From a bacterium (lineage in GTDB: Archaea; Nanoarchaeota; Nanoarchaeia; Woesearchaeales; UBA10216): 64,000 nt of DNA. The position numbers and the translations under genes were made by a program. The stretch spans positions 1-64,000 of the forward strand of contig JAAGZO010000966.1 in NCBI GenBank assembly GCA_024206195.1, read 5' to 3'. Every line of letters starts with the position of its first letter. The first letter of the stretch is position 1. The notes below the pieces were generated by a model. The model ran no database searches and was not told the origin of the DNA. It saw only the letters and a list, made by a program, of their open reading frames with translations. Shown here in pieces: positions 1 through 64,000 of this stretch.

Positions 1-172
1 TGATAATATAAAACTAAAGATCCATTGTAAAGTTTGTCGTAAGGGAACCCCCCCCCACGTTACTACTTACACTCCGGTCGATGAAGAAACAACTTTGACA
101 TCGAGTGTTTGTGAAGAGTGTGGAAATGTAATAAAAGGTAGTTTAGTGATAAAAGACCGTAAATACAGGTAA
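1..172 (+). CDS. C-terminal part of a small zinc-ribbon protein (partial)
   Basis: Open from the left edge to TAA at 170-172, so the start is missing. The visible 56 residues hold two knuckles, CKVC near the start and CEEC about 28 residues later, the spacing of a four-cysteine zinc ribbon. The codons for Thr-Pro-Pro-His lie in a run of nine C at 48-56, a tract that could slip. It converges on the minus-strand gene that follows. Function unknown. Confidence 0.6.
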   Translation, partial: DNIKLKIHCKVCRKGTPPHVTTYTPVDEETTLTSSVCEECGNVIKGSLVIKDRKYR

Positions 173-190
173 ATACCATTAAACAAGTTA

Positions 191-218
191 AGGGACGGTG
201 GCTAATGCTGCCGTCCCT
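191..218. terminator. Hairpin between convergent genes
   Basis: AGGGACGG at 191-198 pairs perfectly with CCGTCCCT at 211-218. It sits between two genes that converge, so it may end both transcripts. The A-run that follows on the + strand is a T-run only when read on the minus strand, on the upstream side of the hairpin, so it is not a textbook intrinsic terminator in either direction. Confidence 0.5.
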
Positions 219-264
219 CATAAAAAAAATTTAGTGGCATTAGCGACTATGTAATCGCCGTCTG

Positions 265-999
265 CTACTTATTTTTCCCTTCTAATACATTTGCCGGTCT
301 AGTAGCAGCTTCTGCCACACGAACAATGTTTTCGTTTTGCCTGTCAATTGTTGCACGGAGTCGAGCATTTTCCCCACGCAGAGCCTCAACCTCCCTCTGT
401 AAGTTTTCTACATCTTTCGAAGCTAAGGCCGTCTTAAGCTCATAGCTGTGCTTGAGGTTGCGTATCTCTGCATCTTTAGTGGATTTGATGCTTCTCTCTG
501 TTTCCTGCTTTGCGGATTCAACTATAGATGAAATTTTCTCTTCGTTCGTCTCTGCAAGTTTATTGACTTCGGACCACTCACCATTACCGACAATACACAT
601 ATTGTATTTGCTGGCTACTATCTTTGAAGTATTAAGGTCTTCATCTCTGATAGTGATGGTGTGGTTGTACTTAGCTTGCTCAAAAAGTCTGGCATATTGC
701 TTATCTTTTTCTGCAAGTTCTTCGTCGAGGACATCTTTTTTTTCCTCGATTGCGGATTGGTACTGAATTAATTCCTCATCAAGAGCTTTCTTCTTTTCCT
801 CTGTTACTACCTCCTTTTCCTGGATTTCGTAAGCAAAGGAATCCTCTATCTCTTTAACCTGCTCCTTAATCTCCTTAACTTGGGATGGAATTTTTGGTAT
901 CTTCTCTAAAAGTTTGATAGTTTCTGTAATAACTTTTAGTTGAAGTTCCCCAATCGTTTTGACTTTATTATCTGCTGCGGTTTTTTTTGGTCTTCCCAT
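265..999 (-). CDS. Coiled-coil protein with basic N-terminus
   Basis: 244 residues, the only convincing minus-strand gene. It starts GRPKKTAADNK, a basic AT-hook-like N-terminus, followed by long Glu/Lys/Gln-rich helix (about residues 40-100 and 150-230) with heptad-like spacing expected to form coiled coils. An AGGAG sits upstream of the ATG. The GRPKK motif hints at DNA contact, but no family is recognised. Confidence 0.75.
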   Translation of the reverse strand: MGRPKKTAADNKVKTIGELQLKVITETIKLLEKIPKIPSQVKEIKEQVKEIEDSFAYEIQEKEVVTEEKKKALDEELIQYQSAIEEKKDVLDEELAEKDKQYARLFEQAKYNHTITIRDEDLNTSKIVASKYNMCIVGNGEWSEVNKLAETNEEKISSIVESAKQETERSIKSTKDAEIRNLKHSYELKTALASKDVENLQREVEALRGENARLRATIDRQNENIVRVAEAATRPANVLEGKNK

Positions 1000-1110
1000 A
1001 TACGTCTCCTCTTAGTTAAATGTTATTAGTACTTTTGGGAAGTATAGCAGATAAGTCGTGTTGTGTCCACAAATAATGTTTAATTTTAGCAATAAAAGGA
1101 GGCGAAGCTG

Positions 1111-1608
1111 TTGGAATGCATATTACAAAAATATACAGATGGCGTCTTGGCAACTATTGTTAACGAGATCGTGTACATCTTAGTGATTACACGGGTTACT
1201 AATGGAGACTTTGATCCGGATACAGAATCCCCAAAACCAGGCAAAAATCGTATGAACGGACGATCCGCTAGTGCTTATCCGGGTATTTTTTGTTCTCCAT
1301 ATGTAGGAGGTGAGGAATTCCTTTCCTATATGTGGTGTACTGGAGAGACAGAGGAGCGCGCTGCAAGGAACCTGGGCCTTGTATACAAAGTTAACCTTGA
1401 TAATGTGATTTTGTATAGGAAAGGGTTTCCAGACAAGCATTATATAGAACTGCGGGATGGGAAAAAATACAGTAGGTTGCTTACATATGTTAGGGTAATG
1501 TGTCGGGATGACGATAACGCTCTTGTAGTAACTTGTAATCTTCACGGACCGGTTTTAAAGGTTTTCGGTGAATGGGTAGGGGATGTACGTACTATTAATA
1601 TTATATAA
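1111..1608 (+). CDS. Hypothetical protein, TTG start
   Basis: 165 residues. The start is TTG, placed 8 nt after a strong AAAAGGAGG; the nearby ATG at 1116 is in a frame that stops quickly. No recognised domain. Gly/Pro-rich around residues 35-60 and rich in Tyr/Cys later. About 200 bases without a gene follow, holding a TATAAT box-like hexamer at 1787 and the terminator at 1795. Confidence 0.65.
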   Translation: MECILQKYTDGVLATIVNEIVYILVITRVTNGDFDPDTESPKPGKNRMNGRSASAYPGIFCSPYVGGEEFLSYMWCTGETEERAARNLGLVYKVNLDNVILYRKGFPDKHYIELRDGKKYSRLLTYVRVMCRDDDNALVVTCNLHGPVLKVFGEWVGDVRTINII

Positions 1609-1794
1609 GTAACTGAGGATCAGAATTAAATAAACCAAATTTACATATCTTTATGCAAAGGAACGGGTAAATTACATAGTACTGAAGATAAAAAGGTCTT
1701 GCGTTGTCAATAAGCCAAGAGGCTAACAAATCAGGGAAATGTAACGAGAGTTCTTAAATAAGGGTACAGTAGACTAATCAATTAACTATAATAA

Positions 1795-1834
1795 GGCGTG
1801 TAGGTGCGGGAATGTATACCTATACACCTTTTCT
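1795..1834 (+). terminator. Intrinsic-type terminator
   Basis: GG-C-GTGTAGGT (1795-1805) pairs with ACCTATACACC (1818-1828) with one mismatch, followed by TTTTCT. It lies just before the next gene and overlaps the false upstream start at 1812. Confidence 0.6.
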
Positions 1835-1850
1835 ACTAATGGAGGATTTT

Positions 1851-2705
1851 ATGAGTACAGACTTAACTTATTACAAAGACGCTTATGCTTTTTGCGATGT
1901 TTACAAACATATAAGCGTCGCGAGTAGTGAGTCTATTAAAGTTAGAGTTCCAGTTGGAAATATAAAAAATCTCTGCTTTAATTTTGAGTTATACGGCAGT
2001 TGGCAAGTGGCCTGCCAAGCAGCTCTTGACTTTCGCAATGCACAGTATTTGCGTTACGGATATAACGATTACTTAGAAGTAAAGAAAACTACAAGGAACC
2101 GGCGTAGAAATGTGTCAAACACTGGGGTTACCTTTGTTAGTAGAGCTAAGGCAAAGGGTAGTAAAAAGTTCGCCCTTAAGTACATGCGATATCGTATGGA
2201 TGGAAAAAAGCGTGTTCAATTTAGAACATGGAGGGTTGTGCGGGGTGATGAGAATACGGAACTAACGCATATATCCTTGGCTGTCAGGAGAAATAGGATA
2301 GAGTTCGCGAGAGATACTGACAATATTTCCGATCTTTATCCTATCAGGGTAGCGGAGCTGGAGGAAATATTCGAAGGATTCTCTGTTGGCGGACTGACTG
2401 GAAAAACTGTAACAATCGTTGTCCGTGACATCAATACTATTTTCCAACTGTTATACCCACGTATATACGAGGAAGGGGTGCTTCCTGGTGTGAAAACACA
2501 TGTCAAAGCAGAAGTTCGCCGAAAGCTTCTACAGGTTTGGAAAGATTGGAAGCGGATTGATAGTAACCGTTTAAATGGGATGATCAGAGAAGATGACACA
2601 AAATGGTTATTGAAGGACCGACGTGTGTATGTATCCCTGAAGGGGGCGGTACCAGACGGCTCCGGTGTGAAAGTGCCGTTCGAGGACTTCCAGTTAACTT
2701 TATAA
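1851..2705 (+). CDS. Hypothetical basic protein, possible AP2-like DNA-binding segment
   Basis: 284 residues. An ATG at 1812 is in frame but lies in the terminator hairpin; the ATG at 1851 has GGAGG 5-6 nt upstream and is chosen. Residues about 45-75 (WQVACQAALDFRNAQYLRYG) resemble the pattern of AP2-type DNA-binding repeats, and the middle is Arg/Lys-rich. This resemblance is weak; the protein could be unrelated. Confidence 0.7.
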   Translation: MSTDLTYYKDAYAFCDVYKHISVASSESIKVRVPVGNIKNLCFNFELYGSWQVACQAALDFRNAQYLRYGYNDYLEVKKTTRNRRRNVSNTGVTFVSRAKAKGSKKFALKYMRYRMDGKKRVQFRTWRVVRGDENTELTHISLAVRRNRIEFARDTDNISDLYPIRVAELEEIFEGFSVGGLTGKTVTIVVRDINTIFQLLYPRIYEEGVLPGVKTHVKAEVRRKLLQVWKDWKRIDSNRLNGMIREDDTKWLLKDRRVYVSLKGAVPDGSGVKVPFEDFQLTL

Positions 2706-2713
2706 TTTTTTAC

Positions 2714-2755
2714 AGAGGCACGGCTGTTAGAGCACCCGCAGTCGTGTCTCTTTTT
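2714..2755 (+). terminator. Intrinsic terminator
   Basis: A 13-bp stem (2714-2726 with 2739-2751, two G-U pairs) is followed directly by TTTTT. It closes the preceding gene. Confidence 0.75.
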
Positions 2756-2765
2756 AGTTAATAGG

Positions 2766-3329
2766 GTGCCTAATAATATGTTTTATAGAAAAGATCAATT
2801 CATAGAACAAGCGGAAAAAGCACTGGATGCTGTAGGATTGTGTGAACTAACTGTGCCTATTGCCAAAAGAGAGTATATAGTGGGCCAATTGGGCAAATTT
2901 GTCGGCCCATATGTTTATTATGCTACTAACTTTTTCGGTTTATCTCACTGGTCGAAAGAGCTTTGGCACCAATCGTGGTTTTGGGTAGACAATATCCATC
3001 GGGCTCCGTCCAACGAGACTCTCGACTGGATAAAGAAGAATTATGATCTCTTTTATCCCCCTATCTACACAAGATGGGTGTTTGTCGAGAACCGAGTAGA
3101 CTGCCCTTTGTGTGGTAAGTCTATTCGGGACAATGTTGTTGTTTGGGGCGATTACGTTGCGCTCTGTGATTGCCTGAAACTGGATGGTGCAGGTGAGGAG
3201 AACCGTGCGTTTCTGGGAGAAGTACTTGAAACAGTTACTTATCAGAATCCTTTAGGTGAAGTAGAGGTAGTAAACATTACCCTCAAACCCGGTAATGTTT
3301 ATCAATACTTAACACTTGAATTGGCATAA
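2766..3329 (+). CDS. Hypothetical protein with CxxC pair
   Basis: 187 residues from GTG at 2766; ATG at 2778 in the same frame is the alternative, and neither has an SD. A CPLC at about residue 117 and CDC at about residue 138 could hold one metal ion. The first half is rich in Trp and Tyr. It follows the terminator by 10 nt, one of several genes in this window that start after a hairpin without an SD. No family recognised. Confidence 0.65.
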   Translation: MPNNMFYRKDQFIEQAEKALDAVGLCELTVPIAKREYIVGQLGKFVGPYVYYATNFFGLSHWSKELWHQSWFWVDNIHRAPSNETLDWIKKNYDLFYPPIYTRWVFVENRVDCPLCGKSIRDNVVVWGDYVALCDCLKLDGAGEENRAFLGEVLETVTYQNPLGEVEVVNITLKPGNVYQYLTLELA

Positions 3330-3497
3330 TTGATTACCTTTCAGAGCTCCAAATTTGACTTTAGAGAGGTTTTCTCGACAAACCCATATCTGGGTATTAA
3401 CTTAAAAATTTAGGAGCTTCTGTGGGTATAAATAACAATAACAAAATATAGTATGTAGAAGTATATAGAAAGTACTATATAAAGGAGGTGATTGCTT

Positions 3498-3701
3498 GTG
3501 GAAGGAAGAATATATAAATCTTGCGGGGTGTTGGAGAAGTGGGAAAAAGAAGGCTCCAAGCGCAAAGGCAGGTGGGTTATTATAGGGTCAAAGGTGTACA
3601 CTGAAAGGGAAGATGCTGTTAAGATCCAGAGGAAGCGCGAAGAAAAATACCCGAAAGTTGCATATCGTTTAACTGAGCTTACGTTAGTGACAGTTAGATA
3701 G
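3498..3701 (+). CDS. Small basic protein
   Basis: 67 residues, very rich in Lys, Arg and Glu. GTG at 3498 is chosen because AAAGGAGG ends about 9 nt before it; TTG at 3492 is too close to the SD. Nothing in it matches a family I know. Confidence 0.6.
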   Translation: MEGRIYKSCGVLEKWEKEGSKRKGRWVIIGSKVYTEREDAVKIQRKREEKYPKVAYRLTELTLVTVR

Positions 3702-3719
3702 AAGAGAGCTGGGTAGTAG

Positions 3720-3847
3720 CTATCAGAAACACCCTGTTGAATAGGTAATTCTACCTAATAAACAAAGCCCTGCAAAGTCAATGAGTCAGGGGCGTGCTAA
3801 TGTAGGGTGGATAGCCTCGAGCGTGTACTTCTATGCGTTTCTGATAG
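3720..3847 (+). promoter_or_regulatory. Structured leader with long-range stem
   Basis: CTATCAGAAAC at 3720-3730 pairs perfectly with GTTTCTGATAG at 3837-3847. The loop contains a second hairpin, TAGGTA-attc-TACCTA. The next start codon (3867) lacks an SD, so the structure may bear on its expression. Confidence 0.5.
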
Positions 3848-3866
3848 TTGCTGCTGGCTGTGCATC

Positions 3867-4145
3867 ATGGAAAAATCGGTTATGACAGTAGCAAGCGAGC
3901 TAACTTGCTTTAGCGACACTGAGGAAGATGCCCGCTTACTACATGAAATATTAGAAGGGTCTGGGTTTAGTAGTGAAAGAGTTTGCGAAATACTCTCATA
4001 CAAGCCAGGTCCTCAACCAAAACCTCTTGATCCTAAGATGGAAGAGCACTTTGTTGTTTTGTGCATCGCTAAGGTAGCGAGCTTAGAGCCGGTAAGTTTT
4101 AAAGAACTTTCTGATGTTTTTGAGCACTGGGGAATCGCTGCGTAG
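3867..4145 (+). CDS. Hypothetical acidic small protein
   Basis: 92 residues from ATG 3867; the frame stays open upstream to 3807 through the structured leader, so the start is uncertain. Acidic helix (TEEDARLLHEILEGSG) in the middle. No SD. Unrecognised. Confidence 0.5.
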   Translation: MEKSVMTVASELTCFSDTEEDARLLHEILEGSGFSSERVCEILSYKPGPQPKPLDPKMEEHFVVLCIAKVASLEPVSFKELSDVFEHWGIAA

Positions 4146-4175
4146 TTTTTTAGGTACCTATATACCTGTTCAGAA

Positions 4176-4204
4176 GTGAGCTGTATGTAGGCTCTGCAGC
4201 TCAC
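4176..4204 (+). promoter_or_regulatory. Perfect 8-bp hairpin in intergenic leader
   Basis: GTGAGCTG pairs with CAGCTCAC around a 13-nt loop, with no T-run after it. A smaller hairpin (AGGTA-ccta-TACCT type) lies just before, near 4152. Confidence 0.5.
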
Positions 4205-4256
4205 ATATTTAGTAAGAGTACTCTTATGTATTGCATATTTGTACTCTTTAGAAACT

Positions 4257-4616
4257 ATGTCCTCTGGGCATGAAATGACTGTAGTTGAAATTAGGGCTTG
4301 CAATTTTGTTGTGAACGAAGTTGCGAGGCTCGGCCTCACGGGGCTTGAGCAAGTACGAGTAAATGTTTTGTCACTGGAAAGTAAAGCCGCGCACCTGGAA
4401 CTTACATTTGGTTTCGGGTACGGTTATCGTATTGATATTTGGATAAATGAAAAAAATGCGAGTCTGCATCTCGTAGATCCAATAGGCATCGATTCAGCAT
4501 TGGCCGACAGGAATTTGGAACTGTTTAACATCCCAGTTAGTGAGGCTGATGAAGACGGGATAATCGAGTTGCACCAATTCAATTTTGAATGGTGGGGCCG
4601 AGTTTTTAATTCTTAG
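4257..4616 (+). CDS. Hypothetical protein
   Basis: 119 residues from ATG 4257; TTG 4239 is an in-frame alternative and neither has an SD. The composition, with alternating hydrophobic strands in the middle (LELTFGFGYGYRIDIWI), suggests a small alpha/beta fold. No known family. Confidence 0.55.
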   Translation: MSSGHEMTVVEIRACNFVVNEVARLGLTGLEQVRVNVLSLESKAAHLELTFGFGYGYRIDIWINEKNASLHLVDPIGIDSALADRNLELFNIPVSEADEDGIIELHQFNFEWWGRVFNS

Positions 4617-4637
4617 GATCAGTAACAAAAGGATGGG

Positions 4638-4683
4638 GCTGCTTCTTGTACAAAACCTTAGCTGGTAGTGTAAAAGAGGCAGC
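4638..4683 (+). promoter_or_regulatory. Long imperfect hairpin before methyltransferase gene
   Basis: GCTGCTTCTTGTACA pairs with TGTAAAAGAGGCAGC, 13 Watson-Crick pairs plus one G-U and one mismatch. No T-tract follows. The gene at 4698 starts 14 nt later. Confidence 0.5.
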
Positions 4684-4697
4684 TTCTACGTGAAAAG

Positions 4698-5345
4698 ATG
4701 TATAAGATTGAGGATTTAGTCAGAGAGATTTTGGAGGCTCACAAAAAAGTAGATGAGCCCTTGGCCAGGTATTTACCAAAGTTTATCACTGAAGAAGATT
4801 TGAGAAATGAACAGGATCAAGTATGTTTATGGATGTTAGACGATATAAGCCGGATGTGGATGTCCGCTATTAAAGAGGCGGACCCCGAGATGTACGGATA
4901 TATTCCGTCGGATAGTGCGTTTGTTTATAATGTCTTATCTACAGTAGTTAAGCACAGAACCGGTGGTAAAAGATTTATAGATGCTGGTTGTGGAATCGGA
5001 ATAGTTAATCTTATGGCGAGTTACCTTGGATATGTTTCCCATGGTCTTGAGTTGGATGATAGAACATTTAACCTTGCTCAGACACTTTTCGGGGAGAAGT
5101 GTACCTTTATCAAAGGCAGTGTTGTAGAATATGATTATGGGGATTATGATGTTATATATTCCTACAGACCGTACAGAAATAAAAGAAAGCAAGACGAGTT
5201 TGTTGGGGTAGTTGAGGGTTCTATGAGAGTAGGATCTTTGTTTATAAACGTGGATGCTGCAATAGAGTTAGCGGTAGAAAATATTAATGGAGTGATTGTT
5301 CGGCAGTCACTTGGTTCTTACATAAAAAATTTGTTGTCTGGATAA
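4698..5345 (+). CDS. SAM-dependent methyltransferase-fold protein
   Basis: 215 residues. Motif I of class I methyltransferases is clear at about residues 93-101 (FIDAGCGIG), followed by a strand ending in an acidic loop (GLELDD) that would bind the ribose of S-adenosylmethionine. The catalytic-loop position reads YSYRPYRN instead of D/N-PP-Y, so the usual amino-methyltransferase motif is not intact and the substrate cannot be named. The N-terminal 80 residues are helical. It precedes the small primase-like gene by 27 nt. Confidence 0.7.
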   Translation: MYKIEDLVREILEAHKKVDEPLARYLPKFITEEDLRNEQDQVCLWMLDDISRMWMSAIKEADPEMYGYIPSDSAFVYNVLSTVVKHRTGGKRFIDAGCGIGIVNLMASYLGYVSHGLELDDRTFNLAQTLFGEKCTFIKGSVVEYDYGDYDVIYSYRPYRNKRKQDEFVGVVEGSMRVGSLFINVDAAIELAVENINGVIVRQSLGSYIKNLLSG

Positions 5346-5372
5346 CAACAACTTATAAAAGGAGAGGAGAAG

Positions 5373-5963
5373 ATGGGTTTTTCTACTATAATTGCTAAAA
5401 TGTTTGTGAAAGTAACAAACTTAATACTACTGCCTTCTAATGTATACATAGAGATCGTAAAGCCAAATTACATCACGGGAAAGACGCGGAGTTTTTTGAC
5501 TATTCAACAAAAACCAACAGAGTATCGGTACGTATGGGTAGATATTGATACTCACGATCAGTATGTTATAGATAGGGTATGTGAACTATTAGCAAAGTTT
5601 AAAATAGATGAGAATTATATGTGCGAAAAGCAGGATGGGGAAAAAATGGAAGACTGGGCCTGTAATACTAGGCGCGGTGTTCACATAGCTACAAGGAGAA
5701 GATACCGCAACGATGCTGTTACTATGTTATCCAAAAAACTTGCAGAAGCGGGGGCATGCCCGGATTTTATGTCTTTTATGGGCGGATATAGTAGCCCAAT
5801 AAATGAGGATGGTACATTTCATCCTGGATTTAGAATAACTCCGTCGAGAGAAACAATGGATATGGAAAAAACTACAAAATGGAGAATTTCTGATCCATTT
5901 TACATTCATTTGATGAATATAGGTATGGCCATATCTAAACTAGTAACACCAAAGCAAAAATAG
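5373..5963 (+). CDS. Small protein with DxD...GxH pattern (primase-like?)
   Basis: 196 residues after a strong AAAGGAGAGG. VWVDIDTHD (about residues 54-62), TRRGVHIATRR (about 96-106) and FRITPSRE later follow the D-x-D, G-x-H, R order of archaeo-eukaryotic primase-superfamily active sites. Two other proteins in the window (7104 and 41352) share the acidic strand and a GYHVV motif. The length is short for a primase, and this is an inference from motifs only. Confidence 0.5.
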   Translation: MGFSTIIAKMFVKVTNLILLPSNVYIEIVKPNYITGKTRSFLTIQQKPTEYRYVWVDIDTHDQYVIDRVCELLAKFKIDENYMCEKQDGEKMEDWACNTRRGVHIATRRRYRNDAVTMLSKKLAEAGACPDFMSFMGGYSSPINEDGTFHPGFRITPSRETMDMEKTTKWRISDPFYIHLMNIGMAISKLVTPKQK

Positions 5964-6016
5964 ATTTGGCGATTAGTTTCGCTCTGCGAGAAGAGGGGAG
6001 GTGTAAAAAAATCCTG

Positions 6017-6929
6017 ACTCGGAAAGGTGGGCCGAGTATAAAAAAGCCACAAAACCTATAAACAAAATCTATCTGTAATTCGCAGCGGATAGGCTCCGCT
6101 GAAGATAGTTTCGTGCCACTACTTTTTAGTGCTACGCGGAGCGAATCTGTCTACGTGACGAGGGCGCAAATGTAGGCAGGACTGCTTGTATACCCAACAA
6201 GCGGTTTGCGCCAGGGTCCGTCACCTAAAGGCTGTGTTCGAGAATTCTTGTGTATCAAGGAGGATTGATCCCGATGGCGGGGCTTTTAGCATACGGTCAA
6301 GCACATACCTCGATGTAGTGTAGAAAGTTTAGAACTGCTTTAAATAGCGAAGGCGTCAGATTACGCCTGTTTGTAGATGCCTGAAAAGGCGGGCCATTCA
6401 AAGGTTTATCTGGAGGGTGGTGGTTCAGTTGACTGTCGTTGCACCACAAAGACCTGTGCAGCGCGGCGTTACGGAGCGAATCTTTCTAGCTACGGGAGAA
6501 GGCCGAATGCGCCAAAGCTCATTGTTGGTTGGTACCCGACACGTAGGCTGTTTATACAGTTTACGCCCCGTAAGGATGGGTTGATATCAAGTGCATACCG
6601 AAGGAGTACTTTGAAAGGTAGTCCTATAGGTAGTGAGAGCGTTTCGTCAGAAACTAGCGTCTGCCCAGAGCAGAGCGCTAGGAAAATCCTATGTCCGGCA
6701 GATCCCCCAGGTCTCTATAGTACCACAGAGTTTATACTTTGTAGTGTTGTAGAGTGTGCGATTTGTTGGCGTAGGTGTCGCCGCCTGTCTTGTTTAGTAG
6801 ACGGGCAACTTTGGTGGAATTCGCCACCAGCTCTTGGCAGCAACAGAGTATCGGTCACTCTTTTGTTGTCTTGTTCTTGTCGCCACCCTAACCGTGTATA
6901 CGGCAGTGGCGTCGAAGGCCGAAGAAAGG
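6017..6929 (+). ncRNA. Candidate large structured non-coding RNA
   Basis: Between genes ending at 5963 and starting at 6938 there is no convincing coding frame, base composition is richer in G+C than the flanks, and perfect hairpins are packed one after another. Examples: 6017-6037; a multi-branch unit closed by ATTCGC 6078-6083 with GCGAAT 6141-6146 enclosing 6084-6100 and 6117-6131; a nested three-part stem 6155-6224; 6254-6269; 6270-6281; 6351-6368; a GCCT-GAAA-AGGC tetraloop hairpin 6379-6390; 6417-6447; 6561-6573; 6654-6681 (11 bp, one bulge); 6783-6806 (8 bp); 6812-6829. The size and density recall the large ornate phage RNAs such as GOLLD and ROOL, but I cannot assign a family. Ends are approximate. 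Confidence 0.7.
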
Positions 6930-6937
6930 AGGTGTTT

Positions 6938-6970
6938 ATGCACAACATGTGGAAGGGGGATAGGATATGA
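6938..6970 (+). CDS. 10-residue leader peptide frame
   Basis: ATG at 6938 follows AAAGGAGGTG, the best SD in the region, but the frame ends after 10 codons (MHNMWKGDRI) with TGA overlapping the next ATG. It may serve translational coupling at the 3' end of the structured RNA. Confidence 0.45.
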   Translation: MHNMWKGDRI

Positions 6971-7104
6971 TCCTATTCTCTGGAAACATTGTTAGTGTGT
7001 ACACACTGGCACGTCTCAACATTACCCCGCGTTGGGAGCAAGTGCTGGAGTCTTGTGGCGGGGTTGCTCTACTTACTAACAATTTCACAGAAGAGGAAAT
7101 TTGA
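6967..7104 (+). CDS. 45-residue hypothetical protein
   Basis: ATG overlaps the preceding TGA (ATGA), and its own TGA overlaps the next ATG at 7104, so it sits in a coupled chain. The sequence ends NNFTEEEI. Too short to assign a function. Confidence 0.5.
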   Translation: MILFSGNIVSVYTLARLNITPRWEQVLESCGGVALLTNNFTEEEI

Positions 7105-7820
7105 TGAAAACAAGTACAGTCAAAGGACAACACAGATCTTTAGAAGATCTCACTGCTGCTAACATACAAGCTATGCTTTTTGATAGCGTAGCACACCAGC
7201 ATCAGCAGGATGGTGAGGTAACGGAGTTGAAGAAGGAAAACAAATTACTCAGAACTGCACTTAGCGCGGTAATGGGTATATTTTCCTTAATGGAGAATAT
7301 GAACTCTAATCCGAAACTTCAGGTATCGCTTAGGCAGTCTAGATATCTGAAGGACGAGGAGACTGGATATGAATGGTCCAGATTCTGGGTAATGAGCTTT
7401 CTTGGAGAACACGTTCCAGTCTGCATCGATGTAGATCAAGTAGACGGAGGGGTTTTGGAAAAGGCCCTGGCAATGGTATCTGAATACGGTCCTGTAGTAT
7501 ATAAAACTACAAAAGGATACCATGTTGTCACCTCTTCTCTTTTGGAGAGGGAAGCGGCAAAAGAAGTGTACCACGCCCTTAATGAAGCGGGCGTGATCGA
7601 TGAAAAGTATTATTGTTGTGCCGTCGGTACGCGGTACGGCAACTGGTCGGTAGTACAAGACGTGTCGGCCAGATTTGGAAAGAAGTACAAAGTTGCTGAC
7701 AAAGTCCGGTTGTCAGCAAAGTCAGACAGTGATCCGGACCATATTAAATTAATGGATCTCCTGGTAGATGTGTTTTCGGTTATCCGAAAGTGCGGACCGT
7801 CGGGAGAGGGAGAGGTATAG
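7104..7820 (+). CDS. Hypothetical protein with IDVD / GYHVV motifs
   Basis: 238 residues from the ATG that overlaps the previous stop. After an N-terminal helical region, VCIDVDQVD (about residues 106-114) is followed by KTTKGYHVVTSS and later DKVRLSAKSDSDP. This order of acidic strand, GYH and basic strand parallels the proteins at 5373 and 41352. It may be a distant archaeo-eukaryotic-primase-like fold, unproven. The next gene follows 4 nt later. Confidence 0.6.
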   Translation: MKTSTVKGQHRSLEDLTAANIQAMLFDSVAHQHQQDGEVTELKKENKLLRTALSAVMGIFSLMENMNSNPKLQVSLRQSRYLKDEETGYEWSRFWVMSFLGEHVPVCIDVDQVDGGVLEKALAMVSEYGPVVYKTTKGYHVVTSSLLEREAAKEVYHALNEAGVIDEKYYCCAVGTRYGNWSVVQDVSARFGKKYKVADKVRLSAKSDSDPDHIKLMDLLVDVFSVIRKCGPSGEGEV

Positions 7821-7824
7821 AGTT

Positions 7825-8193
7825 ATGAAAACTACAAATAACGTTTTTATTCATACCCACAAGCCGATAAAGCATATGTGGGGAATTGCGTACCGTGTGC
7901 GCGCAGTACATAAGTTCCGCAGACCATCTACGCCAGGAATGGAAAGGTCCAGGCGCCGGCGGGAAGCGTCTGTGGAATTGGAATACGCCGTAGGCGATCG
8001 GCGCTCGGGGACGCAACCAAAGTTAAGAAGAGATCGCCGCCGCGGTAGTAGCAGTAAGAAAAGAGTTCTCTTGGGGAGCTGGTATGTAGAAAAACTGCTC
8101 CTTGAAAGAGACATGTTAGAAACAGGTATGACGCTGATGGACTTGGCGGAGTACCTGTCAGGGGAAGAACTCTGGGAAATCTATTCTATGTAG
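7825..8193 (+). CDS. Arginine-rich hypothetical protein
   Basis: 122 residues from ATG 7825 (a longer in-frame extension overlaps the previous gene). The middle is extremely basic (RSRRRREAS, RRDRRRGSSSKKR) and suits nucleic-acid binding; the last 35 residues form an acidic helix (MTLMDLAEYLSGEELWEIY). No family recognised. Confidence 0.6.
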   Translation: MKTTNNVFIHTHKPIKHMWGIAYRVRAVHKFRRPSTPGMERSRRRREASVELEYAVGDRRSGTQPKLRRDRRRGSSSKKRVLLGSWYVEKLLLERDMLETGMTLMDLAEYLSGEELWEIYSM

Positions 8194-8204
8194 ACTTTCT
8201 AGTA

Positions 8205-8243
8205 AGCGTGTACATCTAACGGCCCGGTGTACACGCTTTTTTT
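8205..8243 (+). terminator. Intrinsic terminator
   Basis: AGCGTGTACA pairs perfectly with TGTACACGCT (10 bp), followed by seven T. Ends the 7104-8193 operon. Confidence 0.85.
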
Positions 8244-8263
8244 ATTTATAGGGTTATTTTAAT

Positions 8264-8728
8264 ATGAAGCAGAAGCAGAATCAGATAGATCTTCACGTCA
8301 TGTTTCTGTCTATGATAGACATGTTCAGGGTTAAAAACAACCCCTACATAGACAGGTGTGTCAGATCTGGAGATCTGAATTTCACATTCGCCCGCTTACA
8401 GGGGCGATGCAGCGCAGAGGGGGATATTATACTTCTGAGGAGTAAAGATTCATATGATCCTCTCGCAACAGCCGAAAATATGCTCGTTGGCGTCTTAAAG
8501 CATTACCACCGTTTGAACGGTAAAAAGTCACCCTCTGAGGTGACTATAAGGAGACATGCGAAAAAGATGTCACATGGGTTGGTCCTGGTTTACGCCAGGC
8601 ACATGGTAGTTGCTGATTTAGTTATTGCTAAGCAGCAGCTAACACAAGCCAAAGCATCAGTTGCGGATGCCGAGGCGAATATTGAAACGGTTAACGAGGA
8701 CGCCGTACGGAAGTTTCTCGGAATTTAA
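8264..8728 (+). CDS. Hypothetical helical protein
   Basis: 154 residues; the start lacks an SD and lies 26 nt after the terminator arm. The C-terminal 40 residues are Ala/Glu-rich helix (QQLTQAKASVADAEANIE) likely to form a coiled coil. Unrecognised. Confidence 0.7.
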   Translation: MKQKQNQIDLHVMFLSMIDMFRVKNNPYIDRCVRSGDLNFTFARLQGRCSAEGDIILLRSKDSYDPLATAENMLVGVLKHYHRLNGKKSPSEVTIRRHAKKMSHGLVLVYARHMVVADLVIAKQQLTQAKASVADAEANIETVNEDAVRKFLGI

Positions 8729-8742
8729 TTAACTCAAACTAA

Positions 8743-8793
8743 AAACCCTGCTGTATGCTACTGTTGTATTGATGGTAGTATATAGTAGGGTTT
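8743..8793 (+). promoter_or_regulatory. 19-bp hairpin with G-U pairs abutting a start codon
   Basis: AAACCCTGCTGTATGCTAC pairs with the arm ending GTAGGGTTT at 8793; three pairs are G-U. No T-tract follows. ATG 8805 comes 11 nt after the stem and has no SD. Confidence 0.65.
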
Positions 8794-8804
8794 ACTTACA
8801 TATT

Positions 8805-10004
8805 ATGGCTAAAAATGACAGCCAAAAAGGAAAATCCAGAACAAAAACTGGTAACAACGATAAAAACGGTGGTTCTAAGAGCCACACGAAAAAATCGGCC
8901 ATAGAGGTCGAATTGCATGATATAGCAATCCCATCTGGGAATTGCCGTGTATCCGACGGGGATATCCCCGGTTTAGTAGCGTACCTAGGCCAGGACAAGG
9001 CCGTGGGATCTGATGTTGTCCTGGAGCTGGCGTCAGCTGGAAATTCCGTGCGGACTGCTGGGGATGCTCGGAAGAGGTTTGATGAGCTGCGCGCGGAGAA
9101 GGGGCAGGTAATAAAGAAGGCCCCAAAGAAAGCGACGGAACCAAAGACTTTTATAAAGTCCTTCGTCGTAAACAACGGTGTTATCACCGTTGATGGTGAT
9201 GTAGGTTCGAAAAAGTGGCACATAGTGCCAGCAACGCAGGAGTTGCTTCGGACAGCAGGAGATGGCCAGTACATTTTCAATTGCATCGTTGTCGGCGGCA
9301 AGTTGGATCTTGCCACTGATGATGAAAAACGCCAGCTGAAGTACGCTGGTATTCAGGTAAATGAAACAGCTGTAGCTACTATCAGCACAGCAAAAGCCGA
9401 GGTTGTTCTCGGTACTAAAAGAATGGAAAAGCTCGTAGCGTCAAATGAAGACGCGCGAGTCGCCCCGTTTGTGAAAGAGTTCGCGGTAAAGTTCGCGGAT
9501 GCCGCTGAGTTGGCTATGGAAAAAGTCAACGATCTGCTTGCAAAGGCAGACGTAGAAATCAATAGACTGGCTGATTCGGATGCTGCTGCCAAGCGCGACT
9601 TGCTCAAATCCGAGGTAGAGAAAGCTGCCGGGATTCTCGAAGCCGCAGGTAGTGGAGCTCCGGTTCGGACGGAGGAAGCCAGACTCGAAAGAGTTCGTAT
9701 TTATTACGACGAACTGTCAGCAAAGGAAGCGGCATTGCGAACCGCTTTCGAGGGTGACTTAGATTTAGCGAAGGATTTCTTAAAGGAAATCGCCCTCAAA
9801 AAGGCTAATGAACTGGCCAACTGGAAGTCGGTGGTTGTAGCCGTCGGCGAGGAAATAAACGCTAAAAAAGTCCAGGTAGCAGAACTGGACAAAGAGGTTT
9901 CTTATGTGGAGTTTGTCTCCACAGTCGTGAAAGTCGAAGTTGACTCGTTTAACGAGGAATTCGATAAATTTACCGGTCTCTGCGAAATGTTAGAGATCGT
10001 TTAA
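8805..10004 (+). CDS. Long helical Lys/Ala/Glu-rich protein
   Basis: 399 residues from ATG 8805. Residues about 1-30 are Lys/Ser/Asn-rich; about 200-399 are mostly Ala/Glu/Lys helix. Codon use is visibly richer in G+C than in the rest of the window, as in the next gene, which suggests strong expression or a different origin. No SD; the gene follows a hairpin. It may be a structural or scaffold-like protein, but nothing shows this directly. Confidence 0.75.
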   Translation: MAKNDSQKGKSRTKTGNNDKNGGSKSHTKKSAIEVELHDIAIPSGNCRVSDGDIPGLVAYLGQDKAVGSDVVLELASAGNSVRTAGDARKRFDELRAEKGQVIKKAPKKATEPKTFIKSFVVNNGVITVDGDVGSKKWHIVPATQELLRTAGDGQYIFNCIVVGGKLDLATDDEKRQLKYAGIQVNETAVATISTAKAEVVLGTKRMEKLVASNEDARVAPFVKEFAVKFADAAELAMEKVNDLLAKADVEINRLADSDAAAKRDLLKSEVEKAAGILEAAGSGAPVRTEEARLERVRIYYDELSAKEAALRTAFEGDLDLAKDFLKEIALKKANELANWKSVVVAVGEEINAKKVQVAELDKEVSYVEFVSTVVKVEVDSFNEEFDKFTGLCEMLEIV

Positions 10005-10016
10005 CTAACCTTAACG

Positions 10017-10068
10017 GAGTTGCTGCTGTAGTATGCAGATGTAGTCATCCGTGCTGCAGCAGTAGCTC
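10017..10068 (+). promoter_or_regulatory. 19-bp hairpin with five G-U pairs abutting a start codon
   Basis: The arms 10017-10035 and 10050-10068 pair without a gap around a 14-nt loop. ATG 10081 follows after 12 nt without an SD. Confidence 0.65.
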
Positions 10069-10080
10069 TTTAATACCATT

Positions 10081-11517
10081 ATGCAAAACAGAATGAACTT
10101 GTCGTCGAGAGAGTGGGGAAGATTAGAAGTTATGGACTTCCTCGCACAAAACGATCAGGCGTATGTATTAACGCCTGGTCAAATTGATAGGGCAATAGTT
10201 GCCAAAAATATAGCTGAGGTTATCTTAGCTGTAGGTGATAAGGCTATTGCAGAGAGTCTTTTCTACTTTAGTGGAAATGATTCGAAAGGCGGGTCTAAGC
10301 CTGCCAATAGCCGGAATCGGAGGACACAGAAGGAGACTACACCTTCAGCTGGTGCAGGGACAGTGGCAACTTCCCCGAGGAAGAAGGCTGTTAGAGCCCT
10401 CAACGGTAAGAAGATGACCCTTGAGTTCGTTAAGAATGACGGGGAGGGGCAAAGCCACGTTGTCTGTGTGGTTAAGCTCCCCACGAAGCACGATTATCTG
10501 GTGTACCCCGACAACAGGTACAACGTGGAAATGGCGGAACCCGGTACGTACACCGGATGGGTGGAGAATACCCAAAATAAGAAAATAGGGTGGTTCCACC
10601 TGAAAGAGGAAACACTGGCGAAGCCGCGCAAAGCTGAGTCGAAAGCCGACCAGAATCGGCAGAGACAGGACCGGAAGCGCGAAAGTGCAACCTCAGCCGT
10701 GCTGACAAGAAATGTCGCCAAGAAGCTGGGCGGTACAGGAACGCGTTCCCAGAAGCCTGTACGGGGCGTCGTAAAGCCTATAACAAAGGCGCCGGCGAAG
10801 AAATTATCGGAAAAAGATATGTCTTTCCTGTTAGAAGTAACTGGAAAGATTTCTGAAACCGAAATTTATGAAAATAAGTTAGTAGAGGAAATTACTCAAA
10901 ACGGGAGTGATTCTCTCTACGACGAATTAGCAACGGAAATTCTCGATATGAGAACAGTGCTGCTGGGCGAGAATCGATTTCGTTCGGTACTGAAGGGCTG
11001 TGTGGAGTATTCCACTAATCTTGTGGAGAGAATCCGCCGAGCAGATTATTCCGGTAACGCCGGAAAGCTCTTTGAGAAATCGGTGGCGCTGCACGCCCAA
11101 CTTAGAGAGAATTTGAAATCTGTTAGAGATGCAAACGGATTGAAAAAGGCTACTCTGTTACAGGAGTTAGGAAACTGTGACAAAGAAGTTAAAAAGGATG
11201 AAATCCGGCAGCGGTTAGGAATGCCGTCTCTGACAAGATCCGTTGGGGGAAGGAGCATTGTCGGAGCTGAAAACTACCGAACCGCACTGGAAGAAGCTTT
11301 GGAAGCACTTCCGAATAATGTGGAAGATAGTCTCCGGAAGTTGTCTTTAAAGGCAATTGAGGCGATTGGTAAGATCGAACTCCAAGCAACCCGATTCCAA
11401 GAGGAAGGGGAAAAGCTCGAGAGAGAGCTCGTAGCTTACAAAAGAGTTTTCAGTGTGGTGTACCCACATTTGGAAACTACAGATGAGTTGGTAGCGCCGC
11501 TATCAGCTTTGATATAG
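10081..11517 (+). CDS. Hypothetical protein, paralogue of the 13460 gene
   Basis: 478 residues. N-terminal block with LTPGQIDRAIVAKNI and ESLFYFSG matches LTPKQIDDVVNSVNI and NELFYYSKG of the protein at 13460; a second shared block reads LEFVKNDGEGQSH versus LTFVKNTGGGESP. The middle (residues 190-260) is basic and low-complexity; the C-terminal half is coiled-coil helix. The N-terminal block could be a helix-hairpin-helix-like domain. Function unknown. Confidence 0.75.
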   Translation: MQNRMNLSSREWGRLEVMDFLAQNDQAYVLTPGQIDRAIVAKNIAEVILAVGDKAIAESLFYFSGNDSKGGSKPANSRNRRTQKETTPSAGAGTVATSPRKKAVRALNGKKMTLEFVKNDGEGQSHVVCVVKLPTKHDYLVYPDNRYNVEMAEPGTYTGWVENTQNKKIGWFHLKEETLAKPRKAESKADQNRQRQDRKRESATSAVLTRNVAKKLGGTGTRSQKPVRGVVKPITKAPAKKLSEKDMSFLLEVTGKISETEIYENKLVEEITQNGSDSLYDELATEILDMRTVLLGENRFRSVLKGCVEYSTNLVERIRRADYSGNAGKLFEKSVALHAQLRENLKSVRDANGLKKATLLQELGNCDKEVKKDEIRQRLGMPSLTRSVGGRSIVGAENYRTALEEALEALPNNVEDSLRKLSLKAIEAIGKIELQATRFQEEGEKLERELVAYKRVFSVVYPHLETTDELVAPLSALI

Positions 11518-11531
11518 TAAACAAGACAGGA

Positions 11532-11559
11532 GGACCTAGGTATGTCCTTAAACTGCCTA
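11532..11559 (+). promoter_or_regulatory. H-type pseudoknot, copy 1
   Basis: Stem 1 GGAC (11532-11535) with GTCC (11544-11547); stem 2 TAGG (11537-11540) with CCTA (11556-11559); the loop crossing stem 2 is TTAAACTG. Two related copies at 12433 and 13332 keep this loop while changing the paired bases. It heads a hairpin-rich leader running to 11774. Confidence 0.65.
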
Positions 11560-11579
11560 TTTGATGTAGGAGGTAGTTT

Positions 11580-11624
11580 ATGATACTAAACGCAAGTTTT
11601 AGTGATATGGCAGCTTATTGCTGA
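11580..11624 (+). CDS. 14-codon leader peptide frame
   Basis: ATG follows AGGAGGT by 5 nt and the frame codes MILNASFSDMAAYC before TGA. It lies 20 nt after pseudoknot copy 1. Possibly a regulatory upstream frame; too short to be sure. Confidence 0.35.
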   Translation: MILNASFSDMAAYC

Positions 11625-11701
11625 GAGTAGATCACTACATACGGCGGCTCCTTTAGTATTGTAAGCTACTAACAAAAGAAACTTCTATGTAGTAAAGGTA
11701 A

Positions 11702-11774
11702 TATAAAGTGCAAATGTTATGCTGTGTGTTGTACTTTATTGAATAACTATAATAGCTTTCATCTGCACTTTATA
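11702..11774 (+). promoter_or_regulatory. Long-loop hairpin before the 11783 gene
   Basis: TATAAAGTGCA at 11702-11712 pairs perfectly with TGCACTTTATA at 11764-11774. The next ATG (11783) follows after 8 nt with no SD. Confidence 0.6.
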
Positions 11775-11782
11775 TAAAAATA

Positions 11783-12427
11783 ATGATAATAAAAACTATA
11801 CAACCGTCGGTTGCATGTAGGGGTGGGTATACCTGTGACCCTAAAAAGTCTGGTATTCTCGAGGAGAACAGCGAGCAGATTTGCATTGCTTATCAATGGT
11901 TGTCTGCAAAGATGATAAGTAAAATTGGCGTAGGTAGTGAGTCTAAATACCCACTGTTTGGGTGGTTTAGGTATGGCGGGACTACGTCTATTAGGAGACA
12001 ATTGAGTACTATGCGGTATACCTGGACCAGGTCCCACATAAAGGAATTAAAAGAAAGGGGCATTGGTAGTAGGAGTAGACATGCCCTTCTTACTATAAGG
12101 AAAAAAGAAGAGGAAGTCTTGTTGGTAGACAGTATAGGCTGGTTTTATGTTTATACTAATCAGTACCTTCCCATTGATGAATCTGATGCGTTAGAACACG
12201 CAAGTAAATTTGGGGATGGTACGACATTTTCGGAGGAATATGTTGAGGCATACAGAAATCCCAACTACAGGGAAGAAATAGTCAAAAGTTGGGATAGGTG
12301 TCTCGATCTGACTCTCCAGAGTGATTACTTTTCTGAAAGCGGTCTCAGGAAAAGTATTCAGGCTGCATTCTGGGGAATAGAAAGGCGGGATATAATATCC
12401 TGCGAAGTATTGCCGTTGAGTCGGTAA
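11783..12427 (+). CDS. Hypothetical protein
   Basis: 214 residues. Basic in the middle (RSHIKELKERGIGSRSRH), aromatic-rich elsewhere. No domain recognised. It stands alone between two structured leaders. Confidence 0.6.
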   Translation: MIIKTIQPSVACRGGYTCDPKKSGILEENSEQICIAYQWLSAKMISKIGVGSESKYPLFGWFRYGGTTSIRRQLSTMRYTWTRSHIKELKERGIGSRSRHALLTIRKKEEEVLLVDSIGWFYVYTNQYLPIDESDALEHASKFGDGTTFSEEYVEAYRNPNYREEIVKSWDRCLDLTLQSDYFSESGLRKSIQAAFWGIERRDIISCEVLPLSR

Positions 12428-12432
12428 TTCTT

Positions 12433-12460
12433 GGCCCCGGGTACGGCCTTAAACTGCCTG
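12433..12460 (+). promoter_or_regulatory. H-type pseudoknot, copy 2
   Basis: Stem 1 GGCC with GGCC (12433-12436, 12445-12448); stem 2 CGGG (12438-12441) with CCTG (12457-12460); conserved loop TTAAACTG at 12449-12456. Relative to copy 1 the paired bases change together, which supports a real RNA structure. Confidence 0.65.
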
Positions 12461-12790
12461 ATTTTAATATCATGTAATATGGAGGTGTTGTTTGTGTTAT
12501 ATATAAGAGCTCCACCGTTTGGGCCCGGCCTGCTGCGTGCCGTTCTTTAGGAAGATATGTCTTCTATTAAGTATGCGAAGTTGCGCAAAACGCATGACAA
12601 GTAGTGTACTTAGGATGGGATCTAGGAAAAGCAGGGTAGTACCTTGAAATAGGTACTGTTGTATTTACCTAAAAAACCCTTACTGATCTAGTGTAAGGTT
12701 ACGCAACCTGTGCGTATAAATACAGGAGGTACTTTTTAGCAACTTACAATAAGTTCCTATCAAACTACTTTGTAGAAAGCTAAGGATGTT
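12461..12790 (+). ncRNA. Hairpin-rich non-coding stretch after pseudoknot 2
   Basis: No good gene. Perfect hairpins include AGTACCT 12638-12644 with AGGTACT 12651-12657, CCTTAC 12678-12683 with GTAAGG 12693-12698, GGTT-acgc-AACC just after, and AACTTA 12741-12746 with TAAGTT 12750-12755. Two tiny frames are present: an 18-codon GTG frame after GGAGG near 12495 and a 15-codon ATG frame near 12557. Either a long leader or a small structured RNA. Confidence 0.45.
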
Positions 12791-12863
12791 TGTTCGTACA
12801 CAACGAACCCCCCCCCAGTTTGCCCTCTCTGGTAAACCAAAAGAGGTAAATGAAAAAGGAGAT

Positions 12864-12892
12864 GAGGTAGTCGTGATTTACACGACTACCTC
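12864..12892 (+). promoter_or_regulatory. Perfect 12-bp hairpin before the 12901 gene
   Basis: GAGGTAGTCGTG pairs with CACGACTACCTC around a 5-nt loop; ATG 12901 follows after 8 nt of A/T sequence without an SD. Confidence 0.7.
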
Positions 12893-12900
12893 TTTATTAT

Positions 12901-13167
12901 ATGATCAACCAGAAAAAAGCAGCGAGGCCTACCGGATATGCAGTAGCGTACTGCAGGCTTCACGAAATATTGGATGGTTACTCCACTTTCCATGAGAGGA
13001 AAGCTGCTAGAAAAGAGTTCTTTTTTAAGTGGATTTACGGGTGGAAATTAGAGAATTGTAGTTGTTGCAGTGGTTCTGGCCGTTATGCTGCTACTGAGTG
13101 TAGTTGGTGTAACGGTACAGGCAAAGAGTGGCACAAGCCGCAGGAACAAGGAGAAAATAATGTGTAA
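12901..13167 (+). CDS. Small protein with DnaJ-type CxxCxGxG zinc motifs
   Basis: 88 residues. CSCCSGSG and CSWCNGTG near residues 52-76 form a pair of CxxCxGxG motifs as in the central zinc domain of DnaJ, which uses four such motifs; here only two remain, enough for one zinc. No J-domain is present. Its likely role is binding an unfolded or partner protein, by family analogy only. Confidence 0.6.
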   Translation: MINQKKAARPTGYAVAYCRLHEILDGYSTFHERKAARKEFFFKWIYGWKLENCSCCSGSGRYAATECSWCNGTGKEWHKPQEQGENNV

Positions 13168-13331
13168 TAAGAAAGTTCAAACGGTTCCGGTATGTGCGTG
13201 AAATTTCGCAGTACACTATGACTCACAAAACAGTCCTTAGAACGCGTTGAATTTTTCAACTAATACTTAGGTATAGGTTGGGAAAGTAAAGCAGTCTTTG
13301 GGCTATTTTTTTGAGTGAAGTACTGCCACTT

Positions 13332-13359
13332 AGCCCTGGATACGGCCTAAAACTGTCCG
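13332..13359 (+). promoter_or_regulatory. H-type pseudoknot, copy 3
   Basis: Stem 1 GCC (13333-13335) with GGC (13344-13346); stem 2 TGGA (13337-13340) with TCCG (13356-13359); loop TAAAACTG. A third compensated version of the element at 11532 and 12433. Confidence 0.6.
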
Positions 13360-13374
13360 TGTTTCATTAACAGT

Positions 13375-13425
13375 GTGTAGTGTTCGTATGGTGGAATACT
13401 CTATTGATATGGATACTACACTTTT
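13375..13425 (+). terminator. 15-bp hairpin with T-run
   Basis: The arm from 13375 (GTGTAGT...TAT) pairs with ATATGGATACTACAC (13407-13421) with G-U pairs, followed by TTTT. It lies 35 nt before the ATG at 13460, so it may be an attenuator. Confidence 0.55.
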
Positions 13426-13459
13426 CATCTATACCATATAGGTATAAGAGGCATATAGA

Positions 13460-14782
13460 ATGAATAAGTTGGACTTAAACATTCGACCCGATAGTCTGCA
13501 AGTTGGAGACTTTTTAAGGTCTATCGGCAGGGATCACGTACTGACCCCAAAACAAATTGATGATGTCGTTAACTCCGTGAATATTTCTGGAGTTATTTCC
13601 AGTGTTGGCGGTAACGTTGCTCTGGTCAATGAGTTGTTTTACTACAGTAAGGGGGAAATCAGTAGTAAGGGAGTTGCTACTAATAGAAGTAGTAAAGCTC
13701 CAACGAATGTAAAGGCTATATCGAGACGCAAAGCTGTAGAGGAGCTTAACAATACTCGACGTACCCTTACATTTGTTAAAAATACCGGAGGCGGCGAAAG
13801 TCCTGTTTATCACAGGATGGAAGTTTCTTCGGGGCATACAGTTACTGTGTATCCCCACAAGCAGTATTGCGATAGGATGATGTCCCCTGGTGAGTACAGT
13901 GGGACAATAGTTGTTTACGGCAGTAAGAAAGTAGTTTTCTTTATTCCAGGCGGAGTTTCCTCGAGTAGACAGAAGATTGATCTGTGGGCTGCTACTCAAG
14001 ATGTTGGCCAATCTCGAAAGAAATCTACACAAGTTGCTGTAGAACCTACCGCTCTGGTTTTTAACCAGTCTGATGTTGATAATCTCAAGGGATACCTTGA
14101 TGAATTAGATGCCAGCTCAAAACAGGAATCTGCTTTACTAGAAGGGATAGTAAAGTACGGAGATGTGGATGAACTATACCAGGAGCTTGTGGAAGAAGTC
14201 CTGGAAAGTAGGGCATCCCTGCTTGATAAAGATGACTTGAAGTCATCTTTAAGTAGCGTAGTGAAGTTCTTTTTGCATAGTCAGAAGGAAGTAAAGAGCT
14301 CGGCTCTTCTACGAAATTCGGAAGCATCTCGGAAAAAAGCCAATTCCTTGAAAACTAGTATGGGGCTGCGTTTAGCCGAGCTGGAAGCGGAGAACGCGGA
14401 TTATGTAGATTCTCTTTATTTAATATTGGAAAAGATTCCAAGAGAGGTACAAAAAGACGAGAAGAGAGAGGCCGTAGGTATGCCTCTGTTTTCTTGCAGC
14501 ATAAATGACCAGCTGGTGGTTGGTGCTGCCAAGATTGGAGAGGTCATTAGCAACTTCTTGGAAGAGGAAGCTCCTCAGATACATGAGGAACAGGTTTCTT
14601 CTGTTCGTAAAAGTTATGAGGCCCAAATTGCGCTGGAAGAGGCCCAGGCAGCTCGATTCGAAAGTGAGTGGGACGAGCTGGAACAGCCTTATAGAAAGTG
14701 CGAAGATATATTGCGTAGGGTGGTTCCTTACGTTAAGGATAATTCTTGTGTAGCAGGCGCATTAACTATACTCGAATTATAA
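13460..14782 (+). CDS. Hypothetical protein, paralogue of the 10081 gene
   Basis: 440 residues. Same order as its paralogue: N-terminal LTPKQID helix block, RRKAVEELNNTRRTLTFVKN block, then a long Glu/Lys coiled-coil C-terminus. It opens MNKLDLNIRPD, similar to MKKLDLNCISEG of the 17435 protein, which suggests a three-member family. It lacks the basic low-complexity insert of the 10081 protein. Confidence 0.75.
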   Translation: MNKLDLNIRPDSLQVGDFLRSIGRDHVLTPKQIDDVVNSVNISGVISSVGGNVALVNELFYYSKGEISSKGVATNRSSKAPTNVKAISRRKAVEELNNTRRTLTFVKNTGGGESPVYHRMEVSSGHTVTVYPHKQYCDRMMSPGEYSGTIVVYGSKKVVFFIPGGVSSSRQKIDLWAATQDVGQSRKKSTQVAVEPTALVFNQSDVDNLKGYLDELDASSKQESALLEGIVKYGDVDELYQELVEEVLESRASLLDKDDLKSSLSSVVKFFLHSQKEVKSSALLRNSEASRKKANSLKTSMGLRLAELEAENADYVDSLYLILEKIPREVQKDEKREAVGMPLFSCSINDQLVVGAAKIGEVISNFLEEEAPQIHEEQVSSVRKSYEAQIALEEAQAARFESEWDELEQPYRKCEDILRRVVPYVKDNSCVAGALTILEL

Positions 14783-14789
14783 TAATTAT

Positions 14790-14821
14790 AGGGGAGGTGG
14801 TTATTACTATCTCCCCTTTTT
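14790..14821 (+). terminator. Intrinsic terminator
   Basis: AGGGGAGGTGGT (14790-14801) pairs with ACTATCTCCCCT (14806-14817), 12 bp including G-U, followed by T-run. The next gene's SD (GGAGG) lies directly after it. Confidence 0.75.
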
Positions 14822-14831
14822 GGAGGAAAAT

Positions 14832-15632
14832 ATGAGTACACAAATAGTTTGTGAACAGGTTGAAAGGCTGCTATTATCAGCTGTAGTACAAGAATATAAA
14901 CTCGATAGCCTATTTATCAGGTATTCCTGGGATCAGGTGTCGAGCGATTACCACGGTACGTTCTCTGCCGCTGGTAGTAGATACGACGAGGATTCTTGTA
15001 TTAGAGTCCAAATGGTAGGTAGATACAAAACCCATATTGGGGATACAGTAGGAACTGTGTATGTTAGGGGATCTAATAACGGAATAAACGTTAAGGGATC
15101 TTCGGAGACTCTATTTAAGAAGTTTACTGAGTGCCTACTCAGTGGGGGAGAGCCTAGGGTATACTACGCGAAGAAGGGGGTCTTCTCCTTGAATGGGAAA
15201 ACCGAAGTTGACTTTTCCCAGAAGTGCGAATTGGCGGAGTTTACAGAAATTATGCCCTTTGACTTTTACGTCAAGGGCGAGTGGAGGAATTACGAGAGGC
15301 AGGATACTTGGTATAAAAGGGGGATACCAAGTCCTGCTAAACTTGATTGCGGGAATTTATCACTTGGGGCTACGCCTGAGTTTATGGATGAGCTCCTCAG
15401 CGATATGCGGGTTATTGGTAGTAATCCCGCTGTTTTTGAAGGTCTTAATGCTAAAGGGAGTCAGTTTTTCTGGCTACTTGGTTGTAGGAAAGCAGACAAG
15501 GATTTGTGGGAACCAATTATTAAGAAGTACCGCGAAGTTACAGGGTTAGGTTTCACTCCGAAAAGGAGCCTACCCAGTAATATAGAATCAAGATTGGCCG
15601 TGGCTGACGGCAAAGTGCACTATCTCAGCTAA
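14832..15632 (+). CDS. Hypothetical protein
   Basis: 266 residues from ATG 14832, which has GGAGG 6 nt upstream; the in-frame TTG at 14820 precedes that SD. Beta-rich, with many Gly and aromatic residues. No recognised motif. Confidence 0.65.
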   Translation: MSTQIVCEQVERLLLSAVVQEYKLDSLFIRYSWDQVSSDYHGTFSAAGSRYDEDSCIRVQMVGRYKTHIGDTVGTVYVRGSNNGINVKGSSETLFKKFTECLLSGGEPRVYYAKKGVFSLNGKTEVDFSQKCELAEFTEIMPFDFYVKGEWRNYERQDTWYKRGIPSPAKLDCGNLSLGATPEFMDELLSDMRVIGSNPAVFEGLNAKGSQFFWLLGCRKADKDLWEPIIKKYREVTGLGFTPKRSLPSNIESRLAVADGKVHYLS

Positions 15633-15666
15633 AAAAGGGCTTCATTGATTAATGGAGCTAAGAAAG

Positions 15667-15694
15667 CAGCTTAAGGTCATTAGGCTGTTTTTAT
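15667..15694 (+). terminator. Intrinsic terminator
   Basis: CAGCTTAA pairs with TTAGGCTG (8 bp, one G-U), followed by TTTTTATT. Confidence 0.65.
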
Positions 15695-15751
15695 TGACTA
15701 TTGTGAGCTTGGTTAGTATACTACTACCCAGGCTCACGGAGGTAGTTTTAT

Positions 15752-16339
15752 ATGATAAACAGACTCAAAACAATGTTTTTTGTAATACCGCTGTTTGTTA
15801 TGGCTGTTTGTTCGAAGCCGGCAAGTACTTATTCGTTTGTTAGTGTAGAGGAGTATAAAAAAAGCGAAGTAAGTTACGAACTGTCTTCAGACGACTTTAA
15901 AAGAGCGGCAAAAAGATATGGGATTGGGAAATACCCTCATATCTTAGAAGCATTGTATTTTGTTGAAAGTAGTAATGGAAAACTTCTCGGGAAATATCGC
16001 ATAGGCGATGTTTTGGGTGAAAATTCCACCCAGAGGAAGTATTTCAATAAGATAAGAAATACTTGGGCACCGCACCTTAATCTGGATACGCGGTGCTCGT
16101 CCAGCGGGGCTATGGGTGTTATGCAGATAATGCCAGCTACATTCTTTGTCTATGCTCAAGATGGAGATGGGGACGGCATAAAAGACCCAATGAACCCACT
16201 GGACAGTTTAGCTACTGCAGCTTATTACTGCAGTAGGAGTTTTTACAGAAAGGGTAAGAGTGTAAAGGGCATGTTGATGGCTTACAACCGTGACAGGGCA
16301 TATGTAGCCAAAGTATTGCGCTTTGCTAAAAAGATATAA
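15752..16339 (+). CDS. Lytic transglycosylase (SLT type) with signal peptide
   Basis: 195 residues. An N-terminal hydrophobic segment (residues about 4-20) reads as a signal peptide; the protein would act on peptidoglycan outside the membrane or at release. The SLT signature is present: catalytic Glu in ALYFVESSNG (about residue 72), SSSGAMGVMQIMPATF (about 115-130) and AYNRD near the C-terminus. The family cleaves between MurNAc and GlcNAc leaving a 1,6-anhydro end. A calcium-loop-like DGDGDGIKD lies at about residues 137-145. It could serve lysis or entry. Confidence 0.85.
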   Translation: MINRLKTMFFVIPLFVMAVCSKPASTYSFVSVEEYKKSEVSYELSSDDFKRAAKRYGIGKYPHILEALYFVESSNGKLLGKYRIGDVLGENSTQRKYFNKIRNTWAPHLNLDTRCSSSGAMGVMQIMPATFFVYAQDGDGDGIKDPMNPLDSLATAAYYCSRSFYRKGKSVKGMLMAYNRDRAYVAKVLRFAKKI

Positions 16340-16357
16340 TCTTACCAATTTCAAGAG

Positions 16358-16394
16358 GGCACAGTCCTACTATATTAGGATTGTGCCTTTTTTT
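16358..16394 (+). terminator. Intrinsic terminator
   Basis: GGCACAGTCCTA pairs with TAGGATTGTGCC (12 bp, one G-U), followed by seven T. Confidence 0.85.
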
Positions 16395-16461
16395 CGGTTG
16401 ACCTACGGACAATTTACTATGAAAACCCCTGTATGTCAACTGTATTATAGGAGAAAAAAAT

Positions 16462-17001
16462 ATGAGACAAAATGAAGTTAAAGTTATAAGGGATTTAGAG
16501 TTCCTTAGTAAACCTTGCATTGAGGTTCCAAAAGATAATAGGTTATGGGGAAAGATAGCTGATGAGTTACACAACGCTATTTCTAACCTACCCAATACAG
16601 CTGGTTTGGCCCATAACCAGATCGGAGGAAATCACAGAGCTTTTGTCATGGCTATTGAAGAAAAGCTTGTTGTTTTTATAAATCCCAGGATTACTAAGAG
16701 GAGCCCGCACTTATATAGCGGGATAGAGTCCTGCAAGTCCATCGACGGTATGTATATCGTCGAGAGACCGAGTTATGTTGTAGTAGAGGCAGATAATTTG
16801 AATGTTCCACTTAAAGCATCTGGGCGGTATTCTGTATGTTTTTGTCACGAGCTCGATCACCTTAATGGTGTGACAATTAAGGATATCGGGAAGAAAACTA
16901 CTACCAACACGCCTAGGAAGCGTACTAGTAGGAAAGTTGGTCGTAACGAATCCTGCTCGTGTGGTAGCGGGCAGAAATTTAAAAAGTGTTGTGGTAGATA
17001 G
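16462..17001 (+). CDS. def: Peptide deformylase fused to a SEC-C zinc knuckle
   Basis: 179 residues. The three deformylase motifs are seen in order: AGLAHNQIG (47-55, for GxGLAAxQ), ESCKS (89-93, metal ligand Cys91) and CHELDHLNG (128-136, His129, catalytic Glu130, His133). It should remove the N-formyl group from nascent proteins. After a basic linker, residues 161-179 (NESCSCGSGQKFKKCCG) are a SEC-C motif, a zinc-binding tail known from SecA that touches ribosomes. The tail could dock this short enzyme near the exit tunnel; that is inference. Glycines of motif I are partly changed (TAGLAHNQ). Confidence 0.88.
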   Translation: MRQNEVKVIRDLEFLSKPCIEVPKDNRLWGKIADELHNAISNLPNTAGLAHNQIGGNHRAFVMAIEEKLVVFINPRITKRSPHLYSGIESCKSIDGMYIVERPSYVVVEADNLNVPLKASGRYSVCFCHELDHLNGVTIKDIGKKTTTNTPRKRTSRKVGRNESCSCGSGQKFKKCCGR

Positions 17002-17048
17002 GATACTTTTAGCGTAGATTTTTCAATAGTTAGTAGCTTTTATCAACG

Positions 17049-17084
17049 GGCGGTATGTAGTTTATACTATGTACCGCCTTTTTT
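17049..17084 (+). terminator. Intrinsic terminator
   Basis: GGCGGTATGTAGT pairs with ACTATGTACCGCC (13 bp with G-U), followed by TTTTTT. Confidence 0.85.
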
Positions 17085-17096
17085 ATAGGGTAATCT

Positions 17097-17432
17097 ATGA
17101 GTTTAATTTATAAAGGTTTTGTCGGCAAAGTTTGGTTTGACAATAAAGACCTGGTTTTGAAAGGAAAGGTTTTGAACGCGTCGATGCCGGTGGAGTTTTT
17201 CTCGAATTCTACTGGGAAAATAGAACCAGCTTTTCAAGCAGCTGTTGACAAGCATATTTCTGCTTGTGACGAATCTGGGAGTGATCCGGAAAAAGCCTTC
17301 TCTGGAAAGTTTGTCCTGCGAATTGATCCAGAACTGCATAGACTGATAACGGGCTATGCAACTTCTGCTGGTAAAAGCTTAAATCAGTGGATTTTGGATG
17401 TTATAGTCCCAGCCGCTGAGTTAGGGAGGTAA
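17097..17432 (+). CDS. HicB-family protein (orphan antitoxin-like)
   Basis: 111 residues. The N-terminal 65 residues follow the partial RNase-H-like HicB fold (YKGFVGKVWFD...), then SGKFVLRIDPELHR and GKSLNQWILDVI (about 68-103) form the ribbon-helix-helix DNA-binding part. HicB normally neutralises the HicA mRNA interferase, but no HicA is visible next to it, so it may be an orphan regulator or an anti-toxin decoy carried by the virus. The next gene starts 2 nt later. Confidence 0.85.
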   Translation: MSLIYKGFVGKVWFDNKDLVLKGKVLNASMPVEFFSNSTGKIEPAFQAAVDKHISACDESGSDPEKAFSGKFVLRIDPELHRLITGYATSAGKSLNQWILDVIVPAAELGR

Positions 17433-17434
17433 TT

Positions 17435-18385
17435 ATGAAGAAACTTGATTTGAATTGTATTAGTGAAGGCGATCTATTTGCAGTTCTTTCGTTGCACAGT
17501 TGGGCTTCGAAAGAAATTCAGCAGCAGATTGCTAACAAGAGGCCCTTCGAAAATTTTGATAGTTTGAAGAGTCTTGTAGGTGGTATTGGTAATCAGCGTA
17601 TATCGCTGTTAAAGTCCATCTTTTATATAACGCGGGGCGGTTCTGCGGAAAAAGATGTACTGGATAACGTGATTATAGTTATGCAGAAAAAGAACTTCTT
17701 CGATCCGAAAACGAAGAGGAGAATCGGTTTCATAGAGTTCAGTATACACGCGGATAACTACGTTTACGTAGGAACTGGCAAGACGCATTGTAGCGGCCTT
17801 AGTCACATTGAGGTAGCTGTTTATCTACTGGACAGGCTACTTGACTCAAAAAAGGTAAATTTTGTCGGTTCAAGTATAATATTTATAGGTGGAATTTCCC
17901 CTACTAAAAACGCCTCTACAGGTGTGGCAAGATTTCTGTATAGGGGTATTGACGTGATGTGTTCACCCTCGAGCGACCCGGAGTATATGGAGAGGCTTGA
18001 AAAAATCAAGCCCAAGAAGTACGTAGCAAGAAAGAAAAAATCAATACAACGTAATGTATCGCCAGATACTATTATTGGTGTTGAGTTTTCCCGGCAACCA
18101 AGCCAGAGGAGATGGGTTGTTAGGGAACAGCTCAAACCCAACGGGGTCATTAATGAGGTTATTATACCTTATTATGACGGTGAGGAACATCACCCAGAAA
18201 ATAGGTGCAACTTTCAAGAAGCTGTGATGTATTACCTTTTAGGAAATTACAAAAAGCATTTGAAAGTCCATACCGTTTTTCAGGTAAAAGGTGATGGTAG
18301 AAATTTCTGGTATCCAAGTAAGGATAACCAGGTTTTCCGAATTTTATTCGGTAACAGTAAGAGTTTCGGAGTTAATGAAAAATGA
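17435..18385 (+). CDS. Hypothetical protein with N-terminal helix-hairpin-helix-like motif
   Basis: 316 residues. Residues about 30-58 (IANKRPFENFDSLKSLVGG, then IGNQRISLLKS) resemble helix-hairpin-helix DNA-binding segments. The start MKKLDLNCISEGD resembles that of the 13460 protein. The rest is basic and unrecognised. It starts right after the HicB-like gene and overlaps the next one by ATGA. Confidence 0.6.
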   Translation: MKKLDLNCISEGDLFAVLSLHSWASKEIQQQIANKRPFENFDSLKSLVGGIGNQRISLLKSIFYITRGGSAEKDVLDNVIIVMQKKNFFDPKTKRRIGFIEFSIHADNYVYVGTGKTHCSGLSHIEVAVYLLDRLLDSKKVNFVGSSIIFIGGISPTKNASTGVARFLYRGIDVMCSPSSDPEYMERLEKIKPKKYVARKKKSIQRNVSPDTIIGVEFSRQPSQRRWVVREQLKPNGVINEVIIPYYDGEEHHPENRCNFQEAVMYYLLGNYKKHLKVHTVFQVKGDGRNFWYPSKDNQVFRILFGNSKSFGVNEK

Positions 18386-18738
18386 AAAATAGTGATAGGA
18401 TATGCTTTCAGAGGTCTTATAGGGGGAAGACCTTCAAAAGAAGCTTCAAATCAGAGGAGCGTATAAAAGGGGAGCAATGGCTCTCCTTTTTAGTTGCAGC
18501 TATACAGACTGCGAAGATCAACGAAGAGCCTCTAGAATGGGTTGAAAAATTCGTTGAGGAGCTAAACGAGGCTATACCTCGTAATGGGCCTTGGAGAAAG
18601 GCTAAATTTAAGATCCCTGTAGTTACGGAAGTTGGGGGTGTGCCGTATAAATTGGGATCAGAGTTGGTAGTCAGAGGGATAGAAGTGGCGGAGTTGCATA
18701 AAACACCTTCGCCTAAGATGATGTATTTGTTAAAGTAG
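18382..18738 (+). CDS. Hypothetical basic protein
   Basis: 118 residues, coupled by ATGA to the previous gene. Lys/Arg-rich throughout; no known motif. Confidence 0.6.
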   Translation: MKNSDRICFQRSYRGKTFKRSFKSEERIKGEQWLSFLVAAIQTAKINEEPLEWVEKFVEELNEAIPRNGPWRKAKFKIPVVTEVGGVPYKLGSELVVRGIEVAELHKTPSPKMMYLLK

Positions 18739-18750
18739 TCTGATGGTAGT

Positions 18751-18797
18751 AGTAGGGAGATTCTTACATTAAACTGTTTGGATCTCTCCTACTATCA
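18751..18797 (+). promoter_or_regulatory. Hairpin abutting the first FGE-like gene
   Basis: AGTAGGGAGAT near 18751 pairs, with one bulge, with ATCTCTCCTACT ending near 18793. The loop contains TTAAACTG, the same 8 nt seen in the three pseudoknots, though stem 2 is not obvious. ATG 18800 follows without an SD. Confidence 0.5.
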
Positions 18798-18799
18798 TA

Positions 18800-19483
18800 A
18801 TGAATATGATGGTAAAAAGCATAGCAATTTATAATGGGGTTGTGTTGAGACTTATTCAGGTTCCTTCTGGATCGTTTATGATGGGGTCTGAAGTGGACGA
18901 AGAATCTCCAGTTCACGAAGTTAGTGTCGGTTCTTTCTATATCGGAAAGTATCAAGTAACTCAGCAGCAGTATGACATCATTATGGAACGTCGTCCGGTA
19001 AGGACTGGAAATTACCCTGTGGATAGGGTGAGTTGGACTGACGCAGTAAGGTTCTGTAAAGTGTTGTCGAGCTTTTCCGATATTGACTTCCGTCTACCGT
19101 CTGAATCTGAGTGGGAATATGCCTGCCGAGCTGGAACAGTGAATCATGCTGATAGTGAGTATCAGCTAGGGGACTGTGCTTGGTATGCCGAAAATTCAGT
19201 TTCTCATTCACACCCCGTAGGGCAGCTAAAGCCAAACGCTTGGGGATTGTGTGATATGCTAGGAAATGTTTGGGAATGGTGTGCAGATGCTTGGCATGAC
19301 AACTATGAAGGAGCGCCAGTCGACGGTAGCACATGGAAAGGTGAGGGTACTGCTAGTCGTTTGCTGCGTGGTGGGTCGTGGGTCGATGATCCTCCCATCG
19401 TGCGCAGTGCCGTCCGCCTCAGGGACGTTGCGGTTTTCCGGGACGACAGCATCGGCTTTCGCGTGGTGGCGTCGTCGCTGTAG
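18800..19483 (+). CDS. FGE/CLec-fold protein 1, with GC-rich C-terminal variable-type segment
   Basis: 227 residues. The formylglycine-generating-enzyme (FGE/SUMF1) signature is complete: MGSEVDEESPVHEV (about 28-42), IGKYQVTQQQY, FRLPSESEWEYACRAGT (about 97-113), GNVWEWCADAW and LRGGSW before IGFRVV. The fold is a C-type lectin; in bacterial and phage proteins with this end it is used to display binding residues rather than for catalysis. The last 108 bases before the SSL end are much richer in G+C than the gene body, as in DGR targets. No signal peptide is seen. Confidence 0.85.
   Translation: MNMMVKSIAIYNGVVLRLIQVPSGSFMMGSEVDEESPVHEVSVGSFYIGKYQVTQQQYDIIMERRPVRTGNYPVDRVSWTDAVRFCKVLSSFSDIDFRLPSESEWEYACRAGTVNHADSEYQLGDCAWYAENSVSHSHPVGQLKPNAWGLCDMLGNVWEWCADAWHDNYEGAPVDGSTWKGEGTASRLLRGGSWVDDPPIVRSAVRLRDVAVFRDDSIGFRVVASSL
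19370..19477 (+). repeat. DGR-type variable-repeat candidate A (divergent family)
   Basis: 108 bp running from the RGGSW codons to SS before the stop. It has the same length and the same protein frame (RGGSW..., VRSA, IGFRVV, SS) as the three repeats at 47626, 55903 and 58884 but differs from them at many constant, non-A positions (for example GGTGGGTCGTGG instead of GGCGGTTCCTGG). It therefore points to a second template or an old copy. Confidence 0.55.
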
Positions 19484-19520
19484 AAACCATTTTATTATTT
19501 ACTATTTGGAGAAACTTATT

Positions 19521-20000
19521 ATGAATGATTGTATTAACTGCAAGCACTATACGTGCAGAGATCGCGAAATGGTTTTAGAACAGGTACAGCTTATCACCTG
19601 TACCAACCCACACTTCCGATTTGTTTGTAGCCTTGAGGAAGTAGAGAATGATAAATACGGCATTTATTCTGTCACCCGCACCCGTTCGGTTAAGGGCAGG
19701 AAAACGATCGAAAGGGAAGCTGTTTTCTTTCTGACAGATACAGATGTATCTTTTTTAGAGAGTGTGGGAGCTTTCCTCGAACCAGATACGGCTCCAAACG
19801 AGTTTTCGTTCACGTACGCGGAGTTGGAGGATTTGGAAGCTCTTATGCTTAAGCCGGAAAATCTTATTCCGTATCCGCAAACAGGATTTTATTTATCCCT
19901 GTTCAGACGCGCAATTGGGGTAGTTACCGCCAGATTTGGAGAAGATTGCGCTTGTTTAAGGAAAGGTGGTCGGCCAGATTTGGCAGTTTTGGTAGTATAG
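19521..20000 (+). CDS. Hypothetical protein with N-terminal Cys cluster
   Basis: 159 residues from ATG 19521 with GGAG upstream. CINCKHYTC followed by CTN at about residue 28 could bind a metal. The rest is alpha/beta with an acidic helix; unrecognised. Confidence 0.65.
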   Translation: MNDCINCKHYTCRDREMVLEQVQLITCTNPHFRFVCSLEEVENDKYGIYSVTRTRSVKGRKTIEREAVFFLTDTDVSFLESVGAFLEPDTAPNEFSFTYAELEDLEALMLKPENLIPYPQTGFYLSLFRRAIGVVTARFGEDCACLRKGGRPDLAVLVV

Positions 20001-20031
20001 TTATAAATCACAAATCACCCACTAAATTTGT

Positions 20032-20075
20032 AGCGGAATTCATTGATCCGCTTTTTGAATAGGTTTGTACCTATT
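20032..20075 (+). terminator. Intrinsic terminator plus second hairpin
   Basis: AGCGGA pairs with TCCGCT (20032-20037, 20047-20052), then TTTTT. A second perfect hairpin, AATAGGT-ttgt-ACCTATT, follows at 20058-20075. Confidence 0.75.
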
Positions 20076-20100
20076 AACATTAATATAGGAGCATTAAATA

Positions 20101-21297
20101 ATGTCTATCATATTAAAGTATGTACCACCGTCAGTATTGGCGGTTCAGATTGCTTGTAAGAAGCCCGTAGTATTTTTACAGGGACCTAATGGTAGTGGAA
20201 AAACTACTATTCTTAAGGATATTGGGCCGTTCTTGGCTAAAGAGGTAGGAATGAATGTCAATGTCATTCTTATCGACATGAATCAGCAGGATCCTGGTGA
20301 TGTTGGGGGTCTTATGTACCTCGAAGATGCGAAAGCAGGAAAACCGTATAAGGTGGCTGTACATAGTATGCCGCCTTGGTTGGACGCAGCTATGGTCAAC
20401 GATGCTAAGGGGGAAGCAACGTTTATCCTTATAGATGAGTACAATCGATTAGATAAAGAAGTTAGGGATTCTCTTTCTGGAGCATTTCGAAATTACCAGT
20501 TCCATCATTACGAAATCCCGGATACAGTGTATTTTGGATTAACAGGTAATTTAGGGGACGAAGACGGAAATATTGTCGAGTTCCTTGATAACTCACATAA
20601 AGGTAGGATACTACCAATTTATTTCGTTACCAGGTATAATGACTGGTTAGCAAACTACGTCCCAAATAACAACGTTCATAAATACGTTTTGGCGTATTTG
20701 AGGAGGCATCCGAATCACTTTGATGACGGTGGTAGTGGAAGTAAAGATAGCAATAAAAGCGGGTTAAATGCCCGACGTTGGACTGACCTTAGCAACATTC
20801 TTCATTTCTACGGTGAGGAGCGGATAGTGCCGCAACTAGAACATGTTGCAATAGGTCTTCTTAACGGAGAGGTTGGTCTCTCTTTCTTAGAGTTTGTAAA
20901 GAAGATTGCCAACTTCTCAATGGAGGAGATAATTAAGGATCCTACTATATTAGATGGTATGGATCAAATTAAACTGGAGTCAGGTATGTCTGAAATAGTA
21001 GCTTATACTACTAAGCTTGTCATACCGGAGTTCAGCAAGTGGAAATTAGAAGGGTGTGAAATTGTTGGATCATCCTTAGACGAATCTGACAATCAGATTA
21101 TTGCAGCTCTGATTGCCATATATGCTAAATGTTATGCAGACATGCGAGCGGCAATTATTAAGCAACTGTTAGATGAGATTCAAAGGTCAGTATCTAAATA
21201 TGTAGATACTACCGTATTCCAGAGTATATTTGGTGCACATTTGGAACAGGTGCGCACTATTTGTGAAATAAATACTATTCCTTGTTTTTGGGAATAG
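20101..21297 (+). CDS. MoxR-type AAA+ ATPase
   Basis: 398 residues. Walker A GPNGSGKT at 28-35 and Walker B FILIDEYNR at about 108-116 are intact. Helical insertions and the order fit the AAA_5/MoxR group, whose members remodel or activate partner proteins and are usually paired with a VWA-domain protein. The likely partner is the gene at 23354, three FGE-like genes downstream in the same run. C-terminal residues 270-398 are helical lid. Acts in the cytoplasm by family knowledge. Confidence 0.85.
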   Translation: MSIILKYVPPSVLAVQIACKKPVVFLQGPNGSGKTTILKDIGPFLAKEVGMNVNVILIDMNQQDPGDVGGLMYLEDAKAGKPYKVAVHSMPPWLDAAMVNDAKGEATFILIDEYNRLDKEVRDSLSGAFRNYQFHHYEIPDTVYFGLTGNLGDEDGNIVEFLDNSHKGRILPIYFVTRYNDWLANYVPNNNVHKYVLAYLRRHPNHFDDGGSGSKDSNKSGLNARRWTDLSNILHFYGEERIVPQLEHVAIGLLNGEVGLSFLEFVKKIANFSMEEIIKDPTILDGMDQIKLESGMSEIVAYTTKLVIPEFSKWKLEGCEIVGSSLDESDNQIIAALIAIYAKCYADMRAAIIKQLLDEIQRSVSKYVDTTVFQSIFGAHLEQVRTICEINTIPCFWE

Positions 21298-21299
21298 TA

Positions 21300-22004
21300 A
21301 TGAAAGTATACGCTATTAGGATAAATAGTGTTATAATAAAAATGGTAGAGATCCCATCCGGTATATACCGGATGGGATCGTGTTTTTTCACTGAAAGTCC
21401 GCCCCACGAAGTAACTGCAAAGTCGTTTCTAATTGGGCAGTTTCCAGTTACACAAGAACAATGGATGAGCGTTATGGGAGAAAATCCGTCTAAAAATACA
21501 ATTCACCCTAACGCTCCAGTTAGTATTGTTAGTATTCTAACAGCTGTGGATTTTTGTAAGAGTATATCTAACTATACAGGTCGTACATTTAGATTACCGT
21601 CTGAGGCAGAATGGGAATACGCCTGTAGGGCCGGTTCGTGCGGAGATTATTGTTTTGGTAATGATGTAACTTACCTCAAACAATACTGCTGGTACAAAGA
21701 AAATTCTGGGGATTTTACGATGCCGGTGGGTATGCTGAGACCTAATACTTGGGGTTTTTATGATATGCATGGAAATGTAGCTGAGTGGTGTCAGGATACT
21801 TGGCACGGGGGACATAGCTGTTCCCCGACTGACGGTAAACCGCGGCTGTCCACTTACATTAGCGTAGACAAAGAAAGGCGGGTTTTGCGTGGAGGAAGCT
21901 TTAAGGGACAAGCAGATTGTATACGTTCTGCAAGTAGAACTTGGGGATCAGCAGCTATAAGTAAAATAGATGTAGGTTTCCGTGTTGTAATGGAGGATGT
22001 ATGA
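21300..22004 (+). CDS. FGE/CLec-fold protein 2
   Basis: 234 residues from ATG 21300, 2 nt after the ATPase stop. Visible landmarks: MGSCFFTESPPHEV, FPVTQEQW, FRLPSEAEWEYACRAG, DMHGNVAEWCQD, LRGGSFKG and VGFRVV. The C-terminal segment is as AT-rich as the rest, so there is no sign of a variable repeat. TGA overlaps the next start (ATGA), so these genes are translated as one unit with the ATPase. Confidence 0.85.
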   Translation: MKVYAIRINSVIIKMVEIPSGIYRMGSCFFTESPPHEVTAKSFLIGQFPVTQEQWMSVMGENPSKNTIHPNAPVSIVSILTAVDFCKSISNYTGRTFRLPSEAEWEYACRAGSCGDYCFGNDVTYLKQYCWYKENSGDFTMPVGMLRPNTWGFYDMHGNVAEWCQDTWHGGHSCSPTDGKPRLSTYISVDKERRVLRGGSFKGQADCIRSASRTWGSAAISKIDVGFRVVMEDV

Positions 22005-22699
22005 AAAACATAGTTTTGGGGGATGATTGTGTACTACAGTTAGTATACATTCCTGGCGGATCATGTGCTATGGGATCACATAGATCCATAATATCTATGC
22101 CGATACGTAAAATACACGTTGAAGGATTTTATATGGCCGTGTACCAAACTACTCGGAGACAGTGGGAAATGATTATGAATCGCTATCACGCCCCTAATAG
22201 CGGTAATACGGAGTTTCCTATGAACTGGGTAACCTGGCAATCGGCAACTAAATTCTGTGAGCGGCTGTCAGAAATAGTTGGGGTTTCCTGCCGATTACCT
22301 AGTGAGGCTGAGTGGGAATACGCAGCACGAACTGGTTTGGCCCAAAATGTACCCGCTTCCGAGCCCGCAAGAATGTGGGCTGACCAGAATATGTGGCATC
22401 GCGGCAATTCCGCGCAGATTCTGCACCCAGTTGGGCAGCTACGACCTAGTACTCACGGTATCTACGATGTGTTTGGAAACCTGTACGATTGGTGTGCGGA
22501 TGGGTACCATGTTAATTATGGTGGTATTCCGAATGACGGCAGTGCTTGGGTAGAAAAGAGTATGGTGTCTCAAGTAATACGTGGTGGCTCGTATAAGGTG
22601 CCGCATACAGATTGTTCGTGTACTCGTAGAAACGGTGCCAACTCGAATATACCTTTGGAAGATGTAGGATTTAGAATTGTTATAGATAAGGAGATATGA
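22001..22699 (+). CDS. FGE/CLec-fold protein 3
   Basis: 232 residues. PGGSCAMGS, CRLPSEAEWEYAARTG, DVFGNLYDWCADGYH and IRGGSYK mark the fold. The usual NVWEWC is NLYDWC and the motif Cys of YACR is Ala. Fixed, AT-rich C-terminus ending VGFRIVIDKE. Confidence 0.83.
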   Translation: MKNIVLGDDCVLQLVYIPGGSCAMGSHRSIISMPIRKIHVEGFYMAVYQTTRRQWEMIMNRYHAPNSGNTEFPMNWVTWQSATKFCERLSEIVGVSCRLPSEAEWEYAARTGLAQNVPASEPARMWADQNMWHRGNSAQILHPVGQLRPSTHGIYDVFGNLYDWCADGYHVNYGGIPNDGSAWVEKSMVSQVIRGGSYKVPHTDCSCTRRNGANSNIPLEDVGFRIVIDKEI

Positions 22700-22703
22700 T
22701 AAT

Positions 22704-23344
22704 ATGGTAGAGAAGAGTGTAACAATAGATGATAACACTATTATTCGCATAGTATACATACCAGGCGGTACATTCATAATGGGATCTCACGAGGTTATTG
22801 TGAGTGAAAGTGCCTGTTCAATACCAGAGCATGAGGTCGATGTACTACCGTTTTGGATTGGTAAGTATCCAATTACAGAGGGGCAATTTTTTGCTGTTAC
22901 AGGGTTTGCCTCCCCGGGTATTTACGATGCGGATGTATTTGCGAGGAGTATAAGCTGGAAAATGGCTATCCACTTCTGCCGAAAGCTTACGGAGAGATTG
23001 AAACGGACAGTTCGGTTGCCGAGTGAAGCTGAGTGGGAGTATGCTTGCGGTGATCATTGGGATTATATTGATGGCTCCAGTTATCTTAGTATAGAAGAGT
23101 ACGCCTGGTGTGATTGCGGCCCGTTTAATGACGCACCGAATCGGAATGTTGGGCGATTCAAGCCTAACGTATTTGGGCTGTACGATATGCTTGGCGGTGT
23201 GAAGATGGTTCTGAAACAACACGTGTATTACGTGGGGGTTCGTTCAGTTCGTCTAAGGAGAGTCTACACTGCTCTTCTAGGTTTTATAGTTTGGAAAGTA
23301 CCGCCTGCTATGATTTTGGTTTTAGGATTGTAATAGAAATATAG
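22704..23344 (+). pseudogene. FGE/CLec-fold protein 4, broken by a 13-nt deletion
   Basis: The frame from ATG 22704 matches the family through RLPSEAEWEYAC and FGLYDMLGG, then loses it and ends at 23333. The family end (VLRGGSFSSSKE ... DFGFRIVIEI) is present in another frame and stops at 23344. The two frames join if 13 nt, the coding for Asn-Val-Trp-Glu and part of Trp, are missing after position 23194 or so, where other copies read GNVWEWC. A deletion of this size is unlikely to be a sequencing slip. A shorter product could still be made. Confidence 0.8.
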
Positions 23345-23353
23345 GAGAATAAT

Positions 23354-24484
23354 ATGATACCACGTTGTTTTGAAGATTCAGCAGTAGATATAGCTTCCGT
23401 TTCGTCGTACATCTGGTCTATACTAGATAAAATGACGTTTCGATATGAAACACTGCCGAAAGGCTGTTTGTGCATGGTTTCTGGAAATAAGAGGGGTATA
23501 TACCTTACTTATGACGATAAAACACTATCCTTTTGTAAGGAATCGAGGACATGTTTACTAATTCATGAAGCCGGGCACATTTTACGTTATGTATTCAAAG
23601 ACTTTGAGCCTTACAGAACTCCCCCAGGAGTCAGTCATATGTTAGACAATATTATTCAAGACATGTGTATAGATTCTTGGATTGAGGAAAGTATATTTAC
23701 TACAAAGGGGTTGTCAAAGATGCCTGAGGAAAATGGGGTTAAAATCATGTACCCGCCCCCGAAAGGGTTTACAGGATTCTTGTATTATGAAGCAGTCCTG
23801 AAATATTATAAGGATAATCCAGATCTCGTGTCAGAAATACCAGGCAGCTCTTTTGATATAGTTGAGATAGACGATTTACCGGATGACCTTGAATCTTTTG
23901 TAAGGTGTTTAAAACCTGATAAATGTGTCTCTAAGGCAGTTCCTGATAATGACAGTAATCGCATAATACAGAGAGATACGTGGGATCCCTATTATGCTTT
24001 ATTAAGTGATATCAAAAGGAGAACCAAAAGTAAAGCAGTTACTACTCTTACTAGATTTCATAAGAATTATAAGTTGAGAGCTGGTAGAAAGAAGATTGCT
24101 AGTAAAGTAAATATAATAGCTGATACCTCAGGCAGCATCTATAATATTGTTGGCAAGTTGCTAGGACTTGTAGTAGATAGTAGCCTGACTTATTTAGTTG
24201 TTAGTACTCATAATTCTGCTGAAGTAGAAGCCGAAAATGTTAGGGGTAAACAGTTGTTGAATGTTACACTGTCTGGTGGTGGTGGTACTGCCATAAATCC
24301 CGGTTTGCAGGAGATCCCAACGTCGGAGAGAAGGAATCCTACTGTTATTATAACAGATGGGTACCTGTTCAACGAAGTCGTGGATTTAACAGGATTCCGC
24401 GATGTGTATATCATAACAACTGGCAATCCGGTTGAAGTTATCAACAGGTCTGCCTTGAAAGTTCAGGTAACATTGAAATTGTAG
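23354..24484 (+). CDS. DUF2201-type metallopeptidase-like / VWA protein
   Basis: 376 residues. N-terminal zincin motif HEAGH at 71-75 and a C-terminal VWA-like domain beginning NIIADTSGSI (MIDAS-type DxSGS at 257-261). This arrangement matches the DUF2201 family, the regular partner of MoxR ATPases. The ATPase at 20101 is in the same run. The middle (residues 150-240) is unique. The pair may act as a chaperone or conflict module on the neighbouring CLec proteins; the link is inferred from order only. Confidence 0.78.
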   Translation: MIPRCFEDSAVDIASVSSYIWSILDKMTFRYETLPKGCLCMVSGNKRGIYLTYDDKTLSFCKESRTCLLIHEAGHILRYVFKDFEPYRTPPGVSHMLDNIIQDMCIDSWIEESIFTTKGLSKMPEENGVKIMYPPPKGFTGFLYYEAVLKYYKDNPDLVSEIPGSSFDIVEIDDLPDDLESFVRCLKPDKCVSKAVPDNDSNRIIQRDTWDPYYALLSDIKRRTKSKAVTTLTRFHKNYKLRAGRKKIASKVNIIADTSGSIYNIVGKLLGLVVDSSLTYLVVSTHNSAEVEAENVRGKQLLNVTLSGGGGTAINPGLQEIPTSERRNPTVIITDGYLFNEVVDLTGFRDVYIITTGNPVEVINRSALKVQVTLKL

Positions 24485-24502
24485 GAGTACTGTATTTGTA
24501 TT

Positions 24503-25168
24503 ATGTATATAAAAATAGATGACGGGGTGGTTATAGAGCTGGTTCTTATTCCAGGGGGTGTGCACCTAACATTTGATGGTATAGGGCAGACTGATATAGA
24601 CGGGGATCCCCCAAAGACGATTCTTATCAAACCGTTTTATATGGGAAAATATCCGGTTACCCAGCTACAGTGGAAAACTGTTATGGGTATCAATCCATCG
24701 CACTTTCGTGGTGATACATTACCAGTTGAATGTTTTCACCCGAGGACAGCTAAAGATTTCTGCTGTAAACTATCTGCCCAATCAAGAAGGAATTTCCGGT
24801 TACATAGTATTTGGGAATGGAGACACGCTTGTTGTAAAGATCCTATGCAGGTAGACTTATATGCCTGGCACTATCACAACTGTGGTAACAAAACACACCC
24901 TGTTGGCGAAAAATACCCAAACGAGCTTGGTCTATATGATATGCTTGGAAATGTTTGGGAATGGTGTATTGAATTGTGGCGAGCTAATTACACATATGAA
25001 ATATCCTATGTGACTATATTAGATAACAATCCATTGTTTGCTGTCCGTGGGGGTTCTTGGAGTAGCAGTTCATGGAATTTGCGTTGTGCTAATCGAAATG
25101 CGTATAGTATGAATACAAGATTCAGTACTAGTATCGGATTCCGAATTATTGTAGAAGGGGAGAAATGA
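24503..25168 (+). CDS. FGE/CLec-fold protein 5 (degenerate core)
   Basis: 221 residues. IKPFYMGKYPVTQLQW, NPSHFRG, GLYDMLGNVWEWC and VRGGSW are clear, but the central RLPSEAEWEYACR reads RLHSIWEWRHACC and the early MG glycine motif is lost. It ends IGFRIIVEGEK. Its stop lies 1 nt before the polymerase start, so both are probably on one transcript. Confidence 0.8.
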   Translation: MYIKIDDGVVIELVLIPGGVHLTFDGIGQTDIDGDPPKTILIKPFYMGKYPVTQLQWKTVMGINPSHFRGDTLPVECFHPRTAKDFCCKLSAQSRRNFRLHSIWEWRHACCKDPMQVDLYAWHYHNCGNKTHPVGEKYPNELGLYDMLGNVWEWCIELWRANYTYEISYVTILDNNPLFAVRGGSWSSSSWNLRCANRNAYSMNTRFSTSIGFRIIVEGEK

Positions 25169-25169
25169 T

Positions 25170-27953
25170 ATGTTGTGGTTTTCCTATAAGGATATCAATC
25201 TCATTGAAGATTTCATTGAGACACATTATCCAGAATTTATTGAAGAACACTGTAACTTTATGTCTTATGTTCTGATGAGAGTAGTACATAAGACAAATTT
25301 GCGTTTAGCAGCTATGTTAAAGCGTGAGAGAAAGAAAAGTGTTAAATTCCTTAGAGGTACTGTGCTTGAAAGTTCTGTAGAGGAAGTTATCAAGTCCTTT
25401 ATTGAAGATCCTCTACCTGCTGAGGTTATTGAAGATGAGTACATGATACCGGAATGGTTTCCAAGGCGCTGGGAACCAGACGAAACCTTCGTACCGCTCA
25501 GGAAATCCCTATTATCTGAGGTTATAGACCTTAGTAGCGGGAAATATATGTATATGCATATACCGGATGAGATTTTGTTTAATCTACAGAACCACTCCAT
25601 TGGTATGAAGGTCCATATACTAAATGCTGTTGGAGATAGGAAGATAGTAGGTGCTCCAGCCGCTTTAAAATCAAAAAGGACCGTGTTCGTTTCTACGGAC
25701 CCCAATGACAATGCTCTTGATAATGTATTTCCAAACGGGGTTCATCGTACAGCCTACTTCTCCTTAACAACGTCCTCTACAAGACTGAAGTTAAGAATTC
25801 CTGAATTATGCATCAAAATCGTAAAAGATGGAGAATTCGGCACGGGCGATGGTATGGGTATAGTTGGCCCAAGGTTAGCAATGCTGTTAAGCAGTCACGG
25901 ATATTACGGATTTATTCAGGTAAGGATGCTAACTGATAACGGTAAGAAAGTGATTTGGAAAGGAACAGAGTCCTTTAAAATGTCTGTTGGAAGTCTTGAT
26001 TCAGCACCGATACCTATAAGATTTGATAACGTAGGCTTGATCGCTCCCGATTCTATGTTAAAAGGTTGTGAGCTGGGCTTGGGTACTTCGGTTTTTAAAG
26101 ATACTATTGTATCTATAACGGAGCATATGATTCCAAGGAAGTGGAGATCATCAACTTTAGTAACACTTCATTTCAGTAAAGAAGCTGTTATTAAGGATAT
26201 ACTTCCAATTACTAAGGAATCATTGGAAGAGCTTGTAGATCTTATTGGTGATCCAGAAAAGATCGCTGAGAGGTTTTCTAAGATGCTTAAGGAGGAAGAA
26301 GAAGGCGGTAACACTGACGAACGCTATTTATCTGTTTTGAGGGTACTGTCGTCAGACAGGAAAGGCATTCTGAATGGACATCCGCATGTCCGTAATAGAA
26401 TTTGGAAGATGCTTATCCGTTCAACTTTGTCTGACATTGCAAAGTCCGGTGGGATTGATTTCTTACCTTCTGCTAATCTCATACCATCTGCTTCTCTCAG
26501 GAGAGGTCGTGTATGTGTTCCAAGCATGTGCTGGGGAGATATGTTTGGATTTCGGTATCCAGTGATACCTCCAATGAAGGTATATAAGAACATACCTATT
26601 CCAGAATTATTGCATTATCCTTGGGCTGCTGTGAATCCAGAAGATGCAGTAAAGGATGCCAATGATTTTGATGGGGATCCTTTTGTTGGAATAGATTCTA
26701 AGAGATTTCCTAATCTTATAGAAGAAGGTAGAACCTGGGTAGATGTAGATTCCCCGAAGGATAAGCAGGGAGCAAGAAGGGTGTCGCCTGCTACAAATGA
26801 AGGTATAGCGGAATCTATGATTTCCGTAATGAGTGATAAGATAGGGTTGTATACTGTGGCTCTGGAGTCGCTCATGTCTTTATATCATATGGAGAAGATA
26901 AGTGGACTCCAACGATTAATGGAAAGTGATGTATACAATGGCGTGGACTATCCAGAAATAGCAGAGAAGTATATAGTCGTTGTTGATTTCCATAAACTAC
27001 GGAGGTTCCTGCAAGTATGTCTTGATAGCTTAAAGAGAGATGTTCCGACGGAGGTGACTGCTTATGAGAAGGATCATTTTGTAGTTACGATAGTTACTAA
27101 AAACCAGTCTGGTCAGATAGACGATTCGTTTGCTTTGGATGTTTTGGAACGTTATGGTATGCCTGACTATCTAAAATATCTTGGTAGCAAGTCGGCTTAT
27201 TCTATAAGTTCCGAAGGAGAGTTGTTTCTGGTACCGACTGAAACTAAAATACCGCTAGGGTTTGAAAACGATCAGCCCGTTTTTAAGTTAAGGCAGGAAG
27301 ATAACAGTGTTACTGTTATTATTGATCTTGTTAATGAGTATGCTCGAAAGTTAGATGGAGTACTTAATTCGTGTACTCTTAGGGAATGTGCAGATGTATT
27401 CAAGGATTATGTCATTTGGGATAAATACCCAAAAACAAGTGAAATAAACAGAATTCTTGGCAAGGAGCGGGGCGATAATCCTGGCAAAAGAAAGAGGTTT
27501 TCCTGGGTACAAGAATTCCGACGAATATTTAGAGGAACATATCGTAGAATAGGGCAAAAATCTGAGGAGCTTTACGGTCGTAGATCTTATATAGCAAACG
27601 TAGAGTTTGAAAGAATGGCGAAAATATGTTCTGTCACAGTCACTAAAAAGATAGAAAAGCGTCTGCGTAGGGAAGCTTATGAAATAGCTGATGAATGGTA
27701 TGACAGGAAAGTCAGTGAAGTTGTAGGTAAGGTTGTAGAGAACCTAAGAACCTGGGCAGAAGAGCAGAGGAAATTAGCTGTAGGTCTTGGGTATCCGTTA
27801 ACATGTTTAGCGGCAACAGCTTTGGAAGCGTCAGTACCTCCTAAAGATAGTAGGAGTAAGGGTTATCCTGGTGCTGTATTTCATGCTTTTCCAGGTGAGT
27901 TATCTCTGTTATTAACATTTTTGGAGAATGGGGAGGAAAGCTGTGTTGAATAA
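25170..27953 (+). CDS. Two-barrel RNA polymerase (YonO / eukaryotic-RdRP-like)
   Basis: 927 residues. The catalytic DFDGD is at 499-503 (ANDFDGDPFVGID), the aspartate motif of RNA polymerases built on two double-psi beta-barrels. Upstream, GTGDGMGIV (about 225-233), GYYGFIQV and SFKMS with Lys270 match in order the DG(I/V)G, GYKG and SMxKF blocks of eukaryotic RNA-dependent RNA polymerases; GRVCVPSMCWGD (about 447-458) matches the GxVxVxRxPxxxPGD block just before DFDGD. The family copies DNA or RNA into RNA from a single chain. Phage relatives (YonO, crAss-like gp47) transcribe phage genes. Which template it uses cannot be told. About 350 residues of helical C-terminus follow. Confidence 0.75.
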   Translation: MLWFSYKDINLIEDFIETHYPEFIEEHCNFMSYVLMRVVHKTNLRLAAMLKRERKKSVKFLRGTVLESSVEEVIKSFIEDPLPAEVIEDEYMIPEWFPRRWEPDETFVPLRKSLLSEVIDLSSGKYMYMHIPDEILFNLQNHSIGMKVHILNAVGDRKIVGAPAALKSKRTVFVSTDPNDNALDNVFPNGVHRTAYFSLTTSSTRLKLRIPELCIKIVKDGEFGTGDGMGIVGPRLAMLLSSHGYYGFIQVRMLTDNGKKVIWKGTESFKMSVGSLDSAPIPIRFDNVGLIAPDSMLKGCELGLGTSVFKDTIVSITEHMIPRKWRSSTLVTLHFSKEAVIKDILPITKESLEELVDLIGDPEKIAERFSKMLKEEEEGGNTDERYLSVLRVLSSDRKGILNGHPHVRNRIWKMLIRSTLSDIAKSGGIDFLPSANLIPSASLRRGRVCVPSMCWGDMFGFRYPVIPPMKVYKNIPIPELLHYPWAAVNPEDAVKDANDFDGDPFVGIDSKRFPNLIEEGRTWVDVDSPKDKQGARRVSPATNEGIAESMISVMSDKIGLYTVALESLMSLYHMEKISGLQRLMESDVYNGVDYPEIAEKYIVVVDFHKLRRFLQVCLDSLKRDVPTEVTAYEKDHFVVTIVTKNQSGQIDDSFALDVLERYGMPDYLKYLGSKSAYSISSEGELFLVPTETKIPLGFENDQPVFKLRQEDNSVTVIIDLVNEYARKLDGVLNSCTLRECADVFKDYVIWDKYPKTSEINRILGKERGDNPGKRKRFSWVQEFRRIFRGTYRRIGQKSEELYGRRSYIANVEFERMAKICSVTVTKKIEKRLRREAYEIADEWYDRKVSEVVGKVVENLRTWAEEQRKLAVGLGYPLTCLAATALEASVPPKDSRSKGYPGAVFHAFPGELSLLLTFLENGEESCVE

Positions 27954-28647
27954 TCTTTATATTGGTGACGGTTGCATATTGCCCTTAGTGCGTATACCAG
28001 GAGGGGAGTTTGTTATGGGGGATAATTCTTTCAGCGAGGAACGCTGCAAACACAAAGTGCGTATTCCCCCATTTTATATATCGAAGTACACCATAACACA
28101 GGCACAATGGGGTACTGTCTATGATCAAGTAGTTACTGTGGACTCAGATTGTCCGGTTTACAATGTTTCGTACTACGGTTCATTGAATTTTTGTCGAAAA
28201 ATTTCTCGTACTGCGGGAGTTTGGTGCACTCTTCCAAGCGAAGCTGAGTGGGAATATGCCTGCAGAGCTGGTACCACAAGCGTCTATAGTTTCGGGGATA
28301 GTGTAGATTGTTTAGCGAATTACGCCTGGTACTGTGACAATTCCTCCCAGCGTACTCACTCAGTGGGTTGTAAACTGCCAAATGCCTTCGGTTTGTACGA
28401 TATGCATGGTAATGTTTGGGAGTGGGTTAAAGATTTGTGGCACGAAAGTTACAGCGGCGCACCGACTAATGGTGAAGCTTGGGAAACTAGTACCAAATAT
28501 AGCCGAATGCGGGTGGTGCGCGGCGGTTCGTGGTATAATGATGAAGGATCTTTGCGATCTGCTTATCGTGAGTGCTATAGAGATGATCTTGAAATTGATA
28601 TTATTGGTTTTCGTGTAGTAGTTAACATTGATGAGGAGAAGAAGTAA
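27943..28647 (+). CDS. FGE/CLec-fold protein 6
   Basis: 234 residues. The start is GTG 27943 or TTG 27946, inside the polymerase 3' end and 6-9 nt after GGGGAGG; the family N-terminus (LYIGDGCILPLVRIPGG) begins there. TLPSEAEWEYACRAGT, DMHGNVWEWVKD and VRGGSWYND are present; the C-terminus is fixed. TAATG overlap with the next gene. Confidence 0.82.
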   Translation: MLNNLYIGDGCILPLVRIPGGEFVMGDNSFSEERCKHKVRIPPFYISKYTITQAQWGTVYDQVVTVDSDCPVYNVSYYGSLNFCRKISRTAGVWCTLPSEAEWEYACRAGTTSVYSFGDSVDCLANYAWYCDNSSQRTHSVGCKLPNAFGLYDMHGNVWEWVKDLWHESYSGAPTNGEAWETSTKYSRMRVVRGGSWYNDEGSLRSAYRECYRDDLEIDIIGFRVVVNIDEEKK

Positions 28648-29330
28648 TGTATTTAAACTTAGGTAGCGGCTGTCTTTTACAAATGGTTTTTATACCGGAT
28701 GGTAAGTTCATAATGGGGAATAACTCTATTAAAGGGGCAAGCCCTGAGCACGAAGTATCCGTTTCTTCGTTCTACATGTCAAAGTATACTGTGACAAATG
28801 AACAATGGAATGCTGTTGTAGCTGAGGATATGCGTACAGAAGAGATAAACCCAGACTGCCCGATTGTAGATGTTTCTTATGAAGATATGTTAGACTTTTG
28901 CCATAAGATGTCCCAGTTCACTGGTAGAGGCTTCAATCTGCCGAGTGAGGCTGAGTGGGAATATGCCTGTCGAGCTGGAACCGTCAGTAAGTATTACTTT
29001 GGAAATGATTCTGAAAACTCATGTCAGTATCTTTGGAGTTATGAAAACTCGGACGGATGCAACCATCCTGTAGGGCAGTTAAGACCAAATAAATACGGGT
29101 TGTATGATATGCTTGGTAATGTCTGGGAGTCATGCTTAGATGAATGGCACCCGAATTACGAAGGGGCTCCTGATAACAGTGTTGCTTGGAGAAACGATTT
29201 TGTACTGCAGAACGTGGCCCGTGGCGGATCTCGCAACATAGCTGCTTCTCACATAGGTAGTTGTGTTCGTGGTAGGGGTTTCATCACGAACGAACTCACT
29301 GGATTTCGTGTTATTATGCACATAACTTAG
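28647..29330 (+). CDS. FGE/CLec-fold protein 7
   Basis: 227 residues. FIMGNNS, YTVTNEQWNAVV, NLPSEAEWEYACRAGT, DMLGNVWESC and ARGGSRN, ending TGFRVIMHIT. The GGSW Trp is replaced by Arg. It forms a tandem pair with the preceding copy and is followed 7 nt later by a radical SAM gene. Confidence 0.82.
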   Translation: MYLNLGSGCLLQMVFIPDGKFIMGNNSIKGASPEHEVSVSSFYMSKYTVTNEQWNAVVAEDMRTEEINPDCPIVDVSYEDMLDFCHKMSQFTGRGFNLPSEAEWEYACRAGTVSKYYFGNDSENSCQYLWSYENSDGCNHPVGQLRPNKYGLYDMLGNVWESCLDEWHPNYEGAPDNSVAWRNDFVLQNVARGGSRNIAASHIGSCVRGRGFITNELTGFRVIMHIT

Positions 29331-29337
29331 GGAGTAT

Positions 29338-30015
29338 ATGTTAAAATTCAACACTTTTTGCTTAGAAATGACACGTAAATGTACACGCAAATGTAAACAT
29401 TGCTTACGTGGGAATGCGCAAGATGTAGATATTGATCCAAGTCACGTCAGGAGCTTATTCTCGCAAGTATCGTTTATAGAAATTCTCAGCTTATCTGGCG
29501 GAGAACCTCTGTTGAATATTGATGGGATCAATGCCGTCTCATCAGCCATAGAAAATGGTAACACAGTTATTAATAACGTTTGGATATGTACAAACGCAGA
29601 GATTTATAACTCACGAATTGGAAAGGCATTGAACCGCTTGTTTTCGTTAGTGGGAAGTTACGAAATAGTGTATTCCAGTGATCAATACCACAACGTTAAT
29701 AAAAAAGTCGTTGAAATACTACGGCGTGATTATAAAGCGGTGTCTAATGACGGCGGGTACCTTAGTCGGATTTATATTGTGGATCAGGGAAGAGCTATTG
29801 GGAACGGCTTATCCTATAAAAAAAGATACTCTATGTCAATTACAAGAAAGGTTGTATATATTACTCCTAATGGAGAGGAACTTTGGTGCGGAGATTTTTA
29901 CATGAATGTATTCGGAGATGTGTTCAATGGCTTTGATTTTTCATATGAAAATCAAACATTTCCACTTTGCCAAGTTGTTAACTTGGATGCTTATTTAAAG
30001 GGGTTAGATTTATGA
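29338..30015 (+). CDS. Radical SAM domain protein, short
   Basis: 225 residues. C15-x3-C19-x2-C22 (CTRKCKHC) binds the 4Fe-4S cluster and ILSLSGGEPLLN (about 48-59) is the GGE motif. The protein is short and lacks a clear C-terminal auxiliary-cluster domain, though Cys residues near 187 and 215 might contribute. Position next to CLec genes raises the possibility of a peptide or protein modification role; no substrate is evident. ATGA overlap with the next gene. Confidence 0.8.
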   Translation: MLKFNTFCLEMTRKCTRKCKHCLRGNAQDVDIDPSHVRSLFSQVSFIEILSLSGGEPLLNIDGINAVSSAIENGNTVINNVWICTNAEIYNSRIGKALNRLFSLVGSYEIVYSSDQYHNVNKKVVEILRRDYKAVSNDGGYLSRIYIVDQGRAIGNGLSYKKRYSMSITRKVVYITPNGEELWCGDFYMNVFGDVFNGFDFSYENQTFPLCQVVNLDAYLKGLDL

Positions 30016-30377
30016 AAAAATGTGTTGTGACATTTAGCGATTTAGGATATTCTAAATCAAAAGCTGTTATAGTAACTGATGGGAATGCATATAGCACCCC
30101 ACTAAACAGTGTTGAAAATGTAGGATGGTTAGTTTATATGCTTAAACTACCGACTTCTTTTAACGGCCTACTAGTCACTGTAACTTCTGAAGCAGGTTAC
30201 CTTAATTCTGTTAGAATTGTTAAAACCACTTACGATCTTTTAGTCTGTAAAGATCCGGATGGTGGCGTATCTTGCAATATAATTGTCAAGCTAATAGTTG
30301 ATATGTTAAAGGATGCTGGTATTGACTATAATATTAAGGATGTAGGTGTAACAACTACATTATCTTTTGGAGGATAG
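30012..30377 (+). CDS. Hypothetical protein coupled to radical SAM gene
   Basis: 121 residues, overlapping the radical SAM gene by 4 nt, so the two probably work together. Beta-rich; no recognised motif. Confidence 0.65.
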   Translation: MKKCVVTFSDLGYSKSKAVIVTDGNAYSTPLNSVENVGWLVYMLKLPTSFNGLLVTVTSEAGYLNSVRIVKTTYDLLVCKDPDGGVSCNIIVKLIVDMLKDAGIDYNIKDVGVTTTLSFGG

Positions 30378-30378
30378 T

Positions 30379-31407
30379 ATGGAAAAAGATAGAAAGAAGT
30401 CTACAAGTGTTGTAGAAGTTGTTCCTGTAAAGTTAGAGAGACACCCGAATGCTGATAGACTTAGTCTTATCAAGGTGTTCGGATATACTTGTGTAGTTTC
30501 AACTGAGGAGTATAGCAAGACGCAAAAAGCTGCATACTTACCGCCGGATACTATGGTTCCATATGAGGAACCGTTTAAGTTTTTGTTTACTAATAGTAGT
30601 AGGTATGATTTGAATCCGGATGGTACCTTTAGTCGGAATAAGAAGGGCGGTTATTATTATCGCGTAACTGCAAAGAGATTTAGAGGTATAATGTCTATAG
30701 GCGTTCCGATCCCTTTACATGGTAATGAAGAAATAGGGGATGATTTGTCAGAGGATTATGGAACTATGAGGTATGAACCTTATATAGCTTCGGCAGGTGG
30801 GGAGGATAAGAAACCTCCAATAGGAGTCTATGCTCCAAACTACGATGTGGATGCTCTATTACGGTATGTAACCGTTTTCTCGCCAACAGAATTAGTAGTT
30901 GTTACTGAAAAGCTGCACGGGGAGAACTGGAGATGTGTTTTTGATGGAGAGGATTTCCACGTAGGATCTCATACTAAGTGGAAAAGAGAGGGTAAAAATT
31001 TGTGGTGGAAGGCGTTACACCTAACACCTGAAATTAAGAAGTTTTGTCAAAATAATGTTAACTCTGTGGTATATGGAGAATCTATCGGCGGAGTTAGGAA
31101 ATTTCCATATGGTGTTCCTAGTGGGCAAAGACGAGTCAGAGTCTTTGACATTTTAGTAGGGGATCACTATATTGATTCTCAAGAATTGTTTCTTTCTGGA
31201 AAGTACGAGGGGTTACCATTAGTACCATTTGTTGAGTTAGTGAAGTACGATCTTGATCATCTAAGAAGCATTGTTGATGGTAAATCAGTTCTTGATGACC
31301 ATATAAGAGAAGGTTTTGTTATAAAACCAGTTAAAGAGCGTACAGATTTATCTATAGGCAGAGTTGTTCTTAAACTAGTTAGTCCGGCGTATTTGAGTCG
31401 GGGATAA
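30379..31407 (+). CDS. RNA ligase, Rnl5/DraRnl-like
   Basis: 342 residues from ATG 30379 with GGAGG upstream. The nucleotidyl-transferase motif I is VTEKLHGEN with Lys178 as the adenylated residue; later motifs include VVYGESIGG, FDILVGD, EGFVIKP and KLVSP. The first 150 residues (VVEVVPVKLERHPNADRL) form the N-terminal OB-like domain of the Deinococcus DRB0094 ligase family. It should seal 3'-OH/5'-phosphate RNA ends using ATP. Followed closely by RNase HI. Confidence 0.85.
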   Translation: MEKDRKKSTSVVEVVPVKLERHPNADRLSLIKVFGYTCVVSTEEYSKTQKAAYLPPDTMVPYEEPFKFLFTNSSRYDLNPDGTFSRNKKGGYYYRVTAKRFRGIMSIGVPIPLHGNEEIGDDLSEDYGTMRYEPYIASAGGEDKKPPIGVYAPNYDVDALLRYVTVFSPTELVVVTEKLHGENWRCVFDGEDFHVGSHTKWKREGKNLWWKALHLTPEIKKFCQNNVNSVVYGESIGGVRKFPYGVPSGQRRVRVFDILVGDHYIDSQELFLSGKYEGLPLVPFVELVKYDLDHLRSIVDGKSVLDDHIREGFVIKPVKERTDLSIGRVVLKLVSPAYLSRG

Positions 31408-31420
31408 AGGGAAATAAAAT

Positions 31421-32485
31421 ATGAGTTATCGTTTAACTGATAGGTATGTTTACAAAAGTGTGGATGGAGTGCAGTCCGGTGAGCCCGGAGCAGTAACTTT
31501 TCCATCAACTACATCTGGAGTGGTACTGTTAGTTGATGAAATACAACAACATCCAGAAGCAATGTATCACATTGTTGATTGGACTGGGGATATGGATTTA
31601 ATAGAGTCGTATCCCAATGTGAGACCGTCATTTTCACATATTCCAAAAAGTTATGATGTTCGTGTACATGCTGATGGGGCATGTCAAGAAGGCGTTATGG
31701 CTTTTGGTTGCGTGATGGAAACATTTGTAGCTGGAAACTTAGTAATTGAGGAAAAGTCCGCTGTGTTTGGGGAAGGCACAAGCCAGCGAGCTGAGCAACT
31801 TGCAGTTATAAATGCTTTGGCATGGGCTTCTTGTAGAGGAGAAAGAGTTATTGTGTATACAGACTCTGACTATGTATTTAAAGGAATAGGGAGTTACCTT
31901 GACAGGTGGGTGGCTAACGGATGGCTTACGTACAATCGTAAACCAGTCGCAAACAAGGACTTGTGGATACGTATATTATCTGTCCTTAGATTAGTGGAGG
32001 TAACTCCTTTTAAGGTTAAGGGTCATGTTGATCCAACAAATATTATTTGCGATGGATTAGCTAATAATGCTCTCAAAAATTATAAACTTGTTTCTGTTAG
32101 AGATCAAAAGGAAAGTGAGATAGATTATAATGTAACCATAATACTTAACACCTCTTGTTCTAGTGGGATTATGAGGAGTTGGGTGTCTTTAACTGGAGAG
32201 GTTGATGAGGATCTGTCATTTGATTTTGGGAATGGAACAAGTGAAAGAGTCAAGCCTATGGCTTGTACGTCAGTACTTGAGTATATAATTAATAGTTTAC
32301 CTGGTAAGAACATATTACTTAGAACAGACAGGACGGTCTGCACCATTATGACACAGTATATAGAAAGTTGGGCGCAAAGCTCGTGGGCTAAGCCTGCTAA
32401 AAATAACGCAGAATGGAGAAAGTGTCACCGTACTCTTGGTAAAGTTAATGATCTCGGGTATGTGATTACTTGGGGTATTAGATAG
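31421..32485 (+). CDS. rnhA: RNase HI with C-terminal extension
   Basis: 354 residues. The RNase H1 active site is visible: Asp85 in HADGAC, Glu125 in SQRAEQLAV, Asp148 in YTDSDYV and an Asp in GHVDPTNIICDGLAN. It would cut RNA in RNA-DNA hybrids, for example primers. About 80 residues lie before the catalytic core. The C-terminal 120 residues (from about 230) repeat elements of the fold (GEVDEDLSFDFGN ... LLRTDRTVCTIM) and look like a second, degenerate RNase H-like domain. Confidence 0.85.
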   Translation: MSYRLTDRYVYKSVDGVQSGEPGAVTFPSTTSGVVLLVDEIQQHPEAMYHIVDWTGDMDLIESYPNVRPSFSHIPKSYDVRVHADGACQEGVMAFGCVMETFVAGNLVIEEKSAVFGEGTSQRAEQLAVINALAWASCRGERVIVYTDSDYVFKGIGSYLDRWVANGWLTYNRKPVANKDLWIRILSVLRLVEVTPFKVKGHVDPTNIICDGLANNALKNYKLVSVRDQKESEIDYNVTIILNTSCSSGIMRSWVSLTGEVDEDLSFDFGNGTSERVKPMACTSVLEYIINSLPGKNILLRTDRTVCTIMTQYIESWAQSSWAKPAKNNAEWRKCHRTLGKVNDLGYVITWGIR

Positions 32486-32495
32486 GAGAAGCAAT

Positions 32496-33050
32496 ATGGT
32501 AAAGGACTTCACCAGACCATTAAGAGTGGAAGATGTAGTCGATTACATGACCGCATATGAAGCGTTAACACTCATGGAGGAAACGAGTTGTGATTGTGCT
32601 GAGTGTTATTATTTATGTAAGACACCTTGTATAGGAACCCCACATGATATTATGAACATTATCAACCTGGGTTACGCGAGGCAGCTTATGTTAGTTGGTT
32701 CAGATATGTTGATAATTAGACCGGCATATACTGGTTTGTCGATACGATGGATCGCTGATTCAAGTAAGCTGCGCTCACTTAGTAGTGGGTGGTGCTCTTT
32801 TGTCACCGAACCGTTCCAAAGCTATACTGGTAGACAGAAAAGGTGCTCAATACAGGATGCTAAGCCTCTTGGGGGGCGCATAGCTATTCATTACAAACAC
32901 CCTGTAGAGAGTAAAAACCAAAAAGTCTGCCAGGAGTTTGGGGTAAACCATTATCGAGAACTCATTATTGCAACCTGGGCGTCCAGATTTGCGGAAATCG
33001 TTGTAGAACGGTGGGTAGAAGAGATCGGTAACGATCTCATTGTATTATAA
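32496..33050 (+). CDS. Cysteine-cluster protein (YkgJ-like?)
   Basis: 184 residues. CDCAECYYLCKTPCIGTP (about 31-48) followed by GYARQLMLVG resembles the N-terminal cluster of putative zinc/iron-chelating proteins related to YkgJ. Further Cys at about 107, 121 and 147. The role is unknown. Confidence 0.55.
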   Translation: MVKDFTRPLRVEDVVDYMTAYEALTLMEETSCDCAECYYLCKTPCIGTPHDIMNIINLGYARQLMLVGSDMLIIRPAYTGLSIRWIADSSKLRSLSSGWCSFVTEPFQSYTGRQKRCSIQDAKPLGGRIAIHYKHPVESKNQKVCQEFGVNHYRELIIATWASRFAEIVVERWVEEIGNDLIVL

Positions 33051-33071
33051 ACATCTAATAGGAACTGGATT

Positions 33072-33118
33072 AGCCCAACTTTGCAGTAGTCATTGTTTAG
33101 TTGGGCTTTTTCTTTTTG
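33072..33118 (+). terminator. Intrinsic terminator
   Basis: AGCCCAACT (33072-33080) pairs perfectly with AGTTGGGCT (33099-33107), then a T-rich tail. It excludes the TTG at 33093 as the next start. ATG 33123 follows after 15 nt without an SD. Confidence 0.85.
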
Positions 33119-33122
33119 TAGT

Positions 33123-33827
33123 ATGAATAGTAAATTAATGTCTCAAAAAGGTGTGTATAAACACATATTGTCAGATGCAGCTATCAGAAGTCGTAAAAGT
33201 CGCCGAGAGTTTTCTAAGGAATGGCTATCGGTTGGTAAACCTACTGACAAAGCTTACGGTGAGTTTGGTATAGATAATGGAAACGAGGGGAAGTATTTTC
33301 CTATCTTTGACCCAGATAGTGCGTTATCTGCTCTTTATCTGTTGAGAAAGGCTCACAATCTGCTTGATATGAGAAGTATTATCGAGAGAGCTGAATTTCA
33401 GCTCTATCCAGACGACATGATAGGTATTCCTTATTTTGTTAACAGGTCAAAGGTGAGCCCTAAGTTTACAGATCATCTTAAAAATAGTATATTAGATTGC
33501 ACTACTGAGGAACTTAAGAACGAGTTCTCTACATCAGTAAGTAAGGGGGATTCCTATACTGTTCCTTGTGTTAGGGATGCTTTGATGTATAACTGGTTGT
33601 GGTTAAAGGGAATGTTTAAGTATGACGGAAAGTATAAGGATTTGAAGGGAGCTCCTATTATATTTTCTACACTGAAACCGGAAAAGCGGAAACAGATTCT
33701 TGATCTAATACCAATGATTTGTGAAGACATTTACATTCTCGCAGATACTTTTCCTGATGAATATGCTAGTCACACGCTAGCTATTCGTTTACTGTGTGAA
33801 GAGTACCTTACCCCCAATTCACAATAA
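33123..33827 (+). CDS. Hypothetical protein
   Basis: 234 residues, mostly helical with a basic N-terminus (RSRKSRREFSKEW). No family recognised. First gene after a strong terminator. Confidence 0.7.
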   Translation: MNSKLMSQKGVYKHILSDAAIRSRKSRREFSKEWLSVGKPTDKAYGEFGIDNGNEGKYFPIFDPDSALSALYLLRKAHNLLDMRSIIERAEFQLYPDDMIGIPYFVNRSKVSPKFTDHLKNSILDCTTEELKNEFSTSVSKGDSYTVPCVRDALMYNWLWLKGMFKYDGKYKDLKGAPIIFSTLKPEKRKQILDLIPMICEDIYILADTFPDEYASHTLAIRLLCEEYLTPNSQ

Positions 33828-33880
33828 TTTTCATAAGGGAGGTGTTCCTCCCCATTTCTATAATATTATAGGAGATAACT

Positions 33881-33952
33881 ATGAATTCTGAACATGCAGT
33901 TGTAGGGTCGGAACTTGCTTCTACATGGTTGCGTTATAAAAAACTATGTTAG
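33881..33952 (+). CDS. 23-residue peptide overlapping the next start
   Basis: ATG after TATAGGAG; codes a short peptide ending TWLRYKKLC, with TAG inside the next gene's start region (ATGTTAG). Could be a coupled leader or the front part of the next gene in a shifted frame. Confidence 0.35.
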   Translation: MNSEHAVVGSELASTWLRYKKLC

Positions 33953-34137
33953 CGTATGTGTGCCGTATGAGTAAAGTGGTGGATCTTAGCCATATATCAC
34001 CTATAGGTGTTGAGTGTATCTTTACCTGGGAGGAAGCTATGGAATATCCGCCCTTCGAAGATTTCTCAGATGAGGAGTTAGATTTGTATTTATATACAAA
34101 TGGAGAAGTACCTCATTTTGAAATGAGAGAAGTATAA
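33946..34137 (+). CDS. Small acidic protein
   Basis: 63 residues; acidic middle (FEDFSDEELDLYLY). ATG 33967 is a possible later start. Unrecognised. Confidence 0.5.
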   Translation: MLAYVCRMSKVVDLSHISPIGVECIFTWEEAMEYPPFEDFSDEELDLYLYTNGEVPHFEMREV

Positions 34138-34193
34138 ATACCCCGTATGTGGGGCAGTAGTATAACTAACATTTAACTAAGGAACGGAACGTT

Positions 34194-35153
34194 ATGTCCA
34201 AAAAAGTTAGAAACGATGTTGATGGAAGTCAGCTTAGTGAAGCAATTAAGAAGATAGAAACTATTGGCTGGGAAGAGGTATGCTTTTCAGATTTTAAGAA
34301 TGTAGTTGCTTATACCAAAGAACGTAGGGTATTTGAGTCAAATGTAGTACACTTCCCTGTAGAGGATCTGTCCTACTACTACGGCGTTGAGGAGCCGAAT
34401 GGATATACTTATGATCTGCTTGAGATCTTAACTCGAGATGGCACTTATACACCAGTATGGTTGGGCTTACGCTTAGATCGTAAAACTTTTGCGTATATGG
34501 GTTGCCAGTTGAGGTATTTAGATGAAGATATAAAGTTATACCCCATCGATTCGAGCCTGCGATTTTTTGCCCTTGATAATCTCAGGGCTACAATAGGGTC
34601 GGATAGCTTTGATGATCTCCAAGAGTTCGTTAAAAGAACTAAGCGTACTATAATCAAAGTTACTCCAGTCGCTACTTTAGCAGATGAAAGTTCTTTACCT
34701 TCTCATAAATTTATCCCAGTCAGTACATTGAAAAACATTTCCTTAAAGGGCAAGTTAGATATTTTTGATGTGTGGAACTTGGCATGGAATGATTCTCTCC
34801 GTTTGAGAGTTTCCAGTATTTTGGAATCAAATGTCCCAAGTCGTTTGGAAAGTTTTATAGAACCACTGGTGTCGGATGGTAGAAATATTAGGTTATGGTT
34901 TAGTGTGAGTGGATTTGATAAAACTATGCAATTGATATTTAACTTTGACGATAATCCTAAGAAGTGCGGTATTGGCTATGTAACTGTCGGTTATTCTAAA
35001 GAAGGTGGGGCTGAGTCTGAAATCAGGCAGCTTGAGAAGTCTGATTTACCTAACTTACTGTCCGCTGGTGTATTACCAGCTTTGTTGAATTTAGACAAAC
35101 AGGTACAACTCTTCCAGCTTTTTTGGCCGGAAGATGCAAAAGAGAAAAACTAA
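34194..35153 (+). CDS. Hypothetical protein
   Basis: 319 residues with mixed strands and helices, no recognised motif. Preceded by a small GC hairpin near 34141 and AAGGAACGG. The next start follows 1 nt after its stop. Confidence 0.7.
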   Translation: MSKKVRNDVDGSQLSEAIKKIETIGWEEVCFSDFKNVVAYTKERRVFESNVVHFPVEDLSYYYGVEEPNGYTYDLLEILTRDGTYTPVWLGLRLDRKTFAYMGCQLRYLDEDIKLYPIDSSLRFFALDNLRATIGSDSFDDLQEFVKRTKRTIIKVTPVATLADESSLPSHKFIPVSTLKNISLKGKLDIFDVWNLAWNDSLRLRVSSILESNVPSRLESFIEPLVSDGRNIRLWFSVSGFDKTMQLIFNFDDNPKKCGIGYVTVGYSKEGGAESEIRQLEKSDLPNLLSAGVLPALLNLDKQVQLFQLFWPEDAKEKN

Positions 35154-35154
35154 T

Positions 35155-35799
35155 ATGGAAAGATGTTTGATCGAAATAGAGATCCTGGCGTATTGCCGGG
35201 CCGAGTTCAGGAAAGAGCCGTCTAGGATTTTCAGTCTCGTTAACGAGCAAGAGAACCAACTGTACTTCTTAGTTTTCGAAGATGGTTCTAGTATGGTTGT
35301 AGGTGCTACTCATAGAGATGGTTTAGTAACTATAAATGGTAGTGTAAAAGGTATAGAGTTCGGGATTCCATTGTGCAATGTTATACGCCAGACCATTGCC
35401 GAAGGTATTATTTATAGCTATCTGCAGAAAAAACATGAGTGGAGTTCCACCGTTGTGGCTGTTCCAATTGTCAGTGTCTATGAACCTGCATTTAAGAGGT
35501 ACATAGAAGCCATAAGAAACGATGAGACTGTGGGTATCTTTCCGCACGAAGATCCTAGAAGTAGAGTGCCTATATACGCAAAGGTCCTTGTGCACGATGT
35601 AGGTGAAGAAGTCGAAAATGAAAATCTTCGTTATATTGAAGTCATTGATTACGAAATCGACCCAGATACCTGGAATTTCAAAAGGAGATTTGTTGTCACT
35701 AAGGTAGTCGAGTACACCTATTCCTTTAGCGTAAAGGGTTTAGGTCATGGGATTAAATTACCAAATGAATGTGATCCCTATCTAAAGCAGCGTGCATAG
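35155..35799 (+). CDS. Hypothetical protein
   Basis: 214 residues from ATG 35155 (an in-frame ATG at 35134 lies inside the previous gene). Beta-rich, acidic near residues 150-185. No known family. Confidence 0.65.
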   Translation: MERCLIEIEILAYCRAEFRKEPSRIFSLVNEQENQLYFLVFEDGSSMVVGATHRDGLVTINGSVKGIEFGIPLCNVIRQTIAEGIIYSYLQKKHEWSSTVVAVPIVSVYEPAFKRYIEAIRNDETVGIFPHEDPRSRVPIYAKVLVHDVGEEVENENLRYIEVIDYEIDPDTWNFKRRFVVTKVVEYTYSFSVKGLGHGIKLPNECDPYLKQRA

Positions 35800-35811
35800 T
35801 ATCATATGAAC

Positions 35812-35847
35812 ATTACTCCCTACTAGTTTACATTAGTAGGGAGTAAT
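35812..35847 (+). promoter_or_regulatory. Perfect 14-bp hairpin
   Basis: ATTACTCCCTACTA pairs with TAGTAGGGAGTAAT around an 8-nt loop, with no T-run. It separates two operons; the next gene has its own SD (GGGAG). Confidence 0.7.
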
Positions 35848-35865
35848 CAATCTTGGGAGAAGAAC

Positions 35866-36459
35866 ATGCTACATGCTATAGAAAGTCGGGAAGGGCTAGT
35901 TCCTAATATAAGTATCAGCTACAAAACGTTGATTATTACCAATGTTGCCCAGGAGTTATATGAGGAAATTTGCCTTAAGATTACAGACACTTATATAGAT
36001 AAGCTTGTAGAGTCTACGGTGCAGGATAGTGGTGGTTTGCAGTGGAGTGCGGATGTATTAATGTATCCTGTTGAACAGGATTTCGTTACTCATTTATGGA
36101 AAGGCAAAAACTTTGAAGCAAAAGCTTTGAAAGTACCAAAAAACTATCTTGTTGGAGAGGTAGATATAGATGTAACAGCTAAATTGAGAACGGTCTTCGA
36201 AGCTATAGTTTATAGGGATGGTAGAGCTTCCCTTGTTAGCAAATGTAAGGAGTTCGAATATTCAATAGTTATATCGGATTATATTGCCTTTCAAGCAATA
36301 ACTGATATAAGATTGATTGACCTGATTTCAGAGGTGTATTTTCGCCTTTTTGGGGTTGTTTGTGATATGGAGATTCCAAAAGAGCTGGCTATATCAACGC
36401 AGACTGCACATATCACAAGTAGACGGAGAAAAATAGCCAGGGCTGCTTTAATAAATTAA
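35866..36459 (+). CDS. Hypothetical protein
   Basis: 197 residues; basic C-terminus (ITSRRRKIARAALIN). No motif recognised. Confidence 0.65.
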   Translation: MLHAIESREGLVPNISISYKTLIITNVAQELYEEICLKITDTYIDKLVESTVQDSGGLQWSADVLMYPVEQDFVTHLWKGKNFEAKALKVPKNYLVGEVDIDVTAKLRTVFEAIVYRDGRASLVSKCKEFEYSIVISDYIAFQAITDIRLIDLISEVYFRLFGVVCDMEIPKELAISTQTAHITSRRRKIARAALIN

Positions 36460-36475
36460 ACTAGTGAGGTAAATC

Positions 36476-36799
36476 ATGAATATTGTATATGTGTACAATG
36501 GTAAGTCTCATTTTCTGCAACTGGATAAAATTTGTACTAATTGTCCAGTTTGTAAAACTTATATCGATGCGTGGCCTAGTTTAGAGCCTGGCCAACCTAA
36601 TAAGAAGACTTGTATAGCCTGCGATCTTGAGTTTGAGGCTGTGAATGAGTACACCGATCAATCCCGTTTATTACGGGAGTTAGTTGAGAAATCTGCAGAT
36701 GCGGCTTCTGTAGTTCAAACTATTGCCGATTTCAACGGTGTAGGTACTGAAACAGTTGTCGAGATAATTCGATACGAAGTGGAGAGGCATAAAACGTGA
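36476..36799 (+). CDS. Small zinc-ribbon protein
   Basis: 107 residues. CTNCPVC (about 18-24) and CIACDLEF (about 45-52) make a four-cysteine ribbon; the rest is a C-terminal helical region. The next start (GTGA) overlaps its stop. Confidence 0.65.
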   Translation: MNIVYVYNGKSHFLQLDKICTNCPVCKTYIDAWPSLEPGQPNKKTCIACDLEFEAVNEYTDQSRLLRELVEKSADAASVVQTIADFNGVGTETVVEIIRYEVERHKT

Positions 36800-37311
36800 C
36801 TAAGATGAGTAGATTGTATACAATAGTAGCAAAAGACGAAGTTGGAGATGAGTTCTTTATAGAATTTGATTTTCCTAATATGTGGCAACTTATCGTTATT
36901 AAAGATGGGACTGCTGTTAATCAATTTGTTATAGGCTGTAATCTTATTTATGAAAGGATTGACTTTGTCCCGGAGACTGTATTTCTTACAGATGATGTGG
37001 CTTTAGCAAAAAGTGTTCTTCCGATGGTTGCTGGATTGAGTACCTTTTCTGCAAAAATTGTTGAGGTAGATCCTGAGAAGGTTGTTAAACATGTATTTGT
37101 TTATACTGAACATGGCTTTCTTACAGACGCTATATTCGAGTCTGATACTCCTGAGGACGAGCCGTTCTTCGGAGACGTGAGCAGAGCGGCGTTAATAGAT
37201 AAACCGTCCGCTGATAAACTGTGTGAAAAAGGTGCTCCAGACGATCTTACTTGTGTACAAGTAAGTTGGGAGCTTGTTTTGTTTTTATTTATTGCGAAAT
37301 GGTTTAGGTAA
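36796..37311 (+). CDS. Hypothetical protein, GTG start
   Basis: 171 residues from GTG 36796 overlapping the previous TGA; ATG 36805 is possible. Acidic, beta-rich; unrecognised. Confidence 0.6.
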   Translation: MTKMSRLYTIVAKDEVGDEFFIEFDFPNMWQLIVIKDGTAVNQFVIGCNLIYERIDFVPETVFLTDDVALAKSVLPMVAGLSTFSAKIVEVDPEKVVKHVFVYTEHGFLTDAIFESDTPEDEPFFGDVSRAALIDKPSADKLCEKGAPDDLTCVQVSWELVLFLFIAKWFR

Positions 37312-37320
37312 AGTAGCAGG

Positions 37321-37362
37321 GCCTATCCGCGTCGTTTATAAATGTACTGTGGATAGGCTTTA
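37321..37362 (+). terminator. Hairpin terminator
   Basis: GCCTATCCGC pairs with GTGGATAGGC (10 bp, one G-U), then TTTATAATT. Confidence 0.6.
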
Positions 37363-37381
37363 TAATTAAAAGGAGACTATT

Positions 37382-38254
37382 ATGTCTAACATGTATTTTA
37401 GTTTGTTTACGTTTGATAGAGCCTTTAAAGATTTAGATGAACTAGTTTTGGCGCTATTGGATAAGGGTAAAGTTCCACTAACAGAATTTGAAAAGGAATA
37501 TCTGATTTTACCTGTTGGATTCCGGTACCCCTCTTGTATGGAAAAGCTTGGTGTTATATCAATAAATCCTGTAAGCAAGTTCCGTCACGCAGTTGCTTGT
37601 GGAGGAGACATATCTCAGCGTAAATATCATGGATATAACATTCCGAAGTTTAGGACTTCGGGAAACATATTCTACGCTGTTGCGAATATGTTACGTGATG
37701 TGGATTCTACCTGTGAGATCACCCAGTACAACTTATGGGAAGGATGGGTGGAAACATCCTGTTTTAAGGAAGTCAAACTCCTCGAGTCATGGTTAGCTTC
37801 TCCTAGCTCGGAAGCCTGGAGAAATTCTGAGGTTTTCTCATATAGCCCAGATACAGTCGGTAAGACTGTAGAGGGGGCAACTGCTGGTCCATATAAAATG
37901 GTTGAGGAAGCCGTCAAAACGAGAGGTAATGCCTGTAAGTCGGGAATATTATATGGTGACGAAATAGGAGACGTACGCCCGGTATTCTACGGCGGAGCCT
38001 CGAGAATGGGAAGTCACGATATGCTTCTCTCTGAATGGGCGGGGTTGCTTGTAAAAACGTTGTATTATGGCAGACTCGATTTGTCTGAGTGTATGGTTGA
38101 TGCTCCAATGCAACTAAGTTTTTGGAGGCTGTTAACTGCACTTGGTGAATATCAGAACATATGCGCTGGTTTTGCCGAAGCGCATGCAAATTATCCATCT
38201 ATAGGTAATATTCCAATGAATGTTTTATCTGGGCTGGGTATTGTTATAACCTAA
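37382..38254 (+). CDS. Hypothetical protein
   Basis: 290 residues. Contains GGASRMGSHDMLLSEWAG near residue 200 and many aromatic residues; no family recognised. Stands as a single gene between two hairpins. Confidence 0.65.
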   Translation: MSNMYFSLFTFDRAFKDLDELVLALLDKGKVPLTEFEKEYLILPVGFRYPSCMEKLGVISINPVSKFRHAVACGGDISQRKYHGYNIPKFRTSGNIFYAVANMLRDVDSTCEITQYNLWEGWVETSCFKEVKLLESWLASPSSEAWRNSEVFSYSPDTVGKTVEGATAGPYKMVEEAVKTRGNACKSGILYGDEIGDVRPVFYGGASRMGSHDMLLSEWAGLLVKTLYYGRLDLSECMVDAPMQLSFWRLLTALGEYQNICAGFAEAHANYPSIGNIPMNVLSGLGIVIT

Positions 38255-38269
38255 TCAAAAAAAAAGGAC

Positions 38270-38302
38270 ATCACCCAAGTGTGATAAATACACTTGGGTG
38301 AT
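38270..38302 (+). promoter_or_regulatory. Perfect 13-bp hairpin before rtcB
   Basis: ATCACCCAAGTGT pairs with ACACTTGGGTGAT. A run of nine A precedes it, which is a T-run after the hairpin on the minus strand only. ATG 38315 follows after 12 nt without an SD; the TTG at 38294 lies in the stem and is rejected as start. Confidence 0.7.
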
Positions 38303-38314
38303 AACAAAAATATT

Positions 38315-39727
38315 ATGGCAAAAAAGATAGATCAATTAGTCGCAGAAGCGGGTTACCGCCGCACTGATCATTTTGGTAAAGTATGTCAGTACGTGGCAAA
38401 GAAAGTTAGACCAAAACCAACTACAGTAGAAGAAGTTTTGGATATAGCTGTACCGTTGTTCGGAATGCCGCCGGATGTTCTTGAAATGCGAAGGATTCCT
38501 CAACCTTTTAAGATGCTTGGCGAGGAAGGTAAAGACTTCCAACATGGCGCAATCGCTCAGATGGAAACTTGTTCAAGGATGCCTGTCTACAGTGATGGTA
38601 TGTTAATGCCTGATGGTCAGCCCGGTTGGGGTATTCCAATTGGTGGGGTAGTAGTACTGGACGAAGCCGTATCTCCAAGGTTTGTTGGAGCAGATATAGC
38701 TTGTAGAATGAGGTTAACTATACTCAAGCACCTGAAGCCGGGGGAAATAATTGGCAGTTTGCAAAAAGCTGTGCTTGACATGATTCTCAACGTTTCCCAT
38801 TTTGGTAGTAGTGATCCTGTCTTCGGTGATGGTTATATTAGAGACCATGAAGTAATGGAAGACCTCGTATGGAAAGAGATCAAGGCACTGGGGCGTTTGA
38901 GAGCTAAAGCTGCAAAGCAGCTCGGGACTAGCGGATCTTCAAATCATTTTGTAGAAGTTGTTGTTGGCGTGGTAGTAGCCGAAAATAGTAATTTACCACT
39001 TCGCGTTGGTGATGAATTTGTTGCTTTGATGACCCACAGCGGGTCGCGCGGCACTGGTAAACAAATCGGGGATCACTACTCGGATGTTGCAGTTAGGGAG
39101 TCAAAAAACTATGCTAAGAAAATACCCCCATTCTATGAGTGGTTATACACAGATTCGGAGGCTGGGCAGGAGTACTTAGCTGCAATGAATCTTATGGGAC
39201 GTTATGCTGCAGCGAATCATGAACTTATTCACCAGTTCTTTCTCCGTATAAGCGGGTTCGAGGAGCTTGTCCATTTTGAGAATCACCATAACTTTGCTTG
39301 GGAACTTCCTGATGGTAGAGTTTTACATAGGAAGGGTGCTACTCCAGCAGAAAAAGGTAGAATGGGTATTATCCCAGGATCTTCTGGTACTGCTGCTTAC
39401 CTTGTAGAAGGTTTTGGTAATGAAGAGTATCTTAACTCCTCTTCTCACGGTGCTGGAAGAGTTTCGGCCCCTAGCAAAGTGATCGAGAATTACGATGCTA
39501 AGCGTGTAGAGGCACATTATGCTAAACACAACATTCTTAGGCACGGTGTAGCGAAGTGTGAAACCTTGTTTGCTTATAAGGACATCGAGAGGGTGATGTC
39601 CCTACAAAGTGAGCTTGTAAAACCAATTGCGAGGATGTTTCCTCGTGTTGTAGTAATGGGCGGGGATGCCCCTACCTGGAGAGAGATTAAGGAAAATAAA
39701 AAGCGTTTAAGCGCTAAAAGGAGATAA
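38315..39727 (+). CDS. rtcB: RNA-splicing ligase RtcB
   Basis: 470 residues, typical length. Family blocks in order: GADIACRMRL with metal-ligand Cys130, SSNHFVEVVVG, HSGSRGTGKQ, HNFAWE, RKGATPAEKG, IPGSSGTAAYLV and SSHGAGR carrying the guanylylated His. RtcB joins RNA 2',3'-cyclic or 3'-phosphate ends to 5'-OH ends using GTP and Mn, so it can repair tRNAs cut by host anticodon nucleases. Normal consensus has GCGM where this protein has ACRM, a notable change beside the metal Cys. Confidence 0.93.
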   Translation: MAKKIDQLVAEAGYRRTDHFGKVCQYVAKKVRPKPTTVEEVLDIAVPLFGMPPDVLEMRRIPQPFKMLGEEGKDFQHGAIAQMETCSRMPVYSDGMLMPDGQPGWGIPIGGVVVLDEAVSPRFVGADIACRMRLTILKHLKPGEIIGSLQKAVLDMILNVSHFGSSDPVFGDGYIRDHEVMEDLVWKEIKALGRLRAKAAKQLGTSGSSNHFVEVVVGVVVAENSNLPLRVGDEFVALMTHSGSRGTGKQIGDHYSDVAVRESKNYAKKIPPFYEWLYTDSEAGQEYLAAMNLMGRYAAANHELIHQFFLRISGFEELVHFENHHNFAWELPDGRVLHRKGATPAEKGRMGIIPGSSGTAAYLVEGFGNEEYLNSSSHGAGRVSAPSKVIENYDAKRVEAHYAKHNILRHGVAKCETLFAYKDIERVMSLQSELVKPIARMFPRVVVMGGDAPTWREIKENKKRLSAKRR

Positions 39728-39731
39728 GGAC

Positions 39732-39917
39732 ATGAAAATATTGATAACAGTTCGAGAGTTATTTGATAAGCACGTATGGACGGAATTTTGCGATATTCGT
39801 GGTATAGAGTACTATGCCGCAGAGGCTCTGACTGATGATCACGAGTATGAACTCAGCTTGGAGCAAGCTGTAGACCTTGGGCTCATACCACCAGAAGATG
39901 ACGGCATACCGTGGTAG
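39732..39917 (+). CDS. Small acidic protein, tandem paralogue 1
   Basis: 61 residues: MKILITVRELFDKHVW then FCDIRGIEYYAAEAL. The next gene has the same plan (MKITITLDELLRRGSW, FSQERGIDPMSWEEL), so the two arose by duplication. Function unknown. Confidence 0.65.
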   Translation: MKILITVRELFDKHVWTEFCDIRGIEYYAAEALTDDHEYELSLEQAVDLGLIPPEDDGIPW

Positions 39918-39940
39918 TAAAAAGGAGTAGGTATTTATTT

Positions 39941-40144
39941 ATGAAAATTACTATAACGCTTGATGAGTTACTTAGAAGAGGCTCGTGGGTCTCATTTTCT
40001 CAGGAAAGGGGTATAGATCCTATGTCCTGGGAAGAACTAGGACGATTCCGTGAGTATGAATTAGCTGAGAAGGAGTTCGTAGACTTAGGTATTGCGATGA
40101 GCCTGGTTATACAACACGACGAAGATTACGGTTTAGATGGTTAG
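39941..40144 (+). CDS. Small acidic protein, tandem paralogue 2
   Basis: 67 residues from ATG 39941; the frame extends 5' to 39911 but the homology to the previous gene starts at this ATG. Ends HDEDYGLDG. Confidence 0.65.
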   Translation: MKITITLDELLRRGSWVSFSQERGIDPMSWEELGRFREYELAEKEFVDLGIAMSLVIQHDEDYGLDG

Positions 40145-40193
40145 ATTAAACCAGATAATCATTTATTGATTAATTTTTACAGTAATTTAAACG

Positions 40194-40224
40194 GGACCTG
40201 TGGTGGGCACTGCAGGTCCTCTTT
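40194..40224 (+). terminator. Hairpin terminator
   Basis: GGACCTG pairs with CAGGTCC (plus inner GTG-CAC), followed by TCTTT. Confidence 0.55.
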
Positions 40225-40235
40225 AAGGAGAAATT

Positions 40236-40577
40236 ATGAAAGATACTATAGATGAAATTCTTAAAGAGGTTGAGCTGAGAGTTGGAAAGTCCTATACTTA
40301 CTCATTTAAAGCCCGCTTGAGGAGAGCTATAGATGACTCCAAGTTATTTCCATCTAAGATAGAGGTTTACGCCTCTTTAATAGAAGAACTTATTAGAGTT
40401 TGGAAAGGAAACACTGATCCTGAAAATAATCAAATAGCCGGAATTATGGTTTGCCCCAGGTGTGGTTACATCACATGGTTCAATTGGATTGTGACTAATG
40501 AGTACGGTACAGTTACAATGAAATGTAATGACTGGGACGACCCGGAAAAAGATTGTGAGTGCTTGAGCTTTTACTAA
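40236..40577 (+). CDS. Hypothetical zinc-binding protein
   Basis: 113 residues with an SD (AAGGAG). An N-terminal helical region is followed by CPRCGYITWFNW (about 73-84), then CNDWDDPEKDCEC near the end: a plausible four-Cys zinc site. Confidence 0.65.
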   Translation: MKDTIDEILKEVELRVGKSYTYSFKARLRRAIDDSKLFPSKIEVYASLIEELIRVWKGNTDPENNQIAGIMVCPRCGYITWFNWIVTNEYGTVTMKCNDWDDPEKDCECLSFY

Positions 40578-40580
40578 GGA

Positions 40581-40800
40581 GTGTGTGATGAATATCACAT
40601 AAAATATAAATGGTCATCGGATTGTCCGTGGGCAAGTTTGACTATATCTGCTCATATGGATGATATAACGGTTGGCGTGAAAAACCTACTCCGACTATAG
40701 GAACAGCTTTTCCATCAAATTTCGAGAGGAATTTATACGAGTGTGCGGGTTTGGTCACGATAGATGGTGGTCATTCTATGGAGTATACAATTTCATTATG
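40581..40800 (+). pseudogene. Small gene split by a -1 frame change (or programmed shift)
   Basis: From GTG 40581 after AAGGA, the frame codes VCDEYHIKYKWSSD ... DITVGVKN and hits TAG at about 40697. One base back, the frame continues PTPTIGTAFPSN ... MEYTISL and ends at 40800 in an ATGA overlap with the next gene, exactly where an operon gene should end. The switch lies at GTG-AAA-AAC-CTA, a G-AAA-AAC slippery-type heptamer. Either a single-base loss in an A-run, a dead gene, or a real -1 frameshift. Confidence 0.55.
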
Positions 40801-41352
40801 AAAATTCCTAGGATTTTATATGATAGCGGGTACGCTGAAGTAATAGACCAACCCGGCAACTCTGAGGAAATCGAGGATAGTCTTATATGGCATTTCCAGC
40901 AAAACAATCCTGAACTTATAGTTGAGGACGCAAGGAGATTTCTCGAGTTGTCAGAGGAGCAGTGTGAGGGCCTTAGGTTTATACTTAAGGCCCGTGGAGT
41001 AAACAAGTGGTTCCTTGTTAGACGTATTCTCATACGTTATAAGGATGTTATTTTAAGGGAGATACAGTACAGGCACAAGAAAATACACCAACGTGTTGGG
41101 GGTAAGCGGGAATTGTCCTTTTTAAAGATAGAACTTCGTGTTTTAGAAGCTATCAGAAAGGACATACGCTTTCTTTGTCACAGTGAAAGGAACATAAATT
41201 GGCCTAAGTCTTCGTCCGCAAGAGTGACGAAAGCTATGGGTTCTTTTGATATAACTAAAACAGTTCTCGGGAAACTAAGAGAATCTTGTAAACACTTTAT
41301 GAAATCTGATATAATCAGACAACATATGAGAAAGTATGGGGGTAGTTCCTAA
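40798..41352 (+). CDS. Hypothetical basic helical protein
   Basis: 184 residues from ATG 40798, chosen for its ATGA overlap; GTG 40741 is in the same frame. Rich in Arg/Lys helices (RRILIRYKDVILREIQYRHKK). TAATG overlap with the next gene. Unrecognised. Confidence 0.65.
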   Translation: MKIPRILYDSGYAEVIDQPGNSEEIEDSLIWHFQQNNPELIVEDARRFLELSEEQCEGLRFILKARGVNKWFLVRRILIRYKDVILREIQYRHKKIHQRVGGKRELSFLKIELRVLEAIRKDIRFLCHSERNINWPKSSSARVTKAMGSFDITKTVLGKLRESCKHFMKSDIIRQHMRKYGGSS

Positions 41353-41867
41353 TGGATATGAGTATTTATTACCACCAGGCAACAGTTTTGCTGGGACCAA
41401 GTAGGAGTGCATTAACTACAAAAGACTGGGGTTTGTCTCCGGTCTTTATGAACTCTGCTGAGAAGAGTAAGCGTAAGGTAGTAGATGATGCCTTAGAAGC
41501 GTGTCAAATAATGGAGTACTTAAATGTACCTTACGTGTATGAAACGGCTGGTGGGTACCATGTAGTATTTGATGCTATGCTGAACATGAAGGAAATTAAA
41601 ACCACCTATGAAAAGTTCCTGTTTGGATTTGCACACGGCTTGTTTGGGTCTTTTGATCCCATATACATAGCAACTTGTATCCGCGATACATGTGCATTTA
41701 TCAGGGTAGGATTAAAACCTGACAGAGCAAGCAGGGATATTTTTATGGTTTATCCGGGAGAAGATTTAACTGCGCTTTCTCCTGTTATTAGAAGGCATGC
41801 TGAGTGCCTTAAAATTTATGATAATCGTTTATCGGTTATAGGGCCAGAAGAGGTGTATTATGAATAA
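41352..41867 (+). CDS. Hypothetical protein with GGYHVV motif
   Basis: 171 residues. ETAGGYHVVFDA at about 64-75 matches the GYHVV block of the 7104 protein, followed by a strand ending RVGLKPDRASRD. The preceding acidic DxD strand is not clear here, so membership in that group is weaker. Overlaps the next gene by 8 nt. Confidence 0.55.
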   Translation: MDMSIYYHQATVLLGPSRSALTTKDWGLSPVFMNSAEKSKRKVVDDALEACQIMEYLNVPYVYETAGGYHVVFDAMLNMKEIKTTYEKFLFGFAHGLFGSFDPIYIATCIRDTCAFIRVGLKPDRASRDIFMVYPGEDLTALSPVIRRHAECLKIYDNRLSVIGPEEVYYE

Positions 41868-42744
41868 GATAGATTTATCTCACGAATGGTGGGATTTCAC
41901 AAGGCGTGGTGAATGTGCAGATCCGCGGTACTTACCTGTGTTCGATAGAATATTCTTTTCGGACCAGACAGTTGTATATCCAGAAGTTTTGTGTATATGG
42001 ACGAAAGCTCCAGCCTACTTTGTCGAGTTGTACGGCGGAAGAATTGAGGAACTTAAAAGAGCAGGTGTTCTTGTTCTTGCCCAGGTTTCCTATAATGGAT
42101 ATTCTACAGTGGATGTGCCAGACCATCCAGAAGTTTTGAAGCTTGGCCGAACCGTCGTAGAACCGGGAATTAAACCGGAGTGGACTGATCCTGAATCTTT
42201 AGTAACTCTACTTGGCGGGGGAGAATATGTCAGATTTCGCGGGGATCCTGTAATCCCAGGATTTACCTGTATTCATCATATAGCTAACTTAGCTGATATT
42301 GCTGTTAAGTTAGGTTCAAATAGAGTTACAATCAATCTTCTTCAACCTTATTACAGAATCAACGGAGAGAAGGTTGGTGATCGCCTTATAAGACTTGGAG
42401 TTAAGGTGTGTCTTAACCAGTCTTATAAGCAAAAGAAGGAACTTGTGCAAAAGGTGGTTGATGCTCTTAAAGCAAAAGGTCTTGGAGTGGCAGCGTGTGC
42501 AGAAACAGCTTTTCTTGTTAGGCCGGTAGACGCTGTAAGTGACTGGAAGTACGTAAAAGGATTGCTACCTCCGGCCTGCTCAGACCCGAGTTGGGCAAAA
42601 TTACTAAAACCCGAGTTGCAGGGGTTTCTTGTAACTGGTTCTAGGAAAAACTGTAATTGTTGTTATACAAGAGATTTAGGCAATTATGGAACTGAGTGTG
42701 GGCGATGTGGTTACTGCTATGCTAGAAAGCGTAGTAATCAATAA
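41860..42744 (+). CDS. DUF1848-family protein
   Basis: 294 residues. The C-terminal cluster NCNCCYTRDLGNYGTECGRCGYCYAR is the family hallmark (CxC...DIG.Y...C..C.YCYA), probably binding an iron-sulfur cluster; the preceding alpha/beta region (VTINLLQPYYR) fits a barrel related to radical SAM spore-lyase proteins. No reaction is established for the family. Last gene before a terminator. Confidence 0.75.
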   Translation: MNKIDLSHEWWDFTRRGECADPRYLPVFDRIFFSDQTVVYPEVLCIWTKAPAYFVELYGGRIEELKRAGVLVLAQVSYNGYSTVDVPDHPEVLKLGRTVVEPGIKPEWTDPESLVTLLGGGEYVRFRGDPVIPGFTCIHHIANLADIAVKLGSNRVTINLLQPYYRINGEKVGDRLIRLGVKVCLNQSYKQKKELVQKVVDALKAKGLGVAACAETAFLVRPVDAVSDWKYVKGLLPPACSDPSWAKLLKPELQGFLVTGSRKNCNCCYTRDLGNYGTECGRCGYCYARKRSNQ

Positions 42745-42759
42745 CTGTTAGTATCTATG

Positions 42760-42790
42760 GGTGAGGGTTTATGCCCTCACCTCTATTTTT
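42760..42790 (+). terminator. Intrinsic terminator
   Basis: GGTGAGGG pairs perfectly with CCCTCACC, then TCTATTTTT. The ATG at 42771 lies in the hairpin; the real next start is 42795, 13 nt after the stem, with no SD. Confidence 0.75.
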
Positions 42791-42794
42791 GATT

Positions 42795-43388
42795 ATGGAT
42801 ATTGTATTATCAGAAAACTGTATTCTCAAACTTGTTTTGATACAAGGTAAGGCACTTGCCGGGTCAAATATTCGTCCATTTTACATTGGAAAGTACCCTG
42901 TTACTTGGGCACAATGGCGAGAATTGTTCAATTCTGGCCTATCCACTTGCTATGAACCTAGTGAAATACCAGTTATTGGTGTTTCCTACAGGGACGCTAT
43001 TGAATTTTGCCAAAGGCTTAGCGAGTTAACTGAGAAACATTTCTTCTTGCCAAGTGTTTCGCAATGGAAATATGCGTTAGGAGAATGGGATACTATTGAA
43101 CTGAAAAAACATGCTTGGACCCCGCAAAATTCTAACGGTAAGTTACATAAAGTAGGCGAACTTCTACCCAATAATTACGGATTGTATGATATGTTAGGTA
43201 ATATCTGGGAATGGTGCACAGATGGAGGGCATAGAGAAGTAGTGATTAGTGGATTGGGTAAAATGTATGTTCGTGCTACTATAGGCGGTTCCTTTAAAAC
43301 TAATAGAAGTGTAATGGGTGGTATAAAACATATGGAAGAGGTTCATGTAGAAAATGACACTGGATTTAGGGTTATACACCCTATCTAA
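42795..43388 (+). CDS. FGE/CLec-fold protein 8 (compact)
   Basis: 197 residues. FYIGKYPVTWAQWREL, FFLPSVSQWKYAL, GLYDMLGNIWEWC and TIGGSFK, ending TGFRVI. The SEAEWEYACR block is altered (SVSQWKYAL) and the early MG/HEV segment is missing. Fixed C-terminus. Confidence 0.8.
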   Translation: MDIVLSENCILKLVLIQGKALAGSNIRPFYIGKYPVTWAQWRELFNSGLSTCYEPSEIPVIGVSYRDAIEFCQRLSELTEKHFFLPSVSQWKYALGEWDTIELKKHAWTPQNSNGKLHKVGELLPNNYGLYDMLGNIWEWCTDGGHREVVISGLGKMYVRATIGGSFKTNRSVMGGIKHMEEVHVENDTGFRVIHPI

Positions 43389-43403
43389 TTACTGGAGATA
43401 TTT

Positions 43404-44054
43404 ATGGAATTAAATATTAGAATAAGTGAATCCTGCATACTACAACTTGTTCCCATAAGGGCCAAGAAAAAGGTTGATGGTATATCTTCCTTTTATATAG
43501 GAAAGTACCCCGTTACAGAACAACAGTGGGCGGTTGTTATGGGAACAGAGATATCAAAATCGTTCTATAACCGCCCAACCACTATGGTTCCTTACTGTGA
43601 GGCAGTCGAATTTTGTGAAAAGCTTGGCAAGATGGCTGGGCGGCGATTTAGATTACCTACTACACAGCAGTGGGAATATGCGTGGTCATGCGGATTAAGT
43701 TCTCCCAATTGCGTAGTTCAGGATGATAGAAAAGTAGAAAGGATAGCTTGGTGCAAATCTAATTCCGACGGGCGCACTCACCCGGTTGGGGAATTAGAGC
43801 CAAATAGCTGGAGCCTGTACGATATGTTGGGTAACGTTTGGGAATGGTGCTCCGATACAACAACAGTTCCGAGGACCTCTTATTTAGGGGATACTCCAAT
43901 TACTTACGAATGTGAGTTGAGAGAAGTTAGAGGTAGTTCCTTTGAGGAACCGTATATAGAAATTAGAAGTCGCAGAAAATCTACCTGTGAAGACTATGAC
44001 TTGGGGCTCAGAGTCGTAGCTAGTTGGAGAAAATCACCAACCAAAAAGAGGTAA
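43404..44054 (+). CDS. FGE/CLec-fold protein 9
   Basis: 216 residues after an SD (TGGAG). FYIGKYPVTEQQWAVVMG, FRLPTTQQWEYAW, SLYDMLGNVWEWC and VRGSSFE, ending LGLRVVASWR. The GGS block is GSS and the acidic PSEAE is PTTQQ. Tandem with the preceding copy. Confidence 0.8.
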   Translation: MELNIRISESCILQLVPIRAKKKVDGISSFYIGKYPVTEQQWAVVMGTEISKSFYNRPTTMVPYCEAVEFCEKLGKMAGRRFRLPTTQQWEYAWSCGLSSPNCVVQDDRKVERIAWCKSNSDGRTHPVGELEPNSWSLYDMLGNVWEWCSDTTTVPRTSYLGDTPITYECELREVRGSSFEEPYIEIRSRRKSTCEDYDLGLRVVASWRKSPTKKR

Positions 44055-44058
44055 AATT

Positions 44059-44400
44059 ATGATTGAACGCTTGTTCCATAGAATTAGTATTTCTGATAGA
44101 ACACTCAAGTCTTTAATACATGAGGGCTTAGTAGCCCCCCATGCTAAAAATAAGAACGGTCATTATATAACTTGTCACTGTTCAGATACGGTTTATGAAG
44201 TCTCTGCGGAGATTTATCTGTATTGCGAAGATTTTGTAAACGGCCCTGGTTACGAAGACTTTGAGCGCCGTTTAGTCGAAGATGGGGCGGCATTCTCACC
44301 TAAACATTTCTCAGTACGGGAAATTTGGAAGCGCCGTTTTGAAAGAGAACATTGTTGCAGACTAACGGAAAAGTATAACAGTAATCCTGTTTTTGTATAG
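44059..44400 (+). CDS. Hypothetical protein
   Basis: 113 residues, Cys/His-containing (CHCSDTVYEV) but no clear metal motif. Follows the previous gene by 4 nt. Confidence 0.6.
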   Translation: MIERLFHRISISDRTLKSLIHEGLVAPHAKNKNGHYITCHCSDTVYEVSAEIYLYCEDFVNGPGYEDFERRLVEDGAAFSPKHFSVREIWKRRFEREHCCRLTEKYNSNPVFV

Positions 44401-44447
44401 GATACATGATTTAAGGTGGGGTTATTTATTATCTTTTAGAGGATATT

Positions 44448-45452
44448 ATGCCATACTATGAAGTAACTGGGAATATTTTCAATACGCACTGCGATGCTGT
44501 TGGTGATACTAACAACTGTGTTGGTGTAGCTGGAGCTGGAATTGCCCTTGAGCACCATGTTCGCTATCCTATAGTATTTGAGGAGTATAAAGCGGATTGT
44601 AAGAATGGGCTTCTTAATCCTGGTGGGGTTTACTATTACAATATGGGAGGTAAGACTCACGTTAAATTTACTATCAAAGATCACTGGCGAGACCCATCAA
44701 AAATAGAATGGGTTGAGAGCTGTTTGAGAGAGTTAAAAAGAACTTTTAGAGACCACGGCTTGAATAGCATAGCTTTGACGCTAATGGGAACTGCTAACGG
44801 TGGTTTGGATAAAAAGGAAGTTCTTAAATGTATGCGAACGCGCCTTAAAGGAATGAAAGATCTTACAGTTGTTGTTTATCATTTCGATAAGCATGTATCA
44901 TGCCCAGAGTTTAGATACATGGAACAATTGATTAGAACTCCAGGAATTTTAGAGCTATTGCCTAAAGAATCTGGAATTAACGGTCCATTCTGGATGAAAA
45001 TGCATGATGGAATAGTAGAAAGAAGAAATATCTTCTCTATGTTTCCTTATGTGTACTCCGAAGCTTTTGGGGACAGATTTAAGAAACGTGAACTTATGAA
45101 GAGTTTGTTTATGTTTTTAAGGGAAAGGGCTTTTAGTGATAAATTAAAGCCTGTCCGCAGAATTGTAGTTATAGAACATCCGCGAGCAAAGCTTGAGCGT
45201 GTTAGAGATGTTCTAGATGCTGTTGTTGAACCTGTAGATGGGAACAGCTATTTACTAATTGTTAGCGAGTTTAGTAAAGCAGCGTACGGTTGGGCAAAAA
45301 GAAAAGCTTTTGCTCATGAGAAATATGTAGGCTCAAGTTCGTTATACGGTGATGAACTATTTGTGTTTACAGACAATAACAGTACAACACCAGGTATAGA
45401 CCGGTGCATAGAATCTGCTGAGAATAGGCAGATAGAAGTAAACATTTACTAA
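44448..45452 (+). CDS. Macro-domain protein (ADP-ribose hydrolase-like) with extra C-terminal domain
   Basis: 334 residues. Residues 1-150 are a macro domain: VTGNIFNTHCDAVGDTNNCVG and GAGIALEHHVRYP match the GDIF...DAIVNTVNCVG...GKGIALQF start of DarG/ALC1-type domains, whose members bind ADP-ribose and can remove it from DNA or protein. The Asn of NCVG is retained. The C-terminal 180 residues (IVVIEHPRAKLERVRDV ...) are unrecognised. In a virus this could undo host DarT-type ADP-ribosylation; an inference. Confidence 0.82.
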   Translation: MPYYEVTGNIFNTHCDAVGDTNNCVGVAGAGIALEHHVRYPIVFEEYKADCKNGLLNPGGVYYYNMGGKTHVKFTIKDHWRDPSKIEWVESCLRELKRTFRDHGLNSIALTLMGTANGGLDKKEVLKCMRTRLKGMKDLTVVVYHFDKHVSCPEFRYMEQLIRTPGILELLPKESGINGPFWMKMHDGIVERRNIFSMFPYVYSEAFGDRFKKRELMKSLFMFLRERAFSDKLKPVRRIVVIEHPRAKLERVRDVLDAVVEPVDGNSYLLIVSEFSKAAYGWAKRKAFAHEKYVGSSSLYGDELFVFTDNNSTTPGIDRCIESAENRQIEVNIY

Positions 45453-45464
45453 TAGGAGATAAAT

Positions 45465-45740
45465 ATGGATTTAGATAAAGTTACACCTTTGTGGTTAGCA
45501 GATGAAAATAACCTGGTTACAGGCATGTTAACAGTCTTTGAGAAAGAGGAACGGGAATGGGTTGGAAATTGTCTTAATCCCCAGTGCGATGGCCGCGTCT
45601 ATGATCAAAAAATCATCTATAAGGATGAAGACGGTAAGCTGTTTTCGCATACAGAAACAGAGAGAAACTGCGTGGTAGGTTGTAAGTACCATGATATAAA
45701 TAATGATGATTGGGTTGGCTGCTATACAGAGAAAAACTAA
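45465..45740 (+). CDS. Small zinc-binding hypothetical protein
   Basis: 91 residues. CLNPQC (about 33-38) and RNCVVGC (about 66-72) plus His could bind zinc. Acidic. SD AGGAGAT. Next gene starts 1 nt later. Confidence 0.6.
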   Translation: MDLDKVTPLWLADENNLVTGMLTVFEKEEREWVGNCLNPQCDGRVYDQKIIYKDEDGKLFSHTETERNCVVGCKYHDINNDDWVGCYTEKN

Positions 45741-45741
45741 T

Positions 45742-46152
45742 ATGGAACATACGCATGTATATGTTAATAAAGAGAACTCAAAAGACGTAGGGCCGTGCGC
45801 GAGGGTCTATTTTCCTAAGGAAGAAGTTCGTCTTCTTGAGAAAATTGTACCGGAGTTGGATATGTATTACAGATCTACTGCTGATTTAGTTGATAATCAC
45901 TACTGTCTTCTAATGACAGTAGAAGACTTACGCTCGATTATTATCGAGTTGCAGAATGAACTTCCGACTCTTGGAAGTGTTAGCGTGGCGTTGCAGAACA
46001 AAGTAGATCTAATTTGTGTGTACAATGTAAGCTACTTTACTTTGTTGTTCAACCAGATATTAGTTTTCTGGCATAGTCCTCACAGCAAAATGACTGCACA
46101 TAGAGAGAAACTTGTTTGCTTAGAGCTCAGCAGTGTAGACTACGAAGATTAA
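45742..46152 (+). CDS. Hypothetical protein
   Basis: 136 residues from ATG 45742, immediately after the previous stop; an in-frame extension into the previous gene is rejected. Helical with a hydrophobic stretch (YFTLLFNQILVFW) that could be a buried helix. Unrecognised. Confidence 0.6.
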   Translation: MEHTHVYVNKENSKDVGPCARVYFPKEEVRLLEKIVPELDMYYRSTADLVDNHYCLLMTVEDLRSIIIELQNELPTLGSVSVALQNKVDLICVYNVSYFTLLFNQILVFWHSPHSKMTAHREKLVCLELSSVDYED

Positions 46153-46162
46153 TTTTGATAAC

Positions 46163-46204
46163 CCTGTATGTGTATGTCATATACAGGATTCTATTTTTTT
46201 ACTA
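46163..46204 (+). terminator. Intrinsic terminator
   Basis: CCTGTAT pairs with ATACAGG (46163-46169, 46181-46187), then ATTCTATTTTTTT. Confidence 0.6.
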
Positions 46205-46229
46205 CGAGTACTTAGAGAGGTATATTAAT

Positions 46230-46922
46230 ATGAGTAGGATTGTACATCATGAAAAGTTTGAATCTCTTAAGCCTTTATTTCCATCGTTTGGATCCCTTGG
46301 AGTATACGCTAAAGGGAAATTGTGGTTAGATACCGGCAAGCCTTTGGGGTTTAATGTATGTGAGGAGCGGCCCGGTAAATCGGATGAAGATTTACTTCTT
46401 ATGGCATATGCGTATGCTATGGGAAAAGTTTTGCAGGCATTAGAACCTATAGATTCCGTCAAAAAGTTTGTATTCGAAGGTACAGAATATGATCCGGATG
46501 AGGAAACAGGACAACTTTGGGTTCATAATATAGAGCCCAAGTCAATACGAGAGTACGATATTAAAAGCTGGGATAATCTTACTACTGCATTAAAGGAGAA
46601 TGCGGATTTACCAGAGTTAGGTTGGCTTATAGAAAAACTGAATCATAATGTGAAACCCCCTACGTATGTGTGCATAAACGAGGCAGACGAAGGAGCAGCG
46701 TTTGTGCGTAATTACTTTATTTTTGATGAGAACTGGACGGAACCGTGGGCTTCTAAAGATGTCTCCGACGGTTTAGACAATCTCATAAAACATGCGATTG
46801 TGGCTCATGAAAAATGTGAGTGTGATAGTCTTCGGTTTACTACTGGTTGGCAGCTGTCCTACGATTGGTGCACAGAAGAGCCTGTTGTTGTGTTCGGCGA
46901 TGAACGGTGGTATGGTGAGTAG
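46230..46922 (+). CDS. Hypothetical protein
   Basis: 230 residues from ATG 46230 with AGAGAGG upstream. Acidic with conserved-looking Trp residues near the C-terminus. No family recognised. Confidence 0.65.
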   Translation: MSRIVHHEKFESLKPLFPSFGSLGVYAKGKLWLDTGKPLGFNVCEERPGKSDEDLLLMAYAYAMGKVLQALEPIDSVKKFVFEGTEYDPDEETGQLWVHNIEPKSIREYDIKSWDNLTTALKENADLPELGWLIEKLNHNVKPPTYVCINEADEGAAFVRNYFIFDENWTEPWASKDVSDGLDNLIKHAIVAHEKCECDSLRFTTGWQLSYDWCTEEPVVVFGDERWYGE

Positions 46923-46942
46923 TTATTAAATTTAGCTTATTC

Positions 46943-47040
46943 AGTATGTACGTATACGGGATTTTGCTTTACATGGTGATATTTCTGAAGGAAGCGATCA
47001 GGCGAAGAAAATTCTGTCTGAGTTAAAATACTACTTCTAA
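46943..47040 (+). pseudogene. Start-less gene fragment
   Basis: The frame reads QYVRIRDFALHGDISEGS then DQAKKILSELKYYF before TAA, with a protein-like composition but no start codon or SD and a stop just upstream. Probably the tail of a lost gene. Confidence 0.4.
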
Positions 47041-47051
47041 ATTAGTAATAT

Positions 47052-47136
47052 AATAGCCCCTATAATGTCTTGAGAATCTTTTAGCATAGGTAGGTATACC
47101 TTTAGAGATAAAATGGCTTCTAGGGGCTATTTTATT
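47052..47136 (+). terminator. Long-loop hairpin with T-run
   Basis: AATAGCCCCTA (47052-47062) pairs perfectly with TAGGGGCTATT (47121-47131), then TTATT. The 58-nt loop contains AGGTATACCT. ATG 47146 follows 14 nt after the stem with no SD. Confidence 0.6.
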
Positions 47137-47145
47137 CGTTATATT

Positions 47146-47745
47146 ATGTATGTTAACATAGGTAATGGTTGTATAATTAAGCTGGTGAAAATTCCTGGTG
47201 GTAAGTTACCTACTGACGAAGAAAAGAAAGTTGATTCGTTTTGGATTGGTAAATACCTTATTACTCAAAGACAGTGGGTAGCTGTGATGGATAACAATCC
47301 ATCACATTTTAAAGGGCTCGATTTACCAGTCGAGTCTGTATATAGGAACAAGTGTGTTAGTTTCTGCAAGAAATTATCACTCGTAACTAATCTTACTTGC
47401 AGATTGCCGTCGGAGATCGAGTGGGAATATGCCTGCCGCGCTGGTTCAGATTCTGAATACTTTTTTGGCGATGATGAAGACGAACTTGTCCGGTATGCCT
47501 GGTGTCATAATAATTCGGGTGGAAAGACTCACCCAGTCGGCGAGTTGTTACCTAATAGATTTGGTCTATATGATATACTAGGTAATGTGTGGGAATACTG
47601 TGATGATAGTAGTAACATAGTGCGCGGCGGTTCCTGGTACAACAATCCGTGGTTCGTGCGCTGCGCCACTCGTAGCAGGAACGAGCCAGACAGCCGGGCC
47701 TACTACCTCGGGTTTCGGGTCGTGGTGTCGTCGTCTAATAAGTAA
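47146..47745 (+). CDS. FGE/CLec-fold protein 10, with DGR-type variable end
   Basis: 199 residues from ATG 47146 (family start MYVNIGNGCIIKLV); the ATG at 47113 is in the hairpin. CRLPSEIEWEYACRAGS and DILGNVWEYC lead, over a very short linker, straight to VRGGSW. From there the DNA is GC-rich and nearly identical, apart from A-derived positions, to the ends of the genes at 55426 and 58410. The protein ends LGFRVVVSSSNK. Likely a diversified binding protein; no transmembrane or signal segment. Confidence 0.87.
   Translation: MYVNIGNGCIIKLVKIPGGKLPTDEEKKVDSFWIGKYLITQRQWVAVMDNNPSHFKGLDLPVESVYRNKCVSFCKKLSLVTNLTCRLPSEIEWEYACRAGSDSEYFFGDDEDELVRYAWCHNNSGGKTHPVGELLPNRFGLYDILGNVWEYCDDSSNIVRGGSWYNNPWFVRCATRSRNEPDSRAYYLGFRVVVSSSNK
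47626..47733 (+). repeat. DGR variable-repeat candidate B
   Basis: 108 bp from GGCGGTTCCTGG to TCGTCG. Constant blocks GTGCGCTGCGCC and GGTTTCGGGTCGTGGTG are shared with repeat D. Changes against C and D fall in codons readable as mutated AAC/AAT (TAC, AGC, GCC, TTC), the pattern of adenine mutagenesis. Confidence 0.8.
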
Positions 47746-47771
47746 TAATAGAAGATAAATTAAGGTGAACT

Positions 47772-48401
47772 ATGGAACAATATATTGTAGTACCAAAAAG
47801 TCAGCTGCTGTCAGCAGTTGTTAAGAGTAACACAGATGGTATTGATTATAACGGCTTATGTGTAGAGATACGCGGATCATTAGATGCTGTTAAACATATA
47901 AGTCATAAAGTACATGAGGTTTATTGTCATGAGCTTGTAATTGAGCCACCGACCTGTTACTTACATCTTCGTTCTACTGAAGATATGCAAGAAAACGATA
48001 TTGCTGCCCTAGACATACTAAGTGGGGCTGTTACTGTCAGCACTTATGATCTTAGGTACGATGGGTGTGTGACATGTCACATCTATCCAGTAGATGATTA
48101 TAATCGGTGGCTAATTGGGCATACCGGTGAGCCTCAACCTGAGTGTCTAGAGCTTCTTTTTGAGAAGTATGTTAACTGGAAAAAGGCTAGAAGCAAAACT
48201 TGGGCTGAGCGGCGAGCAACTGGTAGTGTATACTATGATTTGGCTCTATCCAGCTACTGCAACTTAACTTGGAAACAGTTACATGGAGTTCCAAAGGGGG
48301 AGTGTTCTGTGACTAAAGAATGCTATGAATATGGAATACCAGAAATCGAGTGGAATACTCTGCCGAGAGTAATCTTGGATTTCGTTAATGATGGACACTA
48401 A
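47772..48401 (+). CDS. Hypothetical protein
   Basis: 209 residues. No recognised motif; Trp and Cys rich. Its 3' end overlaps the next FGE-like gene by 14 nt. Confidence 0.65.
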   Translation: MEQYIVVPKSQLLSAVVKSNTDGIDYNGLCVEIRGSLDAVKHISHKVHEVYCHELVIEPPTCYLHLRSTEDMQENDIAALDILSGAVTVSTYDLRYDGCVTCHIYPVDDYNRWLIGHTGEPQPECLELLFEKYVNWKKARSKTWAERRATGSVYYDLALSSYCNLTWKQLHGVPKGECSVTKECYEYGIPEIEWNTLPRVILDFVNDGH

Positions 48402-48963
48402 AATTGTGTGTTTAGGGGAAGGGGTTACCCTTCCCCTTGTTGAGCTCCCAAGTGTCGAGGTATTTGCGGACAGGCGTGTTTTTATGGGAAAGTACGCCGT
48501 TACAGAAGAACAGTGGAAGTCTGTTGTGAAAGATAGGCGCGTTTTCTTTAACCAGGATGCAAATTTTCCGATTATTTACATAACTCATGATAATGCCTTA
48601 GCCTTTTGTAAAAAGCTATCGGATAAGACTGGACTTAAGTTTTACCTACCAAGTGAAATGGAGTGGGCAGTCGCGTCTCTATTTGGTAAAGAAGAGTGTA
48701 AGGGTATACGTGATAGTAAGCTTTCACGCGAGTACGCGTGGTTCAGAGAGAATTCAAGGCAGAAAGTACACCCAGTCGGGAAGCTAAAACCAAACAATTG
48801 GGGACTGTACGACATGTTTGGGAATATTTGGGAGTGGTGTAGTAAACCGGTCAGTAAGGGTGGATCCTGCCAATGTTATTCAGTACATATAATGACTTCT
48901 AATGTACCTGGCACTATCGGTTTCGACCGTAATACAGGGTTACGTGTACTTATGGAGGAATAG
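48388..48963 (+). CDS. FGE/CLec-fold protein 11
   Basis: 191 residues. VFMGKYAVTEEQWKSV, FYLPSEMEWAVAS, GLYDMFGNIWEWC and KGGSCQ, ending TGLRVLMEE. The EYACR part is lost (AVASL) and the linker before GGS is very short, as in the variable copies, but the C-terminus is AT-rich and fixed. Confidence 0.8.
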   Translation: MMDTKIVCLGEGVTLPLVELPSVEVFADRRVFMGKYAVTEEQWKSVVKDRRVFFNQDANFPIIYITHDNALAFCKKLSDKTGLKFYLPSEMEWAVASLFGKEECKGIRDSKLSREYAWFRENSRQKVHPVGKLKPNNWGLYDMFGNIWEWCSKPVSKGGSCQCYSVHIMTSNVPGTIGFDRNTGLRVLMEE

Positions 48964-48966
48964 CTT

Positions 48967-49548
48967 ATGGTTATTCGTATAGGTGATGGTATTACTATGG
49001 ATCTCATAGAGGTTCCGAATTCTATGATACTTATGGGGAAGTATCCAGTTACTCAGATGCAGTGGGCTGAGGTAAACAAGACGCTTCTGTCTGTAGACAG
49101 GAAAGATAATTTTCCTATTACTAATGTATCCTGGGATGGTGCGAGAAAGTTCTGTTCTACATTATCTACAGTAATAGGTTTTTGTGTACGGCTTCCTGAG
49201 TTGGAGGAGTGGGAATTCGCCTGTAAGAGTATTACAAACAGGCCTCATATATCAAATCTTGATAGAGATGTTATAGATAAACACGTTTGGTATAAAGGCA
49301 ACTCTAATGGAATACCGCACATAGTAGGTGAGAAGAATCCAAACAAGATAGGTCTATATGATATGTATGGTAATGTTTACGAATGGTGCGGCAATAAAGG
49401 GAAGAACCATCCAAGCATGGGATGGCTTAAATTCGCTGCGGGTGGTTGCTATTGTAGTAATATGTGGGAATTGAAACGTCCTGTTCAGTATACACAAAGT
49501 TTTAAAAAGGCAACCCTTGGGTTTAGGGTAGTTATAGAAAAGGAGTAA
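48967..49548 (+). CDS. FGE/CLec-fold protein 12
   Basis: 193 residues, 3 nt after copy 11. LMGKYPVTQMQWAEV, VRLPELEEWEFAC, GLYDMYGNVYEWC and AAGGCYCS, ending LGFRVVIEKE. The RGGSW block is AGGCY. Confidence 0.8.
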   Translation: MVIRIGDGITMDLIEVPNSMILMGKYPVTQMQWAEVNKTLLSVDRKDNFPITNVSWDGARKFCSTLSTVIGFCVRLPELEEWEFACKSITNRPHISNLDRDVIDKHVWYKGNSNGIPHIVGEKNPNKIGLYDMYGNVYEWCGNKGKNHPSMGWLKFAAGGCYCSNMWELKRPVQYTQSFKKATLGFRVVIEKE

Positions 49549-49552
49549 TATT

Positions 49553-49633
49553 ATGAGTGCAAAATGTTTAAATGTTAGAGAAGTGACAAAAAACGCTGTT
49601 TATGCAGCATTTACTGAAGAGAGGTTAATTTAA
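49553..49633 (+). CDS. 26-residue small protein
   Basis: ATG with AAGGAG (the end of the previous gene) upstream; encodes MSAKCLNVREVTK and a short Ala-rich tail. The next ATG follows 1 nt after its stop, which fits the operon pattern. Function unknown. Confidence 0.45.
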   Translation: MSAKCLNVREVTKNAVYAAFTEERLI

Positions 49634-49634
49634 T

Positions 49635-50027
49635 ATGAGTATAACTGGTAATGTAATATTTGGTGAAGCCGGTAATATAATCGGTACTGTTAATGCTCTT
49701 AGAAGCGTGCAAGATATCTTGCACGCTGTAAGGGACGGATCTCTTGTAAGGAGAGCCAATGAGCTTGTAGAGAAGCTGTTGCTGCCTGGAGAAAGGTACA
49801 GGATAAGGTTTAATAAAGACGGTCCATCTGAACTAAGGTACTACGATGGAACAAGTCTCGTTATTTGCGGGGAGATTCTACTTGAGGTAATGCAGAACCT
49901 GTTCGATAGAGGAATATTAACTACAAGTGAAGCTATGCTATATATGCCTGATATGAGGAAATTTAGCATTGAGTTCAGAGAATATTTCTGTGGTAAAATA
50001 AACAGGTTATTTCCTACGGAGGAGTAA
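49635..50027 (+). CDS. Hypothetical protein
   Basis: 130 residues; mixed alpha/beta, basic early (RDGSLVRRANELVEK). No known family. Confidence 0.65.
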   Translation: MSITGNVIFGEAGNIIGTVNALRSVQDILHAVRDGSLVRRANELVEKLLLPGERYRIRFNKDGPSELRYYDGTSLVICGEILLEVMQNLFDRGILTTSEAMLYMPDMRKFSIEFREYFCGKINRLFPTEE

Positions 50028-50068
50028 GCCGTGTTATTGGATCACGAAATGACCTATTGTTAGAAACT

Positions 50069-50167
50069 ATGAGGAAGCACATGTTTATGGTAACTCATTT
50101 CGATTCTAAAGAGGATTTATCAACAGCATTAGAATGCTATAACGAGTTAATAGGATTAAAAGGTTAA
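50069..50167 (+). CDS. 32-residue small protein or gene remnant
   Basis: ATG 50069 to TAA 50165-50167, helical (DLSTALECYNELIG). A GTG frame of ten codons lies just upstream. It could be a small gene or what is left of a larger one. Confidence 0.35.
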   Translation: MRKHMFMVTHFDSKEDLSTALECYNELIGLKG

Positions 50168-50181
50168 GTGAGATCATAATT

Positions 50182-50652
50182 ATGAAAGAAACTATTACTT
50201 TAAATATTGTTGAGGCAAATACTTTTGTCGAACGGATGCAACCGAGCACGGATAATGTTTTGTATAAAGGGCATGTAGATATTTATTACAAAGAGCCGCT
50301 ACTTGCCAAGTTTAAATACAATTTTGTTGGGGTAGGTGAGATATATGGCCCTCTTGGTGTTGTAACAAGGGAACCTAAGTTAAACGATCGGTATGACAAG
50401 CACTATGTTCAGTTAGTGCAATCCTGGCTTGTCAGGGTCGCAGAAAAGGGGGAAGCTCCAGATGTAAAAGTTGGAGAACTTTTTTGGGTAGCTCCTGCTG
50501 ATCCTTTCGATGGTATGGACAACATCCTCTATGCTTATAAGAGTGAGCTATATTTAGATGAGGAAGTGAGATCATTAACTGTCGTTGGAGTAGTAGATAA
50601 GGAGGTTAGTTCTCTTAGTTTATTTGGTAAAAAATATGATATATATCAGTAG
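50182..50652 (+). CDS. Hypothetical protein
   Basis: 156 residues, beta-rich (KFKYNFVGVGEIYGPLGVV). No motif recognised. Confidence 0.65.
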   Translation: MKETITLNIVEANTFVERMQPSTDNVLYKGHVDIYYKEPLLAKFKYNFVGVGEIYGPLGVVTREPKLNDRYDKHYVQLVQSWLVRVAEKGEAPDVKVGELFWVAPADPFDGMDNILYAYKSELYLDEEVRSLTVVGVVDKEVSSLSLFGKKYDIYQ

Positions 50653-50691
50653 TATTTGTTAAATAGTTAGATCAAAGGAAACTGAGATAAA

Positions 50692-50967
50692 ATGCCGTAT
50701 TCAGATTGCAAAGCCAAGCGCAAACATAGTAGAGAATACTATGCAAAGCGAAAAACCCAAGTTCATGAGTGGCTTGGGGGAGAGTGTGTAGATTGTGGAT
50801 CGAAAAGTAATCTACGCATTATCTACATAGATCCCCTTGACAGAGTTGACGGCTACAACATCAGTAGGATATTACTGAATAAATGGGACAGAGTTATTGT
50901 AGAAATGTGCAAGTGTACGCTTGTATGTGAGTCCTGCAGAAGAAAGCGTGTTAGCTCTGGTAACTAG
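50692..50967 (+). CDS. HNH-like protein lacking catalytic histidines
   Basis: 91 residues. The zinc frame of phage HNH endonucleases is present: CVDC at 32-35, an IDP turn at 46-48 and CESC at 79-82 followed by RRKR. In active members the IDP is preceded by HH and the last knuckle carries His; here those positions read IYIDP and SCRRK. It may keep DNA binding without cutting. Confidence 0.6.
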   Translation: MPYSDCKAKRKHSREYYAKRKTQVHEWLGGECVDCGSKSNLRIIYIDPLDRVDGYNISRILLNKWDRVIVEMCKCTLVCESCRRKRVSSGN

Positions 50968-51035
50968 AGCTGTGGATGGCCTGCCCTGTGTCCCCAAACA
51001 TGGGGTAGACCTTACACAAGATAGGAGTAAAATAA

Positions 51036-51683
51036 TTGCTGCTTTTAAATTACGATAATTTAAAGTTTATTAGATACGGGGGTTTGTCTCCTGTAAAGCA
51101 AGTTGGGCACAGCGCACCGGCTCGGAGGGGTATATATGCATTTGCATATCCCTTTATGGACCACTTTTTCCTATCTGGAGATCATAATTTACCATGGTTA
51201 GGAGGAAAGAAGGTATATATGCGCGATAAAAATCGTAGGATTGTAGATGAGGATCATCCTGATTTTGAAGAGCTAATTGCGTGGGATAGATGTGTTACCT
51301 ACGGTAAATCTGTTGTTAGCGCCCCGTCTCATGGTAAGATTTTTGTAGAGGTGCATCCAAAAACGCAAAAGCTTGTATGTATGATTTTGCCCAGACCAAG
51401 AGTATTCTGTCATTATGGTAGCTTGTGGACCGTCATGGAGCCGAATTATCAAGCGCAAAAGTACCATGTAGATCCGGAAAGTGCAAAGTGTTGGTGGTAT
51501 GTTGACATAGACCAATTCGTAGATTTGTGTAAAAAGCTAATTGTTGATACAGCTAAAGACTCGCATCGAGTTGCCAAGGCAACTGGTATCAAATTTGTTG
51601 AGTTTACTAAGAATTGGTACAGATTTCGAGGGGCTGACCCTTTCGAGGTTTTTATAGAACGTATAGTTAGTAGGAGGATGTAA
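51036..51683 (+). CDS. Hypothetical protein, TTG start
   Basis: 215 residues from TTG 51036, 8-9 nt after ATAGGAG. The N-terminal pattern RYGGLSPVK ... ARRGIYAFAYPF is distinctive but I cannot name the family. Basic and aromatic-rich; directly upstream of an RNA ligase, so possibly a partner. Confidence 0.65.
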   Translation: MLLLNYDNLKFIRYGGLSPVKQVGHSAPARRGIYAFAYPFMDHFFLSGDHNLPWLGGKKVYMRDKNRRIVDEDHPDFEELIAWDRCVTYGKSVVSAPSHGKIFVEVHPKTQKLVCMILPRPRVFCHYGSLWTVMEPNYQAQKYHVDPESAKCWWYVDIDQFVDLCKKLIVDTAKDSHRVAKATGIKFVEFTKNWYRFRGADPFEVFIERIVSRRM

Positions 51684-51688
51684 TCATC

Positions 51689-52318
51689 ATGAAAAAAATA
51701 CCAAGTTTATTTAAGAGGAATTACGGAGGAGACCGTTTAGTTATTGCTGAGTATGTGCCGGGAACTGGTTGGGTTGCCGAAGAGGGTACCCCAACAGTTA
51801 AATTTGATGGGACATGTTGCATGGTGAGAAGCCTTGCACTTTTTAGGCGCTACGATCGCAAACTAACAAGAGCGGGAAAGCGTAGGAGTATTCAGAGAGG
51901 CTATGTAGTGAGTATAAGTGATTTTAAAGACGCCCCTTTGGGTTGGGAAAGGGCGGAAAAATACCCAAATATCCATACAGGGCATTGGCCTGGTTGGGTT
52001 GAGGTAGATATATCAAAAGTTCAGGACAAGTACCATATTGAAGGCTTCAAAAACGACCCTAGTATAGCTGATGGTACGTATGAGTTAGTGGGGCCAAAAA
52101 TAGGGGTTAATCCTTATAACCTTGATCACCACGAGCTCTGGAGACACGGATCATGGGTACTTGAAAATGTTCCTACGACTTATGAAGGTCTTAAACGATA
52201 CCTCGAGACTTTTGAGGGTGAAGGTATTGTGTGGCACAGGGACAACGGGGATATGGCAAAGATAAAACGCCGAGATTTTGGATATTCGTGGCCTACAGAA
52301 TGTATAGCTGGAGAATAG
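51689..52318 (+). CDS. RNA ligase, RLIG1/DUF5565-like
   Basis: 209 residues. Motif I TVKFDGTCCM with Lys38 as the adenylation site, WVEVDI (motif IIIa-like), GTYELVGP, EGEGIVWHR (motif IV) and MAKIKRRDFG (motif V). The KxDGTCC core is that of the human C12orf29/RLIG1 family, which seals 5'-phosphate and 3'-OH RNA ends with ATP. It is distinct from the ligase at 30379 and from RtcB, so the window has three RNA-joining enzymes. Confidence 0.85.
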   Translation: MKKIPSLFKRNYGGDRLVIAEYVPGTGWVAEEGTPTVKFDGTCCMVRSLALFRRYDRKLTRAGKRRSIQRGYVVSISDFKDAPLGWERAEKYPNIHTGHWPGWVEVDISKVQDKYHIEGFKNDPSIADGTYELVGPKIGVNPYNLDHHELWRHGSWVLENVPTTYEGLKRYLETFEGEGIVWHRDNGDMAKIKRRDFGYSWPTECIAGE

Positions 52319-52393
52319 GTTTTAACCTACATTTATACTAACAATGCGACAGGAGGGTTGCCATGCGGTCTGCTGTTGTGCTAGGAGATTATT

Positions 52394-52837
52394 ATGAGAA
52401 AAAAAGATAGACGTGTAATTCCATTCCTTGAAAAGTATAACGTAATATCTGTTCTTGAGGAATATAGACTTTTTCTGTCTCTGCGTAGGAAAGATAATGA
52501 TAGATTGCAGGTGTTCAATGATATCCCTTATGTTGGGATTATTTACTTTGATGAGGACGGTCCGTTTGATAAGGTAGGATCTGTTGATCCTGAGTGGACC
52601 GATCCTATAGCTTGGAGTCGCCAGCAGTGGGTTGAAAGCGGGTTGTATTTACCATCATACAACCTTGTGGAAGTTAAAGTAGTAGAATGTTTGGGTAAGA
52701 TGGCTAAAATAGCTGGTATTAACGTACATTGTGGTGGAGATATTGAATTAGATACGATAGACGTTTCTGATGTATATCTTAGAGGTAACGTTATAGTGTT
52801 CGGTGATCCGAATGTAAAGTGTGGGGAGATAATATGA
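52394..52837 (+). CDS. Hypothetical protein
   Basis: 147 residues; start preceded by AGGAG. Acidic, alpha/beta. ATGA overlap with the next gene. A small hairpin, TAGGTT-TTAACCTA type, lies at its 5' side near 52317. Confidence 0.6.
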   Translation: MRKKDRRVIPFLEKYNVISVLEEYRLFLSLRRKDNDRLQVFNDIPYVGIIYFDEDGPFDKVGSVDPEWTDPIAWSRQQWVESGLYLPSYNLVEVKVVECLGKMAKIAGINVHCGGDIELDTIDVSDVYLRGNVIVFGDPNVKCGEII

Positions 52838-53346
52838 GTTTATATAGTGTATTAGATAGTATATTAGATGGCAGTTCAGTTTACGTTTTACACATAGGTA
52901 CTATTGGAATAGATGTTAAATCCGCTCTTAAGTACCAAGCTGAAGCTCTACAGGACTTAGACTGCGAGTGGATAATCGAGCGTACTATTCTTTCAATTGC
53001 GGGAACATACGCGGAAGTTGGCGGTACTGACAGTAATCAACCATACTTTCCCACATGGCTGTGGAGAGAATCAGAAGAGCTTAGGGAAGACGAAGGCAAA
53101 AGAATTTTCCCTACGTATGAAAAATATGAATTCGTAGGCTTTTCAGAGAAGCCAGACGGGGCTGTATGTATTTTCAGCCGAGAAGAAGGCTTCGTCTATG
53201 ATAATAGACCACTAACTGCTCACCAGAAAGCATGCATGCTCTCCAGTGAGCATATGTACAGTAAGGTATGGTTGGATGATAATCCTACAAGGGGTTGGAT
53301 TGGTACAGCTCCGTCGATATTTAAAGTCTATGCAGTAGTAGCTTAA
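52834..53346 (+). CDS. Hypothetical protein
   Basis: 170 residues from ATG 52834 (overlaps the previous TGA). No recognised motif; Trp-rich middle. Confidence 0.6.
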   Translation: MSLYSVLDSILDGSSVYVLHIGTIGIDVKSALKYQAEALQDLDCEWIIERTILSIAGTYAEVGGTDSNQPYFPTWLWRESEELREDEGKRIFPTYEKYEFVGFSEKPDGAVCIFSREEGFVYDNRPLTAHQKACMLSSEHMYSKVWLDDNPTRGWIGTAPSIFKVYAVVA

Positions 53347-53355
53347 TACGAACAA

Positions 53356-53381
53356 GATCCCCTTGTCTATACAGGGGGATC
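53356..53381 (+). promoter_or_regulatory. 11-bp hairpin
   Basis: GATCCCCTTGT pairs with ACAGGGGGATC (one G-U), no T-run after it. Separates two operons. Confidence 0.6.
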
Positions 53382-53407
53382 GTTAAAACAATCAGAGGTA
53401 ATGGATT

Positions 53408-53680
53408 ATGACAGAACCTAGAAGTTCACGTTTTGACGATGTTAGAGACTTTCTCGAAGAAACTGATGAAGATTTTAGGATGCTATTAGAAAAGCATCAG
53501 GAAATAGACCATCTTGTTGCTAAACTGGAAGTGCGGGCATATCTATATCCAAGAGAAGAATCAGTTCTAAAAAGTATGAAGAAAAAAAAGCTACACCTGA
53601 AGGATCGAATGATGGATATGATCAATCACTATAGAGAAAGAATGAACAGTGAAATTGATTCTTATATAGAACAGGTGTAA
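53408..53680 (+). CDS. Helical small protein
   Basis: 90 residues, almost entirely charged helix (DFLEETDEDFRMLLEKHQEI), likely a coiled coil. Followed by a small GGGGAGG-CCTCCCC hairpin near 53694. Confidence 0.65.
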   Translation: MTEPRSSRFDDVRDFLEETDEDFRMLLEKHQEIDHLVAKLEVRAYLYPREESVLKSMKKKKLHLKDRMMDMINHYRERMNSEIDSYIEQV

Positions 53681-53732
53681 GTGTAATAACGGGGAGGTTT
53701 AGTCCTCCCCCTAATCTATAGGAGATACATTT

Positions 53733-54152
53733 GTGGAAAATATAGTCAGCATTTTGGATAGGTTCCCTGATGAGTGTTTTGTAAACATCCCAGTGATATC
53801 AAACGACGTTACGAAACCCGTAGAATCTCTATACTACACCCTCGACTGTAAAATTATATGTGGTGACACTACACTTACAGTGGAGGTGGAAATGCTCAAG
53901 AACTCTTTTAGGTATAAACCCTTTAACGAATTAACGCTTAAGGAAAAGGATAGTTTTGTAATAGTCTTTGTAGAAAATGATGACGAATCAATGGACTATT
54001 ATGATACCCCCATCTGGAGAATTCCAGGCATAACGATGTCTATTGTAGATAGACTTTGGGATCGTATCTTTAAAGGTCGTTCTTTTGGAGATATGCTTTG
54101 TTTACATCAAATCCCTTTAGATGGGGAAATAGGTTGGTTTGAGGTATCTTAA
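53733..54152 (+). CDS. Hypothetical protein, GTG start
   Basis: 139 residues. GTG 53733 has TAGGAG at the right distance. Acidic, beta-rich; TAATG overlap with the next gene. Unrecognised. Confidence 0.6.
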   Translation: MENIVSILDRFPDECFVNIPVISNDVTKPVESLYYTLDCKIICGDTTLTVEVEMLKNSFRYKPFNELTLKEKDSFVIVFVENDDESMDYYDTPIWRIPGITMSIVDRLWDRIFKGRSFGDMLCLHQIPLDGEIGWFEVS

Positions 54153-54373
54153 TGGAAGTTAATGTTATTAAGGTAAGTGATCTATACATTGTAGTACCGA
54201 AGGACTTTAAGATCGCTGTAGAAGACGCATTTATTGCTAGGGACGGTTCCCTTGTGGTAACTTTTGGCGATACAGCTGGTTGCATCGCTAGCGGAGCTAG
54301 AAACCCTTCTTTTGCTCTTGGCTATAGTCAAAACCGAAAATTAGCTCTGAGGCAAGCCTTAGTGAATTGTTAA
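54152..54373 (+). CDS. Hypothetical small protein
   Basis: 73 residues, coupled to the previous gene by a 1-nt overlap. No motif recognised. Confidence 0.6.
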   Translation: MEVNVIKVSDLYIVVPKDFKIAVEDAFIARDGSLVVTFGDTAGCIASGARNPSFALGYSQNRKLALRQALVNC

Positions 54374-54398
54374 GTAATATATTTTAGAGGTATCAAAG

Positions 54399-54998
54399 AT
54401 GAAAAACGAAAAACTTAGTGCAAAATTCTGGGTCAAGAGGGTTCTTAGATTAGTAAACGAGGAAAGTGTCATTGAAGTGGACCCTGACTGCGATACCGAT
54501 TACTTAGGTAATTTATTTATTAATGTACGTATCAGTTCTGAGAACTTGCAGCGTCCTGTAGATTGGGCTATAGGACTATGGTTTGATATGAAGAATGAAA
54601 ACGGTCGATGGCTTCCAAACTTTACAGTTGAAGAGTTGATCGAAAAGATTGCTGTGAATAATATTCATTGTAATGATTACTATAGTTATTTAGAAGAATC
54701 TGGCCTACCGGTAGATGATCCTGAATTTGAATTATATATGGATCAGGATTGCCGTCTTGCCGAGGTAGATATAGATGAAGAGATTAAACAGAGGGTGGTC
54801 GGTATAGTAGCCAGAAAGATGAGAGCTGTCTTTAAGCCTATGTTAGAAGAGTTCCTTGCCGGTGTTAAAGAGTATGAACGGATGGTGGAGGAGCATCCAG
54901 AAGATTTTTATCCAACGGAGAAAGAAATGGGTATATATCGTGATGATGATGGAGAAAGGTATACTATGATAAACGGTAGACGTTCTTATAGTGTATAA
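54399..54998 (+). CDS. Hypothetical acidic protein
   Basis: 199 residues, strongly acidic (VEVDPDCDTD, EVDIDEEIK), with a helical middle. Unrecognised. Confidence 0.65.
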   Translation: MKNEKLSAKFWVKRVLRLVNEESVIEVDPDCDTDYLGNLFINVRISSENLQRPVDWAIGLWFDMKNENGRWLPNFTVEELIEKIAVNNIHCNDYYSYLEESGLPVDDPEFELYMDQDCRLAEVDIDEEIKQRVVGIVARKMRAVFKPMLEEFLAGVKEYERMVEEHPEDFYPTEKEMGIYRDDDGERYTMINGRRSYSV

Positions 54999-55013
54999 AT
55001 ATTAATAACCTGT

Positions 55014-55044
55014 AGGAGACCTCTAGTTTTTCTAGAAGTCTCCT
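55014..55044 (+). terminator. Hairpin terminator
   Basis: GGAGAC-ct-CTAG pairs with CTAG-aa-GTCTCC around five T; a T-rich stretch follows. ATG 55058 comes 13 nt later without an SD. Confidence 0.55.
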
Positions 55045-55057
55045 CTAAACTTTTATA

Positions 55058-55339
55058 ATGATTATGTTAAAACTATTAGGATTTTGGGCAGAGCGTTGTA
55101 ATGTTCAGATTGGTGCATATATTACAGATTCAAGCGAAGAGGCTATATACGAGTTAATCCTATTTGGTGGAATAGAAAGTCTTAAGCGTTTTATCCGGGT
55201 AGTTGAAGAGGTACTATGTTGTTATCTAACAGTTAAGGCTTTGTTGAAAAGTGGTGGAGCAATAATAAAGTTTGAGACTTCCTTTCACGTATATGACGTA
55301 GATAAGAGTGCTGATGATATGTATAGAGGTCAGGAATAA
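55058..55339 (+). CDS. Hypothetical small protein
   Basis: 93 residues with a hydrophobic middle helix (FIRVVEEVLCCYLTVKALL). TAATG overlap with a 21-codon frame. Unrecognised. Confidence 0.55.
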   Translation: MIMLKLLGFWAERCNVQIGAYITDSSEEAIYELILFGGIESLKRFIRVVEEVLCCYLTVKALLKSGGAIIKFETSFHVYDVDKSADDMYRGQE

Positions 55340-55404
55340 TGCTAATAAAATATATAGATGAGTATTTTAAGGATTACTTGAGAAAATACGGATGTGTTAA
55401 TTAG
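55339..55404 (+). CDS. 21-residue small protein
   Basis: Starts on the last base of the previous stop and encodes a Tyr/Lys-rich peptide (MLIKYIDEYFKDYLRK...). Coupled frame, function unknown. Confidence 0.35.
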   Translation: MLIKYIDEYFKDYLRKYGCVN

Positions 55405-55425
55405 CAGTATGAGGGGAACTTAAAG

Positions 55426-56034
55426 ATGCCTTTGTTTCAAATAGGAGAAGGTTGTTGCATAGAAATGGTTAATATTCCAGGTAACGATAATGTTAGACCG
55501 TTTTTGATGGGTAAGTATGTGATTACCCAAGAACAGTATGAGTTAGTTATCGGAGAAAACCCATCGAGATTCAGTGGCTGCAATAACCCTGTTGAATGTG
55601 TAAGTTGGTTCGATTGTGTAGATTTCTGTGACAGGCTTAGGGAAGTCACTAGCTTGTACTTTCGGTTGCCGTCTGAAGAAGAATGGGAGCACGCTTGTAG
55701 GACAGGTGTAGAAGCAGCTTACTGTTTTGGGAACGATGTTAACGAGTTAAAGTATCATGCTTGGTACCGCGACACTTCCGATGGGACAACTCATCCTGTG
55801 GGGAAGCTTTTACCTAACTTATGGGGACTATATGATATGCACGGAAATGTTTGGGAATGGTGCTTAGATAGAGACACAGACGGATATAAGTACCTGTTGC
55901 GTGGCGGTTCCTGGTTCAGCCTTCCGGGGAACGTGCGCTGCGCCAATCGTGGCAGGAGCGTTCCGGACAACCGTCTCAACAACATCGGGTTGCGGATCGT
56001 TGGGGGTCGTATGATAAATAGCAATAAAGGATGA
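55426..56034 (+). CDS. FGE/CLec-fold protein 13, with DGR-type variable end
   Basis: 202 residues: FQIGEGCCIEMVNIPG, FLMGKYVITQEQYELV, FRLPSEEEWEHACRTG, DMHGNVWEWC, short linker, LRGGSW. The variable part reads FSLPGNVRCANRGRS and ends IGLRIVGG. The last 19 or so bases of the repeat differ from copies B and D and an extra tail (MINSNKG) follows, so the 3' end of the repeat appears altered. Confidence 0.86.
   Translation: MPLFQIGEGCCIEMVNIPGNDNVRPFLMGKYVITQEQYELVIGENPSRFSGCNNPVECVSWFDCVDFCDRLREVTSLYFRLPSEEEWEHACRTGVEAAYCFGNDVNELKYHAWYRDTSDGTTHPVGKLLPNLWGLYDMHGNVWEWCLDRDTDGYKYLLRGGSWFSLPGNVRCANRGRSVPDNRLNNIGLRIVGGRMINSNKG
55903..55989 (+). repeat. DGR variable-repeat candidate C (3' end diverged)
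   Basis: 87 bp from GGCGGTTCCTGG to ATCGGG match B and D apart from A-derived positions, and this copy keeps several unmutated-looking AAC/AAT codons. After ATCGGG the match fades (GTTGCGGATCGTTGGG instead of GTTTCGGGTCGTGGTG). Confidence 0.75.
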
Positions 56035-56051
56035 TAAGGAGTTCGTATTTT

Positions 56052-57071
56052 ATGACGTTATTTGATATGTTACAGTGTCTTGACGCTGAAGATAGTGAAA
56101 AGTTAGCAAGACTGTTAAATTCTGTGTATAATACAGAGATTGGGGATGATATAGTAGCCGGCAGTACATTAGCGAACATGGTGTATGCTATGTCGCTGCA
56201 ACCGCCCAATGGAAAGGGTGAGTTTTTTATGGACGCTGATTATACCCTTAAACATCAGTTAGATACTGAAGTTACAGGAGATATTGATGTATGGGAGTTT
56301 TTTGGAGGAAATGTGCTAAATGATAAACCCGTGCTTTCAGAAATTACTGATGATTATGGTCATATTATAGTAGGAAGCATCTATTCATTGATATCCTCAA
56401 CTAAGAAAGGTGTTGTGAATCGCGTACGCTACTCATGTGATTGTTGCCATCCTTCTGTATCTATGGCATCAATATTAAGTGGGTTTGACTTAAATTGCTG
56501 TAGAGTTGCTTTTCAAAGGGAGCATGGTTTCCATATTGAACCAACTTTTAAATACTTTTGTAATAATCACTGTATTGATTTCAGGACGATACGAACTCCT
56601 TTCCACTCTTATATTAGAGCAGTTGACAAAGCCAAGAAGCTTGGTTGTGATTTCTACGAAGATTACTATGCGTATCATATAAAGGCCCTCCAAGCAATTT
56701 ATCGTTTGCACTGCACGGAGTCCTCGGACTTGGGGATGGGGTTTGTTAGAAGAAATAAAAACGTACAGTGGTGCACAAAGCACGGAGAAATCGAGTCAAT
56801 ACCAGACAGTAAGCTTATATACGTTGATTTAGACGAGAATAAGCACTGGATTCGGGCTGATGAAGATAGCGGGTTGTATACAATACTATTTAATAAAAAC
56901 CCAGAGGATATTATCGGAGAATATCAGCCACTAATGCAGGATGGTGGACTGTTCATTCATCATTATGTGAACAGATTAGTCGAGAACTATAGAAGTGAAA
57001 ACAAGGCGAATGAGGAAGAAAAGGTAGTATTTTATAATACTATGAATTGGGAGGATGACATTCCATTTTAA
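56052..57071 (+). CDS. Hypothetical protein with Cys clusters
   Basis: 339 residues from ATG 56052, which has AAGGAG upstream; ATG 56031 overlaps the previous stop. CDCCHPSVSM, then GFDLNCCRVAF and FCNNHCIDF recall a nucleotidyltransferase-like family with an FDxxxC strand, but I am not sure. Metal binding is possible. Confidence 0.6.
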   Translation: MTLFDMLQCLDAEDSEKLARLLNSVYNTEIGDDIVAGSTLANMVYAMSLQPPNGKGEFFMDADYTLKHQLDTEVTGDIDVWEFFGGNVLNDKPVLSEITDDYGHIIVGSIYSLISSTKKGVVNRVRYSCDCCHPSVSMASILSGFDLNCCRVAFQREHGFHIEPTFKYFCNNHCIDFRTIRTPFHSYIRAVDKAKKLGCDFYEDYYAYHIKALQAIYRLHCTESSDLGMGFVRRNKNVQWCTKHGEIESIPDSKLIYVDLDENKHWIRADEDSGLYTILFNKNPEDIIGEYQPLMQDGGLFIHHYVNRLVENYRSENKANEEEKVVFYNTMNWEDDIPF

Positions 57072-57085
57072 TAAAGGAGAAACAT

Positions 57086-57916
57086 ATGAACCAAATGTGT
57101 TGTAATTGTAAGTGGTGGTGTGCTGGAGATGGCAATTTTCACTGGAACAAACTTGGATTTTGCAAGGAATTGATTGTTAGTAGAAAGTATGATGGTGGAG
57201 GAAAATGTGTTTTGTTCCATGAAGTAGGTGTAGCTAGGGGACGATCCTATTGGTTACAACCAAACGAGAAATTAACATCTCCAGTAGTGTTTATTAACGG
57301 ATCGTGGAGGTCTAGATCTATAGTTATAGAAGAAATAAGAGATAAGTCAGCTTTTAATATAGCGAAATATTATAAGCTTTCTATTTCTAGAATGTGTATG
57401 ATATTGGAAGAATACGGACTTCCGTATACATACTCTAGTTTTGAGTGTTTTAAGGAAATTCTGAACTTTGTAGATGTGTTTAAAAACCTGGGCCTAACTG
57501 TAACAGAGTTTTGTGATTATTTTGGAATTCACCAAAGCTATGTCACGTTGGCTAGAGGGGTAGTGTGGAAGAGGGCCCCATATGTCAGTATTTTTGTCAA
57601 TAAAAAAAGAAACGAGTGTAGACTGAGTATCCCGCGAGTTTTATCTAATGCCTTTGATATTGAGGAACCTGTTATTGCATGTCACGTGGAATCTGCGATC
57701 AGGGCATACGCGATCAAGTTCTATGTTTATGTTGGAGCTGGTGATTATAGCATAAGGCTCTACAATGTTTCTTCAGCAGGAGGGAAGTACACCTCTTACA
57801 AGATGCAGTTTACAAAAGCAGCGAAGATGTACCTTCGTGTTATTGGTTCAATGAACCGTATACCGGTACGTATTGGCCCACAATCTTTCAGCTTTGAAGT
57901 GGACCGTATTCGGTAG
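57086..57916 (+). CDS. Hypothetical protein, Cys-rich N-terminus and HTH-like segment
   Basis: 276 residues. CCNCKWWC and later GFC and KCVLF form an N-terminal metal site like that in small phage zinc proteins; LTVTEFCDYFGIHQSYV (about 137-153) reads as a helix-turn-helix. Possibly DNA-binding. Confidence 0.6.
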   Translation: MNQMCCNCKWWCAGDGNFHWNKLGFCKELIVSRKYDGGGKCVLFHEVGVARGRSYWLQPNEKLTSPVVFINGSWRSRSIVIEEIRDKSAFNIAKYYKLSISRMCMILEEYGLPYTYSSFECFKEILNFVDVFKNLGLTVTEFCDYFGIHQSYVTLARGVVWKRAPYVSIFVNKKRNECRLSIPRVLSNAFDIEEPVIACHVESAIRAYAIKFYVYVGAGDYSIRLYNVSSAGGKYTSYKMQFTKAAKMYLRVIGSMNRIPVRIGPQSFSFEVDRIR

Positions 57917-57932
57917 GAGGAAATAAAATAAT

Positions 57933-58406
57933 ATGGATATAAGATCGGGGTCTAAGTACCCAGAAAAAGAAATAACTAACTTTGCGCCGCACGTTTTCTA
58001 CGTTAATGGTGTAAAGTGTAATAGTATGGAAGGCTTTCTACAGGCCCTTAAGTACTCTAATAGAGAAATGCAGATATACGTCTGCACTCTTGTTGGTCGG
58101 GCCGCTAAGTTCAAGGGGAAAAAGAAAGCTTGGTGGAGAACACAGACTCTATATTGGTTAGATGAGGAGATAGACAGGCATTCCCGGAGGTATCAAGAAC
58201 TTTTATGGGAAGCATACAACGCTTTAGGTGAAAATACTTCCTTCAGGAGAGCTCTATTGGCAACTGGCGATGCCGTTTTGAAACACAGTATAGGGAAAAG
58301 GGATCCTCATAGAACTGTACTTACTAAAAGGGAGTTTTGCTCCTTGTTAGCTAGTTTAAGAGCAAAAATTAAAAAGGAAGAAGCAGATAAGAAAAAGGAG
58401 AATTAA
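57933..58406 (+). CDS. NADAR-like (YbiA/DUF1768-related) protein
   Basis: 157 residues. NFAPHVFYVNGVKCNSMEG then FLQALK (to residue 40) matches the SNFAP...GxxWxTxEHxFQAxK start of NADAR proteins, with Glu33 at the catalytic position; AAKFKG, then FRRALLATGDAVLKHS match the later blocks. NADAR enzymes remove ADP-ribose from nucleic acid or process NAD-derived products. With the macro protein at 44448 this gives two ADP-ribose-directed folds. Confidence 0.75.
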   Translation: MDIRSGSKYPEKEITNFAPHVFYVNGVKCNSMEGFLQALKYSNREMQIYVCTLVGRAAKFKGKKKAWWRTQTLYWLDEEIDRHSRRYQELLWEAYNALGENTSFRRALLATGDAVLKHSIGKRDPHRTVLTKREFCSLLASLRAKIKKEEADKKKEN

Positions 58407-58409
58407 CTG

Positions 58410-58997
58410 ATGCCTGTGTATCGAATAGGAGAAGGGTGTTGCATTGAATTGGTTGAAATTTCCAAAAATACTGGATTTCCAAATTGTGTGGAAATTGATC
58501 CATTCTTAATTGGTAAATATCCAGTTACACAAGAACAGTACATTGCTATAATGGGAAATAATCCTTCGTACTTTAAAGGAGACCGTAAGCCCGTCGAATC
58601 TGTAAACTATCGTGACTGTGTGGATTTTTGTGGCAAGCTGCAAGAAACAACAGGTATGAATTTTAGATTGCCTCTTGTGGCGGAATGGGAATATGCTTGT
58701 TTTGGCGGTACATTAGCTAACTATCCCTCATATTCAGACGCTTGGTATAAGGAAAACTCAGAGGGTACGACGCATAGCGTTGGGGGATTGTTGCCAAATT
58801 TGCTTGGTCTCTATGATATGCTAGGAAATGTTTGGGAGTGGTGCTCGGATGTTTGTGTTGATTCTGATAAACGTAGATTATGTGGCGGTTCCTGGAGCAA
58901 CAATCCGAGGAACGTGCGCTGCGCCGGTCGTCCCTGGGACGTACCAGACGACCGGGCCTACGACATCGGGTTTCGGGTCGTGGTGTCGTCGAGGTAA
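58410..58997 (+). CDS. FGE/CLec-fold protein 14, with DGR-type variable end
   Basis: 195 residues, 3 nt after the NADAR-like gene. VYRIGEGCCIELV, FLIGKYPVTQEQYIAIMG, NPSYFKG, FRLPLVAEWEYAC, GLYDMLGNVWEWC, then LCGGSW, SNNPRNVRCAGR and IGFRVVVSSR. The GGSW is preceded by Cys instead of Arg. The N-terminal half is close to copy 13, so they are recent duplicates. Confidence 0.87.
   Translation: MPVYRIGEGCCIELVEISKNTGFPNCVEIDPFLIGKYPVTQEQYIAIMGNNPSYFKGDRKPVESVNYRDCVDFCGKLQETTGMNFRLPLVAEWEYACFGGTLANYPSYSDAWYKENSEGTTHSVGGLLPNLLGLYDMLGNVWEWCSDVCVDSDKRRLCGGSWSNNPRNVRCAGRPWDVPDDRAYDIGFRVVVSSR
58884..58991 (+). repeat. DGR variable-repeat candidate D
   Basis: 108 bp, same ends as B (GGCGGTTCCTGG to TCGTCG), identical constant blocks, and different codons only where a template AAC/AAT/AGG can be inferred (AGC, GGT, CCC, TGG, GAC, GCC, TAC). 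Confidence 0.8.
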
Positions 58998-59002
58998 CTC
59001 TT

Positions 59003-59665
59003 ATGTTTATATATCTTGGTAATAGCTGTGTTATGGAAATGGTAAAAGTTCCTGGCGGTTTCGTTTCTGAAACTAAGTACCTTTGTTCTGTCGAAACAAA
59101 AGCTGAATCGTATCTGATTGGAAAGTATCCAGTTACACAGCTACAGTATGGGGTAGTTACTGGAGAGTTCCCTTCGTACCGTCGTGGAGACAACCTCCCA
59201 GTTGAAAATTTAAGTCCAGAGGATTGCGTAGAGTTTACGCAGAGGATGTCGATCAAAGGTCTGCGGTTGCCCACTTTGACTGAGTGGTTTTACGCTTGTA
59301 GGGCAAATCTGGCGGCCGGAGCTGATAAGCTTTTTGAGGATACTGCCTGGTATGTGGAGAACTCCAGTAAGACTACGCATGAAGTCGGGCAGCTCAAGGG
59401 CAATCCTTGGAATCTGTATGATATGCTTGGAAACGTTTGGGAAATATGTACAACATTTACAGACGATAAAAACATACAAGCAATGGTGAAGTGCGGAGGG
59501 TCATATAATAGCGACAAAAGATATTTACAGCCGTATATGAATCCTATAAACTATGTTATTGGTAATCTTTTTGTTGATTTTAGAACAAGGCCTAATACAG
59601 GCTTTCGAGTAGTACTTTCACCGAGGGAGCAAAATGTGCATGAACAGATCATTTGTGACGGGTGA
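59003..59665 (+). CDS. FGE/CLec-fold protein 15
   Basis: 220 residues from ATG 59003. YLIGKYPVTQLQY, LRLPTLTEWFYACRA, NLYDMLGNVWEIC and KCGGSYN, ending TGFRVVLSPRE plus an 11-residue tail that overlaps the next gene by 32 nt. The tail past the fold is unusual. Fixed, AT-rich end. Confidence 0.82.
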   Translation: MFIYLGNSCVMEMVKVPGGFVSETKYLCSVETKAESYLIGKYPVTQLQYGVVTGEFPSYRRGDNLPVENLSPEDCVEFTQRMSIKGLRLPTLTEWFYACRANLAAGADKLFEDTAWYVENSSKTTHEVGQLKGNPWNLYDMLGNVWEICTTFTDDKNIQAMVKCGGSYNSDKRYLQPYMNPINYVIGNLFVDFRTRPNTGFRVVLSPREQNVHEQIICDG

Positions 59666-60419
59666 TACTCACCGGTATCTCTGCCGAGACAAGCTTAGCA
59701 GAGGTCAATTTCTAGAGGGACATAGACTGACTAAGGCTTCATCTATGCTGATAACTGGGGATTTCGGGGCCGCCTTGTATGGAGGCCTGGAAGATGATGA
59801 ACACATACTTTGGTACGGTACAAAGAGATTCTCAATAAAATTTGTAGACGGGAATCATGATAATCCGAGGTATCTGTATACATTGCCGGAACATGATTGG
59901 GGTGGCGGTAGGGTGCATTATTTGTATCCTACCCGTATCCCGGAGGAAAGTAAAAAACTATTTGCTCCTCCAATGCATCTTATGCGCGGCTACGTGTATG
60001 AAATATGCGGAAAGACCTTCTTTGTGTTTGGTGGGGGAGACACACCGAAAAGGTACCGTACTATTGACTGGCAGCCTGAAGAGATGCCAACAACTGCTCA
60101 ATATGACCTTGGGATAGAGAATCTGGAGAAGCATAACTGGGAAGTGGATTATGTGATAACGCATGCTGCTCCATCCAGGATGCTTTCTAATGTTCTTGTT
60201 AATGTTAGAGGACAGTTTTACAGAGAATTTTTTGAGACAAGTTTGAATAAATATCTTGATATGGTGTTCGATAAGTTGTATTTTAAGAAGTGGTTTTGTG
60301 GTCATTATCATAGAGAGGTGTCCGTAGAAAGTTCTACAGGTTTATTTGACTTTTATTGTGTATACAATAGAATATACGAGATTACTGATAGTGGTCTTGT
60401 AAAATGGAATCGTTGGTAA
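59634..60419 (+). CDS. Calcineurin-like metallophosphoesterase
   Basis: 261 residues. The five metal blocks are in order: GDTH (10-13), ITGDFG (about 41-46), GNHDN (about 74-78), THAAPS (about 177-182) and GHYHRE (about 223-228). The family hydrolyses phosphoesters with two metal ions; in phages members act on nucleotides, RNA ends or proteins. The substrate is not evident. Given the RNA-repair genes nearby, end processing is one option. Confidence 0.85.
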   Translation: MCMNRSFVTGDTHRYLCRDKLSRGQFLEGHRLTKASSMLITGDFGAALYGGLEDDEHILWYGTKRFSIKFVDGNHDNPRYLYTLPEHDWGGGRVHYLYPTRIPEESKKLFAPPMHLMRGYVYEICGKTFFVFGGGDTPKRYRTIDWQPEEMPTTAQYDLGIENLEKHNWEVDYVITHAAPSRMLSNVLVNVRGQFYREFFETSLNKYLDMVFDKLYFKKWFCGHYHREVSVESSTGLFDFYCVYNRIYEITDSGLVKWNRW

Positions 60420-60429
60420 GGGAGTTTTT

Positions 60430-61173
60430 ATGGATATAAATGTAGGAGATGGTTGTATTATCCGTATGATTAAAGTACGTGGTGGGCAATTTGTTATAGG
60501 CCAGCCGAATTCTTTTAGGGGTCGCAGTAAGTCTGAGTTATCTTGTAAAAAGGTTAATATTAGAGGATTTTACCTTGGGAAGTAACCAGTCACGCAACAG
60601 CAATGGGAAACTGTTATGGGTCATAGTATTCCAATCAGAGCGAGTAAAGGACCTTTATTTAAAAAAGGGGTTGTTGAAAACAACAAGCCTGTAGGCAGTG
60701 TATCGTGGTATTCTGCCCAAGACTTTATAAAGGAACTATCAGTTATTACTGGTCGTAAGTTTAGGCTGCCTTCCGAATCAGAGTGGGAGTATGCTTGTAA
60801 AGCAGGAACAGATACAGTATATCCATTCGGAGATATGCCTGGGATGGATATCATTGGCAACTATGTGTGGTATGAACACAATTCCAATAATGCTATACAC
60901 AGTGTAGGTCAAAAGCTACCGAATCCTTGGGGATTCTGCGATATGCTTGGTAATATAAGCGAGTGGTGTGAGGATAGTTGGGTAGTAGACCACAGACACA
61001 TTCCGTTAGATGGTAGTGCAGTAACTTCTGATATACCGGGGGCCTATAAGCACCGTAGGGTTATTAAGGGCGGATACGGTGGAAGTTCCTGTGTTGGCGT
61101 CCGCAGCTCCTCTCGATATCAGCTTATAGCACGTAGTAGTGGAAATAACACAGGCTTTAGATTGGCGCTGTAG
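60430..61173 (+). pseudogene. FGE/CLec-fold protein 16, nonsense-interrupted
   Basis: ATG 60430 after GGGAG starts a normal family N-terminus (INVGDGCIIRMIKV). TAA at 60583-60585 falls where the family has Tyr in GKYPVT (here GK-stop-PVT), so one base change from TAT/TAC explains it. Downstream everything is intact to 61173: FRLPSESEWEYACKAGT, DMLGNISEWC, IKGGYGGS and TGFRLAL. A recent loss or a sequencing error. Confidence 0.8.
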
Positions 61174-61219
61174 TATCACAGAAACGGGAAAGAAACATCA
61201 AATGATTGGTAGAAAAGAG

Positions 61220-61930
61220 ATGTGTATTGTGATTGGAGATAATTGTGTCTTAAGTGTGGTTAGGATACCGGAAGGGGGGTTTATCATGGGGCGTGGGACT
61301 TGTAATCCCAGGAGTTCGAGTTATCCCCCTCATATTGTTGAGCTTAAAGAGTTCTGGATTGGAAAATACCCAATTACACAGGAGCAGTGGGTTACTGTGT
61401 GTGGTAGCAACTCGTCCCTTGTAATAGGAGGTTGTAAGCCTGTAAATGGTGTTACATGGTACGATTCTGTAGAGTTTTGCAAGAAGCTATCGAGAGTATC
61501 GGGAAAGTACGATTTTAGACTACTAAGTGAGGCTGAATGGGAATATGCCTGTAGAGCGGGTAGTCATACCGAGTTTCCTCTTGGTAGTAATCCAGCTGAT
61601 ATAGATCAGTATGCCTGGTATTACAATAATTCTGAAGGTATTATACATCCTGTCGGTCAACTTAAGCCGAATTCCTGGGGTGTGTATGACATGCTCGGAA
61701 ACGTTTTAGAGTGGTGTCAAGATGTTTGGTATGGAGGTTATGGTGGTGCTCCAGAAGATGGAAGCGCTCGCTTAGATCGTGGTCAGGATCACTTTGTGAC
61801 GCGTGGGGGTTATTATGGCAGTTGTCGTGGGCACATAGGAAATTCATATCGTAGAAAGTCTTACGGGCATTCTGACTCGGGGGTTTTTAGTTTCCGAGTT
61901 GCACTCAGTTTAAAAATGAGGGAAAATTAA
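61220..61930 (+). CDS. FGE/CLec-fold protein 17
   Basis: 236 residues. Start 61220 is chosen because it gives the family N-terminus MCIVIGDNCVLSVV; ATG 61202 is possible. FIMGRGT, WIGKYPITQEQWVTV, FRLLSEAEWEYACRAGS, DMLGNVLEWCQDVWY and TRGGYYGS, ending FSFRVALSL. Fixed C-terminus. A small membrane-protein gene follows 2 nt later. Confidence 0.82.
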   Translation: MCIVIGDNCVLSVVRIPEGGFIMGRGTCNPRSSSYPPHIVELKEFWIGKYPITQEQWVTVCGSNSSLVIGGCKPVNGVTWYDSVEFCKKLSRVSGKYDFRLLSEAEWEYACRAGSHTEFPLGSNPADIDQYAWYYNNSEGIIHPVGQLKPNSWGVYDMLGNVLEWCQDVWYGGYGGAPEDGSARLDRGQDHFVTRGGYYGSCRGHIGNSYRRKSYGHSDSGVFSFRVALSLKMREN

Positions 61931-61932
61931 TT

Positions 61933-62169
61933 ATGGAAGATATAACTTCATTAGATTTAAGATCAGCAGTTAAGGATGGCATTTTACTTGCTATTGGAGA
62001 AGTTTTAGCTAGGTTCTGGCTGACACTTTTTCTTAGTGCAATATTAGTAGTCGTGGTTGTAGCAGTTAAATACAAAGGTGTACCAATACCTGAAGATACA
62101 TATTGGATGTGGATAGCATCCTTTTTTGGTACCTGGGCACTAACATTTACTATCAGCTTCTTTGAGTAG
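61933..62169 (+). CDS. Small membrane protein with two transmembrane helices
   Basis: 78 residues. Hydrophobic segments at about 28-46 (FWLTLFLSAILVVVVVAV) and 59-77 (MWIASFFGTWALTFTISFF), acidic N-terminus. Size and layout fit a holin-like or membrane-anchor protein; there is no direct evidence for either. Confidence 0.65.
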   Translation: MEDITSLDLRSAVKDGILLAIGEVLARFWLTLFLSAILVVVVVAVKYKGVPIPEDTYWMWIASFFGTWALTFTISFFE

Positions 62170-62181
62170 GTGGGTAGTTAA

Positions 62182-62913
62182 ATGAGTATTGTACGTATAA
62201 AAATAGCTGAGGGCTGTTTATTACAGATGGTTGGGGTACCTGGCGGCAGTTTTAAGATGGGATCTAATGCACACGAGAGTGAGTATCCCATACATAAAGT
62301 TACAATCGCTCCATTTTTGATTGGTAGGTATACAATCACCCAATTTCAGTGGCATATGCTTATGGGATATAGAGTGTTTTGGTATGTTGGTGCGGAGCGT
62401 CCCGCAGATTGTGTTTCGTGGGATGATTCCGTGGGGTTCTGTGATAGATTGTCAGAAGTTACAAACCTACCATTCAGGCTGTTGTCTGAATCTGAGTGGG
62501 AATATGCTTGTAGAGCAGGTACAACAGCAACGGATCTTATTTTTGGAGCAGGTACGCTAGGGCCTTATTCTACCCCTACTGATTTGGCAGAGCAGCATGC
62601 CTGGTGTAAGAGTAATTCAGGTAGTGTCACACACCCTGTTGGTCAGTTAAGGCCAAATGTGTGGAGTGTGTATGATATGTTAGGGAATGTTTGGGAATGG
62701 TGTAGCGATACCTATGTATCAAATTATCTTAAAGCTCCTTATAATGGAAATCCCGTTATTGTAAAAGGCAGCTCTTTAAGAGTTTTGCGCGGAGGGAGTC
62801 TGAGAACGAACCCGAGAAATATTCGGTGCACTTCTCGAGCTTACGATGGGCAGGCAAACGATCCAAGCTACGTTGGTTTTCGAGTAGCTTTACAAACCTT
62901 AATAAAGGAGTAA
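62182..62913 (+). CDS. FGE/CLec-fold protein 18
   Basis: 243 residues. SFKMGSNAHESEYPIHKV, FRLLSESEWEYACRAGT, SVYDMLGNVWEWC and LRGGSLRTNPRNIRC, ending VGFRVALQ. The last part (NPRNIRCTSRAYDG) copies the pattern of the variable copies at the protein level, but the DNA lacks their shared constant blocks. Confidence 0.84.
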   Translation: MSIVRIKIAEGCLLQMVGVPGGSFKMGSNAHESEYPIHKVTIAPFLIGRYTITQFQWHMLMGYRVFWYVGAERPADCVSWDDSVGFCDRLSEVTNLPFRLLSESEWEYACRAGTTATDLIFGAGTLGPYSTPTDLAEQHAWCKSNSGSVTHPVGQLRPNVWSVYDMLGNVWEWCSDTYVSNYLKAPYNGNPVIVKGSSLRVLRGGSLRTNPRNIRCTSRAYDGQANDPSYVGFRVALQTLIKE

Positions 62914-62921
62914 TACATATT

Positions 62922-63338
62922 ATGTTGATATCTATAGACATAATGAGTTTTTGTTTATACAAAACATGCCTCCTTTTACTTTGTGTAATTGCGTTATCAT
63001 CATGTAATAATGATATAACCAGTACTGTTGGTAATTCTGATGATATCAGATCCACACTAACCCGCACAGAGGAAATAACTCCTCTTGGTAATTTATTTCC
63101 GGGAGACTACTTTTACTCTAATGACTATATTTGTGATATTTACGGTAATCCGATATATGACCTCGGTCCTGGTTGTTACCAATGGGTTGAGGACGGAAAC
63201 AACAACTGGCGTATAACGATTACATTGGATTCCAGTGACAACGTGGTGTGGGAAAAAACTGAGCTTAAAAAGCACCCAGATAGTGTTTGCTGGGAAAAAC
63301 TTGAGAACCAAAAACGGTGCAAGAAAGATGAAAAATAA
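62922..63338 (+). CDS. Lipoprotein
   Basis: 138 residues from ATG 62922 with AAAGGAG upstream. Signal segment (CLYKTCLLLLCVIALSSC) with lipobox LSSC at about residues 27-30, so the mature protein would be anchored by a lipidated Cys. The rest (NDITSTVG...) is unrecognised. A possible superinfection-exclusion or surface protein. Confidence 0.72.
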   Translation: MLISIDIMSFCLYKTCLLLLCVIALSSCNNDITSTVGNSDDIRSTLTRTEEITPLGNLFPGDYFYSNDYICDIYGNPIYDLGPGCYQWVEDGNNNWRITITLDSSDNVVWEKTELKKHPDSVCWEKLENQKRCKKDEK

Positions 63339-64000
63339 TATTTATCCTAATATAAAATTTTTATTGAACGAGTCATCTGTGGGGGTTTACGGCTCCTCTA
63401 TTGCCGAGTTCTGTAAATCGTTAGTTGATGAAATATTATGTGATATTGAGAACATGTTTGGAGTACTCTATATTTCTGGAGATGTAGAGATAGTTGGTGG
63501 TAGCAGTTCTCACATAGAAATCAGAGCTGAAAGACTTGATAAGCCTATCCTTATACATATTAGTAAGGAGATAGCCCTTGCTTTTAGCTTTCAAGGGATT
63601 AGCCTTCAAAAAGCGATAGGTTGTGTAAAAGTATTTGGTAAATATGCTGTTTCTATAGTAGGCGCAGAGGATTATCCGTATTTTATGGGTTATTTCCTTG
63701 ATCAAGATCGCTTTATCGAATATGTCGATGAAATAAGTAAAAGGAATATCTTGGAAAACCCAAGTGATCCGCCAATAGTATTGTATTTAGTAGGCGGTGC
63801 TGTAAGGAGTCGTTATTCAGGTGAGGGCGAATCTCACGATGAAGATTATGTTATAACTGGAGCTGGCGAGGGGCTATTAACGTTTAGACAGTTAGATGGG
63901 GCCCGATTTCCAGTTTATCAGGTTCCAATTATAAGAAACGGTAGTTTATCGTTCAGTGAATTAGCACTAGCAAGGATTGATATCAACACCGGCCTTAGGA
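63328..64000 (+). CDS. CCA-adding / poly(A)-polymerase-head nucleotidyltransferase (partial)
   Basis: Starts inside the lipoprotein 3' end (ATG 63328) and runs off the right edge, 224 codons visible. LVGGAVRSRY (154-163) and HDEDYVITGAG (170-180) are the GGxVRD and DxD motifs of the tRNA nucleotidyltransferase head; LARIDINTG near the edge sits where RRDFTIN is found. The first 150 residues are an extra unrecognised domain. It could repair tRNA 3' ends along with the ligases. Confidence 0.72.
   Translation, partial: MKNNIYPNIKFLLNESSVGVYGSSIAEFCKSLVDEILCDIENMFGVLYISGDVEIVGGSSSHIEIRAERLDKPILIHISKEIALAFSFQGISLQKAIGCVKVFGKYAVSIVGAEDYPYFMGYFLDQDRFIEYVDEISKRNILENPSDPPIVLYLVGGAVRSRYSGEGESHDEDYVITGAGEGLLTFRQLDGARFPVYQVPIIRNGSLSFSELALARIDINTGLR

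Follow-up and report, generated by a model that had tools for sequence, protein, structure and literature searches.

Evidence for a Long Structured Region without a Convincing Gene

The analyzed stretch of DNA contains a region of 974 nt (plus strand, 5964–6937) in which no convincing gene was found, which has a high GC content, folds beyond expectation and forms numerous helices, and behind which a Shine-Dalgarno sequence and the start of an operon follow at once. Since the largest gap, the high GC, the lack of a convincing gene and the excess folding all fit this reading, the region probably works as RNA, either as a stand-alone molecule or as a leader. In particular, we tentatively read it, with somewhat less than even confidence, as a large structured non-coding RNA of roughly 0.9 kb, encoded on the plus strand of a putative giant phage and standing alone; this latter point rests on size, because a leader of such length would be unusual.

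The window, i.e., the whole stretch that was analyzed, comprises 64 kb with a GC content of 41% and is a part of a 300,646-bp contig; 84 of its 85 modelled genes are located on the plus strand. Judging by gene content, the contig is probably a giant phage, as it encodes RNA repair ligases, proteins with PHROG matches and a transglycosylase that matches internal virion proteins of phages; no capsid or terminase genes were identified among the ORFs scanned, which made up a part of the ORFs of the window.

In the codon-score gene model the largest gap spans 5964–7100, and it shrinks to 974 nt, between the gene end at 5963 and the start at 6938, when two short ORFs at 6938–7104 are added to the model. 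ORFs starting in 5964–6970 were removed by hand for the gap tally, the codon-score model being independent of that choice, while the longer row of the tally (1,087 nt, 62914–64000) results from the window edge and an excluded overlapping ORF. With 86–88% of the window coding, the claim of the preliminary description that about 0.95 kb lacks a plausible gene amid dense coding is borne out. Judging by codon signal, GC and minimum free energy (MFE), the candidate RNA itself probably lies within about 6005–6925, both ends being approximate.

The GC content of the gap is 49.3%, versus 37.9% (length-weighted) in the other 36 gaps of at least 50 nt, and exceeds that of 74 of the 75 genes over about 100 aa, a single one of which attains 49%. 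According to the codon-score model, none of the six frames of the gap carries a sustained gene-like codon signal; the maximum score of a single 120-nt window was 0.17, and two of the top three windows contain stops. Long GC-rich intergenic regions are described as a feature used in searching bacteria for structured RNAs (PMC8632094). The gap is such a region and lacks coding potential, with the caveat of a 197-codon open frame (6377–6970), which had been missed earlier and is weighed below. As explanations of the gap, a degenerate duplicate of some gene in the window was rejected (blastx matches besides its own frame had E of 2.6 or worse), and so was an origin with iterons (no repeats and no skew switch). 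Internal duplication was likewise rejected, the 17-nt near-repeat 6137–6153/6472–6488 (16/17 identical) having no further partners in register.

Folding of the Gap and of the Neighboring Genes

The MFE of 6017–6929, computed with pairing restricted to a span of 300 nt, was -332 kcal/mol versus a mean of -282 kcal/mol in 100 dinucleotide shuffles (z -5.2), and the minus strand of the gap was also enriched (z -3.8). Watson-Crick stems of at least 6 bp numbered 12 versus 6.0 expected, a count reached by 4/300 shuffles, and those of at least 7 bp numbered 3 versus 1.5, which is not significant (62/300). With G-U pairs admitted, the plus strand contained 41 stems of at least 7 bp (32.1 expected, 26/300 shuffles), 21 of at least 8 bp (12.5 expected, 10/300) and 11 of at least 9 bp (4.9 expected, 7/300), the ratio of observed to expected stems on this strand varying by class from 1.3 to 2.2; the minus strand had 11 stems of at least 8 bp versus 5.3 expected (5/300). 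As was seen in plus-strand windows of 100 nt, the local signal is concentrated in 6525–6880 and dips again from 6900 on, where the start hairpin lies, and 6000–6525 is mostly shuffle-like, 6050–6149 being the only window there below z -3. Ensemble diversity of the gap was 161 versus 226 in shuffles (6/60 at or below) and lower still, 106–143, in three coding windows. Thus, the gap folds beyond composition-matched shuffles and does not exceed the neighboring coding windows in this respect.

The latter point is evident from 21 equally long control windows (20 shuffles each): in five coding-rich ones, starting at 4, 7, 10, 13 and 16 kb, z was more negative than in the gap (-6.1 to -9.2), and in the remaining 16 it ranged from -0.2 to -3.75. 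When synonymous codons were shuffled (at most the first 900 nt per ORF), all 10 ORFs of at least 150 aa in the tract 7.1–18.4 kb (7101–18385) proved structured, with z_syn of -3.5 to -7.6, versus 9/54 ORFs elsewhere in the window and 10/110 ORFs of other viral loci (one per locus, some loci being near-duplicates), the open frame 6377–6970 being placed in neither group of window ORFs. The upstream genes 4698–5345 and 5373–5963 had z_syn of -1.4 and -1.8, the dinucleotide z of the control window at 4000 being -8.1. By the codon test, the gap lies at the 5' edge of the structured-gene tract, in which synonymous codons are arranged for strong folding of RNA or single-strand DNA. Selection for structure in coding sequences was reported across life (PMC6544989), and some of its features were found stronger in highly expressed genes (PMC7063772). 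The neighboring genes resemble the coding sequences described there in their fold-favoring arrangement of synonymous codons, whereas the gap differs from them in being not coding-like. In the tract genes the effect extends to both strands, so that its cause may lie elsewhere than in RNA, and, with 10/10 downstream ORFs structured, the folding of the gap may be a regional property. Of the earlier interpretation, folding in excess of shuffles is sustained, but the step from hairpin packing to an ornate RNA is not supported by hairpins alone, because the neighboring genes are equally or more structured.

Helices of the Candidate RNA

The helices named in the preliminary description (6155–6224, 6078/6146, 6379–6390 and 6654–6681) are all present in the plus strand. 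In the nested three-part stem (6155–6224), an outer stem GUGACG/CGUCAC (6155–6160/6219–6224) encloses the stem GGCGCAAA/UUUGCGCC (6163–6212) and an 11-bp inner stem (6179–6207); the stability of this element is unexceptional, as 12/200 shuffles of 6147–6228 were equally stable (z -1.6). The sequence CUGUCUAC at 6147–6154 is complementary to GUAGGCAG at 6172–6179 (listed as stem 6146–6180), and this pairing, which appears in one MFE fold, crosses the 6155–6224 stem, so that a pseudoknot or an alternative fold is possible at 6147–6179. The stem AUUCGC/GCGAAU (6078–6083/6141–6146), proposed to close a multi-branch unit, does exist as complementary sequence, but the MFE structure of the isolated segment 6078–6146, matched by 2/200 shuffles, bypasses it. 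A perfect 7-bp hairpin CAGCGGA/UCCGCUG lies at 6083–6101, and a 4-bp stem with a GAAA tetraloop (GCCU-GAAA-AGGC) at 6379–6390.

Nine segments, chosen by the author, were folded against 200 shuffles each, and for five of them (four of the eight gap segments and the start hairpin 6950–6985) no shuffle matched the native stability. The four gap segments bear a 10-bp hairpin with a tetraloop at 6542–6565 (segment 6541–6566, z -5.7), an 11-bp stem with one bulged base at 6654–6681 (6646–6692, z -4.0), a hairpin of 11 + 7 bp with a 1x1 mismatch at 6713–6754 (6703–6766, z -4.2) and a hairpin of 6 + 5 bp with a 1x1 mismatch at 6838–6868 (6838–6872, z -3.2). The 3'-most hairpin (6 + 4 bp, 6881–6911) was equaled by 10/200 shuffles (6880–6915, z -1.8), and segment 6415–6451 was matched by 37/200.

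Comparison with Known RNA Families

No Rfam covariance model gave a match at its gathering score in the 64 kb. At E up to 10, the region 5900–7100 yielded only the MS2 operator (E 1.1) and mir-2804 (E 0.084), the latter with 23.6 bits where its gathering score is 86, and none of GOLLD, ROOL, OLE and HEARO, the families for which such a search had been proposed in the preliminary description; the latter had itself recognized no family, in agreement with this outcome. We take the models of HEARO and of group I and II introns to be present in the Rfam library. Introns of both groups, RNase P, tmRNA, SRP RNA and the like were ruled out by the lack of an Rfam match, and a tRNA cluster by the finding of no tRNA genes in the 64-kb window.

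In PMC12286853, ROOL is described as a phage-borne RNA of 659 nt with multiple hairpins and pseudoknots, many GOLLD RNAs as over 800 nt long and often near tRNA islands, and the solved structures of both as RNA-only assemblies of unknown function; the same paper names the Rfam model of OLE. ROOL is further characterized by assembly into a homo-oligomeric nanocage of RNA. The candidate is similar to GOLLD in size class, phage setting, many helices and non-coding character, but the Rfam model of GOLLD remained unmatched even at E 10 in 5900–7100, and the usual, albeit not obligatory, location at a tRNA island was not observed within the 64 kb of the contig. It shares with ROOL the phage setting, the size of several hundred nucleotides and the multiple hairpins, differing in the lack of an Rfam match and of tRNA in 64 kb and in that its pseudoknot is a possible pairing. 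OLE and HEARO are likewise large structured RNAs, theirs being bacterial, yet they gave no Rfam match either. With no Rfam match and no tRNA in 64 kb, the analogy with GOLLD and ROOL drawn previously therefore retains only the comparable size, and membership in either family is not supported.

Search for Relatives

The candidate RNA had no credible relative among phages and plasmids by blastn, and neither had the proteins 7104–7820, 5373–5963 and 25170–27953 among phages by tblastn. In viral contigs, single-sequence patterns, which reach close relatives only, retrieved none for 7104–7820, 5373–5963 and RtcB, and no relative was confirmed for the paralogous protein pair 10081–11517/13460–14782, the members of which are 30% identical. 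Genome contigs contained no relative of 5373–5963 and gave 0 hits for the RNA pattern. Distant relatives were found for the RNA ligase, RtcB and FGE-like proteins. Alignments of RNA ligase and FGE yielded 80 loci each; four other window ORFs were matched in the ligase loci (in 1 to 6 loci each), and in the loci from the first pattern search onward, those of FGE included, no window ORF beyond the 18 FGE paralogues was matched. Whole records were searched for 53 (29 + 24) of those behind 178 loci: with the E cutoff set at 10, 19/29 gave a match of some kind (best 0.009 over 32 query bases), and with the cutoff set at 0.1, 2/24 did so (best 0.007 over 21 bases), all of which are taken as chance. 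RNA-derived patterns gave 6 and 9 hits, also read as chance, since similarity ended near the pattern. Apparently, as far as these sequence searches reach, the contig represents a lineage without detected sequenced relatives of the gap or its two flanking proteins.

Several other genes of the contig are worth mentioning. Blastp clustering revealed 18 mutually similar FGE-sulfatase (SUMF1-like) ORFs at 18800–62913, PF03781 being shown in one member. Three RNA ligases (RNA_ligase, RtcB and RLIG1) are encoded at 30367–31407, 38294–39727 and 51689–52318 in the 64 kb devoid of tRNA genes, and a macro-domain protein (PF01661) at 44448–45452. The 927-aa orphan protein 25170–27953 bears a DFDGD motif and is weakly similar to the PF05183-bearing P0003 (25% over 37%, E 1.3e-6); PF05183 is, we presume, a family of RNA-dependent RNA polymerases, and the protein presumably resembles single-chain phage RNA polymerases.

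The Probable Operon Start at 6938

As previously noted, a strong Shine-Dalgarno sequence and a 10-codon frame directly follow the candidate: AGGAGG (6927–6932) precedes by 5 nt the AUG of the ORF 6938–6970, at which the next translated unit probably starts. The UGA of this ORF overlaps the AUG of a 45-aa ORF (6967–7104), whose UGA in turn shares one base with the AUG of a 238-aa orphan protein (UGAUG; 7104–7820), represented by its own copy only among about 5.8 billion proteins searched. A 12-bp hairpin (6955–6981; segment 6950–6985, z -2.8) overlaps the stop of the 10-codon frame and presents in its 3-nt loop exactly the AUG 6967–6969. Upstream of the gap, a 196-aa protein (5373–5963) is encoded, which had no Pfam or PHROG match and no relatives in viral contigs, phages or genome contigs. 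The two flanking proteins bear a weak resemblance to each other (22% over 91 aa; E 0.002 in a single comparison) and contain motifs which we take to be reminiscent of archaeo-eukaryotic primases.

Readings of the Gap

A stand-alone RNA would be read within a long plus-strand transcript, from which it could be released by processing or partial termination; it would be built of many local hairpins with at least one possible pseudoknot, and, if stable, might act in trans as an independent folded RNA, by analogy with the large phage RNAs ROOL and GOLLD. Against it stand the failure of the above searches to retrieve any credible relative, the enrichment of the minus strand, the shuffle-like 6000–6525, the absence of a plus-strand promoter-like site for the gap and the internal position of the only plus-strand terminator-like sites (6767–6788). 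The same 930 nt or so could instead serve the operon that begins at 6938 as a structured 5' leader of great length, which would act in cis, the folded RNA protecting or regulating the message; ribosomes would start at the Shine-Dalgarno sequence, read the 10-codon frame and open the 12-bp hairpin holding the next AUG, and this opening would make translation of the ORFs of 45 and 238 aa coupled. Operon signals adjoining the gap, no plus-strand terminator-like site from 6789 to 6938, the stop-start overlaps at 6967–6970 and 7102–7106, AUG 6967 being exactly the hairpin loop, and the position at the 5' edge of the structured tract all agree with a leader. It is nonetheless somewhat unlikely, as its length greatly exceeds that of ordinary regulatory leaders, the promoter-like site is missing for it as well (though phage promoters may differ), and the upstream genes are co-oriented, so that the gap could be internal to a longer transcript.

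The open frame 6377–6970 also counts against a stand-alone RNA. Its open length is attained by 2/1000 shuffles, with a codon score of 0.027 it surpasses the 95th percentile of wrong frames (-0.014), and its z_syn of -5.9 conforms to the tract, where structured mRNAs are the rule; were it a real, fast-evolving orphan protein gene with a structured mRNA, the gap would be reduced to about 0.4 kb. Yet it is probably not a gene, and we consider the latter reading very unlikely. No Shine-Dalgarno sequence precedes 6377 and the stop of the frame is that of the 10-codon frame 6938–6970; neither Pfam nor PHROG matched it, and in the database of about 5.8 billion proteins, which does contain the 7104–7820 and 25170–27953 proteins of the window, 0/48 candidates scored and even its own copy was absent. 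No other of the 54 training ORFs has so low a codon score, despite inclusion of the frame in the training set; its GC2 of 0.56 compares with a maximum of 0.48 among the other 64 ORFs of at least 150 aa, and it has the highest Cys + Trp, the lowest Asp + Glu and the lowest first-position purine share, its period-3 power being not among the lowest. A region with no present RNA function, be it a DNA site (origin or packaging site) or an eroded gene, in which folding reflects a regional inverted-repeat bias, would explain why the minus strand folds beyond shuffles in MFE and stems and why the tract genes show the effect on both strands, as a DNA-level bias predicts. We nevertheless regard it as unlikely: there is no GC-skew switch near the gap within 1–24 kb, tandem repeats are absent from the gap, and its direct repeats form no family of consistent spacing; blastx against window ORFs gave nothing at E below 1 except the frame itself, and erosion would be expected to bring the GC content closer to the 41% of the genome.

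Returning to the stand-alone RNA, a bolder proposal is that it exemplifies a new, phage-borne class of giant ornate RNAs with no kinship to GOLLD or ROOL, comes from an orphan giant-phage lineage and heads a 12-kb operon of near wall-to-wall folded messages. This is a speculative proposal and an unlikely one; if true, the transcript from 6.0 to 18.4 kb would be one continuous structured RNA system. The tract raises a separate question, namely, for what reason ten successive larger genes of a DNA phage should carry built-in nucleic-acid structure. The known large phage RNAs are few, and a further class would help to tell whether such RNAs are a general phage tool.
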